Source of the DNA: Cyclina sinensis
Taxonomy: Eukaryota; Mollusca; Bivalvia; Venerida; Veneridae
Assembly (NCBI GenBank): GCA_012932295.1
Contig: JAAONU010000001.1
Coordinates: 24,672,193-24,736,192, forward strand
DNA length: 64,000 bases
Direction: 5' to 3'
Shown piece after piece: positions 1 to 64,000 of the stretch; the stretch's first letter is position 1; every line of letters starts with the position of its first letter. The notes under the pieces were generated by a model, which did not search any database, was not told the DNA's origin, and saw only the letters and a program-made list of their open reading frames with translations. A program made the translations under genes and the position numbers.

Positions 1-1769
1 CCTCAAATATTCTCATGCATTCGTGATTGCAAGATAAATAGACAGGAATATAGACTCTTAATATTTAGGAATTAAATATAAAACCAAAATGATTTTGTTT
101 GTGAACATTTCTACGTGTTTATTCAGTCTCAAACTGTATATATTTCAAAACATGTCCGTCATTTTTTTTTGCAAAAATTGAGTTACTTTGCCAAAAAATC
201 TCGACCGACTATCCGCCACGTCTTAGGTAAGTCAAAGAATGCTTCAGAAAAGAAAACAAAAAACTTTGGAAACTATCTACACAAAAACAAATAACAAATA
301 AAAACATTACTTAAATAAAATGTAAATAAGATGTAAATGTGTTCTGTGATAACCTGAGTGTAGAAAAGTCGAATGTGCATATCGTTTGAAAACAACTTCA
401 GGGTATGTACAGTGAGCCAATTGTTTTGTGAAAAATGTTGTTACGTTATAAGAGATTTGGTGAATTGTTGCCCAATCATGTCTGACCAACATGTTTTGCG
501 CTTGTAAACAGAATATACCCGTAATCAGATTGTACACAACTGGTCTGATTTCGTCTACTTTGAAATTCGTCTTCAATGATCCCGTAAGAAATGTTTCTCA
601 AATTTTCAAACCAAAATGACCTTTGTAACTTTATTTGTCATAAAAATTCTTGATCAGATTGTAATTTGTCAGTATGTAACATTTGTAAATGATGAGAATG
701 ACGACAACGATGATGGTTAAGATGATCAAAATGATGATGATGATTATGAGGAAAAATTAATACAATTAAAATTACATACAATTAGAAAGATAATTATGTC
801 GAATAAAGAAGAAACATAAATGATACAATATAAAGGATGATGATAATAGAAATAATGAAAATGATGAAGATGATTTTTTTGTATTTTTTTCATCCACAAA
901 GCCGAGGCGTGTAGGTATTTTTTTTTAATGAATGATATAATATAAACGATGATAAAAATAAAAATAATAAAAGAATGATGACAAAGATGATGGTGATGAG
1001 GAGGAGAACGACATAAATTTAAAATAGTGATTATGATGAATTAAAAAGGAGAACTATAAATGATATAGAATAAATGATACAATATAAATATTATTATGAT
1101 GTTGATATAATAAGAATGCTGATGAAAATAAAAATAATGATGAAAATGATTTTTTTTTAAATTTTGATTTTTATAATTTTTTTGTTCTTTTTTCATCCAC
1201 AACGACAAGGAGTGCAGGTAATTTTGCAAAGGAATGAGAATGATGGATACTAAACATGCATGCTGATAAAATAATATTAAATTCTGTAAGATATCTTTTT
1301 TGTAACCTTTTGATTAATTGAGAATATTATGAGATTTGGTCTATGGGGATTAAATCAAATGAACGAACAAGGGGAAGACTACCATCAGACAGAAATGCAC
1401 AAACTGATTATAGTCTACACTGTGCAAAATAAAGTCTACCACAAGCATGATGAGGGCAACAACACTGTAGATGGTGCAAGGCTCTTAATACACGTATTTT
1501 AAACAGTTTTGTCTTTTTGAAACTAGTTAATTAAGTCAATAGGACTTTTAGGGAAAATAACAAATTACAAGTCTATATAATATTTACAACTACAGTGAGA
1601 ATGTGTTTAAGGACTGCAGTGGTTGTCTTAACGGAACAACTTTTTTTGCCAAATGTTTATAACTTCTTTAATTTTAAATAAAATAGATTTCCAAATATGT
1701 CAAAAATATTTGGAACTAAAAGATTGTGAAAAATACCATATGACGAGGGAAGTCGGTCTACATGCAAAT
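1..1769. other. AT-rich flank downstream of the lysine-rich gene (copy A)
   Basis: I see no gene. The stretch from about 650 to 1,250 is rich in GATGAT/AATAAT simple repeats and holds two diverged units around a TTTTCATCCACAACG-type motif (near 885 and 1,190). The same arrangement sits at 13,130-13,490 in copy B. An 89-codon minus-strand open frame at 307-576 is also present in copy B, but its amino-acid changes are as frequent as silent ones, so I do not call it a gene. Confidence 0.6.
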
Positions 1770-4329
1770 TTAGAAAATAGGAATGTCGACCTCATGGTCG
1801 GCATTCAAAGAATCGCGGTCAAGGTCGTCGTCGGAATAGCAGCAGGGGCCAGTGACTGATACAAGTGATGGCTCGGCAGATGGGTGGTTTGTCGCAAAAG
1901 CTGATGGAGTTCTGGCCTTCATTGTGGATCGGCATCGGCTGAGGACGTCCCTGTTTCTTTCTGCATTTGCCTGCTTTTCTTTGATGTTCAGGTCTGCCTT
2001 CTTGCGGAACTTGTAGTCACTGTCAGCCCTCTTCTCCTTACACTTGGCTCTAGGAATGTAGAATATATACTAATGTAGCAATGTAAGTTAGTTATAGCTG
2101 TAAAAGATTCTGTAATAGCATAAGTTTAGTTTCAAGTTTAGATACTTTTTTATGTCTGGATTATTGTTTCGGTATTTCTCTTTGAGACTCAAAATTACAT
2201 TACTTTGAAAAACGTTCGTGTTTACACATCTTATAGCATTTACATGAAAATTTCCAGTCAAAATACAATTGCACACATCTAATGGCTCTTTGTCACGGTC
2301 AGCGCGTTAAATTTGGAAAACATCTTCAATTAAAATGAATTTACTAGTCCTATATTTTGATATTTTTGTCATAGTCATTTTTACTGTATTACCTTTTCTT
2401 TTCATATTCCCTGGCAGCGTTTGTCTTCTGTGCCAACATTTCGGCTCTTTTGTATGCAGCATTCTGCTCTCTTTCGTAACGTATCTACAGTTTGAATATG
2501 ACAACACGTTATAGAAACGAGGAAATTTAAAATAGTTTAGATAGGCTTAAATAACAAAATCACACTATGTCATCGGAAGCTTCCAATGAGGACGTAGTGA
2601 TTCAAATTTAATGATGACAAAAACAATAGTCCCTTTTCTACAGGGTACTTCAGAACACTATATCACTTCAGTATCTTTAAAAGTTAAAACAAAACAACTA
2701 GATTAACGTCACCGAGCAAAATATATGTTACAATTTCACAGAACTTAAATTTGTTCACAATGTTGTGATAGTGTTTCAAGAGTCTGTTTTTACCGGTATA
2801 ATGTATTATTTCCTTTTTTACTTAAGAAAACTGGAACTATAATAATTTAGGTCTTGTTTTCTTTATACAGACACTAAACTTACAGGTCCAGGGGTCCTTT
2901 TGATTGGCGGAAGAAGAGGCTTCCTCAAGATGGTTGGTCGGCTGTCAACTTCAATATTGAAAGATTCACCTCCGCGGGCTGTTCGATGGTTATACTCCAC
3001 TGTAATATGAAAAATAAAAAAAATAAAAAAATAAAAATATTCTTCTGGACAAACTTTAAGTCTGAATTATAAAAATTAGTTACATGTTTCGTCTACAGAT
3101 AACAATGTATGTTTAAATTGCTTATTTCATTGACTGTATTACTTACGTCCCATTGTCACTGGTATCAATATATATTTTCTAACACAAATGAAAATGTTAA
3201 GTAGTGGGCCTCAAACCTATGACCATTCATCAGTGTGAGGTTACTTGTTCAAACTGAGGGAAAGAAGCAATCAAAAACCATAATATTTTTAAAAAAATAA
3301 AAATAAAAGAATTTCATGCGGCCAGTTCTTTTTGATTTTGATGAATAAATGACCATAAGATAAAAATAACATTCAAACAAACGAACCTAGTTTTGGAGGA
3401 GAAGTTCTGGCAGCAATTGCTTTCCGCTTCTTTTCTCTTCGTCTCTCTTTTCGCTTAGCGAACCATGTCGCTATAAAACCAAACAGGCAAGGCAATTTTC
3501 TGGGACTCTTGGTGTTTGCAGTATCTTCTCCCACCGTTTCTTCAATGTCTGAGGAGTTTCTCTGTACCTCCTTCTTATTTTGACATTTCTGTTAGAGATA
3601 TGAATTGGTTAAGAGAAACAAAACAAGAACGTAAATAATGGACGAATAAGATACTAGTTATATTGAAAGTTGATTAAAAACAATATGATGAAATTTAAAC
3701 AAGGAGGAACGACTAAAGGAAGGAACGAACAAACGAACGAACGAAGAATGAACGAACAAACGAACAAAGGATGGATGGATGTTTGAAAGAAACTGATTTT
3801 TTATCTATGTGAACTATAATACGCTTAACTATATATATATATTGTAAAAATAGTTATTGTTATATACCTTGTCTTTCTTGATTTTCACGTTTTCCTTGGT
3901 CTTACTTCCAGCGGTGTCGGATTCTGTTCTAGCTTGACTTTTTTCGTCATTTTTCTGCTGTGCGTCGTCTAACGGCAACACGCGATTCTTCATTTTTCTG
4001 CCTTTCTTCTTTTTCTTTTTCTTGCCCGTTTTCTCTGGTTCCTCGTCTCTTTTCTTTACATCTGCAGATTCTTCATTAGTATCTTTAACCTCGGCCACCC
4101 TTGCTCTAAACATTTCTTCTATGTGCTTTGCATACGTGATTTCAACTTCGTTGAAACTTTCTTCAATTTCAGCTGTACGGTCGATTGGGACCAAAGGCTT
4201 CAGAGGAAAGAACTTCACATTATCACTTCGCGCGATAACAGCATTAAAATTTTTACCTGTGTCTTCCACGTTGTCTTTGGAGGATCCCTCCTCCAAAAAT
4301 CTGACTCGGCGTGGTCCTTTTTCAGCCAT
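1770..4329 (-). CDS. Uncharacterised lysine-rich protein with RVxF motif, copy A (5 exons, 383 aa)
   Basis: I do not recognise the family. Coding exons in transcript order: 4,329-3,868, 3,588-3,387, 2,999-2,884, 2,484-2,393, 2,049-1,770. All introns have GT-AG ends and phases match, giving 383 residues. The ATG at 4,329 was chosen because the frame runs open from it to the first donor and the same start is kept in copy B. Visible features: MAEKGPRRVRF at the N-terminus, where RVRF (8-11) fits the docking motif for protein phosphatase 1; an acidic helix-like region at 51-100; a run of seven lysines (103-109) followed by GRK, which could direct nuclear import; a second basic cluster, KRKERRREKKRK, in exon 2; a charged, probably coiled-coil, stretch in exons 4-5; and an acidic C-terminus ending DIPIF. 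There is no signal peptide or membrane span. It lies downstream of, and on the same strand as, the ARPC1 tail. Confidence 0.85.
3716..3780. repeat. AACG/AACA tetranucleotide microsatellite
   Basis: Imperfect (AACG)n/(AACA)n array followed by GGAT units in intron 1 of the lysine-rich gene. Copy B has an expanded GGAA block at the matching place (16,140-16,215), so the array has changed length since the duplication. Confidence 0.8.
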
Positions 4330-4490
4330 TTCGGCTGTTTTGTTATGCCCACGCTAAAAGCCTGACTGAATGCCAGCGCTCTGTTGAGTTATGCTAGGCA
4401 ACGTCGCCAGACGTCGTTATGCTTGTTATGACGTCACAAACGTCAAATGGATTATGGGAAGCTATTCATACAAAAAATATAGTGTACAAG
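4330..4490 (-). promoter_or_regulatory. Candidate promoter of the lysine-rich gene, copy A
   Basis: Directly upstream of the start codon. It contains a full palindromic CRE, TGACGTCA (4,429-4,436), further ACGTC half-sites, and GTTATGCTAGGCAAC (4,388-4,402), which is one mismatch from the RFX X-box consensus. Both motifs are unchanged in copy B. A role is inferred from position and conservation only. Confidence 0.4.
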
Positions 4491-5498
4491 GAACACAGGA
4501 GATGAGGGTAAACCCTTTGACAAAATAAAACAGTATTTGTTTTAAAATACTCTTCATTGTCAAACACAACTCTTGAATTACGCGATTTCCGATACTCTTG
4601 GTAACTTTAGTTTTGTTTTGTGTTCTTGGGCTCATTCTTTGCTTTCAGGCCAACTGTTAGGTTGTTATATCTCCCTAGTGCATGGCCTACAATTTCATCA
4701 AATAAACTTGGGTTAAAAAAGAACAGTTTCGGCTCTTATTCCATGGCTTAATGATGCAGTGAGGTATATACACTTAAAGATGTATCACGTGGTCATAGAT
4801 CATCCACACTTCCTGGCTACTATTTTTAACTTTTCATAAGACAGCAATTCCATCACGGTTGTCTTACCGAGTATGAAATAGCAAGTGACAAATATGAAGA
4901 TTCATTACATCTGGGAGGTTTTTCAATGAAAGCAAGTTATATTTCCTTCCTTCTGAGTATTTTGTAGAAAACAAATGTAAAGTAAAACAAAATGGTTATT
5001 TTCCAGCTTTTATCCATACCTTAGTAAACTTCCAGAACAAACCTGTCATTGAATTTGGACTGTTGGTTTGCTTTAATTCAAAACTTACTAGTTGAATAGT
5101 GAACATAGTACACTCTGAATACTGTAGGTTTGCTATGGTCTCAAGTGTAATAACAAGTTTTCAACAGCCGTATCAAGGTTAACATTTGTCATAGTCCGCC
5201 ATTTGCAATTTTCAAACTCTGAAAAGGGGCACAGTCCTTTATATAAAACTATGATACATGTACTTAAAGCAGAAACTTTTAATGGCATAAATGAACGATG
5301 AAAATTCCAAGTCTATTTAATAGTTTTTTTTTTTTTTTAAATACATTTAATTTCTTTAAAAAAAAAATACATATATAATGCTGGTTACCTTTTCTTCGAA
5401 TGAGGCCTGGTGGATAAGCATTATAATTATAGTTATCCAACGAAGGCTGTAACAATACAAACAATTTCCAAATGTTATCAATAACTTTATTCAACATG
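4491..5498. other. Intergenic sequence between the lysine-rich gene and the ARPC1 tail (copy A)
   Basis: No coding exon is visible. It matches 16,930-17,925 in copy B with scattered substitutions and small indels, including poly-T and poly-A length changes near 5,330 and 17,770. Confidence 0.6.
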
Positions 5499-6398
5499 AT
5501 TAATATACTCCAAAAAAGCAAGAGATATCAGTACTTACTATAACAATACATGGTAAATAATACAATGTACATGTTTATTGCTTTTCCATGCACTGGTTGA
5601 TACAATGCTTTGAATTACCTAAAATCTTATAATAATTCAACTTGCAAAAAATCAAAAAAATGCCTTGTCATATATCTGGATGCAATACAAAATCATCTTT
5701 TCACTTCCTAGAATGCTATAAATGTTGATTAAATATGTGCACACAAAAAAGTCATAAAATAATGACAATTTTGGCAAAACTGTCAGTTAAGAATATAAAT
5801 GGTTATACACAAGAAGATAAAAATGATGCCAAACATGACAAATGTCCACTGAAAGACAATCTGGTAGATTAAGCACCTTTAGGCAATCTTCAATCCAGCC
5901 AATGAGCGTTCAAGACTCTGAAATATAAAACAATATATCTACTTAACGTTATTAATATGCTCCAAAAAAGCAAGAGATATCAGTACTTACTATAACAATA
6001 CATGGTAAATAATACAATGTACATGTTTATTGCTTTTCCATGCACTGGTTGATACAATGCTTTGAATTACCTAAAATCTTATAATAATTCAACTTGCAAA
6101 AAATCAAAAAAATGCCTTGTCATATATCTGGATGCAATACAAAATCATCTTTTCACTTTCTAGAATGCTATAAATGTTGATTAAATATGTGCACACAAAA
6201 AAGTCATAAAATAATGACAATTTTGGCAAAACTGTCAGTTAAGAATATAAATATACACAAGAAGATAAAAATGATGCCAAACATGACAAATGTCCACTGA
6301 AAGACAATCTGGTAGATTAAGCACCTTTAGGCAATCTTCAATCCAGCCAATGAGCGTTCAAGACTCTGAAATATAAAACAATATATCTACTTAACGTT
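5499..6398. repeat. 452-bp local tandem duplication of the last ARPC1 exon
   Basis: Unit 1 is 5,499-5,950 and unit 2 is 5,951-6,398. They are nearly identical, the clearest difference being GGTT missing from unit 2 in the ATGGTTATAC segment. Each unit holds the terminal ARPC1 exon with its 3-prime splice site (5,879-5,917 and 6,327-6,365) plus candidate 3-prime UTR. Copy B has one unit only (around 17,925-18,370), so this duplication came after the larger one. The units abut at a short ATTAATAT match. Confidence 0.92.
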
Positions 6399-8585
6399 AT
6401 GTTTGAGGCAGTTCCAGTAAAACATATAACTCATGCCAAGAAGGCAAAATAGCACGGGAGCTCTTTTATACAGGGGTGTCTTTTCTTGTCAAACTTCTAA
6501 AGTGAGTTGGTCCATTTTAAAAGCGCCTGCCAGGGGTGAGATGATTTACTAGAATGGCAAAAAGATATAAAGTTTTCCCAGGCTCTAAGGATTAGAGCAT
6601 CAAATACAATGCCAAGGCTCTGTTGTAATAAATTTTCAAAATAATGCAAAGTCATTGGCCAACAACAGTACTAGCTGTACAACCTGACAGCTCCCTACAG
6701 CAGAATCCAATATCTTCGAGAAAATAACATGTGTTCAGCACAATACAATTGTCTTTCCACATGCATTAATAAAATAAATTATGCTGTATACTGTAAAAGT
6801 TTTTTAAAGCACACAGGGAATGGAAATATTGGTTCCGAAGTGAGATAAAAACAAGAAAAGTCACCAGTGACCAATGCCTCCCACCCCACCCACAAACTGT
6901 CTGAGAATAATAACGATTTGCAAATAATTTTTCGAAATTTTAAAACAAAACAATTTGTAGACATATACCTTGTTTGGATATTTTTCTTATAGTCAATTTG
7001 ATACAAGAGTTCAGATATTCTGGTCCTGTTGAATAAATTGTCAATGTTTGCCACATGACAATGTTTAGCTTTTGGAAAGGCTCCGTACATAAAACTTGCA
7101 ACAATTATAAATTCAACACAAATCATGTTTCTTAAATATTCATTACTAGTCTGTTCTTCTGATACATATTGAGTAAAAATGTTTATCAGTAAATGGTTGG
7201 TTCTATTAATGATTTATGATATTATTATTCAATGTTACTGATGATGTGACCCATTTCTAGTCACTGTAATAACACGCAGTTGTTCTTGTGCCTAAAATTT
7301 GAAGATTAGATGTGTAGATATGGTCTAAGCAAGAACCTGGTGAATGTGTTGGGTTTGAAAGATGCTGAGTAAAACCTTGAGATGAAAAGCCACTGCTATT
7401 TCAGCAGGAAACTGTTCTGTTACAGCTTGGTTGAAATCCCCAGTGCGTATGATAAGTGTGACCCTGACCTCTGATCTGCAGGCCTGGGTTTTGCACATGA
7501 TACATCACCTCAATGTGCAACACATCGATACAAAACTATTTCAAATCCATCAATAAATGATTATGTTATGGACTGGACGTGACCATCTATTGACAATCAT
7601 ATCATGACGTTTGACATGTAAGTGTGGCCTTGACCTTTGACCAAGAGACCTGATTCTTCTGACACGTCATCATTATGTCCAACACATTTATGCACAGTTA
7701 TTTTAAAATCCATCCAGAAATAAAAGATTTGTTGCTCGGACATGAACATCCTAGTACTTTTATGAAAAATTCCCTTCGGAGTCAAAGTGCGAGCTTGACC
7801 TTTGAGCTTCAGACTTGGGTCTTGTGTGCGACACATTGTCTCAATGTGCTACACATTTATGTAAAATTATTTCAAAATCCATCTGTAAATCACAAAGTTA
7901 TGGACTGAACATCTTTATCGTCTCATTGTAACATGGTATACTTCTTTTCAGAGAAGCTACCAAGAGAACATGCCAAATGGTAGAGACATAAATCACAAAT
8001 CTTCAAATATCTAAGATTTGTCTTATCTTGTTAGGAAATCTCACCTTAATGTCCCAGATAATCAGCTGTCCATCTACAGCAGAGGTGGCAATCTTACTGC
8101 AGTCTGACTTGGTACCTGCGTGTATTGACACTTGCCTGAAATATACAGAAAAAATGTTGCTCATTACGTAGGTTAGGAAACACAATTACTATCTGACAAA
8201 AAAGTAATGCACTAAAATTCTTCAGTATTATCAGTTTCAAACTGTGCTGAGGGTAAAGTCAGATGAATACCAAGAATTATGAAATCTCTTGCTACTATGG
8301 GTTATTGTAACAATTTTAGATCTGATCTTATCATCAGGAGTTTTATGGCTCTACACCTTTGCATGATTGCTTTAACAGTTGAGCCTAATACTGTAGAAAT
8401 CATTTGAATTTGTCAGTGGTTACACACCATTACTACCAATCCTTGGTTAGGACAGACTTTAATACACCCTTAAAAGATTAAGTAGTATATACGTGACTGT
8501 GTTCTGATGAAGAGTTTTCAATGCAGTAGAAGTCTCCTGACCAGAAGCTCCCTTCTTATCCAAACTCCTAAAGCGGTCGTTGGCA
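5879..8585 (-). pseudogene. ARPC1 3-prime fragment (exons 10-12 only, last exon twice)
   Basis: Exon 10 (8,585-8,493), exon 11 (8,135-8,045) and the last exon (6,365-6,327 and again 5,917-5,879) match the complete gene at 21,255-18,296. Reading frames, splice sites and stop codons are intact. Changes include Met to Asn at the start of exon 10 and Ala to Val in exon 11. No exon 1-9 equivalents exist upstream because the duplication break at 8,723 cuts intron 9. With no promoter or N-terminal five blades it cannot make an ARPC1 propeller by itself. It is probably a recent truncated by-product. It still lies downstream and on the same strand as the full gene, so use as alternative terminal exons by read-through is conceivable but unproven. 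Confidence 0.85.
7440..7915. repeat. Three units of a ~170-bp repeat with TGACCTTGACCT motifs (copy A)
   Basis: Each unit has GTGACCTTGACCTTTGA-like sequence, a GACCTGGGTCTTGTG-like block, and AAATCCATC followed by AAATGA and AAGTTATGGACTG. Three units are present here and about five in copy B (19,285-20,070). They lie between ARPC1 exons 11 and 12. Confidence 0.8.
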
Positions 8586-9690
8586 CTGCAAGTAAAACGG
8601 AATACATTATTCACATGACTGGCAATGAATAAATCCCTATTCTAATGGAGAGGGAAAATGATCTTTGACCTGGGTCTGACACAAAAAGAATCTATAGTGC
8701 ATCTCTTTTGACATTTGTGCATGCTAGATGTAAGTGCGTAAACTACTAGACAATTTTTTAACTGCTCTTGCTATTTTTAATCGTTATATGTTAGAATTGA
8801 AGCAAGTCATTGTTACTTCTAATCTTATGATTTCTGAACATTCACCGTATTTAATCATTTATCTTCAGCAGCATACATCCTGTTCATTTTGAGTACTCAT
8901 ATAACTTTAACTTATATCAATTTCTAAGTCTTGCTCAATGTTTGCCTTAAACCATCCTGGTTAATCTGCTATAAAATGTTGAAAAGCCGAAAGGCAAATG
9001 GTATCTGTTACAGTGTTTAATTTCCTTGTGCCCGATGTTGGCATTAAAAAAGAAGTTACTTTCTTTTCCGTGTTTTCAAGATTTTGACACGGTAGCAATG
9101 GCAAAACAAACCGGATTGAAGCCAATCTTAGTGCGTCACGTGATCAACTATGCTACAGCTTCCAGACGTTTCAACATTCAAGGAATTCTGCGGGAGGTGA
9201 TAAAGGCAAACTATGCTATCAGCGACTTTCCAGGCACCCAACAGTAATTTGTCCTTTGTATTTCGATATGAGATGACGACAAAAGTTAGGACAGTTTTGC
9301 TTTGTCTTTTGAACTCTTCTCATTATGTAAACACGTGTTGCTCTCAGTAAATTCCTGAAACCCTTATAACTTTCTAAAAAGAATTTCGTTTTTGCTTGTT
9401 TTGTCTCTCTTTTACCGCAGCCTTTGGAAAGTTGAGAATTCGTTAAAATATGACTGAGCATTTAATATCTATTCTTCTGCAAGGTGAAAAAAAGGCCAAA
9501 TTCCGCCAAATAGATACGATCCTGGAACAGTGCTCTTATGCACATGTGATTAATGGCACATAAGTTTCAGAAATAAAAAAAGAATTGTAGATAAAACAAC
9601 AACAAATGGATAAACACAAACTGCTCGGTTTCGAAACATGTCATGTGTCAAACGTGATCAATTACTCATTGTTCTAGATTATGTTTGCAG
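8586..9690. other. Duplication junction and unresolved 5-prime side of the TPR gene
   Basis: The break between duplication units lies at 8,723/8,724. From 9,079 to 9,244 a protein-like frame (…AMAKQTGLKPILVRHVIN…) follows an acceptor-like TTTTCAAG and ends at a TAA. A second short open stretch follows TTCTGCAAG at 9,484-9,552. Neither has a donor whose phase fits the first clear TPR exon, which needs one base from the exon before it, so I cannot assign them. They may be 5-prime exons with an unseen intermediate exon, or chance frames. Confidence 0.35.
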
Positions 9691-11713
9691 GTGAAAGTGA
9701 GCAGTTTTATAATGGCTGTCTACAGCTGGTGGACAAGTATGGAATAGACAATGATAAAGCTGCTGAATATATTGCCGTTGGAAGCATGGAAACTCATACA
9801 AAGGTCTGTTTGACCTAACAACAACGAATTTAAACAAGACAACACTTAGCATGGATTTATAGATACATTTTATGAACACGTACTAACGTGCTTCACTTTA
9901 ACAACATTTCATATTCTAACGCAAAAACGTTCTATGAATTTAAATCTAGAAATTCATCTGATAACAATTTTTATGTCCCGAATTAATGCAAATCTGAGAG
10001 CATGTAGTATTCTTCGTACAAAAAAAAGAAAAATCTATTACCTCTCAAAAGAGACCACTTTGGTTCCTTAACCCTGTTGGTCTTTGATCTAAGCAGAGAT
10101 TTGACAGCATACGCTTTGGGGCTGTGATGTCTCTTCTTGTTACTTACAGGGCGACCTTTGCACCGGTGCTAAGAAGTACGAGTCAGCATTGCAAATTCTT
10201 GAAAAACGGGGAGAAGGAAAGCAACTGGCTACTTTATACCAGAAAATGGGGTGGAATATTTTCAAACAGGGTTACTGTGAGGAGGCAATTAAGTATGATT
10301 TCATGTCTTGAATCTACTTTAAGATTATTATGTTAGTCAAAGTCGGTTTACAAAATACCGTATCTCTGTACTTGTCAGCAACTTAAAAGAATTCACTGAT
10401 TAAGTTTATGTTTTGTTTTAGTTATTTTCATAGAATATTTATCTTTTAACATAATGTAGGTATTACAACAAATCTTTGGCCATCTCCTCCACGGCGGGGA
10501 AGGACTACGACTCCCTGACACTTCAGTCACTCAGCTATGTTGGCGTTGCACACGTAGTCTTGGGTAGGTGTGCAAAAAGCATAATATGTGTACAGTTGTG
10601 TGCTATTTCTGCATTTTTGTGTTATAGGTTATGAAATGGTATTAAGTTTTCATATTGTGAACTTAATATATTCTATTTCCGTTCAGCAGGCTATTATTTC
10701 GTAAGCAAGTGCTAAGACTGTTAAGTGTCCGATATCTATCTTATTTTCCATACATGTATTTCATTCGAGACGAAATCTTCTTCTATGCATGAACAGTTTG
10801 CCGAAATATTCTACCAACAAGTGTTTTCTTTAAATTACAGTAGACTGAAAAGTTTCTATTCATATATAGGAGGAGTTTGTCTTCTGTTTATTCATATTTA
10901 TGAATTTAAATTTAGGAAATTTCGATCTTGGAGAAAAATGCCATACCTCATACTTGCGAAGGAGTGAAGTTCTGCAAGGAAAAATTCATCCCAAAGTCGG
11001 GGATGCTCTTAACAGAATTGGACTGCTTCATGACCAGAGGGGCGACAAAGCTAGAGCCATAGAATTTTTCAAAGAGGGCCTTGAAGTAAAGAAGAAGTCT
11101 AAGGCCGCTCCTATTTCCATTGTATACTCCATAAGCAATGTTGCAAACGCGTACAATGCGATAGGAAGACACAAGGAGGCCCATCAACTGGTCGACGAAG
11201 CTTTTGCCATACTTCAGTCAGAAAATAAACATGCTGGACGGACTTATGTACAACACCAGAGGAAAAATCTACGCAAAGGAAGGTAAACTGAGGGAAGCTG
11301 CGGAGGCATTCAGTAAAACTGTAGAACTTACGAGACACGTGGAGCAGAGGAGTTACGTTTTCATGAAGAGACTGGTAAATCTTGCAGAGGTTCAAGAGAG
11401 ACGTCACAGACTAAAAGTTTCTATGAAATTTGCAAAAGAGGCAAAAGAGGCACTGAAGCTAAGGAAAGATGTTAATAAAGCTCTGCCACATAATTTTATT
11501 GTCATTGAATGTTTGCAATGCATGTTGCGCATATATCAACAGTCTAGTGACCGCGAACATTTCACACAAACTCTATATATGCTGGATAAGGAATGTGAGA
11601 GAGTGGGCCAAGTATGGACGGAACTGAAGAATCAGGAAAAATTGGACAAGGTCACTGAAACGCTAAATGAGATAAATGAGCAGTTCAAGCGTCTAGATAC
11701 AGAGAACATATGA
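9691..11713 (+). CDS. Tetratricopeptide-repeat protein, frameshifted in last exon, 5-prime end unresolved
   Basis: Exons 9,691-9,803, 10,150-10,292, 10,460-10,563 and 10,916-11,713 have matching phases and GT-AG ends. The protein is a run of helical TPR units: YESALQILEKRGEGKQLATLY, YYNKSLAISSTAGKDYDSL, VGDALNRIGLLHDQRGDKAR, YNTRGKIYAKEGKLREAAEA and similar, resembling kinesin-light-chain-like TPRs, with a helical C-terminus ending RLDTENI. TPR arrays bind peptides or other proteins; no partner can be named. Oddity: the last exon is open in one frame up to about 11,220 and in the next frame afterwards. The frame must gain one base around GAAAATAAACATG (11,220-11,232), so as written the product stops at 11,286. 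This could be a pseudogenising mutation, a polymorphism or an assembly error. The missing N-terminal exon must end in phase 1. Confidence 0.7.
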
Positions 11714-11879
11714 AAAGTTTTATTTAGTGCTATCTGGAAGGGCGTATCAGAAGTCAGATTTAAATTGGTTTTCGTCATAAACTTCTATAGGTCAATGATA
11801 ACCAATATACCGACTTCCCTTTCCTTTCGTTTCTTAATCACTAAGATTATAGATATCTATAGACAAGATTATAGATTAT

Positions 11880-12262
11880 AGACACCTTGCATGAACTGGG
11901 GTCAAGGTCACCGAGGCTAAAATACATTTTCTAGTTTACCTCATGGAGCCTTCATTTATTGACCAAAATCTTAGATATTTAGTATTTAGGTTCCTTGCAT
12001 GGACCTCTACCCTTGGGTGGGGTTTGATATTACTGGAATAAAAGTCAAGGTCACAGAGGTTAAAATAATTTTTTTTACCTTACGCGATAGTGTTTTGCTC
12101 GCATTCGATTCAATTTCAACCAAACTTTCACAAACTATTTACAGACAATAGATCTCCTTGTCCTTAGCCAAGCTGATTCCATCATGGATTCCAGAGTTAT
12201 GGCCGCTGAGTAATGGGACTAAGGTGAGCGATTTAGGGCCATCATGGCCCTTTCTTATACTT
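11880..12262. repeat. Dispersed repeat downstream of the TPR gene
   Basis: The block GACACCTTGCATGAACTGGGGTCAAGGTCACCGAGGCTAAA-like (from 11,880) recurs at 56,490-56,590. It is followed by a segment ending TTTAGGGCCATCATGGCCC, a common end of repeats in bivalve genomes in my experience. It contains AAGGTCA half-sites near 11,905 and 12,045. Confidence 0.6.
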
Positions 12263-12269
12263 ATGAACC

Positions 12270-14017
12270 CCCCAAATATTCTCATGCATTCGTGATTGCA
12301 AGATAAATAGACAGGAATATAGACTCTTAATATTTAGGAATTAAATATAAAACCAAAATGATTTTGTTTGTGAACATTTCTACGTGTTTATTCAGTCTCA
12401 AACTGTATATATGTCAAAACATGTCCGTCATTTTTTTGCAAAAATTGAGTTACTTTGCCAAAAAATCTCGACCGACTATCCGCCACGTCTTAGGTAAGTC
12501 AAAGAATGCTTCAGAAAAGAAAACAAAAAAACTTTGGAAACTATCTACACAAAAACAATAAAAAAAAATTCTTAAATAAAATGTAAATAAGATGTAAATG
12601 TGTTCTGTGATAACCTGAGTGTAGAAAAGTCGAATGTGCATATTGTTTGAAAACATCTTCAGGGTATGTATAGTGAGCCAATTGTTTTGTGAAAAATGTT
12701 ATTACATTATGAGAGATTTGGTGCACTGTTGCCCAATCATGTCTGACCAACATGATTTGCGATTGTAAACAGAATATACCCGTATTCAGATTGCACATAA
12801 CTGGTCTGATTTCGTCTACTTTGAAATTCGTCTTCATTGATCCAGTAAGAGATGTTTCTCAAATTTTCAAACCAAAACGACCTTCATAACTTTATTCATC
12901 TTAAAAATTCTTGATCAGATTGTAATTTGTCAGTATATATGTAACATGTGTAAATGATGAGAATGACGGCAACGATGATGGTTATGGTGATCATGGTGAT
13001 GATGATTATGAGGAAAAATTAATACAATTACAATTACATACAATTAGAAAGATAATTATGTCGAATAAAGGAGAAATATAGATGATACAATATAAAGGAT
13101 GATGATAATAGAAATAATGAAAATGATGAAGATGATTTTTTTGTATTTTTTTCATCCACAACGCCGAGGCGTGTAGGTATTTTTTTTAATGAATGATATA
13201 ATAAAGACGATGATAAAAATAAGAATAATAAAATAATGATGATAAAGATGATGGTGATGATGAGGAGAACGACATAAATTTAAAATAGCGATTATGATGA
13301 ATATAAAAGGAGAACTATAAATGATATAGAATAAATGATACAATATAAATATTATGATGTTGATATAATAGATATGCTGATGAAAATTAAAATAATGATG
13401 AAAATGATTTTTTTTTAATTTTGATTTTTATATTTTTTTGTTCTTTTTTCATCCACAACGCCAAGGCGTGTAGGTATTTTTGCAAATGAATGAGAATGAT
13501 GGATACTAAACATGCATGCTGATAAAATAATATTAAATTCTGTAAGATATCTTTTTTGTAACCTTTTAATTAATTGAGAATATTATGAGATCTGGTCTTT
13601 GGGGATTGAATCAAATGAACGAACAAGGGGTAGACTACTATCAGACAGAAATGCACAAAATGATTATAGTCTACACTGTGGAAATAAAGTCTGCCACAAG
13701 CATGAAGAGGGCAACAACACTGTAGATGGTGCAAGGCTCTTAATACATGTATTTTAAACAGTTTTGTTTTTTTGAAACTAGTTAATTAAGTCAATAAGAC
13801 TTTTAGGGAAAATAACAAATTACAAGTCTATATAATATTTACAACTACACTGAGAATGTGTTTAAGGACTGTAGCGGTTGTCTTTACGGAACTTTTTTTT
13901 TGGCCAAAAACATCTTTAATTATAAATAAAATAGATTTCAAAATATGTCAAAAATATTTGGAACTAAAAGATTGGAAAAAATACCATATGACGGGGGAAG
14001 TCGGTCTACATGCAAAT
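12270..14017. other. AT-rich flank downstream of the lysine-rich gene (copy B)
   Basis: Counterpart of 1-1,769 with the same GATGAT-rich stretch (12,950-13,490). A possible exon-like segment ending CACGTCTTAG|GTAAGTC (near 12,493) is present in both copies, but its frame cannot be linked to any gene. No gene is called. Confidence 0.55.
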
Positions 14018-16767
14018 TTAGAATATAGGAATGTCGACCTCGTGGTCGGCATTCAAAGAATCGCGGTCAAGGTCGTCGTCGGAATAGCAGCAGGGGCCAG
14101 TGACTGATACAAGTGATGGCTCGGCAGTTGGCTGGTTTGTCGCCATGGCGGATGGGGTTCTGGCCTTCATTGTGGATCGGCATCGGCTGAGAACGTCCCT
14201 GTTTCTTTCTGCATTTGCCTGCTTTTCTTTGATGTTCAAGTCTGCCTTCTTGCGGAACTGGTAGTCACTGTCAGCCCTCTTTTCCTTACACTTGGCTCTA
14301 GGAATGTCAAAGATATACTCGTATAGCAATATAAGTTAGATATAGCTGTAAAAGATTCTGTAATATCATAAGTTTAGATACTTTCTTTTATGTTTGGATT
14401 ATTGTTTCGGTATTTCTCTTTGAGACTCAAAACATTACTTTGAAAAACGGTCATGTTTACACATCTTATAGCATTTACGTGAAAATTTCCAGTCAAAATA
14501 CAATTGCACATATCTTATGGCTCTTTGTCACGGTCTGCGCGTTAAATTTGGAAAACATCTTCAATTAACATGAATTTACTAGTCCTATATTTTGATATTT
14601 TTGTCATAGTCATTTTTACTGTGTTACCTTTTCTTTTCATATTCCCTGGCAGCGTTTGTCTTCTGTTCCAACATTTCGGCTCTTTTGTATGCAGCATTCT
14701 GCTCTCTTTCGTAACGTATCTACAGTTTGAATATGACAACACGTTATAGAAACGAAGAAATTTAAAATAGTTTAGATAGGCTTAAATTACAAAATCACAC
14801 TATGTCATCGGAAGCTTCCAACGGGGAAGTGACGATTCAAATTTAAAGATGACAAAAACAATAGTCCTTTTTCTCCAGGGTACTTCAGAACACTATGTCA
14901 CTTCAGTATCTTTAACAGTTAAAACAAAACAACTAAATTAACGTCACCGAGCAAAATATATGTTACAATTTCACAGAACTTAAATTTGTTCACAATGATG
15001 TGATAGTGTTTCAAGAGTCTGTTTTAACGGTATAATGTATCATTTCCTTTTTTCACTTAAGAAAACTGGAACTATAATAATTTAGGTCTTGTTTTCTTTA
15101 TACAGACACTAAACTTACAAGTCCAGGGGTCCTTTTGATTGGCGGAAGAAGCGGCTTCCTCAAGATGGTTGGTCGGCTGTCAACCTCAATGTTGAAAGAT
15201 TCACCTCCGCGGGCTGTTCGATGGTTATACTCCACTGTAATATGAAAAATAAAAAAAAATGAAATAACAATATTCTTCTGGACAAACCTTAAGTCTGAAT
15301 TATAAAAATTAGTTACATGTATCGTCTACAGATAACAATGTATGTTTAAATTGCTTATTTCATTGACTGTATTACTTACGTCCCATTGTCACTGGTATCA
15401 GTTGATATGAATTGTAAGAAATTTCCTTCATTTCAGTTTTTTTAAAGAAAGAAAGAAAAAACAAACATGTTAGGTTTTTTGGTTTAATTCAGTTTAACGC
15501 GATTTAACAGTCAAAGTCATGTTGGGGAGACAGTGTAATTGACCATCGTTACTGGGAAAGACCAGTACTAGACTCAAATTCTCTGTAAGTAACTGCTTAC
15601 TTTCTAACACAAATGGAAATGTTAAGTAGTGGGCCTCAAACCTATGACCATTCATCAGTGTGAGGTTACATGTTCAAACTGAGGGAAAGAAGCAATCAAA
15701 AACCATTATATTTAAAAAAAAAAATAAGAATAAAAGAATTTCATGCGGCCAGTTATTTTTGATTTTGATGAATAAATGACCATGAGATAAAAATAACACT
15801 CAAACAAACGAACCTAGTTTTGGAGGAGAAGTTCTGGCAGCAATTGCTTTCCGCTTCTTTTCTCTTCGTCTCTCTTTTCGCTTAGCGAACCATGTCGCTA
15901 TAAAACCAAACAGGCAAGGCAATTTTCTGCGACTCTTGATGTTTGCAGTATCTTCTCCCACCGTTTCTTCAATGTCTGAGGAGTTTCTCTGTACCTCCTT
16001 CTTATTTTGACATTTCTGTTAGAGATATGAATTGGTTATAAAGAGAAACAAAACAAGAACGTAAATAATGGACGAATAAGATACTAGTTATATTGAAAGT
16101 TGATTAAAAACAATATGATGAAATTTAAACAAGGAGGAACGACTAAAGGAAGGAAGGAAGGAAGGAAGGAACAAACGAACGAACGAAGAATGAACGAACA
16201 AACGAACGAAGAATGGATGGATGTTTGAAAGAAACTGATTTTTTATCTATGTGAACTATAATACGCTTAACTGTATATATATTGTAAGAATAGTTATTGT
16301 TTTACCTTGTCTTTCTTGATTTTCACGTTTTCCTTGGTCTTATTTCCAGCGGTGTCGGATTCTGTTCTAGCTTGACTTTTTTCGTCATTTTTCTGTTGTG
16401 CGTCGTCTAACGGCAACACGCGGTTCTTCATTTTTCTGCCTTTCTTCTTTTTCTTTTTCTTGCCCGTTTTCTCTGGTTCCTCGTCTCTTTTCTTTACCTC
16501 TGCAGATTCTTCATTAGTATCTTTAACCTCGGCCACCCTTGCTCTAAACATTTCTTCTATGTGCTTTGCATACGTGATTTCAACTTCGTTGAAACTTTCT
16601 TCAATTTTAGCTGTACGGTCGATGGGGACCAAAGGCTTCAGAGGGAAGAACTTCACATTATCACTTCGCGCGATAACAGCATTAAAATTTTTACCTGTGT
16701 CTTCCACGTTGTCTTTGGAGGATCCCTCCTCCAAAAATCTGACTCGGCGTGGTCCTTTTTCAGCCAT
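14018..16767 (-). CDS. Uncharacterised lysine-rich protein with RVxF motif, copy B (5 exons, 383 aa)
   Basis: Exons: 16,767-16,306, 16,015-15,814, 15,234-15,119, 14,719-14,628, 14,297-14,018. Exon lengths are identical to copy A (462, 202, 116, 92, 280), giving the same 383-residue length. By eye about eleven residues differ, for example E54K, D90E, S142N, and Pro to Leu at the end of exon 3. The RVRF motif, lysine run and C-terminus are kept. The donor of exon 1 differs outside the exon (GTAAAA here, GTATAT in copy A). No stop or frameshift has accumulated in either copy, so both may be expressed, or the duplication is young. This copy lies about 1.5 kb downstream of the complete ARPC1 on the same strand and converges with the TPR gene. 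Function unknown. Confidence 0.86.
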
Positions 16768-16930
16768 TTCGGCTGTTTTGTTATGCCCACGCTAAAAGCC
16801 TGACTGAATGCCAGCGCTCTGTTGAGTTATGCTAGGCAACGTCGCCAGACGTCGTTATGCTTGTTATGACGTCACAAACGCCAAATGGATTATGGGAAGC
16901 TATTCATACAAAAAATATAGTGCACAAGGA
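16768..16930 (-). promoter_or_regulatory. Candidate promoter of the lysine-rich gene, copy B
   Basis: It keeps the CRE palindrome TGACGTCA (16,867-16,874) and the X-box-like GTTATGCTAGGCAAC (16,826-16,840) of copy A, in the same order and spacing from the start codon. Confidence 0.4.
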
Positions 16931-18295
16931 ACACAGGAGATGAGAGTACACCCTTTGACAAAATAAAACAGTATTTGTTTTAAAATACTCTTCATTGTCA
17001 AACACAACTCTTGTATTACGCGATATCCGTTACTCTTGGTAACTTTAGTTTTTGTTTTGTGTTCTTGGGCTCATTCTTTGCTTTCAGGCCAACTGTTAGG
17101 TTGTTATATCTCCCTAGTGCAAGGCCTACAATTTCATCAAATAAACTTGGGTTAAAAAAAGAACAGTTCCGGCTCTTATTCCATGGCTTAATGATGCAGT
17201 GAGGTATACACTTAAAGATGTATCACGTGGTCATAGATCATCCACACTTCCTGGCTACTATTTTTAACTTTTTTTTTTAACATAAGACAGCAATTCCATC
17301 ACGGTTGTCTTACCGAGTATAAAATAGCAAGTGCCAAATATGAAGATTCATTACATCTGGGAGGTTTTTCATTGAAAGCAAGTTATATTTCCTTCCTTCT
17401 GAGTATTTTGTAGAAAACGAATGAACAAATAGTAAAACAAAATGGTTATTTTCCAGCTTTTATGCATACCTTAGTAAACTTCCAGAACAAACCTGTCATT
17501 GAATTTGGACTGTTGGTTTGCTTTAATTCAAAACTTACTGGTTGAATAGTGAACATAGCACACTCTGAATACTGTAGGTTCGCTATGGTCTCAAGTGTAA
17601 TAACAAGTGTACAACAGCAGTATCAAGGTTAACATTTGTCATAGTGCGCCATTTGTAATTTTCAAACTCTGAAAAGGGGCACAGTCCTTTATATAAAACT
17701 ATGATACATGTACTTGAAGCAGAAACTTTTAATGGCATAAAGGATCTAGGAAAATTCCAAGTCTATTTAATTTAAAAAAAAAAAACATATATAATGCTGG
17801 TTACCATTTCTTAGAATGGGGCCTGGTGGATAAGCATTTTAATTATAGTTATCCAACGAAGGCTGTAACAATACAAACAATTTCCAAATGTTATCAATAA
17901 CTTTATTTGACATGATTAATATACTCCAAAAAAGCAAGAGATATCAGTACTTACTATAACAAAACATGGTAAATAATACAATGTACACGTTTATTGCTTT
18001 TCCATGCATTGGTTGATACAATGCTTTGAATTACCTAAAATCTTATGATAATTTAACTTGCAAAAAATCCTAAAAATGCCTTTTCATATATCTGGATGCA
18101 ATAAAAAAATCATCTTTTCACTTCCTGGAATGCTATAAATGTTGATTAAATATGTGCATACAAAGAAGTCATAAAATTGTGACACTTTTGTCAAAACTGT
18201 CAGTTAAGAATACAAATGGTTATACACAAGAAGATAAAAATGATGCCAAACATGACAAATGTCCACTGAAAGACAATCTGGTAGATTAAGCACCT
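16931..18295. other. Intergenic sequence between ARPC1 and lysine-rich gene (copy B)
   Basis: Probably contains the ARPC1 3-prime UTR just below 18,296 (minus-strand AATAAA-type hexamers, seen as TTTATT near 17,990 and 17,902). Otherwise no exon is visible. It corresponds to 4,490-5,880 of copy A. Confidence 0.5.
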
Positions 18296-21200
18296 TTAGG
18301 CAATCTTCAATCCAGCCAATGAGCGTTCAAGACTCTGAAATATAAAACAATATAACTACTTAAAGTTATGTTTGAGGCAGTTCCAGTAAAACATATAACT
18401 CATGCCAAGAAGGCAAAATAGCACGGAGGATCTTTTATATAGGGGTGTCTTTTCTTGTCAAACTTCTAAAGTGAGTTGGTCCATTTTAAAAGTGCCTGCC
18501 AGGGGTGAGATGTTTTACTAGAATGGCACAAAGATATAAAGTTTTACCAGGCTTTAAGGATTAGAGCATCAGATACAATGTCAAGGCTCTGTTGTAATAA
18601 ATTTTCAAAATAATGCTCACAACCAAGTAATTGGACAGCAACAGTACTAGCCATACAACCTGAAAGCTCCCTACAGCAGAAGCCAATATCTTGGTGAAAA
18701 TAACACGTGTTCAGTGTAATACAGTTATCTTTTATGTTGCTTCCACATGCATTAATAACATAAATTATCCTGTATACTCAAAAAAAAAAAAACATTCTAT
18801 TTTTTAATTTTCTTTAAAGCACCAAGAGAATGACAGATTGGTGCTGAGGTGAAATAAAAAGATGAAATGTCACCAGCAAGTGACCAATGCCTCCACCCCA
18901 CCCACAAACTGTCTGTCTTTTGGGCAGGCTCCGTACATAAAACTTGCAACAATTATAAGTTCAACACAAATCATGTTTCTTTAATATTCAATACTAGTCT
19001 GTTCTTCTGACACATATTTAGTAAAAATGTTTATTAGTAAATGGTTAGTTCTATTAATGATTTATGATATTACTATTCAATGTAACTGATGATGTGACCC
19101 ATTTATGGTCACTGTAAGAACGTGCAGTTGTTCTTGTGCCTAAAATTTGAAGATTTCATGTGCGGAAATGGTCTAAGCAAGATCCTGATGAATGTGTTGG
19201 GATTGAAACATGCTGAGTAAAACCTTGAGATGACAAAGCCACTGCTATTTCAGCAGGACACTGTTCTGTTATAGTTTGGTTGAAATCCCAAGTGCATATG
19301 GTAAGTGTGACCTTGACCTCTGAGCTGCAGGCCTGGGTTTTGCACATGATACATCACCTCAATGTGCAACACATCTATACAAAACTATTTCAAATCCATC
19401 AATAAATGATTATATTATGGACTGGACGTCACCATCTATTGACAATCCTATCATGACTTTTGACATATAAGTGTGACCTTGACCTTTGAGCTGCAGACCT
19501 GATTCTTGTGCGTGACATGACATCTTAATTTGCAATACCAACTTATTACAACATTCATCAGAATTACAAAATCAATGACTGCACATGACCATTAATGCAC
19601 TTTTATGAAAAATTTCCTATGAAGTCTAAGTGTGACCTTGACCTTTGAGCTACAGACCTGGGTCTTACATGCCATACAATGATTTAATGTGCTACATGTA
19701 TATGAAAAATTATTTTAAAATCCATCCATAAATGACAAAGTTATGGACCGAACAAGACCATTTATTTACAATCATATCATGACTTTAAACATGTAAGTGT
19801 GACCTTGACCTTTGACCAAGAGACCTGATTCTTCTGACATGTCATCATTATGTCCAACACATTTATGCACAGTTATCTTAAAATCCATCCAGAAATAAAA
19901 GATTTGTTGCCCGGACACAAACATAGTACTTTCATGAAAAATTCCCTTCGGAGCTTGACCTTTGAGCTTCAGACTTGGGTCTTGTGTGTGACACATTGTT
20001 TCAATGTGCTATAAATTTGTGCAGAATTATTTCAAAATCCATCTGTAAATCACAAAGTTATGGACTGACATTTTTATCATCTCATTGCAACATGGTCTAC
20101 TTCTTTTCAGAGAAGCTACTGAGAGAACTTGCCAGATGGTAGAGACATAAATCATATATCTTCAAATATCTAAGATTTTTCTTATCTTGTTAGAAAATCT
20201 CACCTTAATGTCCCAGATAATCAGCTGTCCATCCGCAGCAGAGGTGGCAATCTTACTGCAGTCTGACTTAGTACCTGCATGTATTGACACTTGCCTGAAA
20301 TATACAGAAAAAAGTGTTGCTCAATACGTAGGTAAGGATACACAATTATGTTCTGACAAAAAAGTAATGCACAAAAATTCTTCAGTATTATAAGCTTACA
20401 AACTGTGCTGAGGGTTAGGTCAGATAAATACCAAGAAAATCTCTTGCTACAATGGGTTAATGCAGAGACATAGATAACAGAGATAGGCAACTTCCTAGCT
20501 AGTTAAGGTCTCACGCGTGCCTGCTTAGACAGTGACTTGTAGCAAGTATAACTTGTTAACTAGTTGCCAAATTGAAACAAATTATACATTTTCTGAAAGC
20601 CTAGTCATTTGTCTATTGCTGCAGGTAAAATAATTTTAGTCCTGGTAAAAATAAATGATGCATCATGTGTTAAAGAGAACTGAAACTTAATCATTTATCA
20701 CGAAACTATAAAGATGGTGAAAAACTGGGATAGTGGGTATATTCTGCCAAGTTATATTAAATTAAAGGGCTAGAAAGTTGCCAATATTTTAACTTGAAGC
20801 TATAGACGACTGTTTAAGCTTTCAAATGATGTATACCTTAAAAGGGTCGAACAAATAGCCATTGAGTTTTAATTGCTTCAAAATGCCTAATTTTTTCACT
20901 TTTTGAGAGGCATGTGCGCTAATTTAATGGAGTAAATAGGAGCTGCTTATCTCTGTTATCTATGTCTCTGGTTAATGTAACAATTTTAGATCTGATTTTA
21001 TCATCAGGAGTTTTATGGCTCTACACCCTTACCTGATTGCTTTAACAGTTCAGCCATATACTTTAGAAATCATTTGAAATTGGCAGTGGTTACACACCAT
21101 TACTACCAATCCTTGGTTAGGACAGACTTTAATACACCCTTACAAGATTAAGTAGTACATACGTGACTGTGTTCTGATGAAGAGTTTTCAATGCAGTAGA

Positions 21201-24200
21201 AGTCTCCTGACCAGACGCCCCCTTCTTATCCAAACTCCTAAAGCGGTCCATGGCACTGCAAGTAAAAAGAAATGCATTATTCACATGACTGGCAATGAAT
21301 AAATCCCTATTCTAATGGAGAGGGAAATTTTGACCTGGTCTGACACAAAAAGAAACTATAGTGCCTCTCTTCTGACATTTGTGCATTATGACAAGTAAAA
21401 ACACCAGGTTAATCTGTATATCACATACCTGACCATCAAAGTATTAACATGACTGACCGTTTATCACTTAAATTATTCCAAGAGATAACATGAGTGAAAG
21501 TACATCAGATGGAATATTTCAAGAAAAAATATGAACGACAGTTTATCACTTAAATTATTTCAAGTGAAAACATGACTGACAATGTATCTCATGAACTATT
21601 CTAAGTGGAAATGTGACTGACAATGTATCTCATGAACTATTCTAAGTGGAAATATGAGTGACAATGTATCTCATGAACTATTCTAAGTGGAAATGTGATT
21701 GACAATGTATCTCATGAACTATTCTAAGTGGAAATGTGAGTGACAATGTATCTCATGAACTATTCTAAGTGGAAATGTGAGTGACAATGTATCTCATAAA
21801 CTATTCCTAGCAGAAACGTGATTAAAAGTATATCAAATGAACATTTCAAGAAAACCTACTAGTCAAAGTAATTCACATGGAATTTCACGAGGACACATGA
21901 ATGTGGTGAATAATTAACTATCCATCTTTATCGAATTATACACCGATCCATCAATTTCAAGTACATACCTCACTTTGGCTTCACTCCCATCTTTAGGTAC
22001 ATCAAGATCATGAACATATTCTATGTCACCATTGGGCTTCTGCGTAAACAGCTTGGGGCAGCAGTCAAATCCCTTAAGAAACACAGATGATTTCAAAACT
22101 ACAGAAAGTACGAATAGGACTGTTCACATTTATTGACAATTTTCTGTAACACTAAGCAGTCCATCTGCTTTTAATTATGAAGACATTTTTAAGACCTTTT
22201 ATAAGATAAATGTTTAGGACTAACAAAACTGTTCACCTTGTCAAAGATTGTAGCAAATGCTGCATTCCATTGCAATGTAGTTTTTGACATAATGTTTGAT
22301 TACACTTACCACAATAAATTATAGGTATTTTTACAGAAAAGATTTTTTAAAGGCAAAGACAGAATGATATTACAATAAAGTAAAATGATTTACTGTCTCT
22401 AATGTGAATGAGCTTCTTTCTATATACAGCAAAACCTTTTGTCAGCTATAACTCTCTAGAACTGACTGTTCTTTGAGACAATACTCCCCAATGTTGAGAC
22501 AATAAATGTAAGACAATATGCACCAATCTGAGACAATAAATTTTAACTTCAGACAATACAACCCGTTTATATACAGTAAAACTATACTACTTACTGCAAC
22601 TGCTAAGCTATTCTCTGTCACCCAAGTGAGACTGTAGAAGGGCAGGAATGTACCTTTGATCATTGATAATCTGTAAATAACAAAATCAAGGTATCTGCTA
22701 TATACAAAAATATTGCTCTATAATTTTAACTTACAGCATTTCACTTGTGGCCAATAACTATTGTTTTATAAATCAAAGTATATCATTAATTTATCATATA
22801 TTAAAATCCAATGAAAGTGACAGACTATAAGAAAAAGATTAAACAAGAGCTATCAGTGGAGACAGCATGCTTGACTATTTAAGTACTGGATAGTTAAGAA
22901 AGGGATAACTATTAAAAATCAATTTAATTCAAGATCTATAGACAATCTTCTTCTCAATGGTAACTATATATAATGCTGTGCTGAGCAGGACAGAATTTTT
23001 AAGGAAAATTCTAAGTTTAAAGTGGAGATCATTCTTGAAATGGGTGCTAAAATTATGAACCTTGTCATACATGATGTGGGTGATGATCACAACAATATTT
23101 GTAGTCTGATGTAAATGCCTTACAAAATAAAGAAATTAAAGTAAAAAAATTAAAAAGCAAAAATTGAAATTTCAAAGGGGAGATAAAAATATTGAAATAT
23201 GGGTGCTAGAGTTATGAACCATATCAAACATGATGTGTGTGATGATCAGGAACATATATTTGAAGTCTGAAGTAAATCCCTCAAGAAATAAGAATTTATA
23301 GTAAAATATTACAATTTTAAAGAAAATTTTAAGTTTAAAGGGGAGATAATTCTGGAAATATGGGTGCTAGAGTTATGAACCTTATCACATATGATGTGGG
23401 TGATGATAAGGAGCATATATTAGAAGTTTGAAGTAAAGCTCTTAACACATAAATAAGTTATAGTAAAAATATTTTACTGTACAAAAACTTTAATCAGAAA
23501 TCTGGACGCAGACACTGGGTTTAGTAGGACAGCATTGTACTTCCTATAGTTGCGCTAAGAAAACACTTCTGGCCAGCAGGATAAGGTTTTACATATATGT
23601 AAAAGAAGTAATATGACATAAAATAAAAGAACTTACGCTTGCCCATTAGAGGCATTAACAATACCAATGCTGGAATCATGTCCCACCCAGGCAAGCTTCT
23701 CCCCAGAAGCAGAGAATGATACACAGTGTACCCATCCTCCTGAAAGATGAAAAGAACACGAAAGTTGTATAATATCATGGGTGGTTACAGTATGGCAAAG
23801 GTTTGTGAGAAACTAGAATTGTATCCATAACACATGGGTGCCCACACTCTGTGCCTCTGTCAGTATGCTAGTCCTTGTATGGTGCAAGGTGGTGGGAAGC
23901 AGGTGGTAAATGAGTATGTTTGGTGAGTAGTGGGTAAGAGGGGAGTCCTGGGGAAGATGGCAGGGAGGTAAGGTATCAGCTACTACAACAGTGTCTGTAG
24001 ACTGGGGTGCTATATAAACTCATTGGGGAGGTGGTGGGGTCTCTGAAATTCCTAGGCAAACAGGAACACCAAACCACAGGTGTGCAACTCTTCATACTGA
24101 TATATACCTACCCTGTTCTAGTTACATAACCCAAAATTATATTCTTTTGCCTCAGCATTTGACACAAGCTGAAATACATCTATTTTCAAACAATCAAGGG

Positions 24201-26987
24201 CCATCACTCTAATTCCTTAGCATAGGAGAATACCAAACTCCAGGTGCATCACTTTACATGCTGAAATATATCTACTTTCTATATCAATCAAGGGCCACAT
24301 CTCTGTTACTCCTCAGCAAAGGGGCATGCCAAACCCCAGTTAAGTTAAAGATTAAACAAAAAAATACTTCATGATTAATGACAAGAATATCCTTCACTTG
24401 CCAATGTTACATGATCTTAATTTAAAAGACATGCACTATATCTACCTCCTCCAGTGGAGAATTCTGCCATGAGGTTACCAAAGGTCATCTTGTTACCCCA
24501 ATTGGTTGATGAAGGCTTCCCTTCTACTTCCTTTACATAGGCAGAGAAAACCCTACAAGTTTTTTATTAAAAATAATTATATTTTAGTATTCAAGACAAG
24601 TGAAAATACGTACAGGTAAAAATTGCTGACTGGTGGATAAAGGGTATATCATTCAGAAAATTTTTTATTACTCCCAAAATTTATGCCATTTTGTCATCAA
24701 AATGAATCATCAATGTATAGGTTATGCTGTAAAACAAAAGTTTTTACTGTCTCAAGTTTAACTATCATTAAGATTCTTTTCCAACTGACATCAAAGAGAA
24801 AAATTTCAAGGCAGATTGCAAACCTATCTGTAGTTAATACCTGGCTTTAAAGTCTGTTGAGCCTGCAGCGAGCAATACATTGTTTGGATGCCAGTCAACA
24901 CTGTAAATACGCAGAAATAAAATCATAACAAGTATACATGTAAGTACTTGAAGACAGTAATGACAGCAGTGTATTTTCCATGAAAACTTGTTGAAATAAG
25001 GATGTATGTACATGTAACAATTGCTGTCAATTGAAAATTCTTTCCTGTTAGTCTGCTCTAGAAAGAAAGTCTAACACTGAAGTTGAAAAATGTAAAAAAA
25101 TTCCGATATTCAACACCTCTCAAGACAATATCTTTAAATCAAGGTTTACTATGTATATTTATACCAAAAACAAAGATTACCGTATTTACTTGATGTATTC
25201 GGACACTCTAAAAGTTCTCTCATTAAGTAACAACTTACACATTATTTATACACGCAATCAAAGCTGAGCTACATGCAATACATTAGCATGTTATCAAATA
25301 GTATCCTACCTTGTGATAGTCGATCTGATTGGCTTCTTGATATGCTTGCTGACCCACCAGTTGTTTTCCTGCTCAAAGTAACAGATGGAGATAAGCCGGG
25401 CACCACTTCCCACTGCAAACTTGTTTTCTGTAACAAAAATGAATAATATGCAACAAATAGCAAAGAATCCTAAAAGAAGTACAAATAAACTGACTGACCA
25501 GGCACTTTTCCCTCTTTTTTTTAATTAATGCAGCAGGCTGGGAGAACACATTGCTTTAGTTAGGTTTATGTCAGACATAAAATCTACAGTATCTTTTATC
25601 CGTTTTACTTGATAAAAGTTTTACTAACAGATTACATCTCTTGTTATTCAAGTTTTATAACAACTGAAAACATAATTTCATCTTCTGTCAATAACAGAAT
25701 ACATTTCAGATCATGGTCTAGTCTATATTAAAAGCTATATTTCAGGTGACACACATTTATAATGTGCAGCATTACTTTGTGTTTCATGAATAAAACCAGT
25801 CTAACAGTTGTCTTAATTATGAATCAGTTTTAATAGCTGACCTCAGATTTTAGTTCTTTCAAATATCTACTTTTTGCTTGATTTTGAAATAATGATGGTC
25901 CTAATAGCAGAATGTATGATTATCTACCTTCAGGAGACCAGCGTACACATGTAGCAGCCCTGTTGATTCTCAAAATGACCAGGTGGGGTTTCCACTCATC
26001 ACCTTCCTGAGTCCAGACATAGGCATTCCTGTCCTGAAAATGTATGAACATAAACAAACATAAATTATATTAATTTTACATATGCACAAGTATGCACAGA
26101 TTTAAAGTTTGAGTACCACTTTGCTTTTAAAAGTATTTTATTTTCTGACATAACCATTGGAGTGTAATCATTACAATTAGGGTCCAAAATAGTTAAAATG
26201 TTAATCACATGTAAGTAAACCAGAGAAAAATGAAATTTTAACAGCATTAGCATGTACATGTGACAGGTTAGGCAACTTCAGAATTCTTTCTTCAAAAGTC
26301 ATTAGACATTCTGCAGTTTCTCTCACATTATTCTCAATAATCTAACATCTAACTTGACCCTAGGAAATGACAACAGGAAGCTACATGTACCTATAGACAA
26401 ACAACTGAGTCATTACTTCCTATTATGTAATTACTTCAAAACCGTGTACAATATTTAAGAGTTACAACAATGACTCTTACAGCTCCACAGGTAACTAAGA
26501 TATTAGATTTGGGTGCCCAGTCAATACCGGTGACTCTCTGACCATGTTCTGTCAACTCACTCTTCGGCTGCCACTTTCCACCTTGTTTCTTGTACACCAT
26601 CACATTGTTGTTGTTATGAGACATTGCCAAGCCTGTAATACAGTCTCACATGGTAGACATTTTATTTAAGAAAAATAAAATAAAATGTTCATTTTAAAAC
26701 TTGTGAATGATAGATCTTTTGATGAAGAAAACAACTTGTCAAAACTGCAAAATATGACAGATAATAAGTTATGTGGTTGTTTTTTTTTTTTAAAGTAACT
26801 GCCATAATTTTTCTATTTCGGTTAAATTAAACTTTTACCTCCAGTTTTGAACATGGTAAATTAAATCCTGTCTGAATTTTCAAAACACAGCTAACACTCC
26901 ATCAGAAGTTTAATACATACCATTTCTATCTCCACTGAAAGCATGACAAGTAATTGGTTCTACTCCAAAACTGTGTTTCTCAGTCAT
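18296..26987 (-). CDS. ARPC1: Actin-related protein 2/3 complex subunit 1 (p41-ARC), complete, 371 aa
   Basis: Seven-bladed WD40 propeller subunit of the Arp2/3 complex, which nucleates branched actin filaments in the cytoplasm. Coding exons: 26,987-26,921, 26,632-26,481, 26,033-25,928, 25,427-25,310, 24,900-24,841, 24,552-24,446, 23,739-23,637, 22,670-22,595, 22,072-21,969, 21,255-21,163, 20,294-20,204, 18,334-18,296. All phases agree and the total, 371 aa, matches the family (about 370-372). Family hallmarks: EPITCHAF near the start, [116 protein letters not shown] and the final IIWDIK. The start ATG lies just inside an exon whose acceptor is near 27,013, so a separate 5-prime UTR exon is expected. 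The last exon codes for only 12 residues. Exons 10-12 are duplicated at 5,879-8,585. Confidence 0.97.
19285..20070. repeat. About five units of the ~170-bp TGACCTTGACCT repeat (copy B)
   Basis: Same family as 7,440-7,915 but with about five units, in the last ARPC1 intron. TGACCTTGACCT occurs at 19,474-19,485, 19,633-19,644 and 19,800-19,811; on the other strand this is AGGTCAAGGTCA, two abutting nuclear-receptor half-sites. Confidence 0.8.
20463..20970. mobile_element. Non-autonomous DNA transposon (hAT-like MITE), 508 bp
   Basis: The ends are inverted repeats: CAGAGACATAGATAACAGAG at the left and its reverse complement at the right (ending CTATGTCTCTG). GTTAATG is duplicated on both sides (20,456-20,462 and 20,971-20,977). 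Copy A has the uninterrupted site, GTTATTG, at 8,301-8,307, so insertion came after the segmental duplication. A CAGAG terminus and 7-8 bp target duplication fit hAT. No transposase frame is present. Confidence 0.9.
21426..21835. repeat. 41-bp minisatellite in ARPC1 intron 9
   Basis: About six clear units plus decayed flanking ones with consensus TGACAATGTATCTCATGAAC followed by TATTCTAAGTGGAAATGTGAG. It starts about 40 bp from the duplication break at 21,386. Confidence 0.9.
22985..23460. repeat. Three tandem ~170-bp units in ARPC1 intron 7
   Basis: Each unit carries GGTGCTAGAGTTATGAACC, then a CATGATGTGGGTGATGAT-like block and AGTCTGAAGTAAAT. Units start near 22,990, 23,160 and 23,320. The family differs from the TGACCTTGACCT repeat. 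Confidence 0.75.
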
Positions 26988-28090
26988 TGTTGATTTGATC
27001 TTATTATCTTCTCTGAAACACAATATACGATCAACTATCAAATGAGTAAAAAAAACATATCTTACACTCCCTGTGTAAGTCGTCTTTTATAGACCCCTCA
27101 TGGATTTCTAACCAGTTCTGTTCTGGATGAGTAGTATATTGTGTGTCTTCCATGAAGGTGTCGATCTTGTTTTTAAAATTGACGCACAGACGATAGAATT
27201 TGGAAGTCCATTCCATTCAGCAATAACCCTTACAGTATACAGAGAAGAAATGTTTCCTTATATCCTTTTTAGATAATTTCAAGATTCATCTTTAGCTTTC
27301 ACAAGACAGAACTAAAGAAAAAGAGTAAACATCTACAAGAAAAATATTCTTACATAGATTACTGCACAATTATTCGCGGACTCTGGTCAGTCTACGCGAA
27401 TATTATCGATGAATCCGGAAAGAAATTGCAGCGCTCCAAATCCGGAAGTGAAAGGCTGCACACCCAAAACTAAGATGCACAAACAAAACTTAAATCTTTT
27501 CATTAAAAAATAAATCCAACAATATTTAACATCAAATTCAAAGTATAACTTAATATAACTGATGAAATTTAAAAATAAACTATATTTGATGCGATAAGAA
27601 AGAAATAAACCAATATATTTCGTGCATTAAAATGAAAGCTTTGGTTCCTGACTCAGCTCTCGTGAGGTAGGTATCCAGCACATTCGGTGAAAAGTGTAAA
27701 AGTCGGAAAACTCGGAAAAAAAATCATACATAAGTCCATAAATACAATACCTGAAAGTATGGAGTCATTAAAAAATCTACATATAAAAACTAGACACTCT
27801 TAAAAGTTATTTTAAATGCGATTTTTAATTAAAGGAAATTCAGTCAACTGCGACTCTTCATGCTTTAACTTAGAAAACACAGAAATCACAGACAACAGCA
27901 ATCAGTTTATAAATTCAGGTGCTTAACTCACGACATTGATACCTTTGTCCATAAAAATCATTCGACATTAGTGATTTTTTTCAAATGAATGTAATATACC
28001 CATAAATATTGTTGATAATCACCTATTGGAAATTCTTTCACTGAAAGAACATACTGCCGCACTAAGATCGCGGGAAATATACGACAAAAA
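26988..28090 (-). promoter_or_regulatory. Candidate 5-prime region and promoter of ARPC1
   Basis: A 3-prime splice site (TTTCAG near 27,013) precedes the start codon, so transcription begins further right. The most CpG-containing patches are 27,370-27,470, with CCGGAAGTG (ETS-like) and CGCGAATATTATCG, and 28,055-28,080, with TTTCCCGCG (E2F-like) on the minus strand. I could not fix the first exon. A 61-codon frame at 27,031-27,216 lies here but lacks support as an exon. Confidence 0.3.
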
Positions 28091-30389
28091 AAAAATTCTT
28101 TTTTTTAAGTTTTTCAAATAAGAAAAAGGGCTTTTTTAAATAATCTTTATACATATTGAAAGTATCATCAGATGAAATATATATAAAAAATCTTATATTA
28201 AAAGGCCGTGACCACGGCAATATATATTTCCTTGCTAAATCTTCTGAATATATGAAGATGTATATTTTTTGGTGGATGGTCCTTGATAATGTTGCAATAA
28301 CTTTTGGCTCAACCCGTTTGTATGTATTCGTTATAGCTGAGACAAATTTGTTTATTTTTTGTGTGTGTTTACAATAAAGTAAAATTAAAATTAAATTGAG
28401 AATATCATAAAATTAATATGTACACGTTTCTCAGGCTAATGAATTCATGTAATTATTTTTCCGAAGTAAATGCCCTTTTTAAGCAAAACTATGCTTATTC
28501 AAAGTGAATAAAAATATATATTGCTTCATTTTCGAAATAAAGCTTTTTTTCTTTCTTTCTTTCTTTCTTTTTTTTAAGAATACGGCAATCATTTAATTGT
28601 TATCTTTTGACCAATTAATCTATCTATTTGAGGTTATCGTCGGTACCAGTTGCTCATATGTCTCATGAAGAGTTTAGTTATTTTAGATTGTTGGGTATAA
28701 TGCAATTTACAGAAAGCGTCCCGTTCAGAGGCACCCCTGGTTTTTTTCCATGCTCTGTGTATAGCACTGATACATAGGACCTCGGTTAATCAATCATCTC
28801 ATTTTTTTCAGATGACACACCACGGGACTGGTGTCTCAAACCATTCGCCTCTGATATATATATATTAGTAACTATTCTATTAAGCATCATTTCAAATATT
28901 GTTCTGCGCATATTTCGTGTATATTGTGTGTCAAGTGTAAAACAAACAAAAAATAGAAATAATGCAGTTCGTTAGTGGACATAGGCAAATATCTTTCTGA
29001 ATATTTGTTCAAGTAGGATGCTACCATGTTTTCCTATCCCCGATATAGAGTTCTTCAATTCTTAAAGGGGAAACTAGCTTTTGAAGTGCTTCCCATTCCC
29101 TCGATACGCGATTTTATACATGATCAGTAATAAAAATGTGTACATACTTACTCAAATGATTCTTGATTATTAGCCCGGACAATTTATTACCAGCGCCACA
29201 ACTTTGAATTACCTCTCATTAATAGATTAAGTCAGCCCTTTCTTTTAATTCATTTTTGGATGAATTTTATGCCGAATTCTCATGCTACTCAGCTTGTAAT
29301 TTTTCGACTTCATTCAATTGTTTCTAAAGGCTAGACAAAAATGAATTTATTAAAATGGAAATAGAAGAAACAAAGACGACTTCCCATTCTTAATAATGTT
29401 TTGATATCAGAAAAGGGGCAAATAAAGATAAATACAATGTAATTAAGAAATACATATCAATTTTTCCAACTTTATAATTAGATAAAGAATTCTTTTCAAC
29501 AGCGCCTTGTCCAGTGATTAATTTTTGATATAGAACTATCAAACTTATTTTGTAGAAAAAAACAAAACATAAAACAACAACAACAAAAACCAAAACAAAA
29601 CATAATAAACTTCAGTCATTCATGAAAAAGATAGATAAATGTTTTATTTATGCAGATGTCATAATGAAACCTCATAATGTACAAAGCAGATATTCAGATA
29701 TTCTGGAGCTGGCGTTGCTGTTCGGTGAACGTTAGCTAAAAGCAGGGCCTTAATTTAAGGTCTGCTAAGTGATTGCAAGAGTGTTTATACTTTATTTATA
29801 AAGGCGTAGCAAACATTCTTTTCATTTTCTTTTAGTAAGTATACTTTTGTGTGAATCAGGCATTTATTCAGGAAAAATAAATGAATGAATTCATTTAGGA
29901 AACTTTTACACATTTATATATATATATATAGGAGATTCAGCATGGAAATACTTTTCCGCGATTAATGCCACTAAATTAAAGACTTTTCATGTTTTTTATA
30001 GATATTTTTAAATATATAAAAATAAAAATAATACGGTCTTTTTTATTTGTATAACTTAAAAAATAAAATTGGTATAAATACATGTTTCGCGACCGGTAAA
30101 GGGGTTTTCAACAGATGATCAATAATTATTTTATCGGCGAATTATACTGATTTGAAATATTCATTTACGTTTAAAGGCCTCTGTGGACAAATGTAATAAT
30201 TTCATTAATTAAGTACCTGAATTTATAAACTAATAACTGTTTAGAACTGTGATATTGCAAGTTTTCTATATTCCACCTTTATAAATTGTAAAAGTAAGCT
30301 TATTTCAGTATTCAATACTAGTGAATTAAACATCATAGCTTAGATGGTTTATCTTATATATATACAGAAAGGGATTTTTAACGACTTCA
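28091..30389. other. Intergenic sequence between ARPC1 and CNPY
   Basis: AT-rich with simple repeats: (CTTT)n near 28,548-28,572 and (TA)n near 29,917-29,930. It contains a decayed SINE at 28,630-28,850. The two genes are divergently arranged. No other exon is recognisable. Confidence 0.55.
28630..28850 (-). repeat. Decayed tRNA-derived SINE, tail part
   Basis: It shares ATCGTCGGTACCAG, GGCACCCCTGG, TGTATAGCACTGATACATAGG and GACCTCGGTT with the better-preserved SINE copies at 30,390-30,685 (plus) and 56,687-56,992 (minus). The tRNA-like head is missing. Confidence 0.75.
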
Positions 30390-30685
30390 GGAGCACTTCT
30401 GTGGTCCAGTGGTAACGCCATGGACTGGTAACCAAGGGGTCCCGAGATCGATCCCCCGCTCCTCCACTAACATTACTAATTGTATTTTGGACGGTAAACC
30501 GAGGTCCCATGTATCAGTGCTGTACACTGAGCATGCAAAAGAAACAGGGATGTCTCTGGAACGGGATGCTTTCTGTATCACTATCTTGCACTATAAAATA
30601 ACAACATAAAATAACTAATCCCTGCAGGATGCGTCGGTCATATGGGCAACCGGTAACGACTATAAATAAACTCAAATAGATAGAT
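30390..30685 (+). mobile_element. tRNA-derived SINE, full-length-looking copy
   Basis: The head looks like a tRNA gene with an internal polymerase III promoter: A box TGGTCCAGTGG (30,402-30,412) and B box GAGATCGATCCCC (30,444-30,456). A conserved body follows (GAGGTCCCATGTATCAGTGC, CACTGAGCATGCAAAAGAA), then a tail ending ATAAATAAACTCAAATAGATAGATA. The body recurs at 56,687-56,992 and 28,630-28,850. It sits about 130 bp upstream of the first CNPY coding exon. Confidence 0.85.
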
Positions 30686-30815
30686 AACCACTTCATATTA
30701 ATCGACTTGTGCATTTACGGACGTGTATAAATCACGATATTTTTTCCGGGTTTCCGTTACTTGTCCGGGTTTTATTCTTTACCAAGATTCAGGTCATTGG
30801 TCTTCGAGCACAACA

Positions 30816-33800
30816 ATGTGGACAGGAGCTGTTGTGAAAATTTCTCTCATTTCATCTTTTTGTTTCATTCTCGTCACAGAGGGTCGGAAGGGAGATGAAG
30901 ACGAAGGTCCTGTGATCCCGCCGTCGCAGTGTGAAGGTATGACAACATGCTTCATAATTTAAATCGTTCGATTCATTTTCTTCCTCATTCTAAGTTCTAA
31001 CGTTCTACTTTCACTTTAGTCTGTTATTGAAATCACTGCGTTTGTCGATTAATGTTTGTATTTTTGGACTTTTTGAAGAACTTATGATGTTTCATTATTA
31101 CATTTTTAAACATTGTATTATGTTTGAGCATAGATTTTAGCAATTTTCATTGAACACTTCAGTTAAATTCCCAGGGGATTTTCTGCCATACATGTGGAAT
31201 ACTCTGATTGGTTGATTCTTTATCAATACTTAAAGTTCAACCTAAAGTCTTGAGTTTCAAGATTAAAAACCAATATATGAAACAGTTATTAACATTGACT
31301 TGCATATCTTTTGTTCTGTCTTGTGTTTTATATATGACTGGTGAGTGGTAAGGACTTAATAAAACGTGTTCTTAGATTACATTTATTTCCTATACATATT
31401 TACTAACACTACAGTATATCTAAACTGGTCAACATATTAATCCAAACTCAGGGCCGGATCCAGAAATTTCTGACTGGGGGGGCTTGGGGGGGGGGGGGTT
31501 TGGGGGGCCTCCCCCAAGAAAATTTTCTAAAAAGGTGGAGTAAATGGCTCATTTTGGTGCATTTTAGGCATAAAAATATAATGAAATTTGTGTGAGAATT
31601 TAAAAGAAATATACTGGTATTCTTTGAAATGTTCAACTAAAGCAAGAAACTTTTTTCATTTTATATTTATAAAGTACTCTGAAACAAATAATTTATCAAT
31701 AAATTAATTGGCATAACAAATAACACCGTCATCACATTATCCAATCTCCTCGAAGCGATCTCCCCATCATTCTTTGGAAAGATCTCTGCAGACATGGGTT
31801 AACCTTAGCTGGATTTCAGCTGTTTAGTTTAGTTACAGTTGGAATTGCATTGATTAAACATGCCTGGCTGTAATGAAATTTTTTTTAAAAATGTAACTTG
31901 AAAAAAAGTTTAAAATTTTGTTTATTTACTTTCGACCATCATCACGTGACATGACTGTCAGCAGTGATTACTGTACTGAAAGTATGGAAGGGAAGTAACC
32001 GCTGTGTGGAGTTTGCACCATTTGGAACACCTCGGGCGACTTCAATAAGTCTTTATACGAAGTTGTCGGAAAAGGCCGAGTTGTTACGACTGGAGTTTGC
32101 ACAATATCATCAGGCAACTGATCATGGTCAGCAGACGCTCATTTAACAACTTTATCAAATACGTCAAGGTTACTAGACGCTTGAAAACTATACATCAGAA
32201 CTCTCGGATAATCCGTGCCACCGAATATACGGTACATTGTGTAATATACACGGCTATAAAGTTGCGAACTCGTTATCAGTTGTTACGCAATATTGCATGA
32301 CCATTGCAAATTGAAAGGTTGACTGTGTTTCTGTTACGAGGTGAAAAGAGCTGGAAAAAAATGTTTTAGAGTCTTTAAAAATGAGCCCTTTTAGTTTTTT
32401 TTACAAACGGGCCAGCTGGGGGGGCTTGGGCCCCTTAAGCCCCCCCCGGTAAATCCGGGCCTGCAAACTCTGTGACTACTTGTCTCATTCTGCTATCAGA
32501 GAGTACAGAGATGCTGCATTATAATAAGGCGGGGCTAATTATAAATGACAGGTATAGAATTACAAAGTTACAGACACTACATCCCCTCTCAACTCAGATA
32601 AAAAATAATTGTTTTCAAGATAACAGAATCAAAGACATTTTCTGTCAATGAACAATGTTTGCAATCTTCTGCTTAGCACAAACTATCATGTGTGTTTAAA
32701 TTTGTCCTGAGAAAAGTTCAACTGCATTTACACTTGGATAAACAGGTAGAGAATTAACAAGTGCTTGATAAAGTCTTAATGGCTATCAGTTGTAACAACA
32801 AAAGTCCCAAGAGTAATACATTAATTAACTGCTCATTCAAATTCTCATGATCTGGTACATAAATGTCAGTTAAAGTCTGGACTGAAAATCCAAAGATCAT
32901 TGTGCATAAAATATTCCTGTAGGTTCAAAGATAAACTAATTGTTCATTAAAGTATAGAACAAAGAAATTATCTGTTCTAACAAAGTATTTACAATATAGT
33001 ACATGATTATCACTTTCAAGGTGATTCGTCCCTGCACGTGTATAAATCCATGAATAGATAAGCAAACACATTGTTTCATCCTCTTCTTTTGTAGAGAATT
33101 TTTTTTTTGGCAGTGTGTTATTATGACACTGATTTCATTTCACAGATATTATTATGCAACACTATTTTTTTTAAATACATTTCACAAATAAATTCTTCTT
33201 TGCATCTTTTGCTTGAGTGAATATTATGTAACTTGTTAACGAAATTTACACGAAATTTATCCCTTAGTACTTTAACACACAAAGTCTTTCAAATATTCCG
33301 GTGGTTTTCTGTTTCTTGTAGATCTGCGCGGCATTACAGTAAAATCTTGTTCTGTAGAAGTATTTGATTGTGTTGATTTTTCTGTTCTTGGCTGTACTGT
33401 TTTATTTTCAGTTGTTGGTGATGTTACGTTTTCCGGTCTGATCTCTGGTGTAATGTTTTGTTTAGGTATTTGTTTGAAGTGCGAAGAATTTCGAGTTATT
33501 TGTTTATCATCACGTCTTGCAGTTACCATCGTTCCATTTTTAGAGGTTACTTCATATGGTACTGTATCAAAAGGAGTTGTAAGCTTATTACGTTTTTCTT
33601 GCTTTACAAGCACACGATCTCCTATCTTGAGGTTTGATTTCTTGGCATTTCTTCGTTTGTCAGCATAACTTTTCATCTTTTGTTTTGACGAAGTGTCTTG
33701 TTTTCTAGCTTCTGCGTCGATTTTTGATTTCTGCTTTGCTGGTATGCTTGGTATTTTAATGTTTATTGTTCTTCCGTAGAAAAGTTCTGCAGGAGTGTGA

Positions 33801-36800
33801 CCTGTGCTGGCATGTGGGGTAGCTCTGTAGTTTCTGAGATATGAATACATAACTTGTTTCCAAGAGGTATCTTGTGTATGTGCAGCTCTAATGGCTTTTC
33901 CTATGGACCTCATGAAACGCTCGCATTCAGCATTAGCTTGTGGCCATAACGGAGTAATTTTCCTATGTTTGAATCCTAGGTAGTCTGCAAATTGTTTAAA
34001 TTCATGTGAATTCATTGGACTGCCATTGTCAGATTTAAGTGTCTTTGGTATTCCAACTTCTGAGAAAATTTTGTCAAGTATAGGAATAACAGTTCTGCCA
34101 CAAATTGAGCTTATGACTTCGACAAATGGGAATCTTGAGTACTCATCAATAAGCACTAGTAGGTATTTTCCATCTGGAAAAGGACCGCAAAAATCCATAC
34201 TAACTTCCTGAAACGCGTATTCTGGCATTTTGCTCATGTTCAAAGGTTCTTGCTTTTGTCTGTTTGTTGCTGCCAAACACGGTATGCATCTTTTGCATTT
34301 TTCTTCAACCATCTTATCTATCCCTGGGAAATACACTTTTTCCCTGAGGAGTTGTTTCGTGCGAACAATACCCTGATGTCCCTCATGTGCAATTTCAATA
34401 ACCTTAAGTTGCAATGACTTCGGAATGACAATTTTTGTTAAAATATGCAGTAAAATTTCACCATCATCTAGAGTATCTACGGTAAGATCATTCTTACAAC
34501 GCGAAAATGTGTCTAGGGAATTGTTAATGTTCGAATAGTTTCATTTGCCTGATCTGACGTTATTTATGACGTTTTGAAGGTCAGTGTCTTTGGCTGTTGC
34601 TTGAATTATCTCTTGCATAGTCATGGCTTTTGGAATGTCATGATTTGCTTAGAATGACACATATTCTTCAGCAATAGTTGACATCGCATTACATTTTCCA
34701 AGCTGTGGATGTCTGCTTAGGTAATCAGACATATTTGATTCACCTGGCTTGTATATGACCTTGAAATCGTATGTCAGTAAGCTCATTCTCCAACGTTCTA
34801 GTCTTGCAGGTGGCTTTGACCTTGGATTGTTATAGATATGTACAAGAGCTTTTGCATCACTAATCAGTGTAAATTTATGTCCAAATAAGTAAATATGCCA
34901 GTGCTCTATAGCCCAAACGATTGCTAGATTTTCCTTTTCAGTTTGTGAGTATCTTGTTTCGACCTCTGTCAGCGATTTACTTGCATAACACACAACTTTT
35001 CCATTTTGTAGCATCACGGCTGCGACTCCAACTGGACTTGCATCTACTATTACTTCAGTTTCCTTCTGTGGGTCAAAGTACGTCATTACTGTGTCACTTC
35101 TAAGTGCAGTTTTCAGTTTTTGAAACGAAGCTTCTTGTTCGCTTTCCCATGACCATTTCGCATTTTTCTTGGTCAGTCTTCGCAAAGGCTCTGTTATAGT
35201 GGAATAATTTGGTATAAAGCGCGATACATAGTTCGTCATGGCAAGGAAACTTCTGACTTCCGATACATTTTTGGGTGCTTGTGTGTTTTTGATCGTTTCT
35301 ACTTTCTTTGGATCTCAGCTGACATGCCTGATTCTCCAAATACGTAACCAAAAAATTATAGCTTTCTCTTGTTGAATTCGCATTTTTGTTTATTTAGCGT
35401 GAGATTCTTCTGCTGAAGTCTTTGTAGGACTGCTTCGAGTCTTTTGTCATGCTCTTCTTGTGTCTCTGCAAACAGGATTACGTCATCCCTTATGTTTCTT
35501 ACGCCTTCTAGCCCTTCGAGTGCTGTGCGTAGTGCGTTCTGAAAGATTTCTGCTGAACTGTTGATGCCAAAACTTAGACGTTTGTATCTGTGAAGCCCTA
35601 CATGCGCTGTGAAAGTAGTTATGTTTCGTGATTTCTCAGAGAGTTCTAGCTGGTGATAACCTTGGTTCAAGTCTAATTTCGAAAATATGCGAGCTCCATT
35701 CAGATCAACTATCATATTGTCTATGGTTGGTATTATGTGTCGAGTTCTTTTTATGGCTTGATTCGGTTGTCTCATGTCCACACAGATTCTTATCTCATTG
35801 GTTTTGCTTTTAGGTTTTGGTGCGATAACTATTGGTGAAACCCAGTCTGTAGGTCCTTCTACCTTTTCAATGATGTCTAGTCTCTCTAAACGAGCAAGTT
35901 CATCCTCAACTTGTTGTCTAAGATGAAATGGTATGCGTCTGTGTGGTTGTGTCACAGGTTGTACGTTTGAGTCAATGTGCAATTCCACCTTGGTGTCTTT
36001 CATCTTGCCGATTCCAGTGAAAACTGTTTTGTATTTGTCGCAGAGCTCATTGACCTTGCTTGTATTGAGAGTGTTGATTTCAGGTATAACTTGAAGATCT
36101 ACAGATGTTGAATATGATAATAAGTTTCCACTTTGACCTTTGGCTATGAATATAGGCGCTGTAACAATCTTGTTTTCCGTTTCTATTGTTGCTTGAAATT
36201 TGCCTAATATTTTGACTGAAGTTGCACCATATGCATAAACTTTTGTGTCTGTTTTGCTGAGTTTGATTTTGCTTTTGAGCTTATTGTATGTTTGTTCATC
36301 TATGACATTTATTGACGAGCCTGTGTCTATGAGAACCTTCAATGGATGACCATTTACGTGAACTTGAATTTTCGGTCTCCGTGATTGAACTGAATTTATG
36401 TTTTCACACGACAATATAAATGAATAGTTGGTTTCTGCTTGGATATTGTCATTTTCGTTTTCGCTTTGGCTGCTGTCATCACTGTTTAGATTATGAACCG
36501 CTTTGTTTATCTTTTTTGAACAGCACACCCTTTCAAAGTGATTTTTCTTATTGCAGTAGGTACATGTTTTTCCTGCTGCTGGGCATCTGGTGCCTGTCTT
36601 GTGCGGAAAGTCATATCCACAGTATCTGCATTGTATTTGCTTTCTTCTGGGCGTATCGACTGTTTGCCTCTGTTGACGTATCTTGGTGGTCTTTTTTGAG
36701 TTAGTCTTTCTTGTAGACTTCAATGCATATGATTCCTGTTTTGTTGGATTTTCTATTTCTGATGCTTGCTTGTCAGATAGTTCCAACGCTCTAGCTTCTT

Positions 36801-39800
36801 GTATCAGGCTATCCAGTGACATGTCTGCTTTAAGTGCTTTTCTTCTTAGTCTTGTAGATTTACAGCCTTGAATTATTTGTGTCTTAATTTCTCTGTTTCT
36901 GTCACTAAATTCACAGTTCTCAGACAGTTTTCTTAGACGGGTGTAGAAACTGTCCATAGATTCGTCACTGTTTTGCTTGGCTTGTCTGAATTTGTAGACT
37001 TCATATTCTACACATTTCTTTGGACTGAAGTATTCGGTGAGCTTTTCTACAGCTGTTGTGTAGTCATCCCCTGTGTCTTGGAGTGTGTCGAATATGTCCT
37101 TGACTTCTTCACCAGCATAATGTAAAAGCAATGCACGTTGTCGCTTTGTGTTTTTAATGTCCAGCCCTATGAGTAGGTTATCTAGCCCACTACAGCACTT
37201 TTTCCAACGAGTGTCAACTGCTGCCTCACTAACACTGAAGCTTGGAAACACTGGTAATCCTTGTGCCATTTTTCATTGAAACCACAGTATTCTTAATGAA
37301 TCAATGAAGTTGTTATGTCACTGTATTATCCAGCAAAGTGTTTTAAACTTTTATAATTCCAACTTGTGTGTGTGTCAGTTCCGCAGTTAATTCCAAAGAA
37401 ATTTAGTTAATCCATTTACACTTTAAAATCCATTTATTATCTTGTCGCCATTGTACTGTCTTGTGTTTTATGTATGACTGGTGAGTGGTAAGGACTTAAT
37501 AAAACAACATGTTCTTAGATTACATTTATTTCCTATACATATTTACTAACACTACATTATATCTAAACTGGTCAACATATTAATCCAAACTCTGTGACTA
37601 CTTGACTCATTCTGCTATCAGAGAGTACAGAGATGCTGCATTATAATAAGGCGGGGCTAATTATAAATGACAGGTATAGAATTACAAAGTTACAGACACT
37701 ACATCTTTTTGACCAGATTTATTTACTGAAACATGATTGGTTGCTTTTAGGAGAAAAGACATGAACTAAAATAACTTAGCAGTCAGATTTTCTGTTTAGC
37801 CAACAGTATATGACATCTTATATATTCTAGCAGAAACAATGTGAGAGAAAATGTCATTTTCAAATAATTAAAAAAACTTAAGTAGTTATCAGTATTTTTA
37901 CTGGTTATGTTAAAATAGTGCCCAGTATAAGATGTTCATTTATTGATAAATAATGAACTGTATCATGTAAGACACATTTGTAGTAATTATGAAAGAATAT
38001 TGGGTAACTTATCTATTGCTAATCAGTTATTTTTTTAGTTACTAATTTTAAGATCTACTGATTCTCTAAACAGTTGTTGTGCAAATCTGAATCAGTTATA
38101 GCTTATAGTTTCTAGATGTTTGAAGAAGACAGTTTTATAGCATCAGTTTATTTTCAGTATTGTTTACTGTGCAAATTTTCATTTTCAGATGCATTTATCT
38201 TGAGAACATATCAGTTATAGAGAGGTTTATTGACTGTTAATTGACTTTCTGGTTGAATAACAAAAAGTGTAGATCATGACAAGACTGCACTCTGGTCTCA
38301 GATTCAGAAATAAATGATATTTTCAAACTGACTTTCCTTTTCAGTATGTAAGTATTTAGCAACAGAATTAAAAGAAAGACTTGAAGAAACTGGAAAGACA
38401 AAAGAAGTCCTACAAATAGGTCATGGTCTGGACACTAAAAAGAAAAAGAAGATTAAATACAACACATCGTAAGATATTAATTTCATTTTCACTGAGGGGT
38501 CTGACATCTTGGCATCTGATTTTTAAAAATATTGTTGAGCAAATATCAAGTTTGACAAAATGAAAAAAATGAGTCTTTTCTCAGCTTTGGCTCTGGCTCT
38601 AAGGGAAGTTTCTGCCTTGTATTAACTGGTGTTCAGTTGTAAATATATACTTACGTTATTGTCAATTTGAGAGTAACTGAATACCCTAGGTCCAATGTGG
38701 TAATTTTAACAAAGTTGTGGTATTATGACTGCCAAGTATTGGCTTAGTGTATGAGTGCTTTGAAATGGAAAAAATGCATTTTAATGAAATTTTATTATAA
38801 ATGATTCTTATGTTTTCATTTTAGGGAATTACGACTGATAGAAGCATTACAAAATCCTCACATCTGTGATAAAATTCTTGAATATAACATTCACAAAGAG
38901 AGAGAAGGAAGTTTACGATTTGCTAAGGGACAGAGTCAAACATTTGAAACATTACATAATCTTGTGTAAGTATAGGCACATCAAAACATAAGAGTAAATA
39001 CTTTTAATAGTTCAAAGGTAAATTAGGTGCAAATATCAGGAATATGTAGAAAAAGTCAACAGAGCTAGCCTGTATAGTAAGATGGCTTATGGAAATTCAA
39101 CATGACTACTTCAGTATTATATCTTATTTAATGAAAAGCATAGGTTACTCATGCAGTAAAGTTCACGGTGGACTTCTTTCTTTCTTTCTAGAAGTTGTTA
39201 CAATGGCAGAAAAAAAAATTATCAAAAAGTTGAGACATGGTATTTAGTTGTCTTACGGACATGAAAGTTCAGTACAGAACGAGGCAATGCATCTTGGGAA
39301 AGACCGCCTAGAGGATTCGAACTCGGGTCCTCCTGCATTGAAAATCAGTGCTCTAGACCACTTAGCCTAAGAATCGATTCCCTGATGCCATTGTCAGAGT
39401 TTGTAGGCTGGTATGCACTGGACCATAACAGTTGTTCATAAAAATCAGAAAATAAATTATGTAGTTTTGATTGCTGATTGGTACTAATAATGTTAATACT
39501 ATCGGACTGGTTCAGTTGTAATTCAGGATTGAAATCTGATTAGTGCAATTACTTTTTAGCTCACCTGAGCATATTGTGCCCAGCCAAAGCACGGCACATC
39601 TGGAAATGTTAATATGCTAAAAATCAACATTGATATTAAAGTGACTGACTCACAAAAGAAAGATGTTTATACATATAGAAATTCTGGTTATTATAGTGAA
39701 GTATATATCTGAACTAAATTACTGTGTCATTTTTTGGTACAGAAACACATCGTAAGTTTTTCACACTTTTATTGTTGAGGAATTTTAGCCCGTTAGTCAC

Positions 39801-42800
39801 AGGGTAGATATGTTGTTTATATTTCTAATTTTGACAAGAGATGCTTACAAGTTTCTGTGGCTCAGATGTTGTTTGCTGCTCTAAGTTTTGCAGACAGGAA
39901 AGGCATGGGTTCAGATCCCATTGAAAATAAATCTTTTTCTTCAGTTTTCATGGTGTATAGAAGCATCAAATTATGTTTTTTTTCCATAGTACAACACTTT
40001 CTCTTTAATTTCAAAGCAAAGAATTTAATGCTATATTCTGGGAGTCATTCGCTTTAAATTTGAACTTCCTAATTGAAAAAAAAGATTTTTTAGAAAATAT
40101 AATTAAGTTTTGATGCTTCTTTTAGCAGCAGAAAAAATCAAAATTTCTCTTAGGAATTTAACCTGTTTATAATTTCCTGAATTCTTCCAATCAGTGTGGC
40201 TTCCAGTCTTTTGTTGCCAAGCTAGTACAAATTTTTAAAACAAAATCTTATCAGGTGACTGCCATGTTATTTTTGGGGGGCGAATACTTTCGCCCTCCAA
40301 AGGTATAACTATGCTTGCCAAATTTTCAGGAAAATCGAGACATTTCACATTAGATTTCAGAGAAGTAGTAATCCTACGCTTCGAAATAGTTCGATCATTT
40401 TTTCATAAATGAATTGAAAATTGTTAATCAATGATGGACTTTTTGTTCAGCTTTGATAAAGGTTCTTTATTATGTGTTTATTTTTATTTTCAAATGAGAC
40501 CAAAAACCGAACACTTTTTACTGAAACAAAGTGATTACGCGCATTGATTTCACAATGTCGGATCATATTTCTTAGCTTACGGTCATTTTGGATCGTGCAG
40601 CCGAATTGTGATGGAGGATATAATTAATAAAATAAAACAGCATTGTAAGTAGTCTTTTTAAATTTATTTTAAGCAAATTATTATTTTCAGATATGTTTAA
40701 GGAAATGAAAACAATTTTGTCTTTGAGCGCTTATTCTGAATGTCACGCATCGGTACTAGAAAGTAGGTCAACCTTCTTTGTAGGCTTCAAACTTAATCGT
40801 TCGGCGAATTACATTTTATAACAGAGACAAAACAAGATCTTGGCAGTTGCAAATTTAAGATACGGAGATATCGAGCCATAAACATGGTTCTGAATGTATA
40901 TTGTCGACATGACTGTTTTGACATATTGCATCATTTTTGCAAAAAACATTTAGATCTACATGATTAAGTATTTATAGATCAGCCAATCGAAACGCCGAAA
41001 TTTAGACAATGGGAATTCCGGAAGTTATGTTGTAAGAAAAGGAGGAGAAATTTCATGAGCTTTGTGCCTTTTCTGCATAAAAACGTTTGAACTAGTCATT
41101 GAATTATCCGCTAGACTGTTCATTGAGTTGAAGTGAAGTTCTGCATTATGATGGAATCCCCGATTGTAGCCTAGTTAAAGTGAAAGTGAAAGTATCAGAA
41201 CTGTCAATAGTTTTTCCTTGGTTTTCTCAATAATAACAAAGGTCTGTAAAATGTTGGTTGTGCCTATCAATTAAGTGATAATTACAAGTGTATTCTACAC
41301 ATCAATATTTGTCTAAGTGAAAGAATAAGCTTAAAATTCAATAAGAACACTCAAAATTAACTTGTCGCCACATATTCTTTCGAGAAATAATGACAGCGGG
41401 AGACAGAGATGGGAACTAGTTCCCATCTTCAAGTGACTGTGGGCCCAATTACGTTGGTTAAGTTGCATATTCTGAAATAAAAAGCAGAAGAGGGAACAAC
41501 TTTATTTTCTTAATTTAGAAAAAGAATGAAGAGAACTGCAACTCAGTCAGTTGCGCCTTGTGAGTTTTGAAATTTGCTTCCCTCAAAAGCACAGTGACAC
41601 AACAGCACATTGACCAAACATTTTACCGTTTGGCCAGTGAGCCATGTCCCTGTGCTCAAAAGTAGTATGTGTTCATTGAACAAAAAAAACTACAAAGAAC
41701 TCTGTCTGCATTTAGGGTTTTTTATCGTACCAGTTGTCCATATGACTGATAGCATAGTTATTAACTACTTATTTCTCTGAAGTTGCATAAAATTAGTTTT
41801 CATATCTGCAAACAAATAACAAATTAACATACAAAACACTGTGTCTTAACCCAATTTAAGGAAGATTGTCATTCTTTTGTTTCATGTGTATCAGTCAATG
41901 CTGAGAAACACAAATAATAAAAATAAGCAACTTGCAAGATGAAGATTTAATGCTCGAAATATATGAAAATGATAGCTTAAATACATTAAACTAGATTCTA
42001 AGTATTTTTTGTTTACATTTCCTTTCTGTCTGCTCATTTATTTTAATATAGGCATTAAAGATAAAGGAAATTGTAATTATTCTTCATTACTATTATTTTG
42101 AATACCATAAAAGAAGCATTTTTTCCTGCATAGGATAAGTTATTGCTTTTTAAATTGAAATCATCTTTGAAATTATCACGTGTTTTCTGTTTTTTGTATA
42201 ATTATGTTGATCAATTGTTATCTCAAAATTTGTGACATTGAGAAATTGGGGAAAATGTCTTATTGTTTTCTTTGCAAGAATGGGTCAAAGGCATTGAGGA
42301 ACTAAACAGAGAAATGATTTGACAAGGCTGACTTTTTAAGATAAAGCACTGTAAACACTTGTGATGGTATGTGAGATGGTTGGTGGTCACCAAATCACAA
42401 GTTTCATTCCACTTTTACCATGTTTTATTTGGCTTTTTTTTGTTTACCCTTATTATGGTAACAGTAAGTATGTGCTTACTGTGCAGCTGAAACAACCTGA
42501 TATTCCTAACCTTTGAACCCCAAAGATAAATAAAGAACAAATTGACTCTGAAATTATAGAACATTACTATTATTTATCATTTTTACTCTTGTTCCAGATG
42601 AGCATCATTCTAAAGATAGTAAACAAAGGAAGTGGCCCGTATGGGATGCCAGTACAAGTTATGGCACTTGCACAAGCCACTCACTACAAGGGCCCTAATG
42701 GAAGTGATAGACTGCACGGTCATGTGATGGAGGCCTATGCAGTTATGTGACTTTTTAAATAATCATGGTCTGACAGGTAAACCACCAGCCTAAAGGAGGA

Positions 42801-45800
42801 AACTGTTGTTTTGGGGGAGGTAATTTTGAAGAGGGATGACAAACCAGCCTACCTTGTTGCAACACAAGCAACAAACATGTTTATCACAAATAATATGATA
42901 ACTCAGAGGAGCACAGAGTTAACTGTGATAACGTCTCTACGGAAGTACCCCTCCCTTGCTCCTACTCTGCATGTTAGAGTTCACTGACCTATGGTTAAAC
43001 AAAGGGTCTGTGTGTACGGAGGGTATGATTATAGAGGTGAGTTGTGTAAGATTAAACAAAACAAATTTATAAGATTTCTCATGTTTAACATGTCTTTATT
43101 CTAATTCCATAGTTATCATACAACCTTATATTGATAGATATCATAATAAAAAACAAACATTCTGTAAAAAATGCTAGAGATGTTTTATTGTAATATTTTT
43201 TATCTTTTGCATTAAACCTTTGTCTTGGTTTTACTTCAGGTCAGTTGGTTAGAGTCACTCACTTGAAAACCTTTTTACTAATAAAAAGGGGGCAGTTGGT
43301 TTGAGCCCAGCTATATGTAATAAAGGCTGCAGATTCTCAAAGAGATCAGGAGTGGAGTACTGGCACATTTATAAAATGATCATTGTCTGACAGATAAACC
43401 ACCTGCCTGTGCTAGATGAGGCTAAAAATTTATTTAATATGTACATAAAACTCAAAATTAATGAAATTAGACTTCCTTAGTGGAAGTTATGTGTAGTACA
43501 TGTAGGTTGCCTAATATAGGTCATTATGTTTGAACAAGTTTGAACCAGTGAGTAGTTCAGATATTTTTACTGATTATTTCATTCTGCAGGAAGACAACCA
43601 GAGAATGTTTAAGGTCAAAGGAACAGATGTTTCAATAAAACAGTTACACATTAAGATGGATCTCGGAAGGCAATGATCACACTCTAGTGGGATGCAACAT
43701 GTTGTGATGCCACTTGGGATTTTGTGGAAGTAACAAAGGTGATGTGAGAAAATTAGACTTTGTCCACGACTGTACAAACATCAATTAAGGTATGTTTGAT
43801 AAATTTCAGATGTGGTATCAAAATGTTATGGTCTGTTTCATTGTATGAATTATGATACCTTATTATGTTACATTTATTACTTTATGGCCCTTAATGTTGG
43901 CAGTTTCTTATGGAGACTGGCCATAAAAGAAGGATGGTTAGATAAACTGCCCGCTCTGATAAATTATTGAATATGATCTGGACATTAAATTCAAAACAAA
44001 CCTAAAAATAATAACTACAATAAAAATATATTTAAACAATATTTCTGTGAAGTTTGAATACGATTCTATGCAGAATTTTTTACTTATAATTATTACCTAT
44101 CTAAATTAATTCCACAATTATCTTGTATTTTACTACAATGCCTTCTTAATGTGTCATTACAGTGATCTATATATTTTTTTGTGTCGCCTGCTGCAAAGTA
44201 GCCACGACATATAGGTATCACTTCTCTGTTGTCAGTCTGTGCATCCGTCACAAAAATTACTTCTCAGAAACTACAGGTGCAATTTCATCCAAACTTTACA
44301 GGAATGATCAGTACCAAGTCTAGTTGTGCATATCATCGGAATTTTCCAGTTTAATGATTTTTGTGAGAGCTATGGCCCTTTAATGATTTTTTAAAACTTC
44401 TCTTATACTACTAACGCAGTTTGAATGAAATGTTACAGGACTGGTCAGTACCTCAAGTACTTGCGCGTATCTAATGGGTTTTTAAGTGGAATAATTTTTT
44501 GGCTGAGTTATGGCCCTTGATTATAAAAAGGTGTTTTGGCCCGTTAATGATTTTTGTGTTGCCTGCTTCACAGTAGCTGCGACATGTTACAAAGTAGCCG
44601 TTACATGCATGGATCACTTCTCCATTGTCTGTCTGTCCATCCGTCCATCTGTCACAAACTTGTCCAGACTACTCCTCAGAAAGTACTGGTGCAATTTCAT
44701 CCAAACTTTACTAGAATGATCAGTACCAAGTTAAGTTGTGCAAATCATCGGCATTTTCCAATTCAATGTTTTTTGTTAGAGTAATGGCCCTTTAATGATT
44801 TTTATTTTTAAACTTCGTCTGGACTTCTTCTCTTATACTACTGAAGCAATTTGAATGCAATGTTACAGGATTGATCGGTACCTCAAGTACTTGGGCTTGT
44901 TTAACAGGTTTTTCGGTTAAATGATTTTTGGCTGAGTTATGGCCCTTGAATAAAAATCTAGTTTTAGCCAACAATCTGTCCAATCACCTCGCAATGCAAC
45001 TGCTTAATTGGCTATCATCAGGTGACACATGTGATCACTGATTGCCCATGTATTTCCAATTAAAGTTTCAGTGAATACATCTTTTGATATTTTGACTTAA
45101 CGTTGTGTAATTATGCCTGTTCACCAGTTGTTGTTTTTTTCATAATTTTTAGAATTGTGAAACAGGCTTTGCATTTGAGGAACTGCATGTAGTTGCGGTC
45201 AGTATGGAAGACAGCAAGGCAGAGTTATTACTGCAAGATACATTGTCATGGTATTGCCAGCAGATGTTCTCTTCTTTGCTCTTGGTGATGACCCTGCCAC
45301 TGTGGTTTGCAGAACATGGATCAGTTCATTTGGAGATCGAAAAGCAAGGCAGTGAAGTTTTAGGAGTTAAAATTGTTGAAACTTGGAAATCTAGTATCCA
45401 AAATCACAAGAACATTATACAATAGGAAGACAAGTGCATTAATAGATGAATAATTAATGAAAACTTCTTGTATATGAAGGTGCATAAACATGATAGAATA
45501 AGTATATCACAGAAAAAATGATGCTCAGATTTAGAAAAACTGTAACTTAGTTATAGAAAAATCTTTTCTGTTAATTTTGTTTTTATTTCATTTTGTTGTC
45601 GTGAACTTTTTTTTTCTATTATATGATGCAAAGTGTGGCCAGTTTATTGTTTGAATAAGGTCTTGATTTGGAAATATAAGTACAAGGTTTATTTACATTT
45701 TACTGTGCACTAGACTAGTTTAAATTTTCAGAGCAGAACTGAATTCCTTAAATAGCAATCATCCAGAAATAAATTAACCTAAAACAAATACATTTGTAGT

Positions 45801-48800
45801 CTTAGTTAACATTTAATTTTGCGATGCCTCGAATCCCCAGTCTCTCAGTAGCCTTTATGCACAGTTGTTGAATGACATTAAGAAAGGTTTACATGTACCT
45901 AAAAAAGTGATATAAATGTCTTGTCCTTTCTTTGAAGAATGTATGTGAGTGGAACTTATGTTGTCTTTTACAGTTCTGCTTACTTTTTTTTAATTTGTTC
46001 CTATGCATAAAACCACTGGTATATACTAGTCTGATCTCATTTATTTTATATTCTAGAGTAAATGTTATATTGACCTCGTGTTCTTGTCTGTTTTCAAATC
46101 TCTTCCTGCTGATGACTATGTAGGCAAAATTACATTGTGTGTTGTTAAGTTTCTTAACATGAAAAAAAATATTTTTACCTCCGTAGTAAGAATGGGTCCA
46201 TTACACTTCAAAATACATGGTACATCTACAAGTTTCAGAGATGATCACCAAGGCTTCTTAAGATTTTTTTTAAATGAACAAGCTCATGTATTAAAGGCTG
46301 TAACTTTCAAAATATTATTAGTTTTGTGTTTTTTTTTGCTTTGCACTGGTGATTGTCCTGAATGTAAAAAGCAAAATGCTGTTCCTAAGTTCAGAGACCT
46401 ATTTTTGTAAATGAAAAATCTTGTTTCCCTAGTACCGGTAAAATATGTCACTTGCACTGGTGAAACGTTTAAATGCTGTTATTTAAGTCGTAGTTCCTAA
46501 AACGGACAATAACTAGAAAATGTGATAGAGAGTCATGTGCGTCCTACCAACTACTGTGTCTGCAAAGTTTCAGTTCTGTATCTTCAAGGTTTCCACGATA
46601 CTGATGTTTCAAAAAAAGTGACGGTATTATTAAAGTTAAAGGACTGAAACACGATCAGACAATTTCCAACATTTTGCAAAGGAATTGTTACTTTTGAAAC
46701 TCTTCATTGTATTCATTCTTCGCCCCCATCAGTACTTTCAGTGCTTTGATTAGTAACAAAGGTGTTGAAGTGAAGACGGATATACCTTATGCACTCTGGA
46801 ATACTACACCAGCAGAAGTTACCCAAATGCATAAAAAAGTAAAGATTTGATGCTTTAAGTCTTGTAGATGTCTTTTATCATTTTGCTAGAGAGGCTGTTT
46901 TTCAGTTCTCAGGAGAGTGGACGGGGTTTACGATTCACGTTATTGTGAATAAAGCAGTGTAAATTACGTTACCAAATTACAAAAGCAAATTAATTTGATA
47001 TTTGGTTAAATCTCTGGTTTTTTATCACAAATCCAAGTCACAGCTTCTTGGCCACATAAATTCATTATAATTAGTCTTCATAAACACTGTTTTAGTCTTC
47101 ATGACTTTTACAGAAGAAATATACTAATTTCAAGGGGTCATGATTTAAAAATCATGAATCCATGTTTTCTTTTCTCCAGACTTTATTAGAAATCCAAGAA
47201 TTTTAGAAGCTGTAAATAGAAATCAAAAATGAATTTGTGAAGAAATAATTAATTTGTTAAATCATAAAGATTAATTGCATAAATTTTGACATTTTTGATA
47301 CTGGGTGTATTTCTAGGAATCAGATTGTATTGCTGGCTGCCTGAGAATTGAATTCTCTCTAATTGCCTCTGTCTGATGTCTTCATTTCGAGTTTTATCTG
47401 CATGTATTTCATCTCTTGAACTTTTATTTTCTTGGCAGCCATTTTTCATGTTTAAACTAAAGCTTGATGTAACACCAGTAAGTACCTGTCAGAAGTAGTT
47501 TTGTTAGTTCAACCTGCATGCATTTACTTTATTTTTCTTGAGTGCCATTTTTAAGGTGAAATTAAAGGTTCATGTTATTAACATCAACCTTTAGGCAGTA
47601 GTCATATTATAAGCAACCACTTCATTACATTTCAGGGCTAGCAGGCTACCAGAATGTAGTGGAGGGGGTTTACAATTCATGTTATTGTGAATAAAGCAGT
47701 GTAAATTACGTTACCAAAATTACAAAATGATGCTTATCATAATCATATTGCAACTGTTTACTTCAAATTTCGCACTGGTTCTAAAGTCTTTATCAGTATT
47801 TTACTGAACAATGACATTCTCAAAGTTTTACTGGATCTGAATAGACACCTGTTTTTAACCTGATTTCAAGAGTTACAGAGTTTAATTCTTCCCCAAATCC
47901 CATTGTTTTAGAGCAAAAGATTTGTGATAGTGACTATTTATTATTTTTAGCAACAAGGGTGTGAAAGTTGTTATGGACATACCCTTTGAACTCTGGAACC
48001 ATACGCCAGCCGAGGTGTCACAATTGCATAGAGAGGTAGAGTGATTGTTTAACTATCACCTTTCATGCATACTGACTGGCATTTGGTACAGATTCCTTGT
48101 TGTACATCACCCCTCTTCATCTTTCTCCAAAATTACTTCATGAAATGAACTTAAACACCTACGTTTTAATCACTCAGGTTGCTAGTGCATGATCCATTTT
48201 CTGAAAGCAGACAATGTTGAAGTTGTGTCACTTTTTCTGTTAAATCACACAAAAACATGTCCCCTTACTTGTTCATCTACAGAGGTTGCAGTAATCTCTT
48301 TTTCTGAATGGTAGACAGGTTGAAAATATGCCCCCTTACCTATTAAACACCTAGGTTGCAGTTCCTCCTACCTTTTAAATAACACAGGCTTCATTGGTGA
48401 TCCCTTTACCTGTTAAGTCACACATGTAGCAGTTGTTCCCTTACTCAGATATGCCAGCAAAAGCAGATACAAGTGCAATACAAAAATGCAAAAAGAAAAT
48501 ATATTCAGAATCTCCTAGCATATTAACCTTAGCTATCCAAGTTAAAATATAATTGTATTTATTGATTTTGTGTATTAGCATTTCCTCGGCGTTTTCGCTT
48601 TTGTATATGTACATGTTTTGCAGCTTTTCATCTTTCGTGTTGTACATTTGTAGGTGGATTGAGAGCATTCAGTCATTAGATACATTATCCTACTATTTTA
48701 CCATAGGAGTCGAAGCTGGTTGACTACAAGCTCACTGCTCAAAATTTATCTGTACTGATATATTTTTGTCTGTATGCTTTGATTTGTATATTTAAGGAAT

Positions 48801-50896
48801 AAAGGGGTGAAGGTCGATTTAGGTATTCCTTATGAATTATGGGATACACCATCAGCTGAAGTAACACAGCTACAGCGAGATGTAAGCAATGTTTCAGGCA
48901 TTTCCGTAATGCTAGAGTTAATTCTTAAAGTTATCATCTCAGCTTGATTAGAAAAGAAACCACTGTTATTTGGTTTTAAGCTGTTGAAATATATAAGAAT
49001 GAATTGATTTCTTTGTATACTTCTGCAAAATTCAAGGCGACATTTATTCCATCCAAACTTTGAACAAGATTTTTTTTTGACAAGGAACTTGGCCTGAATG
49101 TATATTTCTAAATATTTTTTTTTTTAATAGATTTTGAATATTAAGTACTGCTTATTTAAAAAGAAATTTAAGTAATTATAAATACTTAATCAGCATTAAT
49201 CTCAAAATGTTAGTGTTTACAACATTCTTTTCTAATATGGTGTTAATTACTCACATAAGATATCATAAGATGCTTAGTTTACATATTTTTGAATCACTAT
49301 CATGTAATATTTTATTTAAGTAGCAATATTTTGTACTTTTAAGTACTATCTCTTAGAAATGTATCACCATCTTTGAAGTGAAAAAAATACTTGTTCATGT
49401 TATTCGGCTTAAATTCTAAATGTTAGAAGCTGAAGTATTTGCTTACCTTTAAGCGCTGTATATTTCCTTTTGTACAGACTGACAGAACTTGTATATTTCA
49501 GTGTTTTACAGTAGTTGAGAGGTATGAGGAGACTATAGAGGACTGGTATTTCAACCATCAAGATAAGGACATTGTAGACTATCTCTGTAGAAAATATGTA
49601 CTTAAACATGATGACCAACGTAAGTTGTGTCTTTATATTTAGGGGGATTTTACTGCAACATCTTAAACTCTTATCAGCTGCAATAAAATTCTGCCAAAGA
49701 AATTTGCTTATTCCAAAATGTCAAATGCAGGTATAATGATTACCTAGAAAATGATACCTTGTACAGAAAAATATGCGTGTGTGGGGGTGTTCAGCAGTAA
49801 AAATCCCTGAGCTTTTATTCTTTTTAGTGACTGGCCAATTAATGTGTGGTGTCATAAGAGAGAATACTGCTGTTAAGTAATCAATGGCTCAATCTCTGTG
49901 TTGTTAGCAGTACTTTACTTGAATAAATCATGCAGTACTGTTGTAACAACACTTGAAAGAAGATAGAATAGTTTTGCATTGAAACCTCGTTCTGATATTC
50001 TCTTGATATAGTATTAAAACCAAGATTTCTGCAGTTAAAGAGTAAGGAACTCGTATAAAAAAATAGAAATGAATATGAAGTAATGTCTAATGTTTCTGAT
50101 TGCAGAATGTTTAGATGAAGTGTTTGTACCTAAAGGAGATACTGATGAAATTGAAGAAGAAAAAGACAAGAAAAAGTCTACAGCAAAAAAATCAAAGAAA
50201 AAGAAGGATAAAAGTGAGTATAGTCAAAACATGATAAAATGAATCAGAGTAGAATGGAACACAATAGAATGAAACACAATAAAATGAATCACAGTTGAAG
50301 GAAACAGAATGTATCACAATAGAATGAATCACAATAGAATGAATTAAAATATAATGAAACAAAATATATTGAAATAACAACAAAATGAATCACAGTAAAA
50401 TGAAACACAATAGTGTGAATCACAATAGAGTGAATCACAATAGATTGAATCACAGAAGATTGAACCACATCACAACAGAATGAATAACAATACAATTAGT
50501 CACAATAGAATCAAAGGCTGGGTTCTTTGGTTGGTGTGATTCTATGTAGTTATTTTAGGTTCATCACCAATTCAAAGAATAGCTTTACTTTTATAGTTAC
50601 TGGTGATATTTCCTCTCCTTTTTAGTGAAAAGATTGATATGGCTTTAAATGCTTTACTGTTAAAAACAACTGAAAGGTGTAAAGTGAACAGAATATGACT
50701 GACTTGATATTAGAAGTTAATTTAGAAAATAAATGCCATTCCCTCTTCATTTCTCTACTCATTTAAAGTTGTAGCATAACTGAAATTTTCACAAGAGAAA
50801 AAAAACCCAGTAGTTTTATACATATATGTAAATTACCGTAAATGTATTTGTATTCCAGGTAGGAAAGGTGAAACTGAAGAGAAAACAGAATTATGA
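30816..50896 (+). CDS. CNPY3/4: Canopy-family ER co-chaperone (CNPY3/4 type), 244 aa, with alternative exon 4
   Basis: Canopy proteins are saposin-like ER proteins; vertebrate CNPY3 (PRAT4A) works with HSP90B1/gp96 in folding Toll-like receptors. Exons: 30,816-30,936, 38,345-38,468, 38,825-38,965, one of three 85-bp exons (46,754-46,838, 47,951-48,035 or 48,797-48,881), 49,502-49,619, 50,106-50,213, 50,859-50,896. Phases agree with any one exon 4, total 735 bp. The protein has a signal peptide ([20 protein letters not shown]), six cysteines at 39, 42, 96, 158, 186 and 198 as in the family, [32 protein letters not shown], a lysine-rich tail and a C-terminal KTEL that resembles an ER-retrieval signal. 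Intron 1 is 7.4 kb because of the LTR element. CNPY3 and CNPY4 cannot be separated on the constant part alone. Confidence 0.95.
31312..32581 (-). repeat. 3-prime LTR of the Gypsy element, split by a nested insertion
   Basis: It matches 37,452-37,703 on both sides of the insertion at 31,449-32,463. Without the insert and its target duplication the LTR is about 249 bp, against 252 bp for the other LTR. Because the element is on the minus strand, this LTR is downstream of the integrase. Confidence 0.95.
31449..32463. mobile_element. Nested hAT-type non-autonomous transposon, 1,015 bp
   Basis: Ends CAGGGCCGGATCC and, on the other strand, CAGGCCCGGATTT, each followed by a G-rich run. CAAACT flanks both sides (31,443-31,448 and 32,464-32,469); the other LTR has this site uninterrupted near 37,580. 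CAGGG-type ends are typical of hAT elements, whose target duplication is 8 bp; here only 6-7 bp still match. No transposase frame is seen. Confidence 0.9.
32582..32592 (-). promoter_or_regulatory. Polypurine tract of the Gypsy element
   Basis: TTGAGAGGGGA on the minus strand directly abuts the 3-prime LTR (TGTAGTG…). It is the expected primer site for plus-strand DNA synthesis. Confidence 0.75.
33272..34414 (-). pseudogene. Gypsy integrase region
   Basis: 380 open codons. In order: a zinc-binding H-H-C-C module (HEGHQG… with CKRCIPC), then the catalytic core with D in [11 protein letters not shown] in LKSDNGSP and E in ANAECERF (D,D,E arrangement), a segment with ELFYGR, and a C-terminal module with PYEV and NGTMVTAR resembling the GPY/F domain. 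It ends [10 protein letters not shown]. It lies in the same frame as the RNase H region but is cut off from it by stops at 34,649-34,651 and 34,541-34,543, so it is not made as part of an intact polyprotein. No motif inside the integrase itself is obviously lost. Confidence 0.9.
34649..35239 (-). pseudogene. Gypsy reverse-transcriptase connection and RNase H region
   Basis: 196 open codons, starting in the connection ([20 protein letters not shown]) and continuing through RNase H: D in [10 protein letters not shown] in QTEKENLA and D in LISDAKALV. It ends at an in-frame TAA (34,649-34,651). Relative to the upstream reading frame it is shifted; the shift lies between about 35,240 and 35,300. 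Confidence 0.85.
35356..37269 (-). pseudogene. Gypsy gag-protease-reverse transcriptase region
   Basis: 637 open codons from an ATG at 37,269. The gag-like N-terminal domain ([13 protein letters not shown]…) is followed by cysteine/histidine knuckles (CRYCGYDF and [14 protein letters not shown]), an aspartic protease with [13 protein letters not shown], and reverse transcriptase with [15 protein letters not shown] and the catalytic pair in [10 protein letters not shown]. The residue before the Asp pair is Arg, where Ser, Ala or Met is usual. The frame ends at a TAA (35,356-35,358) inside RT; the family sequence appears to continue in frame for a few codons beyond it before a frameshift. Gag and pol share one frame with no gag-pol shift. 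Confidence 0.9.
37441..37450 (-). promoter_or_regulatory. Primer-binding site of the Gypsy element
   Basis: TGGCGACAAG on the minus strand, one base inside the 5-prime LTR. The TGG start pairs with the CCA end of a tRNA. I cannot name the tRNA with certainty. Confidence 0.7.
37452..37703 (-). repeat. 5-prime LTR of the Gypsy element, 252 bp
   Basis: Intact LTR starting TGTAGTGTCTG and ending GACAGTACA on the minus strand. It is followed on the plus-strand side by the TCTTT target duplication at 37,704-37,708. Confidence 0.95.
39240..39400 (-). repeat. SINE-like element with tRNA-type B box
   Basis: On the minus strand TGGTCTAGAGCACTG precedes GAGTTCGAATCC (39,324-39,313), the spacing of polymerase III boxes in a tRNA. 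The flanks do not form an acceptor stem, so this is a tRNA-derived repeat and not a tRNA gene. It belongs to a different family from the SINE at 30,390. Confidence 0.55.
44190..44960. repeat. Two tandem ~380-bp repeat units in CNPY intron 3
   Basis: Units start near 44,185 (GTGTCGCCTGCTGCAAAGTA) and 44,555 (GTGTTGCCTGCTTCACAGTA). Shared blocks are GCAATTTCATCCAAACTTTA, GATCAGTACCAAGT, ATCATCGG, GCCCTTTAATGATTTTT and GGTACCTCAAGTACTTG-like sequence. No coding frame runs through both. Confidence 0.8.
46754..46838 (+). CDS. CNPY3/4: CNPY mutually exclusive exon 4a
   Basis: 85 bp, acceptor TTGATTAG, donor GTAAAG. It enters in phase 2 and leaves in phase 0, and encodes residues 129-157 starting [20 protein letters not shown]. 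It is the most divergent of the three: Glu before Leu-Trp is replaced by Ala, and Val-Lys-Val by Val-Glu-Val. The frame is open. The donor, after a run of six A, is weaker than those of 4b and 4c. Confidence 0.88.
46915..46980. repeat. Hairpin-forming 60-bp repeat downstream of CNPY exon 4a
   Basis: GGGGTTTACGATTCACG… with inverted arms ATTCAC and GTGAAT around GTTATT and outer arms TTTAC and GTAAA. It is almost identical to 47,658-47,722. It lies about 80 bp after the donor of exon 4a. Confidence 0.7.
47658..47722. repeat. Hairpin-forming 60-bp repeat upstream of CNPY exon 4b
   Basis: Second copy of the 46,915-46,980 repeat, about 230 bp before the acceptor of exon 4b. The inner arm is ATTCAT here, which still pairs with GTGAAT through a G-U pair. 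Confidence 0.7.
47951..48035 (+). CDS. CNPY3/4: CNPY mutually exclusive exon 4b (CNPY3-like)
   Basis: 85 bp, acceptor TATTTTTAG, donor GTAGAG, same phases as 4a and 4c. It encodes [20 protein letters not shown] and on to HRE. The core VVMDIP-ELWN matches my recollection of vertebrate CNPY3. Confidence 0.93.
48797..48881 (+). CDS. CNPY3/4: CNPY mutually exclusive exon 4c (CNPY4-like)
   Basis: 85 bp, acceptor TATTTAAG, donor GTAAGC, same phases as 4a and 4b. It encodes [20 protein letters not shown] and on to QRD. The core VDLGIP-ELWD matches my recollection of vertebrate CNPY4, not CNPY3. Confidence 0.93.
50225..50515. repeat. Degenerate ~15-bp minisatellite in CNPY intron 6
   Basis: About 19 units around the consensus AATGAATCACAATAG, with variants AATGAAACACAATAA and AATGGAACACAATAG. 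It begins 12 bp after the exon 6 donor. Confidence 0.85.
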
Positions 50897-50989
50897 TGCA
50901 AATCTCTTCACAAACTCCTTTACACTTCCATGCATTAGCAAAAACACAAAAAATATCCCCACCAAGAAAGGAGAAATCAATTAATTTGT

Positions 50990-50995
50990 AATAAA
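50990..50995 (+). terminator. CNPY polyadenylation signal
   Basis: AATAAA, 94 bp after the stop codon, followed by a T-rich stretch (CTTTTTTTATACT) and GTGTTCTTATTT, as expected downstream of a cleavage site. A second AATAAA at 54,908 could serve a longer transcript. Confidence 0.65.
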
Positions 50996-52965
50996 ACTTT
51001 TTTTATACTACCAGAAGTGTTCTTATTTCATTTAAAGAGGCATGCCCGAACATTAAGATTATTCTGTTAACTTTTGAGTTATTTAAATGTGAATGATATT
51101 GAATGAATTATTACCTGATGTTGAGGAGTCATTGAAAAAGATTAAAGTATAAATAACAGATAAACTGAATGTATCTTTTGTATAGAGAGTGGTTGTATTT
51201 CCATATTTGGGCGGAAAGTCATTTATTCTAAATGAATGCTTTGTTTGTGTCTTAGTACCTAAAGGTGAATTTTTGAATGTGCTTTTCTTTAAGTTATCAA
51301 ATATCTTTTATTTTATAGTGAATTAGCCGGTAAACTAGATATGCATTATATCATTCTATTAATTTTAGGGTATGTCCCTTTAATCTATTGTTGAATGAGA
51401 AACAACTTTGCTAGCATAGCAAGAATCTGAATGCTGTATCATGGTATATTTGCCAATACACCAAACTGTGACATAGTTCATTTTATTTGTAACATGATAA
51501 ACTTTTCTATCTTGGCATCAACATTTCATTTCTTATTTTTGTGTGACGAAGAAAAAACAAGATGACATTGTGAATAAGTTGTGTGGTATATCGCAGAATA
51601 TACTATAGTTGTCATCCATCTCTGCCAGTAGGACATCTCGAAGTATCGTGTTAGAATAAATTTTTCATTCCGTTAAATTATGATGTAATTATTATATATC
51701 ATAACTGTTGAATATTTCCATTAATCAAAATTTAATATGATTAAAATAGAACACCCACCAAAACTGAATTAATACATGATAACTTGACAATTATCAAAAA
51801 ATAGGTCTGTTACAAGGACCCCTCGCTTTCTGTTAGTTTATGGGGAGGTGATACAATTTCAAAATTCTGATTTTTCCATGTACACATGTAACTGCTACAG
51901 CATTTACTATTCCAGATAGTGAAAGTGAGAACGGCTTATCTGTTTCTTTGATCAGTGGCACTTAGAACCTTTTCGCCTTCTCCCTCTTGATATAATGAAT
52001 TATTGAGATTTTTTTGGAGGGATTGCACTCCTAATGAAAACTTCTAAAGAGTTGATTCTAACTTTCTATAAACACTCATTTCAAATTTCAAGATATTAGG
52101 TATGTTAGAATAAGTTTGTCTACGTTGAATTCCATTTTTCAGCATTACATTTAAGAGACGTCATGTTATGATGTTCAGTAACAGAAGCCTTTTAATTTCT
52201 ATGCTCTACTTTGTCTCTGTAATGAAATATATTTCTGAAGAAAAAGAAATTCATGTCCCTGTCAGCCAGAATCTCTTTATTAAATTTTGGTCTGGATAGC
52301 AAATCCAAGTGTATTCTTCCAGTATATTTTTTACATTTTCAGTACACAACTTACTCACTCATTGAGATCAGGCTAATATGCTTTTCTGTTCTTACGTTAA
52401 ATAAGGGATTTCATTTAAAGTTAAAGAAGGTTTTAGCTGTACAGACATTCCATCCGATAGAAGCAGAAAAAGGGTATATACATGTATCTTTCTGAGAACT
52501 GAAGTGAAATCTTAGTCGTTTTCTTTCATTTTTTTTTATTTTGATGTATTTTGATCTTTTCAGTTTTACATTTTTGTGCCATGTGTTTACCTATTCATAT
52601 CTGTTACAGTGTTTCAATTTAGACATGTAACATAAACAGTGTATTAACTTGTTTTCAGGTTGCACAAAAAGTGTATGTTTTTCTTTATACCAACTTTAAT
52701 ATACAGTTTACAGCATTTTTGCATTTTACATGTACATGCATTAGTAATTATAAAACATGGGGGTCTGGTTTCTTAAATCTTTAACAGGCTGTGAATCTAA
52801 TCATCTGTTTAATTTTAGTACTAATTGTCATCATTGGTGAAATACTAACTCATGTTATTTCATTTTAACCTTTACGCAACTGTTTTGCCTTTGAAACAAA
52901 TGTAGACCGTGATCCACATAATCTGGCATGCAGTCTGACCATAGTTTTTACTGTTTATTATCCAA
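50996..52965. other. Non-coding sequence downstream of CNPY
   Basis: T-rich, no recognisable exon. It contains a dispersed repeat at 51,100-51,360. It may be extended 3-prime UTR or intergenic DNA. Confidence 0.5.
51100..51360. repeat. Dispersed repeat shared with 59,850-60,110
   Basis: Shared landmarks: TGAATTATTACC, AGAGAGT(G)GTTGT, TCTAAATGA, TAAGTTATCAAATATCTTTT against AAATTATCAATTATTTCTTA, TTTTATAGTGAA and TATATCAT. The two copies are diverged and I cannot assign the family. Confidence 0.65.
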
Positions 52966-52969
52966 TCAC

Positions 52970-53950
52970 TTAGTTTTTGTCGAGCCCGTTTGCGGTGAGC
53001 TTGACTTAGTTGCCACTTTTGGTGTATGTGTGTCCGTGTGTCCGTCCGGATTTGTCCTGTCTATATCTTGCTCTTTCTTTGAAGGATTACAAAATAATTT
53101 GGTACAAATGTTAACCATGATGGGGTGGTGTGTCGCATACAAAATCCAGGTCCGCCGCTCAAAGGTCAAGGTCACACTTGGAGGTTAGGAGTGTAACTTC
53201 TACATGCATGGAGGGATATTAATATAACTTGGGACAAATATTCTCCATAGTGAGGCAGAGTGTCAGCGAACAATTCAGGTGTCTGTGGCAAAGGTCAGGG
53301 TCACACTTAGGGGGTCAAAGGTCAAATAACAAAATAAAACATTCATTTGCGAGTGTAACTTCTATATACATGGATGGATTTTAATATAACTTAGCACAAA
53401 TGTTTTCCATGTTGAGTTTCTCGCAAAATGAAGGTCAAGGTCACAAGAGGTCAAAGGTCAAATAAAAACATAAAAATTTGTTGGCGCTGTATCTTGCTTA
53501 TGCTTTGAAGTATTATGCTTATTGGTCAGAGGATTTTGAAATTGTTGAGCCCGCTTGTGGTGAGGTCGACTTAGTCGCTGCTTTTCACTTTTGGCGGTTA
53601 GGTGTATGTGCGTCTGTCAGTCCATGTGTCCATCGAGATTTGTCTGGTCTATATCTTGCTCATTCTTCGAAGGATTACAAAATAGTTTGATACATATGTT
53701 CTCCATGATGGGGTGGTGTGTCACACGCAAAACCCAGGTCGGCTGCTCAAAGGTCAAGGTCACACTTGGAGGGTTGGCTCAAAACCCTTGTCCGGAGCGT
53801 AACTTCTACAATGTCAAGATTTTGCCTTGGGTATAAAGAGGATGTGTTGTGCACATCTCACCTATGTATACATCTTTCTCCTTGATCTGAAGCTTATAGG
53901 TTCAGGTTTGAATTAAGACGAGTGGGCTCAACATACTGCCCGTGGGCATG
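52970..53950. repeat. Dispersed repeat with AGGTCAAGGTCA motifs
   Basis: Two diverged copies start at about 52,980 and 53,548 (GAGCCCG…GGTGAG…GACTTAGT), each with a CTATATCTTGCTC block, CATGATGGGGTGGTGTGT and CTCAAAGGTCAAGGTCACAC. AGGTCAAGGTCA is exact at 53,163-53,174. Several shorter units lie between. It ends around CATACTGCCCGTGGGCATGTC. Confidence 0.75.
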
Positions 53951-55118
53951 TCTTGTTTTCATTGTCACCCCGAAAATTGATAAATGGATCGTCCAAATTG
54001 AAAAACAGACGTCAGTTTTGGAAATTTGGAAGAAAGAGTTTTGAAGAGGATTGTAGTGCAACAATGATTCAGTTACATGGCTTTATTTATGAACTATAGA
54101 TTTTTCAATCAAACTCTTAGTTAAATAGCCTGTAAAAAACTTTCCAAGAGTCCAATCATCATCATGTCTGCATATCTTTTATTCTGTCTATCTCTTGCAC
54201 AGTATGGCTAGCAGGGATGTTATGTCCCATCATCTCTAGTAAAAACAGAGCTCTGCTGAATTCATCAGCATCATTATTCATAGTCATCAAGTCACTTGTT
54301 TTGCTGAGCACCACGAGAAATCTCGAAATTTGATGTATTTGTTCTCAATTATTGTTGTTGATATTTTATGTGTGGTAGATGTGTGTTTTACTGTATTTAT
54401 TGCATTTTTTCATGATTTCTAAGTGTGACCAAAGAGTAGGAAATTCTTGACTAAAATGACACAATTGTTGAAGGTTTTGTTTTCATTCTGAACTGTTTTT
54501 TTCTTCAATATTTTGCATTTAGTTTTGTTGTGTATCTTTCATACTGTTTTAATGCGTTGAAATTTTCTTCAGATAATTTTTATCAAATACACCAGGTAAA
54601 GAAATCTTTTGCGAAACAGTAATTTTATGCATTTGGAAGTGTTAATGTATATATTTATAGAAATGCTTCTATTAAGTGAAAGTAAATGTTTCTTAACATG
54701 CTTGAATACTTTCTTAACTATTTTTGTTTAGTTTCTAGTCTTGTGAATCTGCTAAGCATTTATGAAGAAAATTCAAATTTACTTCCAAATTACCAGTGTA
54801 GTTTACTGATGTAAAGATGTTAGATGGAAAAAGTTCTTTTTACTTTATTGTAACAGCTGTATAGGTGTTTGAAAATTGTTGTTGTCTATATATGAATTGT
54901 TTTATCAAATAAAAAATTCTCAGTGTGATACGTCAACTTTTTTGTTTCATTGTATAACATATGATTATGGTAGTCCAGAATTGGGTCAAGTTGCTTTTAG
55001 GGTAGACTGTGGTGACCTTGAAAACCACTAGAATAACCTTGACCCTTGCGCTACTAAACTTGGACCTGGTAAAGGCTAGCAGCTTCTTTATGTCGAGTCC
55101 AATGTGATAAGCAACTGT
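53951..55118. other. Intergenic AT-rich sequence
   Basis: No exon or repeat family recognised beyond T-rich stretches. An AATAAA lies at 54,908-54,913. Confidence 0.5.
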
Positions 55119-56650
55119 TTAGCTCACCTGAGCACTATGTGCTCAAGGTGAGCCATTTTGATCTCCACGTGTCCGTCGTATGTCCGTGGGCCATCAACTT
55201 TTTACTTAAACAACATCTCCTAAACACACTAGGTGAAAGATGATAAAATTTTACAGGAATGTTCCTTCAATGAAGCTTTACCAAAGTTGTTCAAAGAATT
55301 CTATTCCAAGAAGAACTCTGGTTGCAATGGCAACAGTAATGAAAAACTTTTAAAATCTTCTTGTCTAAAACTGCTAAGCCCAGAGGTCTGAAATTTGGTG
55401 TATTGCGTTGACTAGTGAACCTCTACCAAATTTGTTCAAATAATGTTCCTGGGGTCTATTGGCCCCACCCGACGGGTCATAAGTTTTACATAGAAATGTA
55501 GAAGAAAAACCTTTAAAAATCTTCTTTTCTAAACTGCTAAGCTCAGAGGTCTGAAATTTTGTGTGTAGTATTGTCTAGTGGACCTCTACCAAGTTTGTTC
55601 AAATTATGTTCCTAGGGTCACTGTGAGCCCCACCCAAAGGTCATGTTTTACATAGAAATAAAGAAGAAATTGTCTAGACTTCTAAAATTTGGCATAAAGC
55701 TTATAATAGTAGACCTCTACCAAGTTTGTTCAAATCAAGTCCCTGTGGTCAAAATTGGCCCCGCCCCGCGGGTCCTATTTTGTAAAATCTTTTGAAATCT
55801 TGTGAGAAACTGTAAGCTATAGACCTTAGTTATATTGCATGGAGCTTCACTCTACCAAGATTGTTTAAATTATGCCCCTGGGTCATTAGTGGCCCTGTCC
55901 TGGGGTCACATGACTTTACATAGGCTTATATCTGAAAGATTTAAAAAATCTTCTTGTATGAAACCATAGGCCTAAGAGCTAAAATATTTTGTATGTTGCA
56001 TAGTCTAGAAGACCTCTACCAAGTTTGTTCAAATTATGTCCTTGGGGTTTAAATTGGCCCAACCATGGGGGTTCTATTTGTGTAAAATATTTGATCTTTT
56101 CTTGTGAAAAACCGTAAGCTATTGACCTTAGATATTTTGCATAGAGCATCATCTTGAGGTCCTCTACCAAGACAGTTCAAATTATGCCCTTGTGGTCATT
56201 ATTGGCTCTGTCCCAGGGTCTCATGATTTTACATAGGCTTAAATCTAGGAAAGATTAAAAAAACATCTTATCTGAAACTCTATGCCTTAGAGGTACGATA
56301 TTTTGGGTGTTGTGTTTTCTAGTGGTCCTCTACCGAATTTATTCAAATTATGTCCCTTGGGCCAAAACTGGCCCCACTGCAGGGGGTCCTATTTGTGTAA
56401 AATATACAATATTTGAAAATCTTCTTGTCTGAAACCTTAGAGGGTATGCTCAGAATGTATTCAGGATATTTTAAATATTTGGTATATAGACACCTTGCAA
56501 GAACTGCTTCCATTAAACTGGGGTAAAGGTCACCAAGGCTAAATGTACTTTACCTCATAGGGCCTTCATTTTTTGTCTAGCACTTCTTTAGGCATAAGTT
56601 CTTGCTGCAAATAATAGCTACAGTTGATAGCTGCTTTATGGAGTTCTAGT
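55119..56650. repeat. Tandem-unit repeat beginning with a GCTCACCTGAGC hairpin
   Basis: It starts with inverted arms GCTCACCTGAGCA and TGCTCAAGGTGAGC. Five to six diverged ~180-bp units follow, carrying CTCTACCAAGTTTGTTCAAAT, a GCCCCACCC/GGGTC block, TTTTACATAG and AAATCTTCTTGTCT. The last part (56,490-56,600) resembles 11,880-11,990. The hairpin start is one I associate with bivalve repeats. Confidence 0.8.
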
Positions 56651-56686
56651 TAAAAGTGGAAATGAAAGGACTCCCATGCTACCTAT

Positions 56687-56992
56687 CTGAGTTTATTTAT
56701 CATCGGTACCAGATTCCCACATGACCAAACATCCCCTGCAGAGATTAGTAATTTTATGTTGTTGGGGATAGTACATGATAGTGCAGGTTACAGCAGCATC
56801 CCATTCCAGAGACACCCCTGGTTCTTTTGCATGCTCAGTGTACAGCACTGATACATGGGACCTCGTTTTAATGCCTCATCCGAAAGACAATTAGTAATGT
56901 TAGTGGAAGAAAGGGAGATAGAGGTTGCAACCCCAGGGTTACCAGTCGGGCGCATTACCACTGGAATACTAGTAGATCAGCCCTCACTCACA
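56687..56992 (-). mobile_element. tRNA-derived SINE, second copy
   Basis: Reverse-complement relative of the element at 30,390-30,685. It has a head with CCAGTGGTAATGCGCCCGAC and ACCCTGGGGTTGCAACC, a body GAGGTCCCATGTATCAGTGC and CACTGAGCATGCAAAAGAA, and a tail ending ATGATAAATAAACTCA. The B box is partly decayed. Confidence 0.82.
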
Positions 56993-57299
56993 TGTTCTAG
57001 ACGAGAGAAATTTTAAACCCACACCGTGCTAAATTTTTAAAATGGACTTGTCCATGATTCAGTCTGCTCAAACCCATTTGTCACATATAGGGGTATTAAT
57101 AGTAAACCCACTACCAAAATAGCAAACAATGCAGAGAGCTCAAAATATTCATGCAAACTGATACCACATTTTAATATTGAAATTCTAACATGTCACAGAA
57201 TTTCTACACAGTTGTGCAGACTTATCACAGTCTGCACTGGTTGCCATGGCAAAACCAATTACCTGCAGCAGGGTTTAGGTTGAAAATAATATAAATTGT

Positions 57300-57500
57300 A
57301 TTCAAATTAACCCTGAACATGCTGAAATTTTGTAATGGATATCCCCAGCTTTGAATTTGGAACAGTCCATTCAAAGTTTAAGGGATTTCAACATCAAAAT
57401 ACAAAAATGGAGCTACCAACAGTACAGAGCCTGCTGGCTCTATACTGGTGGCAAAGGCCAATCACTTTCTGTTCCAGCAGGTTTAGGGTTAATACATGTA
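57300..57500. repeat. Dispersed repeat with second copy at the right window edge
   Basis: GGCTCTATACTGGTGGCAAA and CTGTTCCAGCAGGTTTAGGGTTAA recur in reverse complement at 63,930-64,000 (TTAACCCTTAACCTGCTGGA, TTTGCCACCAGTATAGAGCC). No coding potential. Confidence 0.75.
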
Positions 57501-58702
57501 ATTGCAGTGTTTGAAACACTGCTGAGTAATGACATGAGCCAAAACTCTTAATATTTATTGAAAATTATTTCAAGTAATGTTCTTTCAAATAACTGTCATT
57601 AACATTTTGTAATTTAATTAATAGTAAAGTATACAAGAGAATGATAATTTAATGATTTAAAAATAGCATTAACTATATAAATGCACCAAAACTAAATAGG
57701 CCAGTAAACACAGAAATAAATCTGGCAAGCAATCTTGACCACTTAGGAAACAACCTTGACTAAACAGACCTTTGACCTAAAAAAGCAGAACTAAAGCTTC
57801 ATATATTTCCAGTATGTCAGATGACGTTAATTCACTTCCTTAAAAGCAATGAAAAATAATTTCATTATGTGTACAAGCAAAAGATCTGGAGCTTTAAATA
57901 TACCTGTGAACAAAAAAAAAGAGAAAAAAATGATAAAAAACCTTGGAACTTTGCCTTTTAGGAATTTTAGCACAACAACCTTTTTACCTGACAAAATGGT
58001 TCTGAATAAGATTTAATTACATGAAGAAGGACACTTTATTGATTTTGTCATATAATGGGATAGAAAAGTGAATGTACAGTCTATTTCAAGTATATGCCCT
58101 ACGTAATTAACCTTGAACAACAATTACTTCATAGTACATACAGCTGACCAATTCACCTTCAGCAAAGTAGTGCTAACAATTTTCTCATACTAAGTATTAA
58201 GAACAATATGATACAGTAAAAAGCTTGCTGCAAAACACTGGAGTAGTCTCCCTTTATTCTGAACTACTCTGTTCCACAAATTCCAGTTTCTTTGCATTAT
58301 ATACATGTATCTAGTAGTGTATTAAAATGGGAGCAGATAACTTATCTGAAATCTGCACACTAAACCTGGCTCAGTGCTTCAGCTTCTAATAGAAGATAAT
58401 GCCCGTACATATATGCTCATATGCTCTATGCAGAATTTCGTAAGCATATACACTCTTTCACAAAAAAGATCATCTCTTGGATGTGATAGCAACTACTTAA
58501 CAAAATGCTTCACTTACTGAACCACACAAAAATTTCCTTTTAAAAAAGCTTATTTGATATATATTGATATTAATATAAATTTACACTAACTTTTCACAAA
58601 TGTGTACTACATTTTGTATCTACCTGGCAAAACACCTTGAAAATATTCTATTTACATAATTATATCACAATCAGTCCTGGTTGTATGCTTTCCTGTAAGC
58701 TT

Positions 58703-61514
58703 TCATTTCTTCTGCTTATTTTTCAACTGTTCAATGTAAAATCCTAATGCTTTCTGTACCGAATCTTTCGTGATGAAATTAACGAAATGGTCAATATCTT
58801 CTTCTCTTCTTGACATCAGTTTGTCCACCAGCGGCTTTTTCATCTGCGTCTTAGTTAGCTGCCTTGCAAAATCTGAGAATGAAAAAAAAAACCTTGAATC
58901 ATAACGGGGTCTTACCATAGGAAAAACCTAAGCAAAGACCTTAATTACCATCCATAATAATGCCTTGTATATGTGTTCTTTTGTCTGCTTTGGCTCTGTG
59001 AATACATTAAGTTTCCATAAAAGCATCTCATATATGATTTAGTGAAGCCAAACCACTTCTCCTATTTATTAAACAGCTGTATTGTCCATGGCCTGAAGTT
59101 AGTAAATGACTTTGCTAATTTTAATCTTCCAGAAAAAAAGATAATCAGATTCTGTTATGGATAAAATTACTAGTCTAAGTATTACCAGTTGCCAAAGTAG
59201 CCACTAGCTGCTAAAATTTCTGACATGTTTGAAATTTCTAATAAAGTTATTTCATAACGGTATGTACATTTTTGACTAAATGGAAAATCTGGCCTCCAAG
59301 TTTCATCTCTAAGCATTAACCTATTTATTTTCTCAATAACTCACCTGGTATTTTGAGCCAGGACTGCATTTCATTTTGTGCCTTTTCAAGAACAATTTCT
59401 GGAGTGACAACCTCGTCCACTAGGCCTATTTTTAAAGCTTGTTCTGAAGTCATCATTATTCCTTTCTGACAAGACAGTTCGGCCTGTCGATACCCTACCA
59501 TACGCTCCATGGAATCAACAAACCTGTACATAAATTATAACATTGTGTTACACAAGTCAAGGAGGTTTGAAATTTTCAAGCTGGCTGTCCATCTACTGAT
59601 CACACAAGAGGTAGAGCCAAGAATACTGTCAGCAGAATACATAACCAATAAGAAAGATTTTGATCTCAAGATATACGCACCGTAAAAGTATTACTTATTT
59701 AAAATACACATTTTGAAATCTACTTCATGTACAAGCACATGAGAATAAACATCATTTTGTATGCTGTATTAACAACAGTTTCCTGCTTTACACAAAGAAC
59801 ATGTAACATAACTATGCTTAATGCAGTTATATTAGTTTTATATTGAATTAATTATTACCCAATGTCAAGGCGTTAGTTAAATATTCTCAGTGCAAAAGGT
59901 AAACTGAATGCATTAGTATTAGGTTATATATACAGAGAGTTGTTGTGCCATTTTAGGTCAATAACCGATTCTCTAAATGAGCACTTTCTAAGTGTCCTAA
60001 AGCCAAATGAAAACAAGTTGAACATATGTTCTTTTTTTAAATTATCAATTATTTCTTATTTTATAGTGAACGAGCTTGCGCTATATCATCAATTCATTGT
60101 AGTGAACAGGACATCTGCCTGCCTCTAAATTCAATAAAATCTGTTGGAATGGGTGTTAAACTTCCTAGCAACCAATGATATGGAAAAAACACTTACCAGA
60201 AAGGAGGAATAATGCCCTGAAAGAGTAGACAAATAAATTTCAGAAATAATCTTTCATCACTTAAGAAAAAAAACATCTAACAGAGTAGTAATTATTCCAC
60301 ATAGTTATCTTTGTTTTGCCTCTGCTTTCTATCAACTTTTAAGACATAGTTGTTACTTTGTCAAAATACAAGATTTCCAAAACATTTTTCATAACTTTTT
60401 TTGTAACTGTGTTTGTTTTTTGGCAGTCATCACATCTAAGATAACAATAATTATGAAGCTCATGACTATCATTATCATTATTATTATCACTATGATAATT
60501 ATGAATGCTATAATTTTCATACACTACTGTAGTACAGGTAACAGGTTTGCAGAGACCTACCAGCTGTGTTTCATTTAGACCTATTGAGAAATTCTGCACC
60601 ATAATTCTGTAATCACAACACATGGCTAGCAGACATCCACCAGCTGGACTGTGACCCTAAAACAAAATAACTTTAATTTAGTTTTTGACAGAAAAAAAAC
60701 TATTAATTTATTTGATCACAACGAAAACAACTCCTTGATACCATATACTTTTGTGGTTTGTTATAAAAAAAACTTCAACATTCAGAGTTATATTGTGAAA
60801 ATGGGCATCCTTTCAAGATGTCAATACTAAACAGCTTTTTTTCTTTGAAGTACTATGACAAGCCCTGAGCAAAGTGACATATTACTTTTTCATTACTTTT
60901 CCTTCTATTGCCTGTTAAATGTTAATACTGGAAAATGCTTAAAGCAAAAACATGTACATTTGGCATAATATCAGTCCTGTAATCATGGAAAGTGCAATCT
61001 CTAAGTATGGTTTTTAATTCTAAAAGTCCCTACTCAGTACTAGTTAAAGCCTAGACAGTGAAAAAAGCACCAAGCTAATTTCTTTATTGATTATTCCAGG
61101 ATCCAGATTTAGGTAAACCTATTACGGGACTGAAAACTGTTTTACTTCAGTATAAAAATTAGGATAACGCAGATTTAAGAATCTAAATCAAATGAAAGTA
61201 TTTCATTTCAATAAATCATAATTATGTCCTTGAAAAAAACAGAATATTTAAAATGAAGAAATTTCAAGAGTAAATAAGTAACTTTACATGTTAAGTAAAA
61301 GAGCAGTTTGTTGGTTTTTTGACCAATTTTAACAGTTCACAAATAATCTTCTATTACATATTCTTACATTTATGGCTGCTATTGTTGCTAATCTAGAATT
61401 GTAAAGGTTCATCCAAACCCCCTGTAGCTCCCTCCAGAATTCTGTCAGTCTTTCCTTCTTTGGATTATACATCTCCATGATATCAAGTCCAGCACAAAAT
61501 ATTTTGTTGTTGCT
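58703..61514 (-). CDS. ECI1: Enoyl-CoA delta isomerase 1, mitochondrial, C-terminal 203 aa (5-prime exons off window)
   Basis: Crotonase-fold enzyme that moves cis-3 or trans-3 double bonds to trans-2 so that unsaturated fatty acids can enter beta-oxidation in mitochondria. Exons: 61,514-61,368, 60,656-60,561, 60,216-60,197, 59,523-59,345, 58,872-58,703; phases agree. Family segments: FCAGLDIMEM, FWRELQGVWMNLYNS, the oxyanion-hole loop GHSPAGGCL, CDYRIM, SIGLNETQL with the likely catalytic Glu, GIIPPFW, ALKIGLVDEVV, and ARQLTKTQMKKP near the end. The C-terminus KNKQKK lacks a peroxisomal SKL signal, which favours ECI1 over ECI2. The 20-bp exon at 60,197-60,216 codes for GIIPPF plus part of a Trp. 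The N-terminal third, with any mitochondrial targeting sequence, is to the right of 64,000. Confidence 0.94.
59850..60110. repeat. Dispersed repeat shared with 51,100-51,360
   Basis: Second copy of the family, inside an ECI1 intron between the 179-bp exon and the 20-bp microexon, in the same orientation as the first. Confidence 0.65.
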
Positions 61515-62039
61515 CTGCAAAGAAAAAATACCTGGTATATAGTAAAATGTTTATCTGAAAATCTGATACATTAATGCATCATTTCATTCTGAAGGCATCA
61601 TTTCAAACTTAGAAAATTAAACCAGTCCAAAGAACCATTTTAAACCTAGACCTAAACCAGGTTTACGAAGCCTTTGACCCTAAACATAAAATTTTGTAAA
61701 CTACCATGGAAAACACTATCCCTAATTACATATTAATGGTTCTAAATATAACACCTATGATGAAACCAATCATTGCAAATCTTGAGAATTCTTAACTTTG
61801 AGCCAAAGCCAATTTGCCTAACCAACTGTAGTAGTTCCTTAACAAGACTCCATACAGGAGTGTTTCTATTAACTTAAAGTTGATTTATTTACTTAAAGTT
61901 GATTTACCACCACTTCTAACAAAAACTTATTAAACAAGTAGATCAGTCACTAACTGACAGACAATCCTGCCTGCGCTAGTACAGTATGTTCTTAGGGTGA
62001 ATAAGAATGTATTAAATTCAAACTTGAATGGGAATTATA
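61515..62039. other. ECI1 intron, left of the mariner insertion
   Basis: No exon or repeat recognised. Together with 63,900-64,000 it forms the intron at the window edge. Confidence 0.5.
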
Positions 62040-63897
62040 CGAGGGGTGATTCAAAAGTTCGCGGAATTTATCTCTAAATCATTTATTTTTTCACCGAATC
62101 ACATTAAATTTCGCATAAATATAATTCAACGTATTTTAACTAACATTTTCGTTTAGTTTATGGAATATGTGTAACCGGAAGAATATAAATGGTCTCCATA
62201 GCAACCACGGTTAGGTGACTTGAAGCAGGCCAAAATATTTCGTTTTACTAATTCACTTCAGACGATAGTATGTTTTCAAATGTTGCTCAATTTTGGCGCG
62301 AACGTAACTGACGTTAGAATGACGTGTTGACGTCATTTCCTATAATTTTGATTACATTACGTTGAACCGTTACTCCACAGCAGCGAGTTGTCGCCATGTC
62401 TTCAACTTCTTCCGCGACGTCAACAAGTGAATTGGAGCTACGCGCAGTTGTGAAATTTTGTGTTGGACTCAAACTTACACCAGTTGAGACGTTGAATCAA
62501 ATTAAAAACTCGCATACATTACAACCTTGTGGTAAATCGTTTGTCTACAAATGGCATGAGCGATTTCGGAACGGCAGAAAATCGGTACTTGATGACGATA
62601 GAGCAGGTAGACCAGCATCCGCTATGACGACGAGCAACGCAACGTTAGTGAGAGAGCTTTTGGACAACGACCGGCGCTTAACGGTTAGGGGTATTGCAGA
62701 GGAACTCTCCCTATCGTATTCTACTGTGCAACGAATTCTTACAGAAGAGCTAAATATGTCCAAAGTATCTGCGCGTTGGGTGCCCAGACTTCTGACTGAT
62801 GAAAACAAGCAGCGGAGGTTAGAATGTTCTCAGCAATTTCTGGATCTGTACGACGCACAGGGTGACGAGTTTTTGGACAAAATCATCACGACAGACGAGA
62901 CATGGTTATACCATTATGATCCAGAGTCGAAACAGCAGTCGTCCGTCTGGAAGTCACCAGACACACCTCCACCAAAAAAGGCCAGGACAACACGCAGCTG
63001 CAAAAAGGAAATGTTCATCTTCTTCATGGATAGACAAGGGCTTTTGCTTCAACACAAGGTGCGCGACGGATGTACCGTAAATGCCGACTATTATTCAAAG
63101 GTATGCCGCATTTTAGTCATACAAACGATCAACACTTATATATTATTTTTATAACAAACTAATATTTTACAGTATGTATTGTTTCAAATAACAAAATATA
63201 TAAAAATATTATTTAAAATGTGCCGCTTTTTACTTTCTTAAACTTAAATTATTTCATGTTTTCCCGTTTGTTTGTTTGACTTCAGGTGCTTAGACGCGAT
63301 CTGATACAGGCTCTGCGCCGCAAGCGCCCCCTGTTGGTACTGGATGATGTTATACTCCATCATGACAACGCTCCAGCACATCGGGCACAGAGTACAGAGT
63401 TAGAGATTTCACTGCTTGGTTTCAGTCTCTTACCACATCCGCCGTACAGCCCGGATCTAGCACCGATGGACTTTCGTCTGTTTCCAGATATGAAGAGGGA
63501 ACTCAGAGGCCAGAGATTTGAAACAACATTAGAGCTACGCAATAAGGCTCGTGAAGTAATCTCTTCATTCAGTCAGGATTGGTTTAAGGTAACATTTATG
63601 CAATGGGTACAAAGGCATAGGAAGTGTGTAGCGACGGGCGGCGATTACGTCGAGAAGGTGAATCGTACGCTAGAATTTGACCGTTAGTGACGTCGACGTC
63701 GTGATGGCGTGCGTCAAGTGCCGGTCATGTATACAATTCAAATATGTACAAACGATTTATTAGTAAATGTATTTCAATGAGATTACGGCTCTGCTTTAGT
63801 ATTGAGTAAACGTATCGAGTGATGTAATTTTTGTGTTTGTATTGTCTTTTCCGTTCTAGTAATAAAGCAATTCCGCGAACTTTTGAATCACCCCTCG
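62040..63897 (+). mobile_element. Mariner transposon, apparently intact, 1,858 bp
   Basis: 29-bp perfect terminal inverted repeats beginning CGAGGGGTGATTCAAAAGTT (62,040-62,068 and 63,869-63,897), flanked by TA on both sides (62,038-62,039 and 63,898-63,899). It encodes a full transposase with all catalytic residues. It lies in an ECI1 intron, antisense to that gene. Perfect repeats and an undamaged frame suggest a young, possibly still mobile copy. Confidence 0.96.
62396..63687 (+). CDS. Mariner transposase with one intron, 368 aa
   Basis: Cut-and-paste DNA transposase (DD34D). Coding parts are 62,396-63,100 and 63,286-63,687. The frame stays open for 17 codons into the 185-bp gap, but family alignment requires the jump, and the gap has a consensus donor AAG|GTATGC and acceptor TTGACTTCAG|GTG. 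Two helix-turn-helix regions for binding the repeats are in the N-terminal part (VETLNQIK…SFVYKWHERF, then LTVRGIAEELSLSYSTVQRIL). The linker has WVPRLLTDENK. The catalytic aspartates are D167 (TTDETWLYHYDPES), D262 (HHDNAPAHR) and D297 (SPDLAPMD), with 34 residues between the last two. Length compares with about 345-355 aa for typical mariners; the extra residues are a Ser/Thr-rich N-terminus. The start ATG follows GTTGTCGCC. Confidence 0.93.
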
Positions 63898-63899
63898 TA

Positions 63900-64000
63900 T
63901 ATTAACTACGGAATGCCTTGAGGGATGCATGTTAACCCTTAACCTGCTGGAACCGAAATTGATTAGCCTTTGCCACCAGTATAGAGCCAGGCTAGCCTGC
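63900..64000. other. Right edge: ECI1 intron with dispersed repeat
   Basis: From about 63,930 it matches the repeat at 57,300-57,500 in reverse orientation, cut off by the window end. Confidence 0.6.

Follow-up and report, generated by a model that had tools for sequence, protein, structure and literature searches.

In the clam Cyclina sinensis, a single canopy gene probably switches between CNPY3-like and CNPY4-like forms through mutually exclusive alternative fourth exons, the same versions that in vertebrates are split between two paralogues. The gene lies on the forward strand of the 64-kb stretch of DNA analysed here (the window), and judged by its predicted products it is an ER-type canopy (CNPY3/4) co-chaperone gene, as a sequence-only reading of this DNA had proposed. 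The spliced model begins with a hydrophobic, signal-like N-terminus (judged by eye), the PF11938 (DUF3456) profile scores 89.8-95.5 bits (cut-off 21.1) on the domain part of each isoform, and the three products, containing exon 4a, 4b or 4c, are each 244 aa long and end in KTEL. The model has GT-AG introns throughout. The exons are as follows.

30816-30936, + strand: exon 1, coding part from the ATG, with a signal-peptide-like start (donor and frame; tblastn against Mercenaria P0001 residues 3-38, 53% identity, E 6e-7)
38345-38468, + strand: exon 2 (tblastn, 90% identity to Mercenaria P0001 residues 39-80)
38825-38965, + strand: exon 3, the common upstream exon (tblastn, 84% identity)
46754-46838, + strand: alternative exon 4a, b-like, with the sequon NTT followed by Pro
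47951-48035, + strand: alternative exon 4b, CNPY3 type, with the sequon NHT followed by Pro
48797-48881, + strand: alternative exon 4c, CNPY4 type, without a sequon
49502-49619, + strand: exon 5, the common downstream exon (tblastn, 85% identity)
50106-50213, + strand: exon 6, lysine-rich tail (tblastn, 73% identity)
50859-50896, + strand: exon 7, C-terminus and stop, with a KDEL-like end (acceptor and frame fit; 9 of 10 residues as in Mercenaria P0001, tblastn E only 1.4 by itself)

Exons 4a, 4b and 4c are each 85 bp long, lie between an AG and a GT, and share the same phases: the first two bases of a Val codon come from the end of exon 3, and each copy stops at the end of a codon, such that each encodes residues 129-157 of the product. 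The starts, length, phases and residues given for the three copies by the sequence-only reading agree with our model, and the donor at 38965 and the exon 5 start at 49502 lie where it had placed them. Approximately equal length of neighbouring internal exons has been used as a criterion for mutually exclusive tandem exons (PMC3228551), and three marks of a tandem-exon cluster, equal-length neighbouring exons, kept splice sites and frame, and homologous peptides, are found in 4a, 4b and 4c. Their peptides match each other with tblastn E values of 1e-10 to 4e-8 in the window, and no further copy of exon 4 was found within the 64 kb, intron 3 included, where the next match was no better than E 0.3. 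The three copies are well diverged, with nucleotide identities of 70, 63 and 61% over 84 bases (25, 31 and 33 differences) and pairwise peptide identities of 16-18 of 28 residues. The differences fall at codon positions 1, 2 and 3 in numbers of 6, 6 and 13 for 4a/4b, 10, 4 and 17 for 4a/4c, and 9, 4 and 20 for 4b/4c. Synonymous difference is near saturation (0.71-1.05) and non-synonymous difference low (0.19-0.26), with pN 0.19 against pS 0.71 for 4a/4b, 0.26 against 0.75 for 4a/4c and 0.21 against 1.05 for 4b/4c, and in an unaligned comparison that has no null the 48 intron bases on either side of each exon are 23-40% identical. This combination of near-saturated pS, low pN and unlike intron flanks indicates that 4a, 4b and 4c are diverged duplicates under constraint, and the third-position bias together with the unlike flanks identifies them as diverged coding exons rather than an assembly repeat. 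An assembly artefact or recent repeat is ruled out by the 61-70% identity of the exon copies and their unlike intron flanks, and separate gene copies within the window are rejected on tblastn with P0001 and P0005, two Mercenaria canopy proteins, which gives one strong match in the window per flanking exon.

The length of these exons has direct consequences for splicing. Across the eight possible combinations of exon 4, the frame is open with any single exon only, as had been claimed before; since 85 cannot be divided by three, inclusion of none, of any pair or of all three (five combinations) runs into a stop somewhere in codons 133-170. These premature stops lie 213-357 nt upstream of the last exon junction, and a stop well upstream of the last junction is expected to trigger nonsense-mediated decay. 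Mis-joined transcripts would thus end early and be removed, and from this we infer mutually exclusive splicing of the exon 4 versions in the clam. No enforcing element other than this frame lock, coupled to decay of the wrong products, is visible. Steric block by short introns is ruled out by the lengths of the introns around the copies (1112, 761 and 620 bp), and the GT-AG borders of every intron in the model speak against minor-spliceosome incompatibility. Competing intronic RNA pairing of the docking and selector kind is known for some exclusive-exon clusters and is not required; in a single-sequence comparison of 40-nt tiles, with intron 3 tiled over its first and last ~1 kb, intron-intron pairing was no stronger than in shuffled sequence (best -30.9 kcal/mol, against -26.8 to -34.2 in 7 dinucleotide shuffles). 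It is likely that protein regulators choose between the exons. The same decay-prone products could alternatively serve as a dial of unproductive splicing, in which the level of canopy protein is adjusted through decay of transcripts with multiple or no inclusion, and the isoforms themselves matter little. All five wrong combinations stop at a distance from the last junction that would suit such a role, but a dial by itself would not keep diagnostic residues and a sequon difference across phyla, and we regard it as quite improbable as the main purpose of the cluster.

The diagnostic residues were defined on 199 proteins listed from searches with the 4b and 4c isoforms (the best 120 of 534 and of 770), that is, on close relatives selected by b and c queries. 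Segments were classed by Asp (b) or Gly (c) at the ninth residue, a rule set after the sequences had been seen, and could be parsed in 198 of the 199 proteins, giving 86 b-type and 112 c-type; counted as distinct segments, with one further protein added, there are 14 b and 87 c. Five positions separate the two classes, which read V, M, D, N, T in b and E/D, L, G, D, P in c. The exceptions in b are a single D and a single K, both at the first position, and in c a single I, H and N each, with T in four cases. At these positions exon 4b reads V M D N T and exon 4c D L G D P; exon 4a reads K T D N T. Among the matches listed, all 58 vertebrate proteins named CNPY3 (PRAT4A) are b-type and all 13 named CNPY4 (PRAT4B) are c-type, the latter all from fish in the wide sense, and at the protein level these paralogues of the same family therefore each keep a different version of the exon. 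By these residues, exon 4b is the CNPY3 version and exon 4c the CNPY4 version of exon 4. In vertebrates there are two genes with one version each, in contrast to the clam, where one gene would have the choice. The remaining 28 listed b-type proteins comprise four named invertebrate proteins (two from Mercenaria, one from Dreissena and one from the nemertean Lineus), two fish proteins termed 'hypothetical' and 22 without a protein name, including P0038. Most molluscs among the matches listed show a c-type protein only, and there is no arthropod b-type protein among the matches (the best 120 of 534 and of 770), a distribution that weighs against our reading. The sequence-only reading had expected of this cluster three client- or partner-binding variants of one co-chaperone; three alternative fourth exons are indeed present, and what it missed is the main pattern, namely the identity of 4b with the CNPY3 version and of 4c with the CNPY4 version, and the difference in sequons.

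A similar pair is found in Mercenaria mercenaria, whose canopy protein is the closest in our flank tree to that of the window gene (80% identity over 210 columns outside exon 4). Two database protein models of 243 aa each, X1 and X2, are identical outside exon 4 and differ at 11 residues, all of them between residues 134 and 155 and inside the exon 4 segment (residues 128-155). X2 (P0001) is b-type and is named canopy homolog 3-like by NCBI, whereas X1 (P0002) is c-type and is named canopy 4-like, a pair consistent with the use of one exon per transcript. The names thus flip with the exon, and the exon 4 piece must carry much of the CNPY3/CNPY4 signature. The Mercenaria case differs from ours in that no third, 4a-like isoform is among the matches listed and in that it is known from database proteins alone. 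As sequence, the cluster of the window gene is real, and it is probably a functional exclusive-exon cluster in the canopy family. We note that a second Mercenaria canopy protein, P0005, is b-type and has different flanks which group with Mercenaria's own gene; its contig is equal in size to that of the isoform pair, and it may stem from a recent duplication, with only one of the exons fixed in the copy.

The distribution of the two exon types relative to the rest of the protein bears on their age. When exon 4 is cut out, the tree of the window protein and 50 others picked by hand needs six changes of b/c type: Mercenaria X1 and X2 occupy one position, Dreissena (b) and Mya (c) share a group, and the nemertean Tubulanus (c) falls with Lineus and P0038 (both b). 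A clade of all b-type proteins is rejected on this tree with a p-AU of 4e-6, a value obtained with the identical Mercenaria pair left free, with a bootstrap that had not settled, and for a group drawn from the same proteins and not named before the tree was seen. In a tree of the exon segment alone (26 rows, being 23 proteins and the three window exons, over 28 columns), which is poorly resolved, b and c split once with a support of 66/89, a result partly built in by sampling with b and c queries and by a rule set after the sequences had been seen. The simplest account of a flank tree that mixes b and c and an exon tree that splits them once is an old exon pair within one gene. We accordingly take b and c, as far as their sequences tell, to be such a pair, which would probably date to bilaterians; vertebrates would then have kept a single exon of the pair in each of their two genes. 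Such a division of the pair needs CNPY3 and CNPY4 to be sisters, and this is the grouping found in the flank tree, with weak support (51/85).

It is also conceivable that the b exon arose separately in vertebrate CNPY3, nemerteans and bivalves by duplication of a c exon, with no ancestral pair. Among the matches listed, the c-type is found in more animal groups than the b-type, and a convergent origin of tandem exon duplications within a given set of gene families is reported to be common (PMC9741552). Against this, M, D, N and T are common to all 14 distinct b segments; the residues found there in the 87 c segments are L or I, G, mostly D and mostly P. Compared with vertebrate CNPY3, exon 4b of the window and the b exons of Mercenaria X2, Dreissena, Lineus and P0038 moreover match at 19.0-23.2 of 28 residues; compared with vertebrate CNPY4 and the c exons of molluscs and arthropods taken together, they match at 11.5-16.2, and with mollusc c exons by themselves at 11.5-14.8. 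Convergence is for these reasons an unlikely explanation. Returning to the old pair, its fullest form would be an ancestral bilaterian switch of which vertebrate CNPY3 and CNPY4 are the frozen halves, which clams and perhaps nemerteans still splice, and to which this clam has added a third setting; we consider this whole history evenly balanced between being right and wrong.

There is precedent for such a division of exons. Tandem exons of FYN and the SRC family and of CACNA1F and CACNA1S are likewise mutually exclusive duplicates of which paralogues keep single ones, and these cases have been described as subfunctionalisation (PMC9741552). They concern vertebrate kinases and ion channels, in contrast to an ER co-chaperone whose multi-exon state is found in a bivalve. 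Alternative splicing of tandem exons that depends on stress is reported for a bivalve in the duplicated exon 10 of the Crassostrea virginica AOX gene, which differs from the present case in being a terminal exon pair in an unrelated protein (PMC5589949). In the open-licence literature, to which our search extended and which was judged mostly by title, no alternative-exon cluster was found described in the canopy family, in keeping with the earlier claim that none was known, and the terms 'mutually exclusive exon' and CNPY occurred together in unrelated contexts only. If our reading is true, an ER co-chaperone joins the genes for which one lineage achieves by alternative splicing what another achieves by gene duplication.

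The third exon, 4a, is less readily placed. It is probably a b-derived, faster-evolving variant by its sequence: at sites where the other two copies agree, 4a has 9 unique changes of which 7 are non-synonymous, compared to 11 (5) in 4b and 17 (7) in 4c, and this proportion makes it the loosest of the three copies. Its terminal branch is the longest in the exon tree (0.62), and it has T where all other segments have M, L or I. These same features would be expected if only 4b and 4c were alternatives and 4a were a copy of 4b that is in decay or out of use and is passed over by the spliceosome, and this alternative also draws on the presence of just two Mercenaria isoforms of the gene, and of no 4a-like protein, among the matches listed. 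A search limited to the 4a region returned one shrimp c-type protein, and is a weak negative, being so insensitive that it missed vertebrate CNPY3s sharing flanking words. Set against decay, the frame, length, phases, AG/GT borders and sequon of 4a are all intact, as are the exon 4 columns (G, V, V, P, W) that do not vary among 64 proteins, and the pN/pS of 4a/4b is low. An unused 4a is consequently a serious possibility that we nonetheless think somewhat doubtful, and on the state of its sequence 4a is rather to be regarded as functional, this being the likelier of the two.

The b and c exons also differ in an N-glycosylation sequon (the WN-x-T site), present in 86 of 86 b segments and in 1 of 112 c segments among the matches listed. 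The single c-type exception, P0008 from Sinanodonta woodiana (ELGIPYQMWNDTPAEV), combines b and c features and may have arisen by exon conversion or be an intermediate. The exon 4 site is the sole sequon in 48 of the 58 listed vertebrate CNPY3 proteins and in Mercenaria X2, whereas X1 has none. Twelve of the 13 listed fish CNPY4 proteins carry another sequon (NTSE), and the window protein, computed as the 4a isoform, has a sequon of this kind at residue 80, within exons common to the three isoforms. Because of this second sequon in CNPY4 and in the window protein, the exon swap is no clean switch between a glycosylated and an unglycosylated form. In 4a and 4b the exon 4 sequon is followed by Pro, and Pro after a sequon lowers its use. 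A CNPY3 glycosite has been measured in a glycoproteome (PMC9869281), and it is probably the exon 4 site, because two monkey CNPY3 proteins have only the exon 4 sequon.

The structural setting of the swapped piece was taken from AlphaFold models of Mercenaria X2 and X1 (mean pLDDT 77 and 78; 78-88 for the block at residues 121-150). Exon 4 there begins after a helix ending at residue 128 with a stretch that is mostly loop, broken by a short turn at 139-141, and extends into the start of a helix at 147-162. The secondary structure of the two models is identical, and as such they offer no explanation of a functional difference. Among solved structures, none was found by sequence at E 0.001 and there was no meaningful fold match (best E 1.3).

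CNPY3 is described as a GRP94/gp96 co-chaperone for TLRs (PMC11629888), and CNPY3 is reported to raise and CNPY4 to lower membrane TLR levels (PMC9065090). The Met that is fixed in b-type exons has the number 140 in two monkey proteins (P0036 and P0045) and 147 in two other proteins of 278 aa (P0035 and P0064), and its position is occupied by Leu in 4c and Thr in 4a. A point mutant of PRAT4A with altered TLR selectivity is reportedly M145K, from the work of Kiyokawa et al. in 2008. The fixed Met would be residue 145 of human CNPY3 if the human leader is as assumed here.

We propose that tandem duplication of the fourth coding exon has given a canopy gene of which one version would be used at a time, 4b yielding a CNPY3-type and 4c a CNPY4-type protein. 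The swapped piece, modelled on Mercenaria, would be an 18-residue, mostly loop stretch and the first part of the next helix, reading V-M-D...N-x-T with a sequon in the b version and E/D-L-G...D-x-P without one in the c version. Exon choice would then set one glycan and client handling, and by analogy with the vertebrate proteins, splicing in the clam would set a receptor-promoting CNPY3-like or a receptor-limiting CNPY4-like form. The splicing choice in the clam may therefore do what two genes do in vertebrates, and bivalves would, if this is true, gain a splicing dial on receptor maturation. The link of clam exons 4b and 4c to the vertebrate CNPY3/CNPY4 pair is new and unusually informative. 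It traces much of what distinguishes CNPY3 from CNPY4 to a single piece of 28 residues with the remaining protein constant, as in a natural experiment. Whether the exon 4 loop, with or without its glycan, decides between promoting and limiting the surfacing of receptors is a question now open to test, which two diverged vertebrate paralogues blur and the clam gene sharpens.

Several further features were observed in the introns and surroundings of the gene. The intron between 4a and 4b holds both copies of a 70-bp direct repeat (46916-46984 and 47658-47727, 94% identical) that has no other copy in the window, and which may be a mobile-element remnant or a splicing element. Intron 1 contains, at 33272-37272 on the - strand, opposite to the gene, retroelement ORFs in three pieces with reverse transcriptase, RNase H, aspartyl protease and integrase domains, presumably Gypsy-like from the domain order. 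A stretch of ~380 bp is duplicated in intron 3 (44194-44541 and 44590-44969, 77% identical), and intron 6 has a degenerate minisatellite with a 15-bp unit at 50228-50496. Mariner/Tc-type transposase ORFs (PF01359, PF13358) lie in two pieces at 62366-63154 and 63280-63687 on the + strand. On the - strand, two near-identical ORFs ~12.4 kb apart (3829-4353 and 16294-16791), without a Pfam match, are a sign of duplication.
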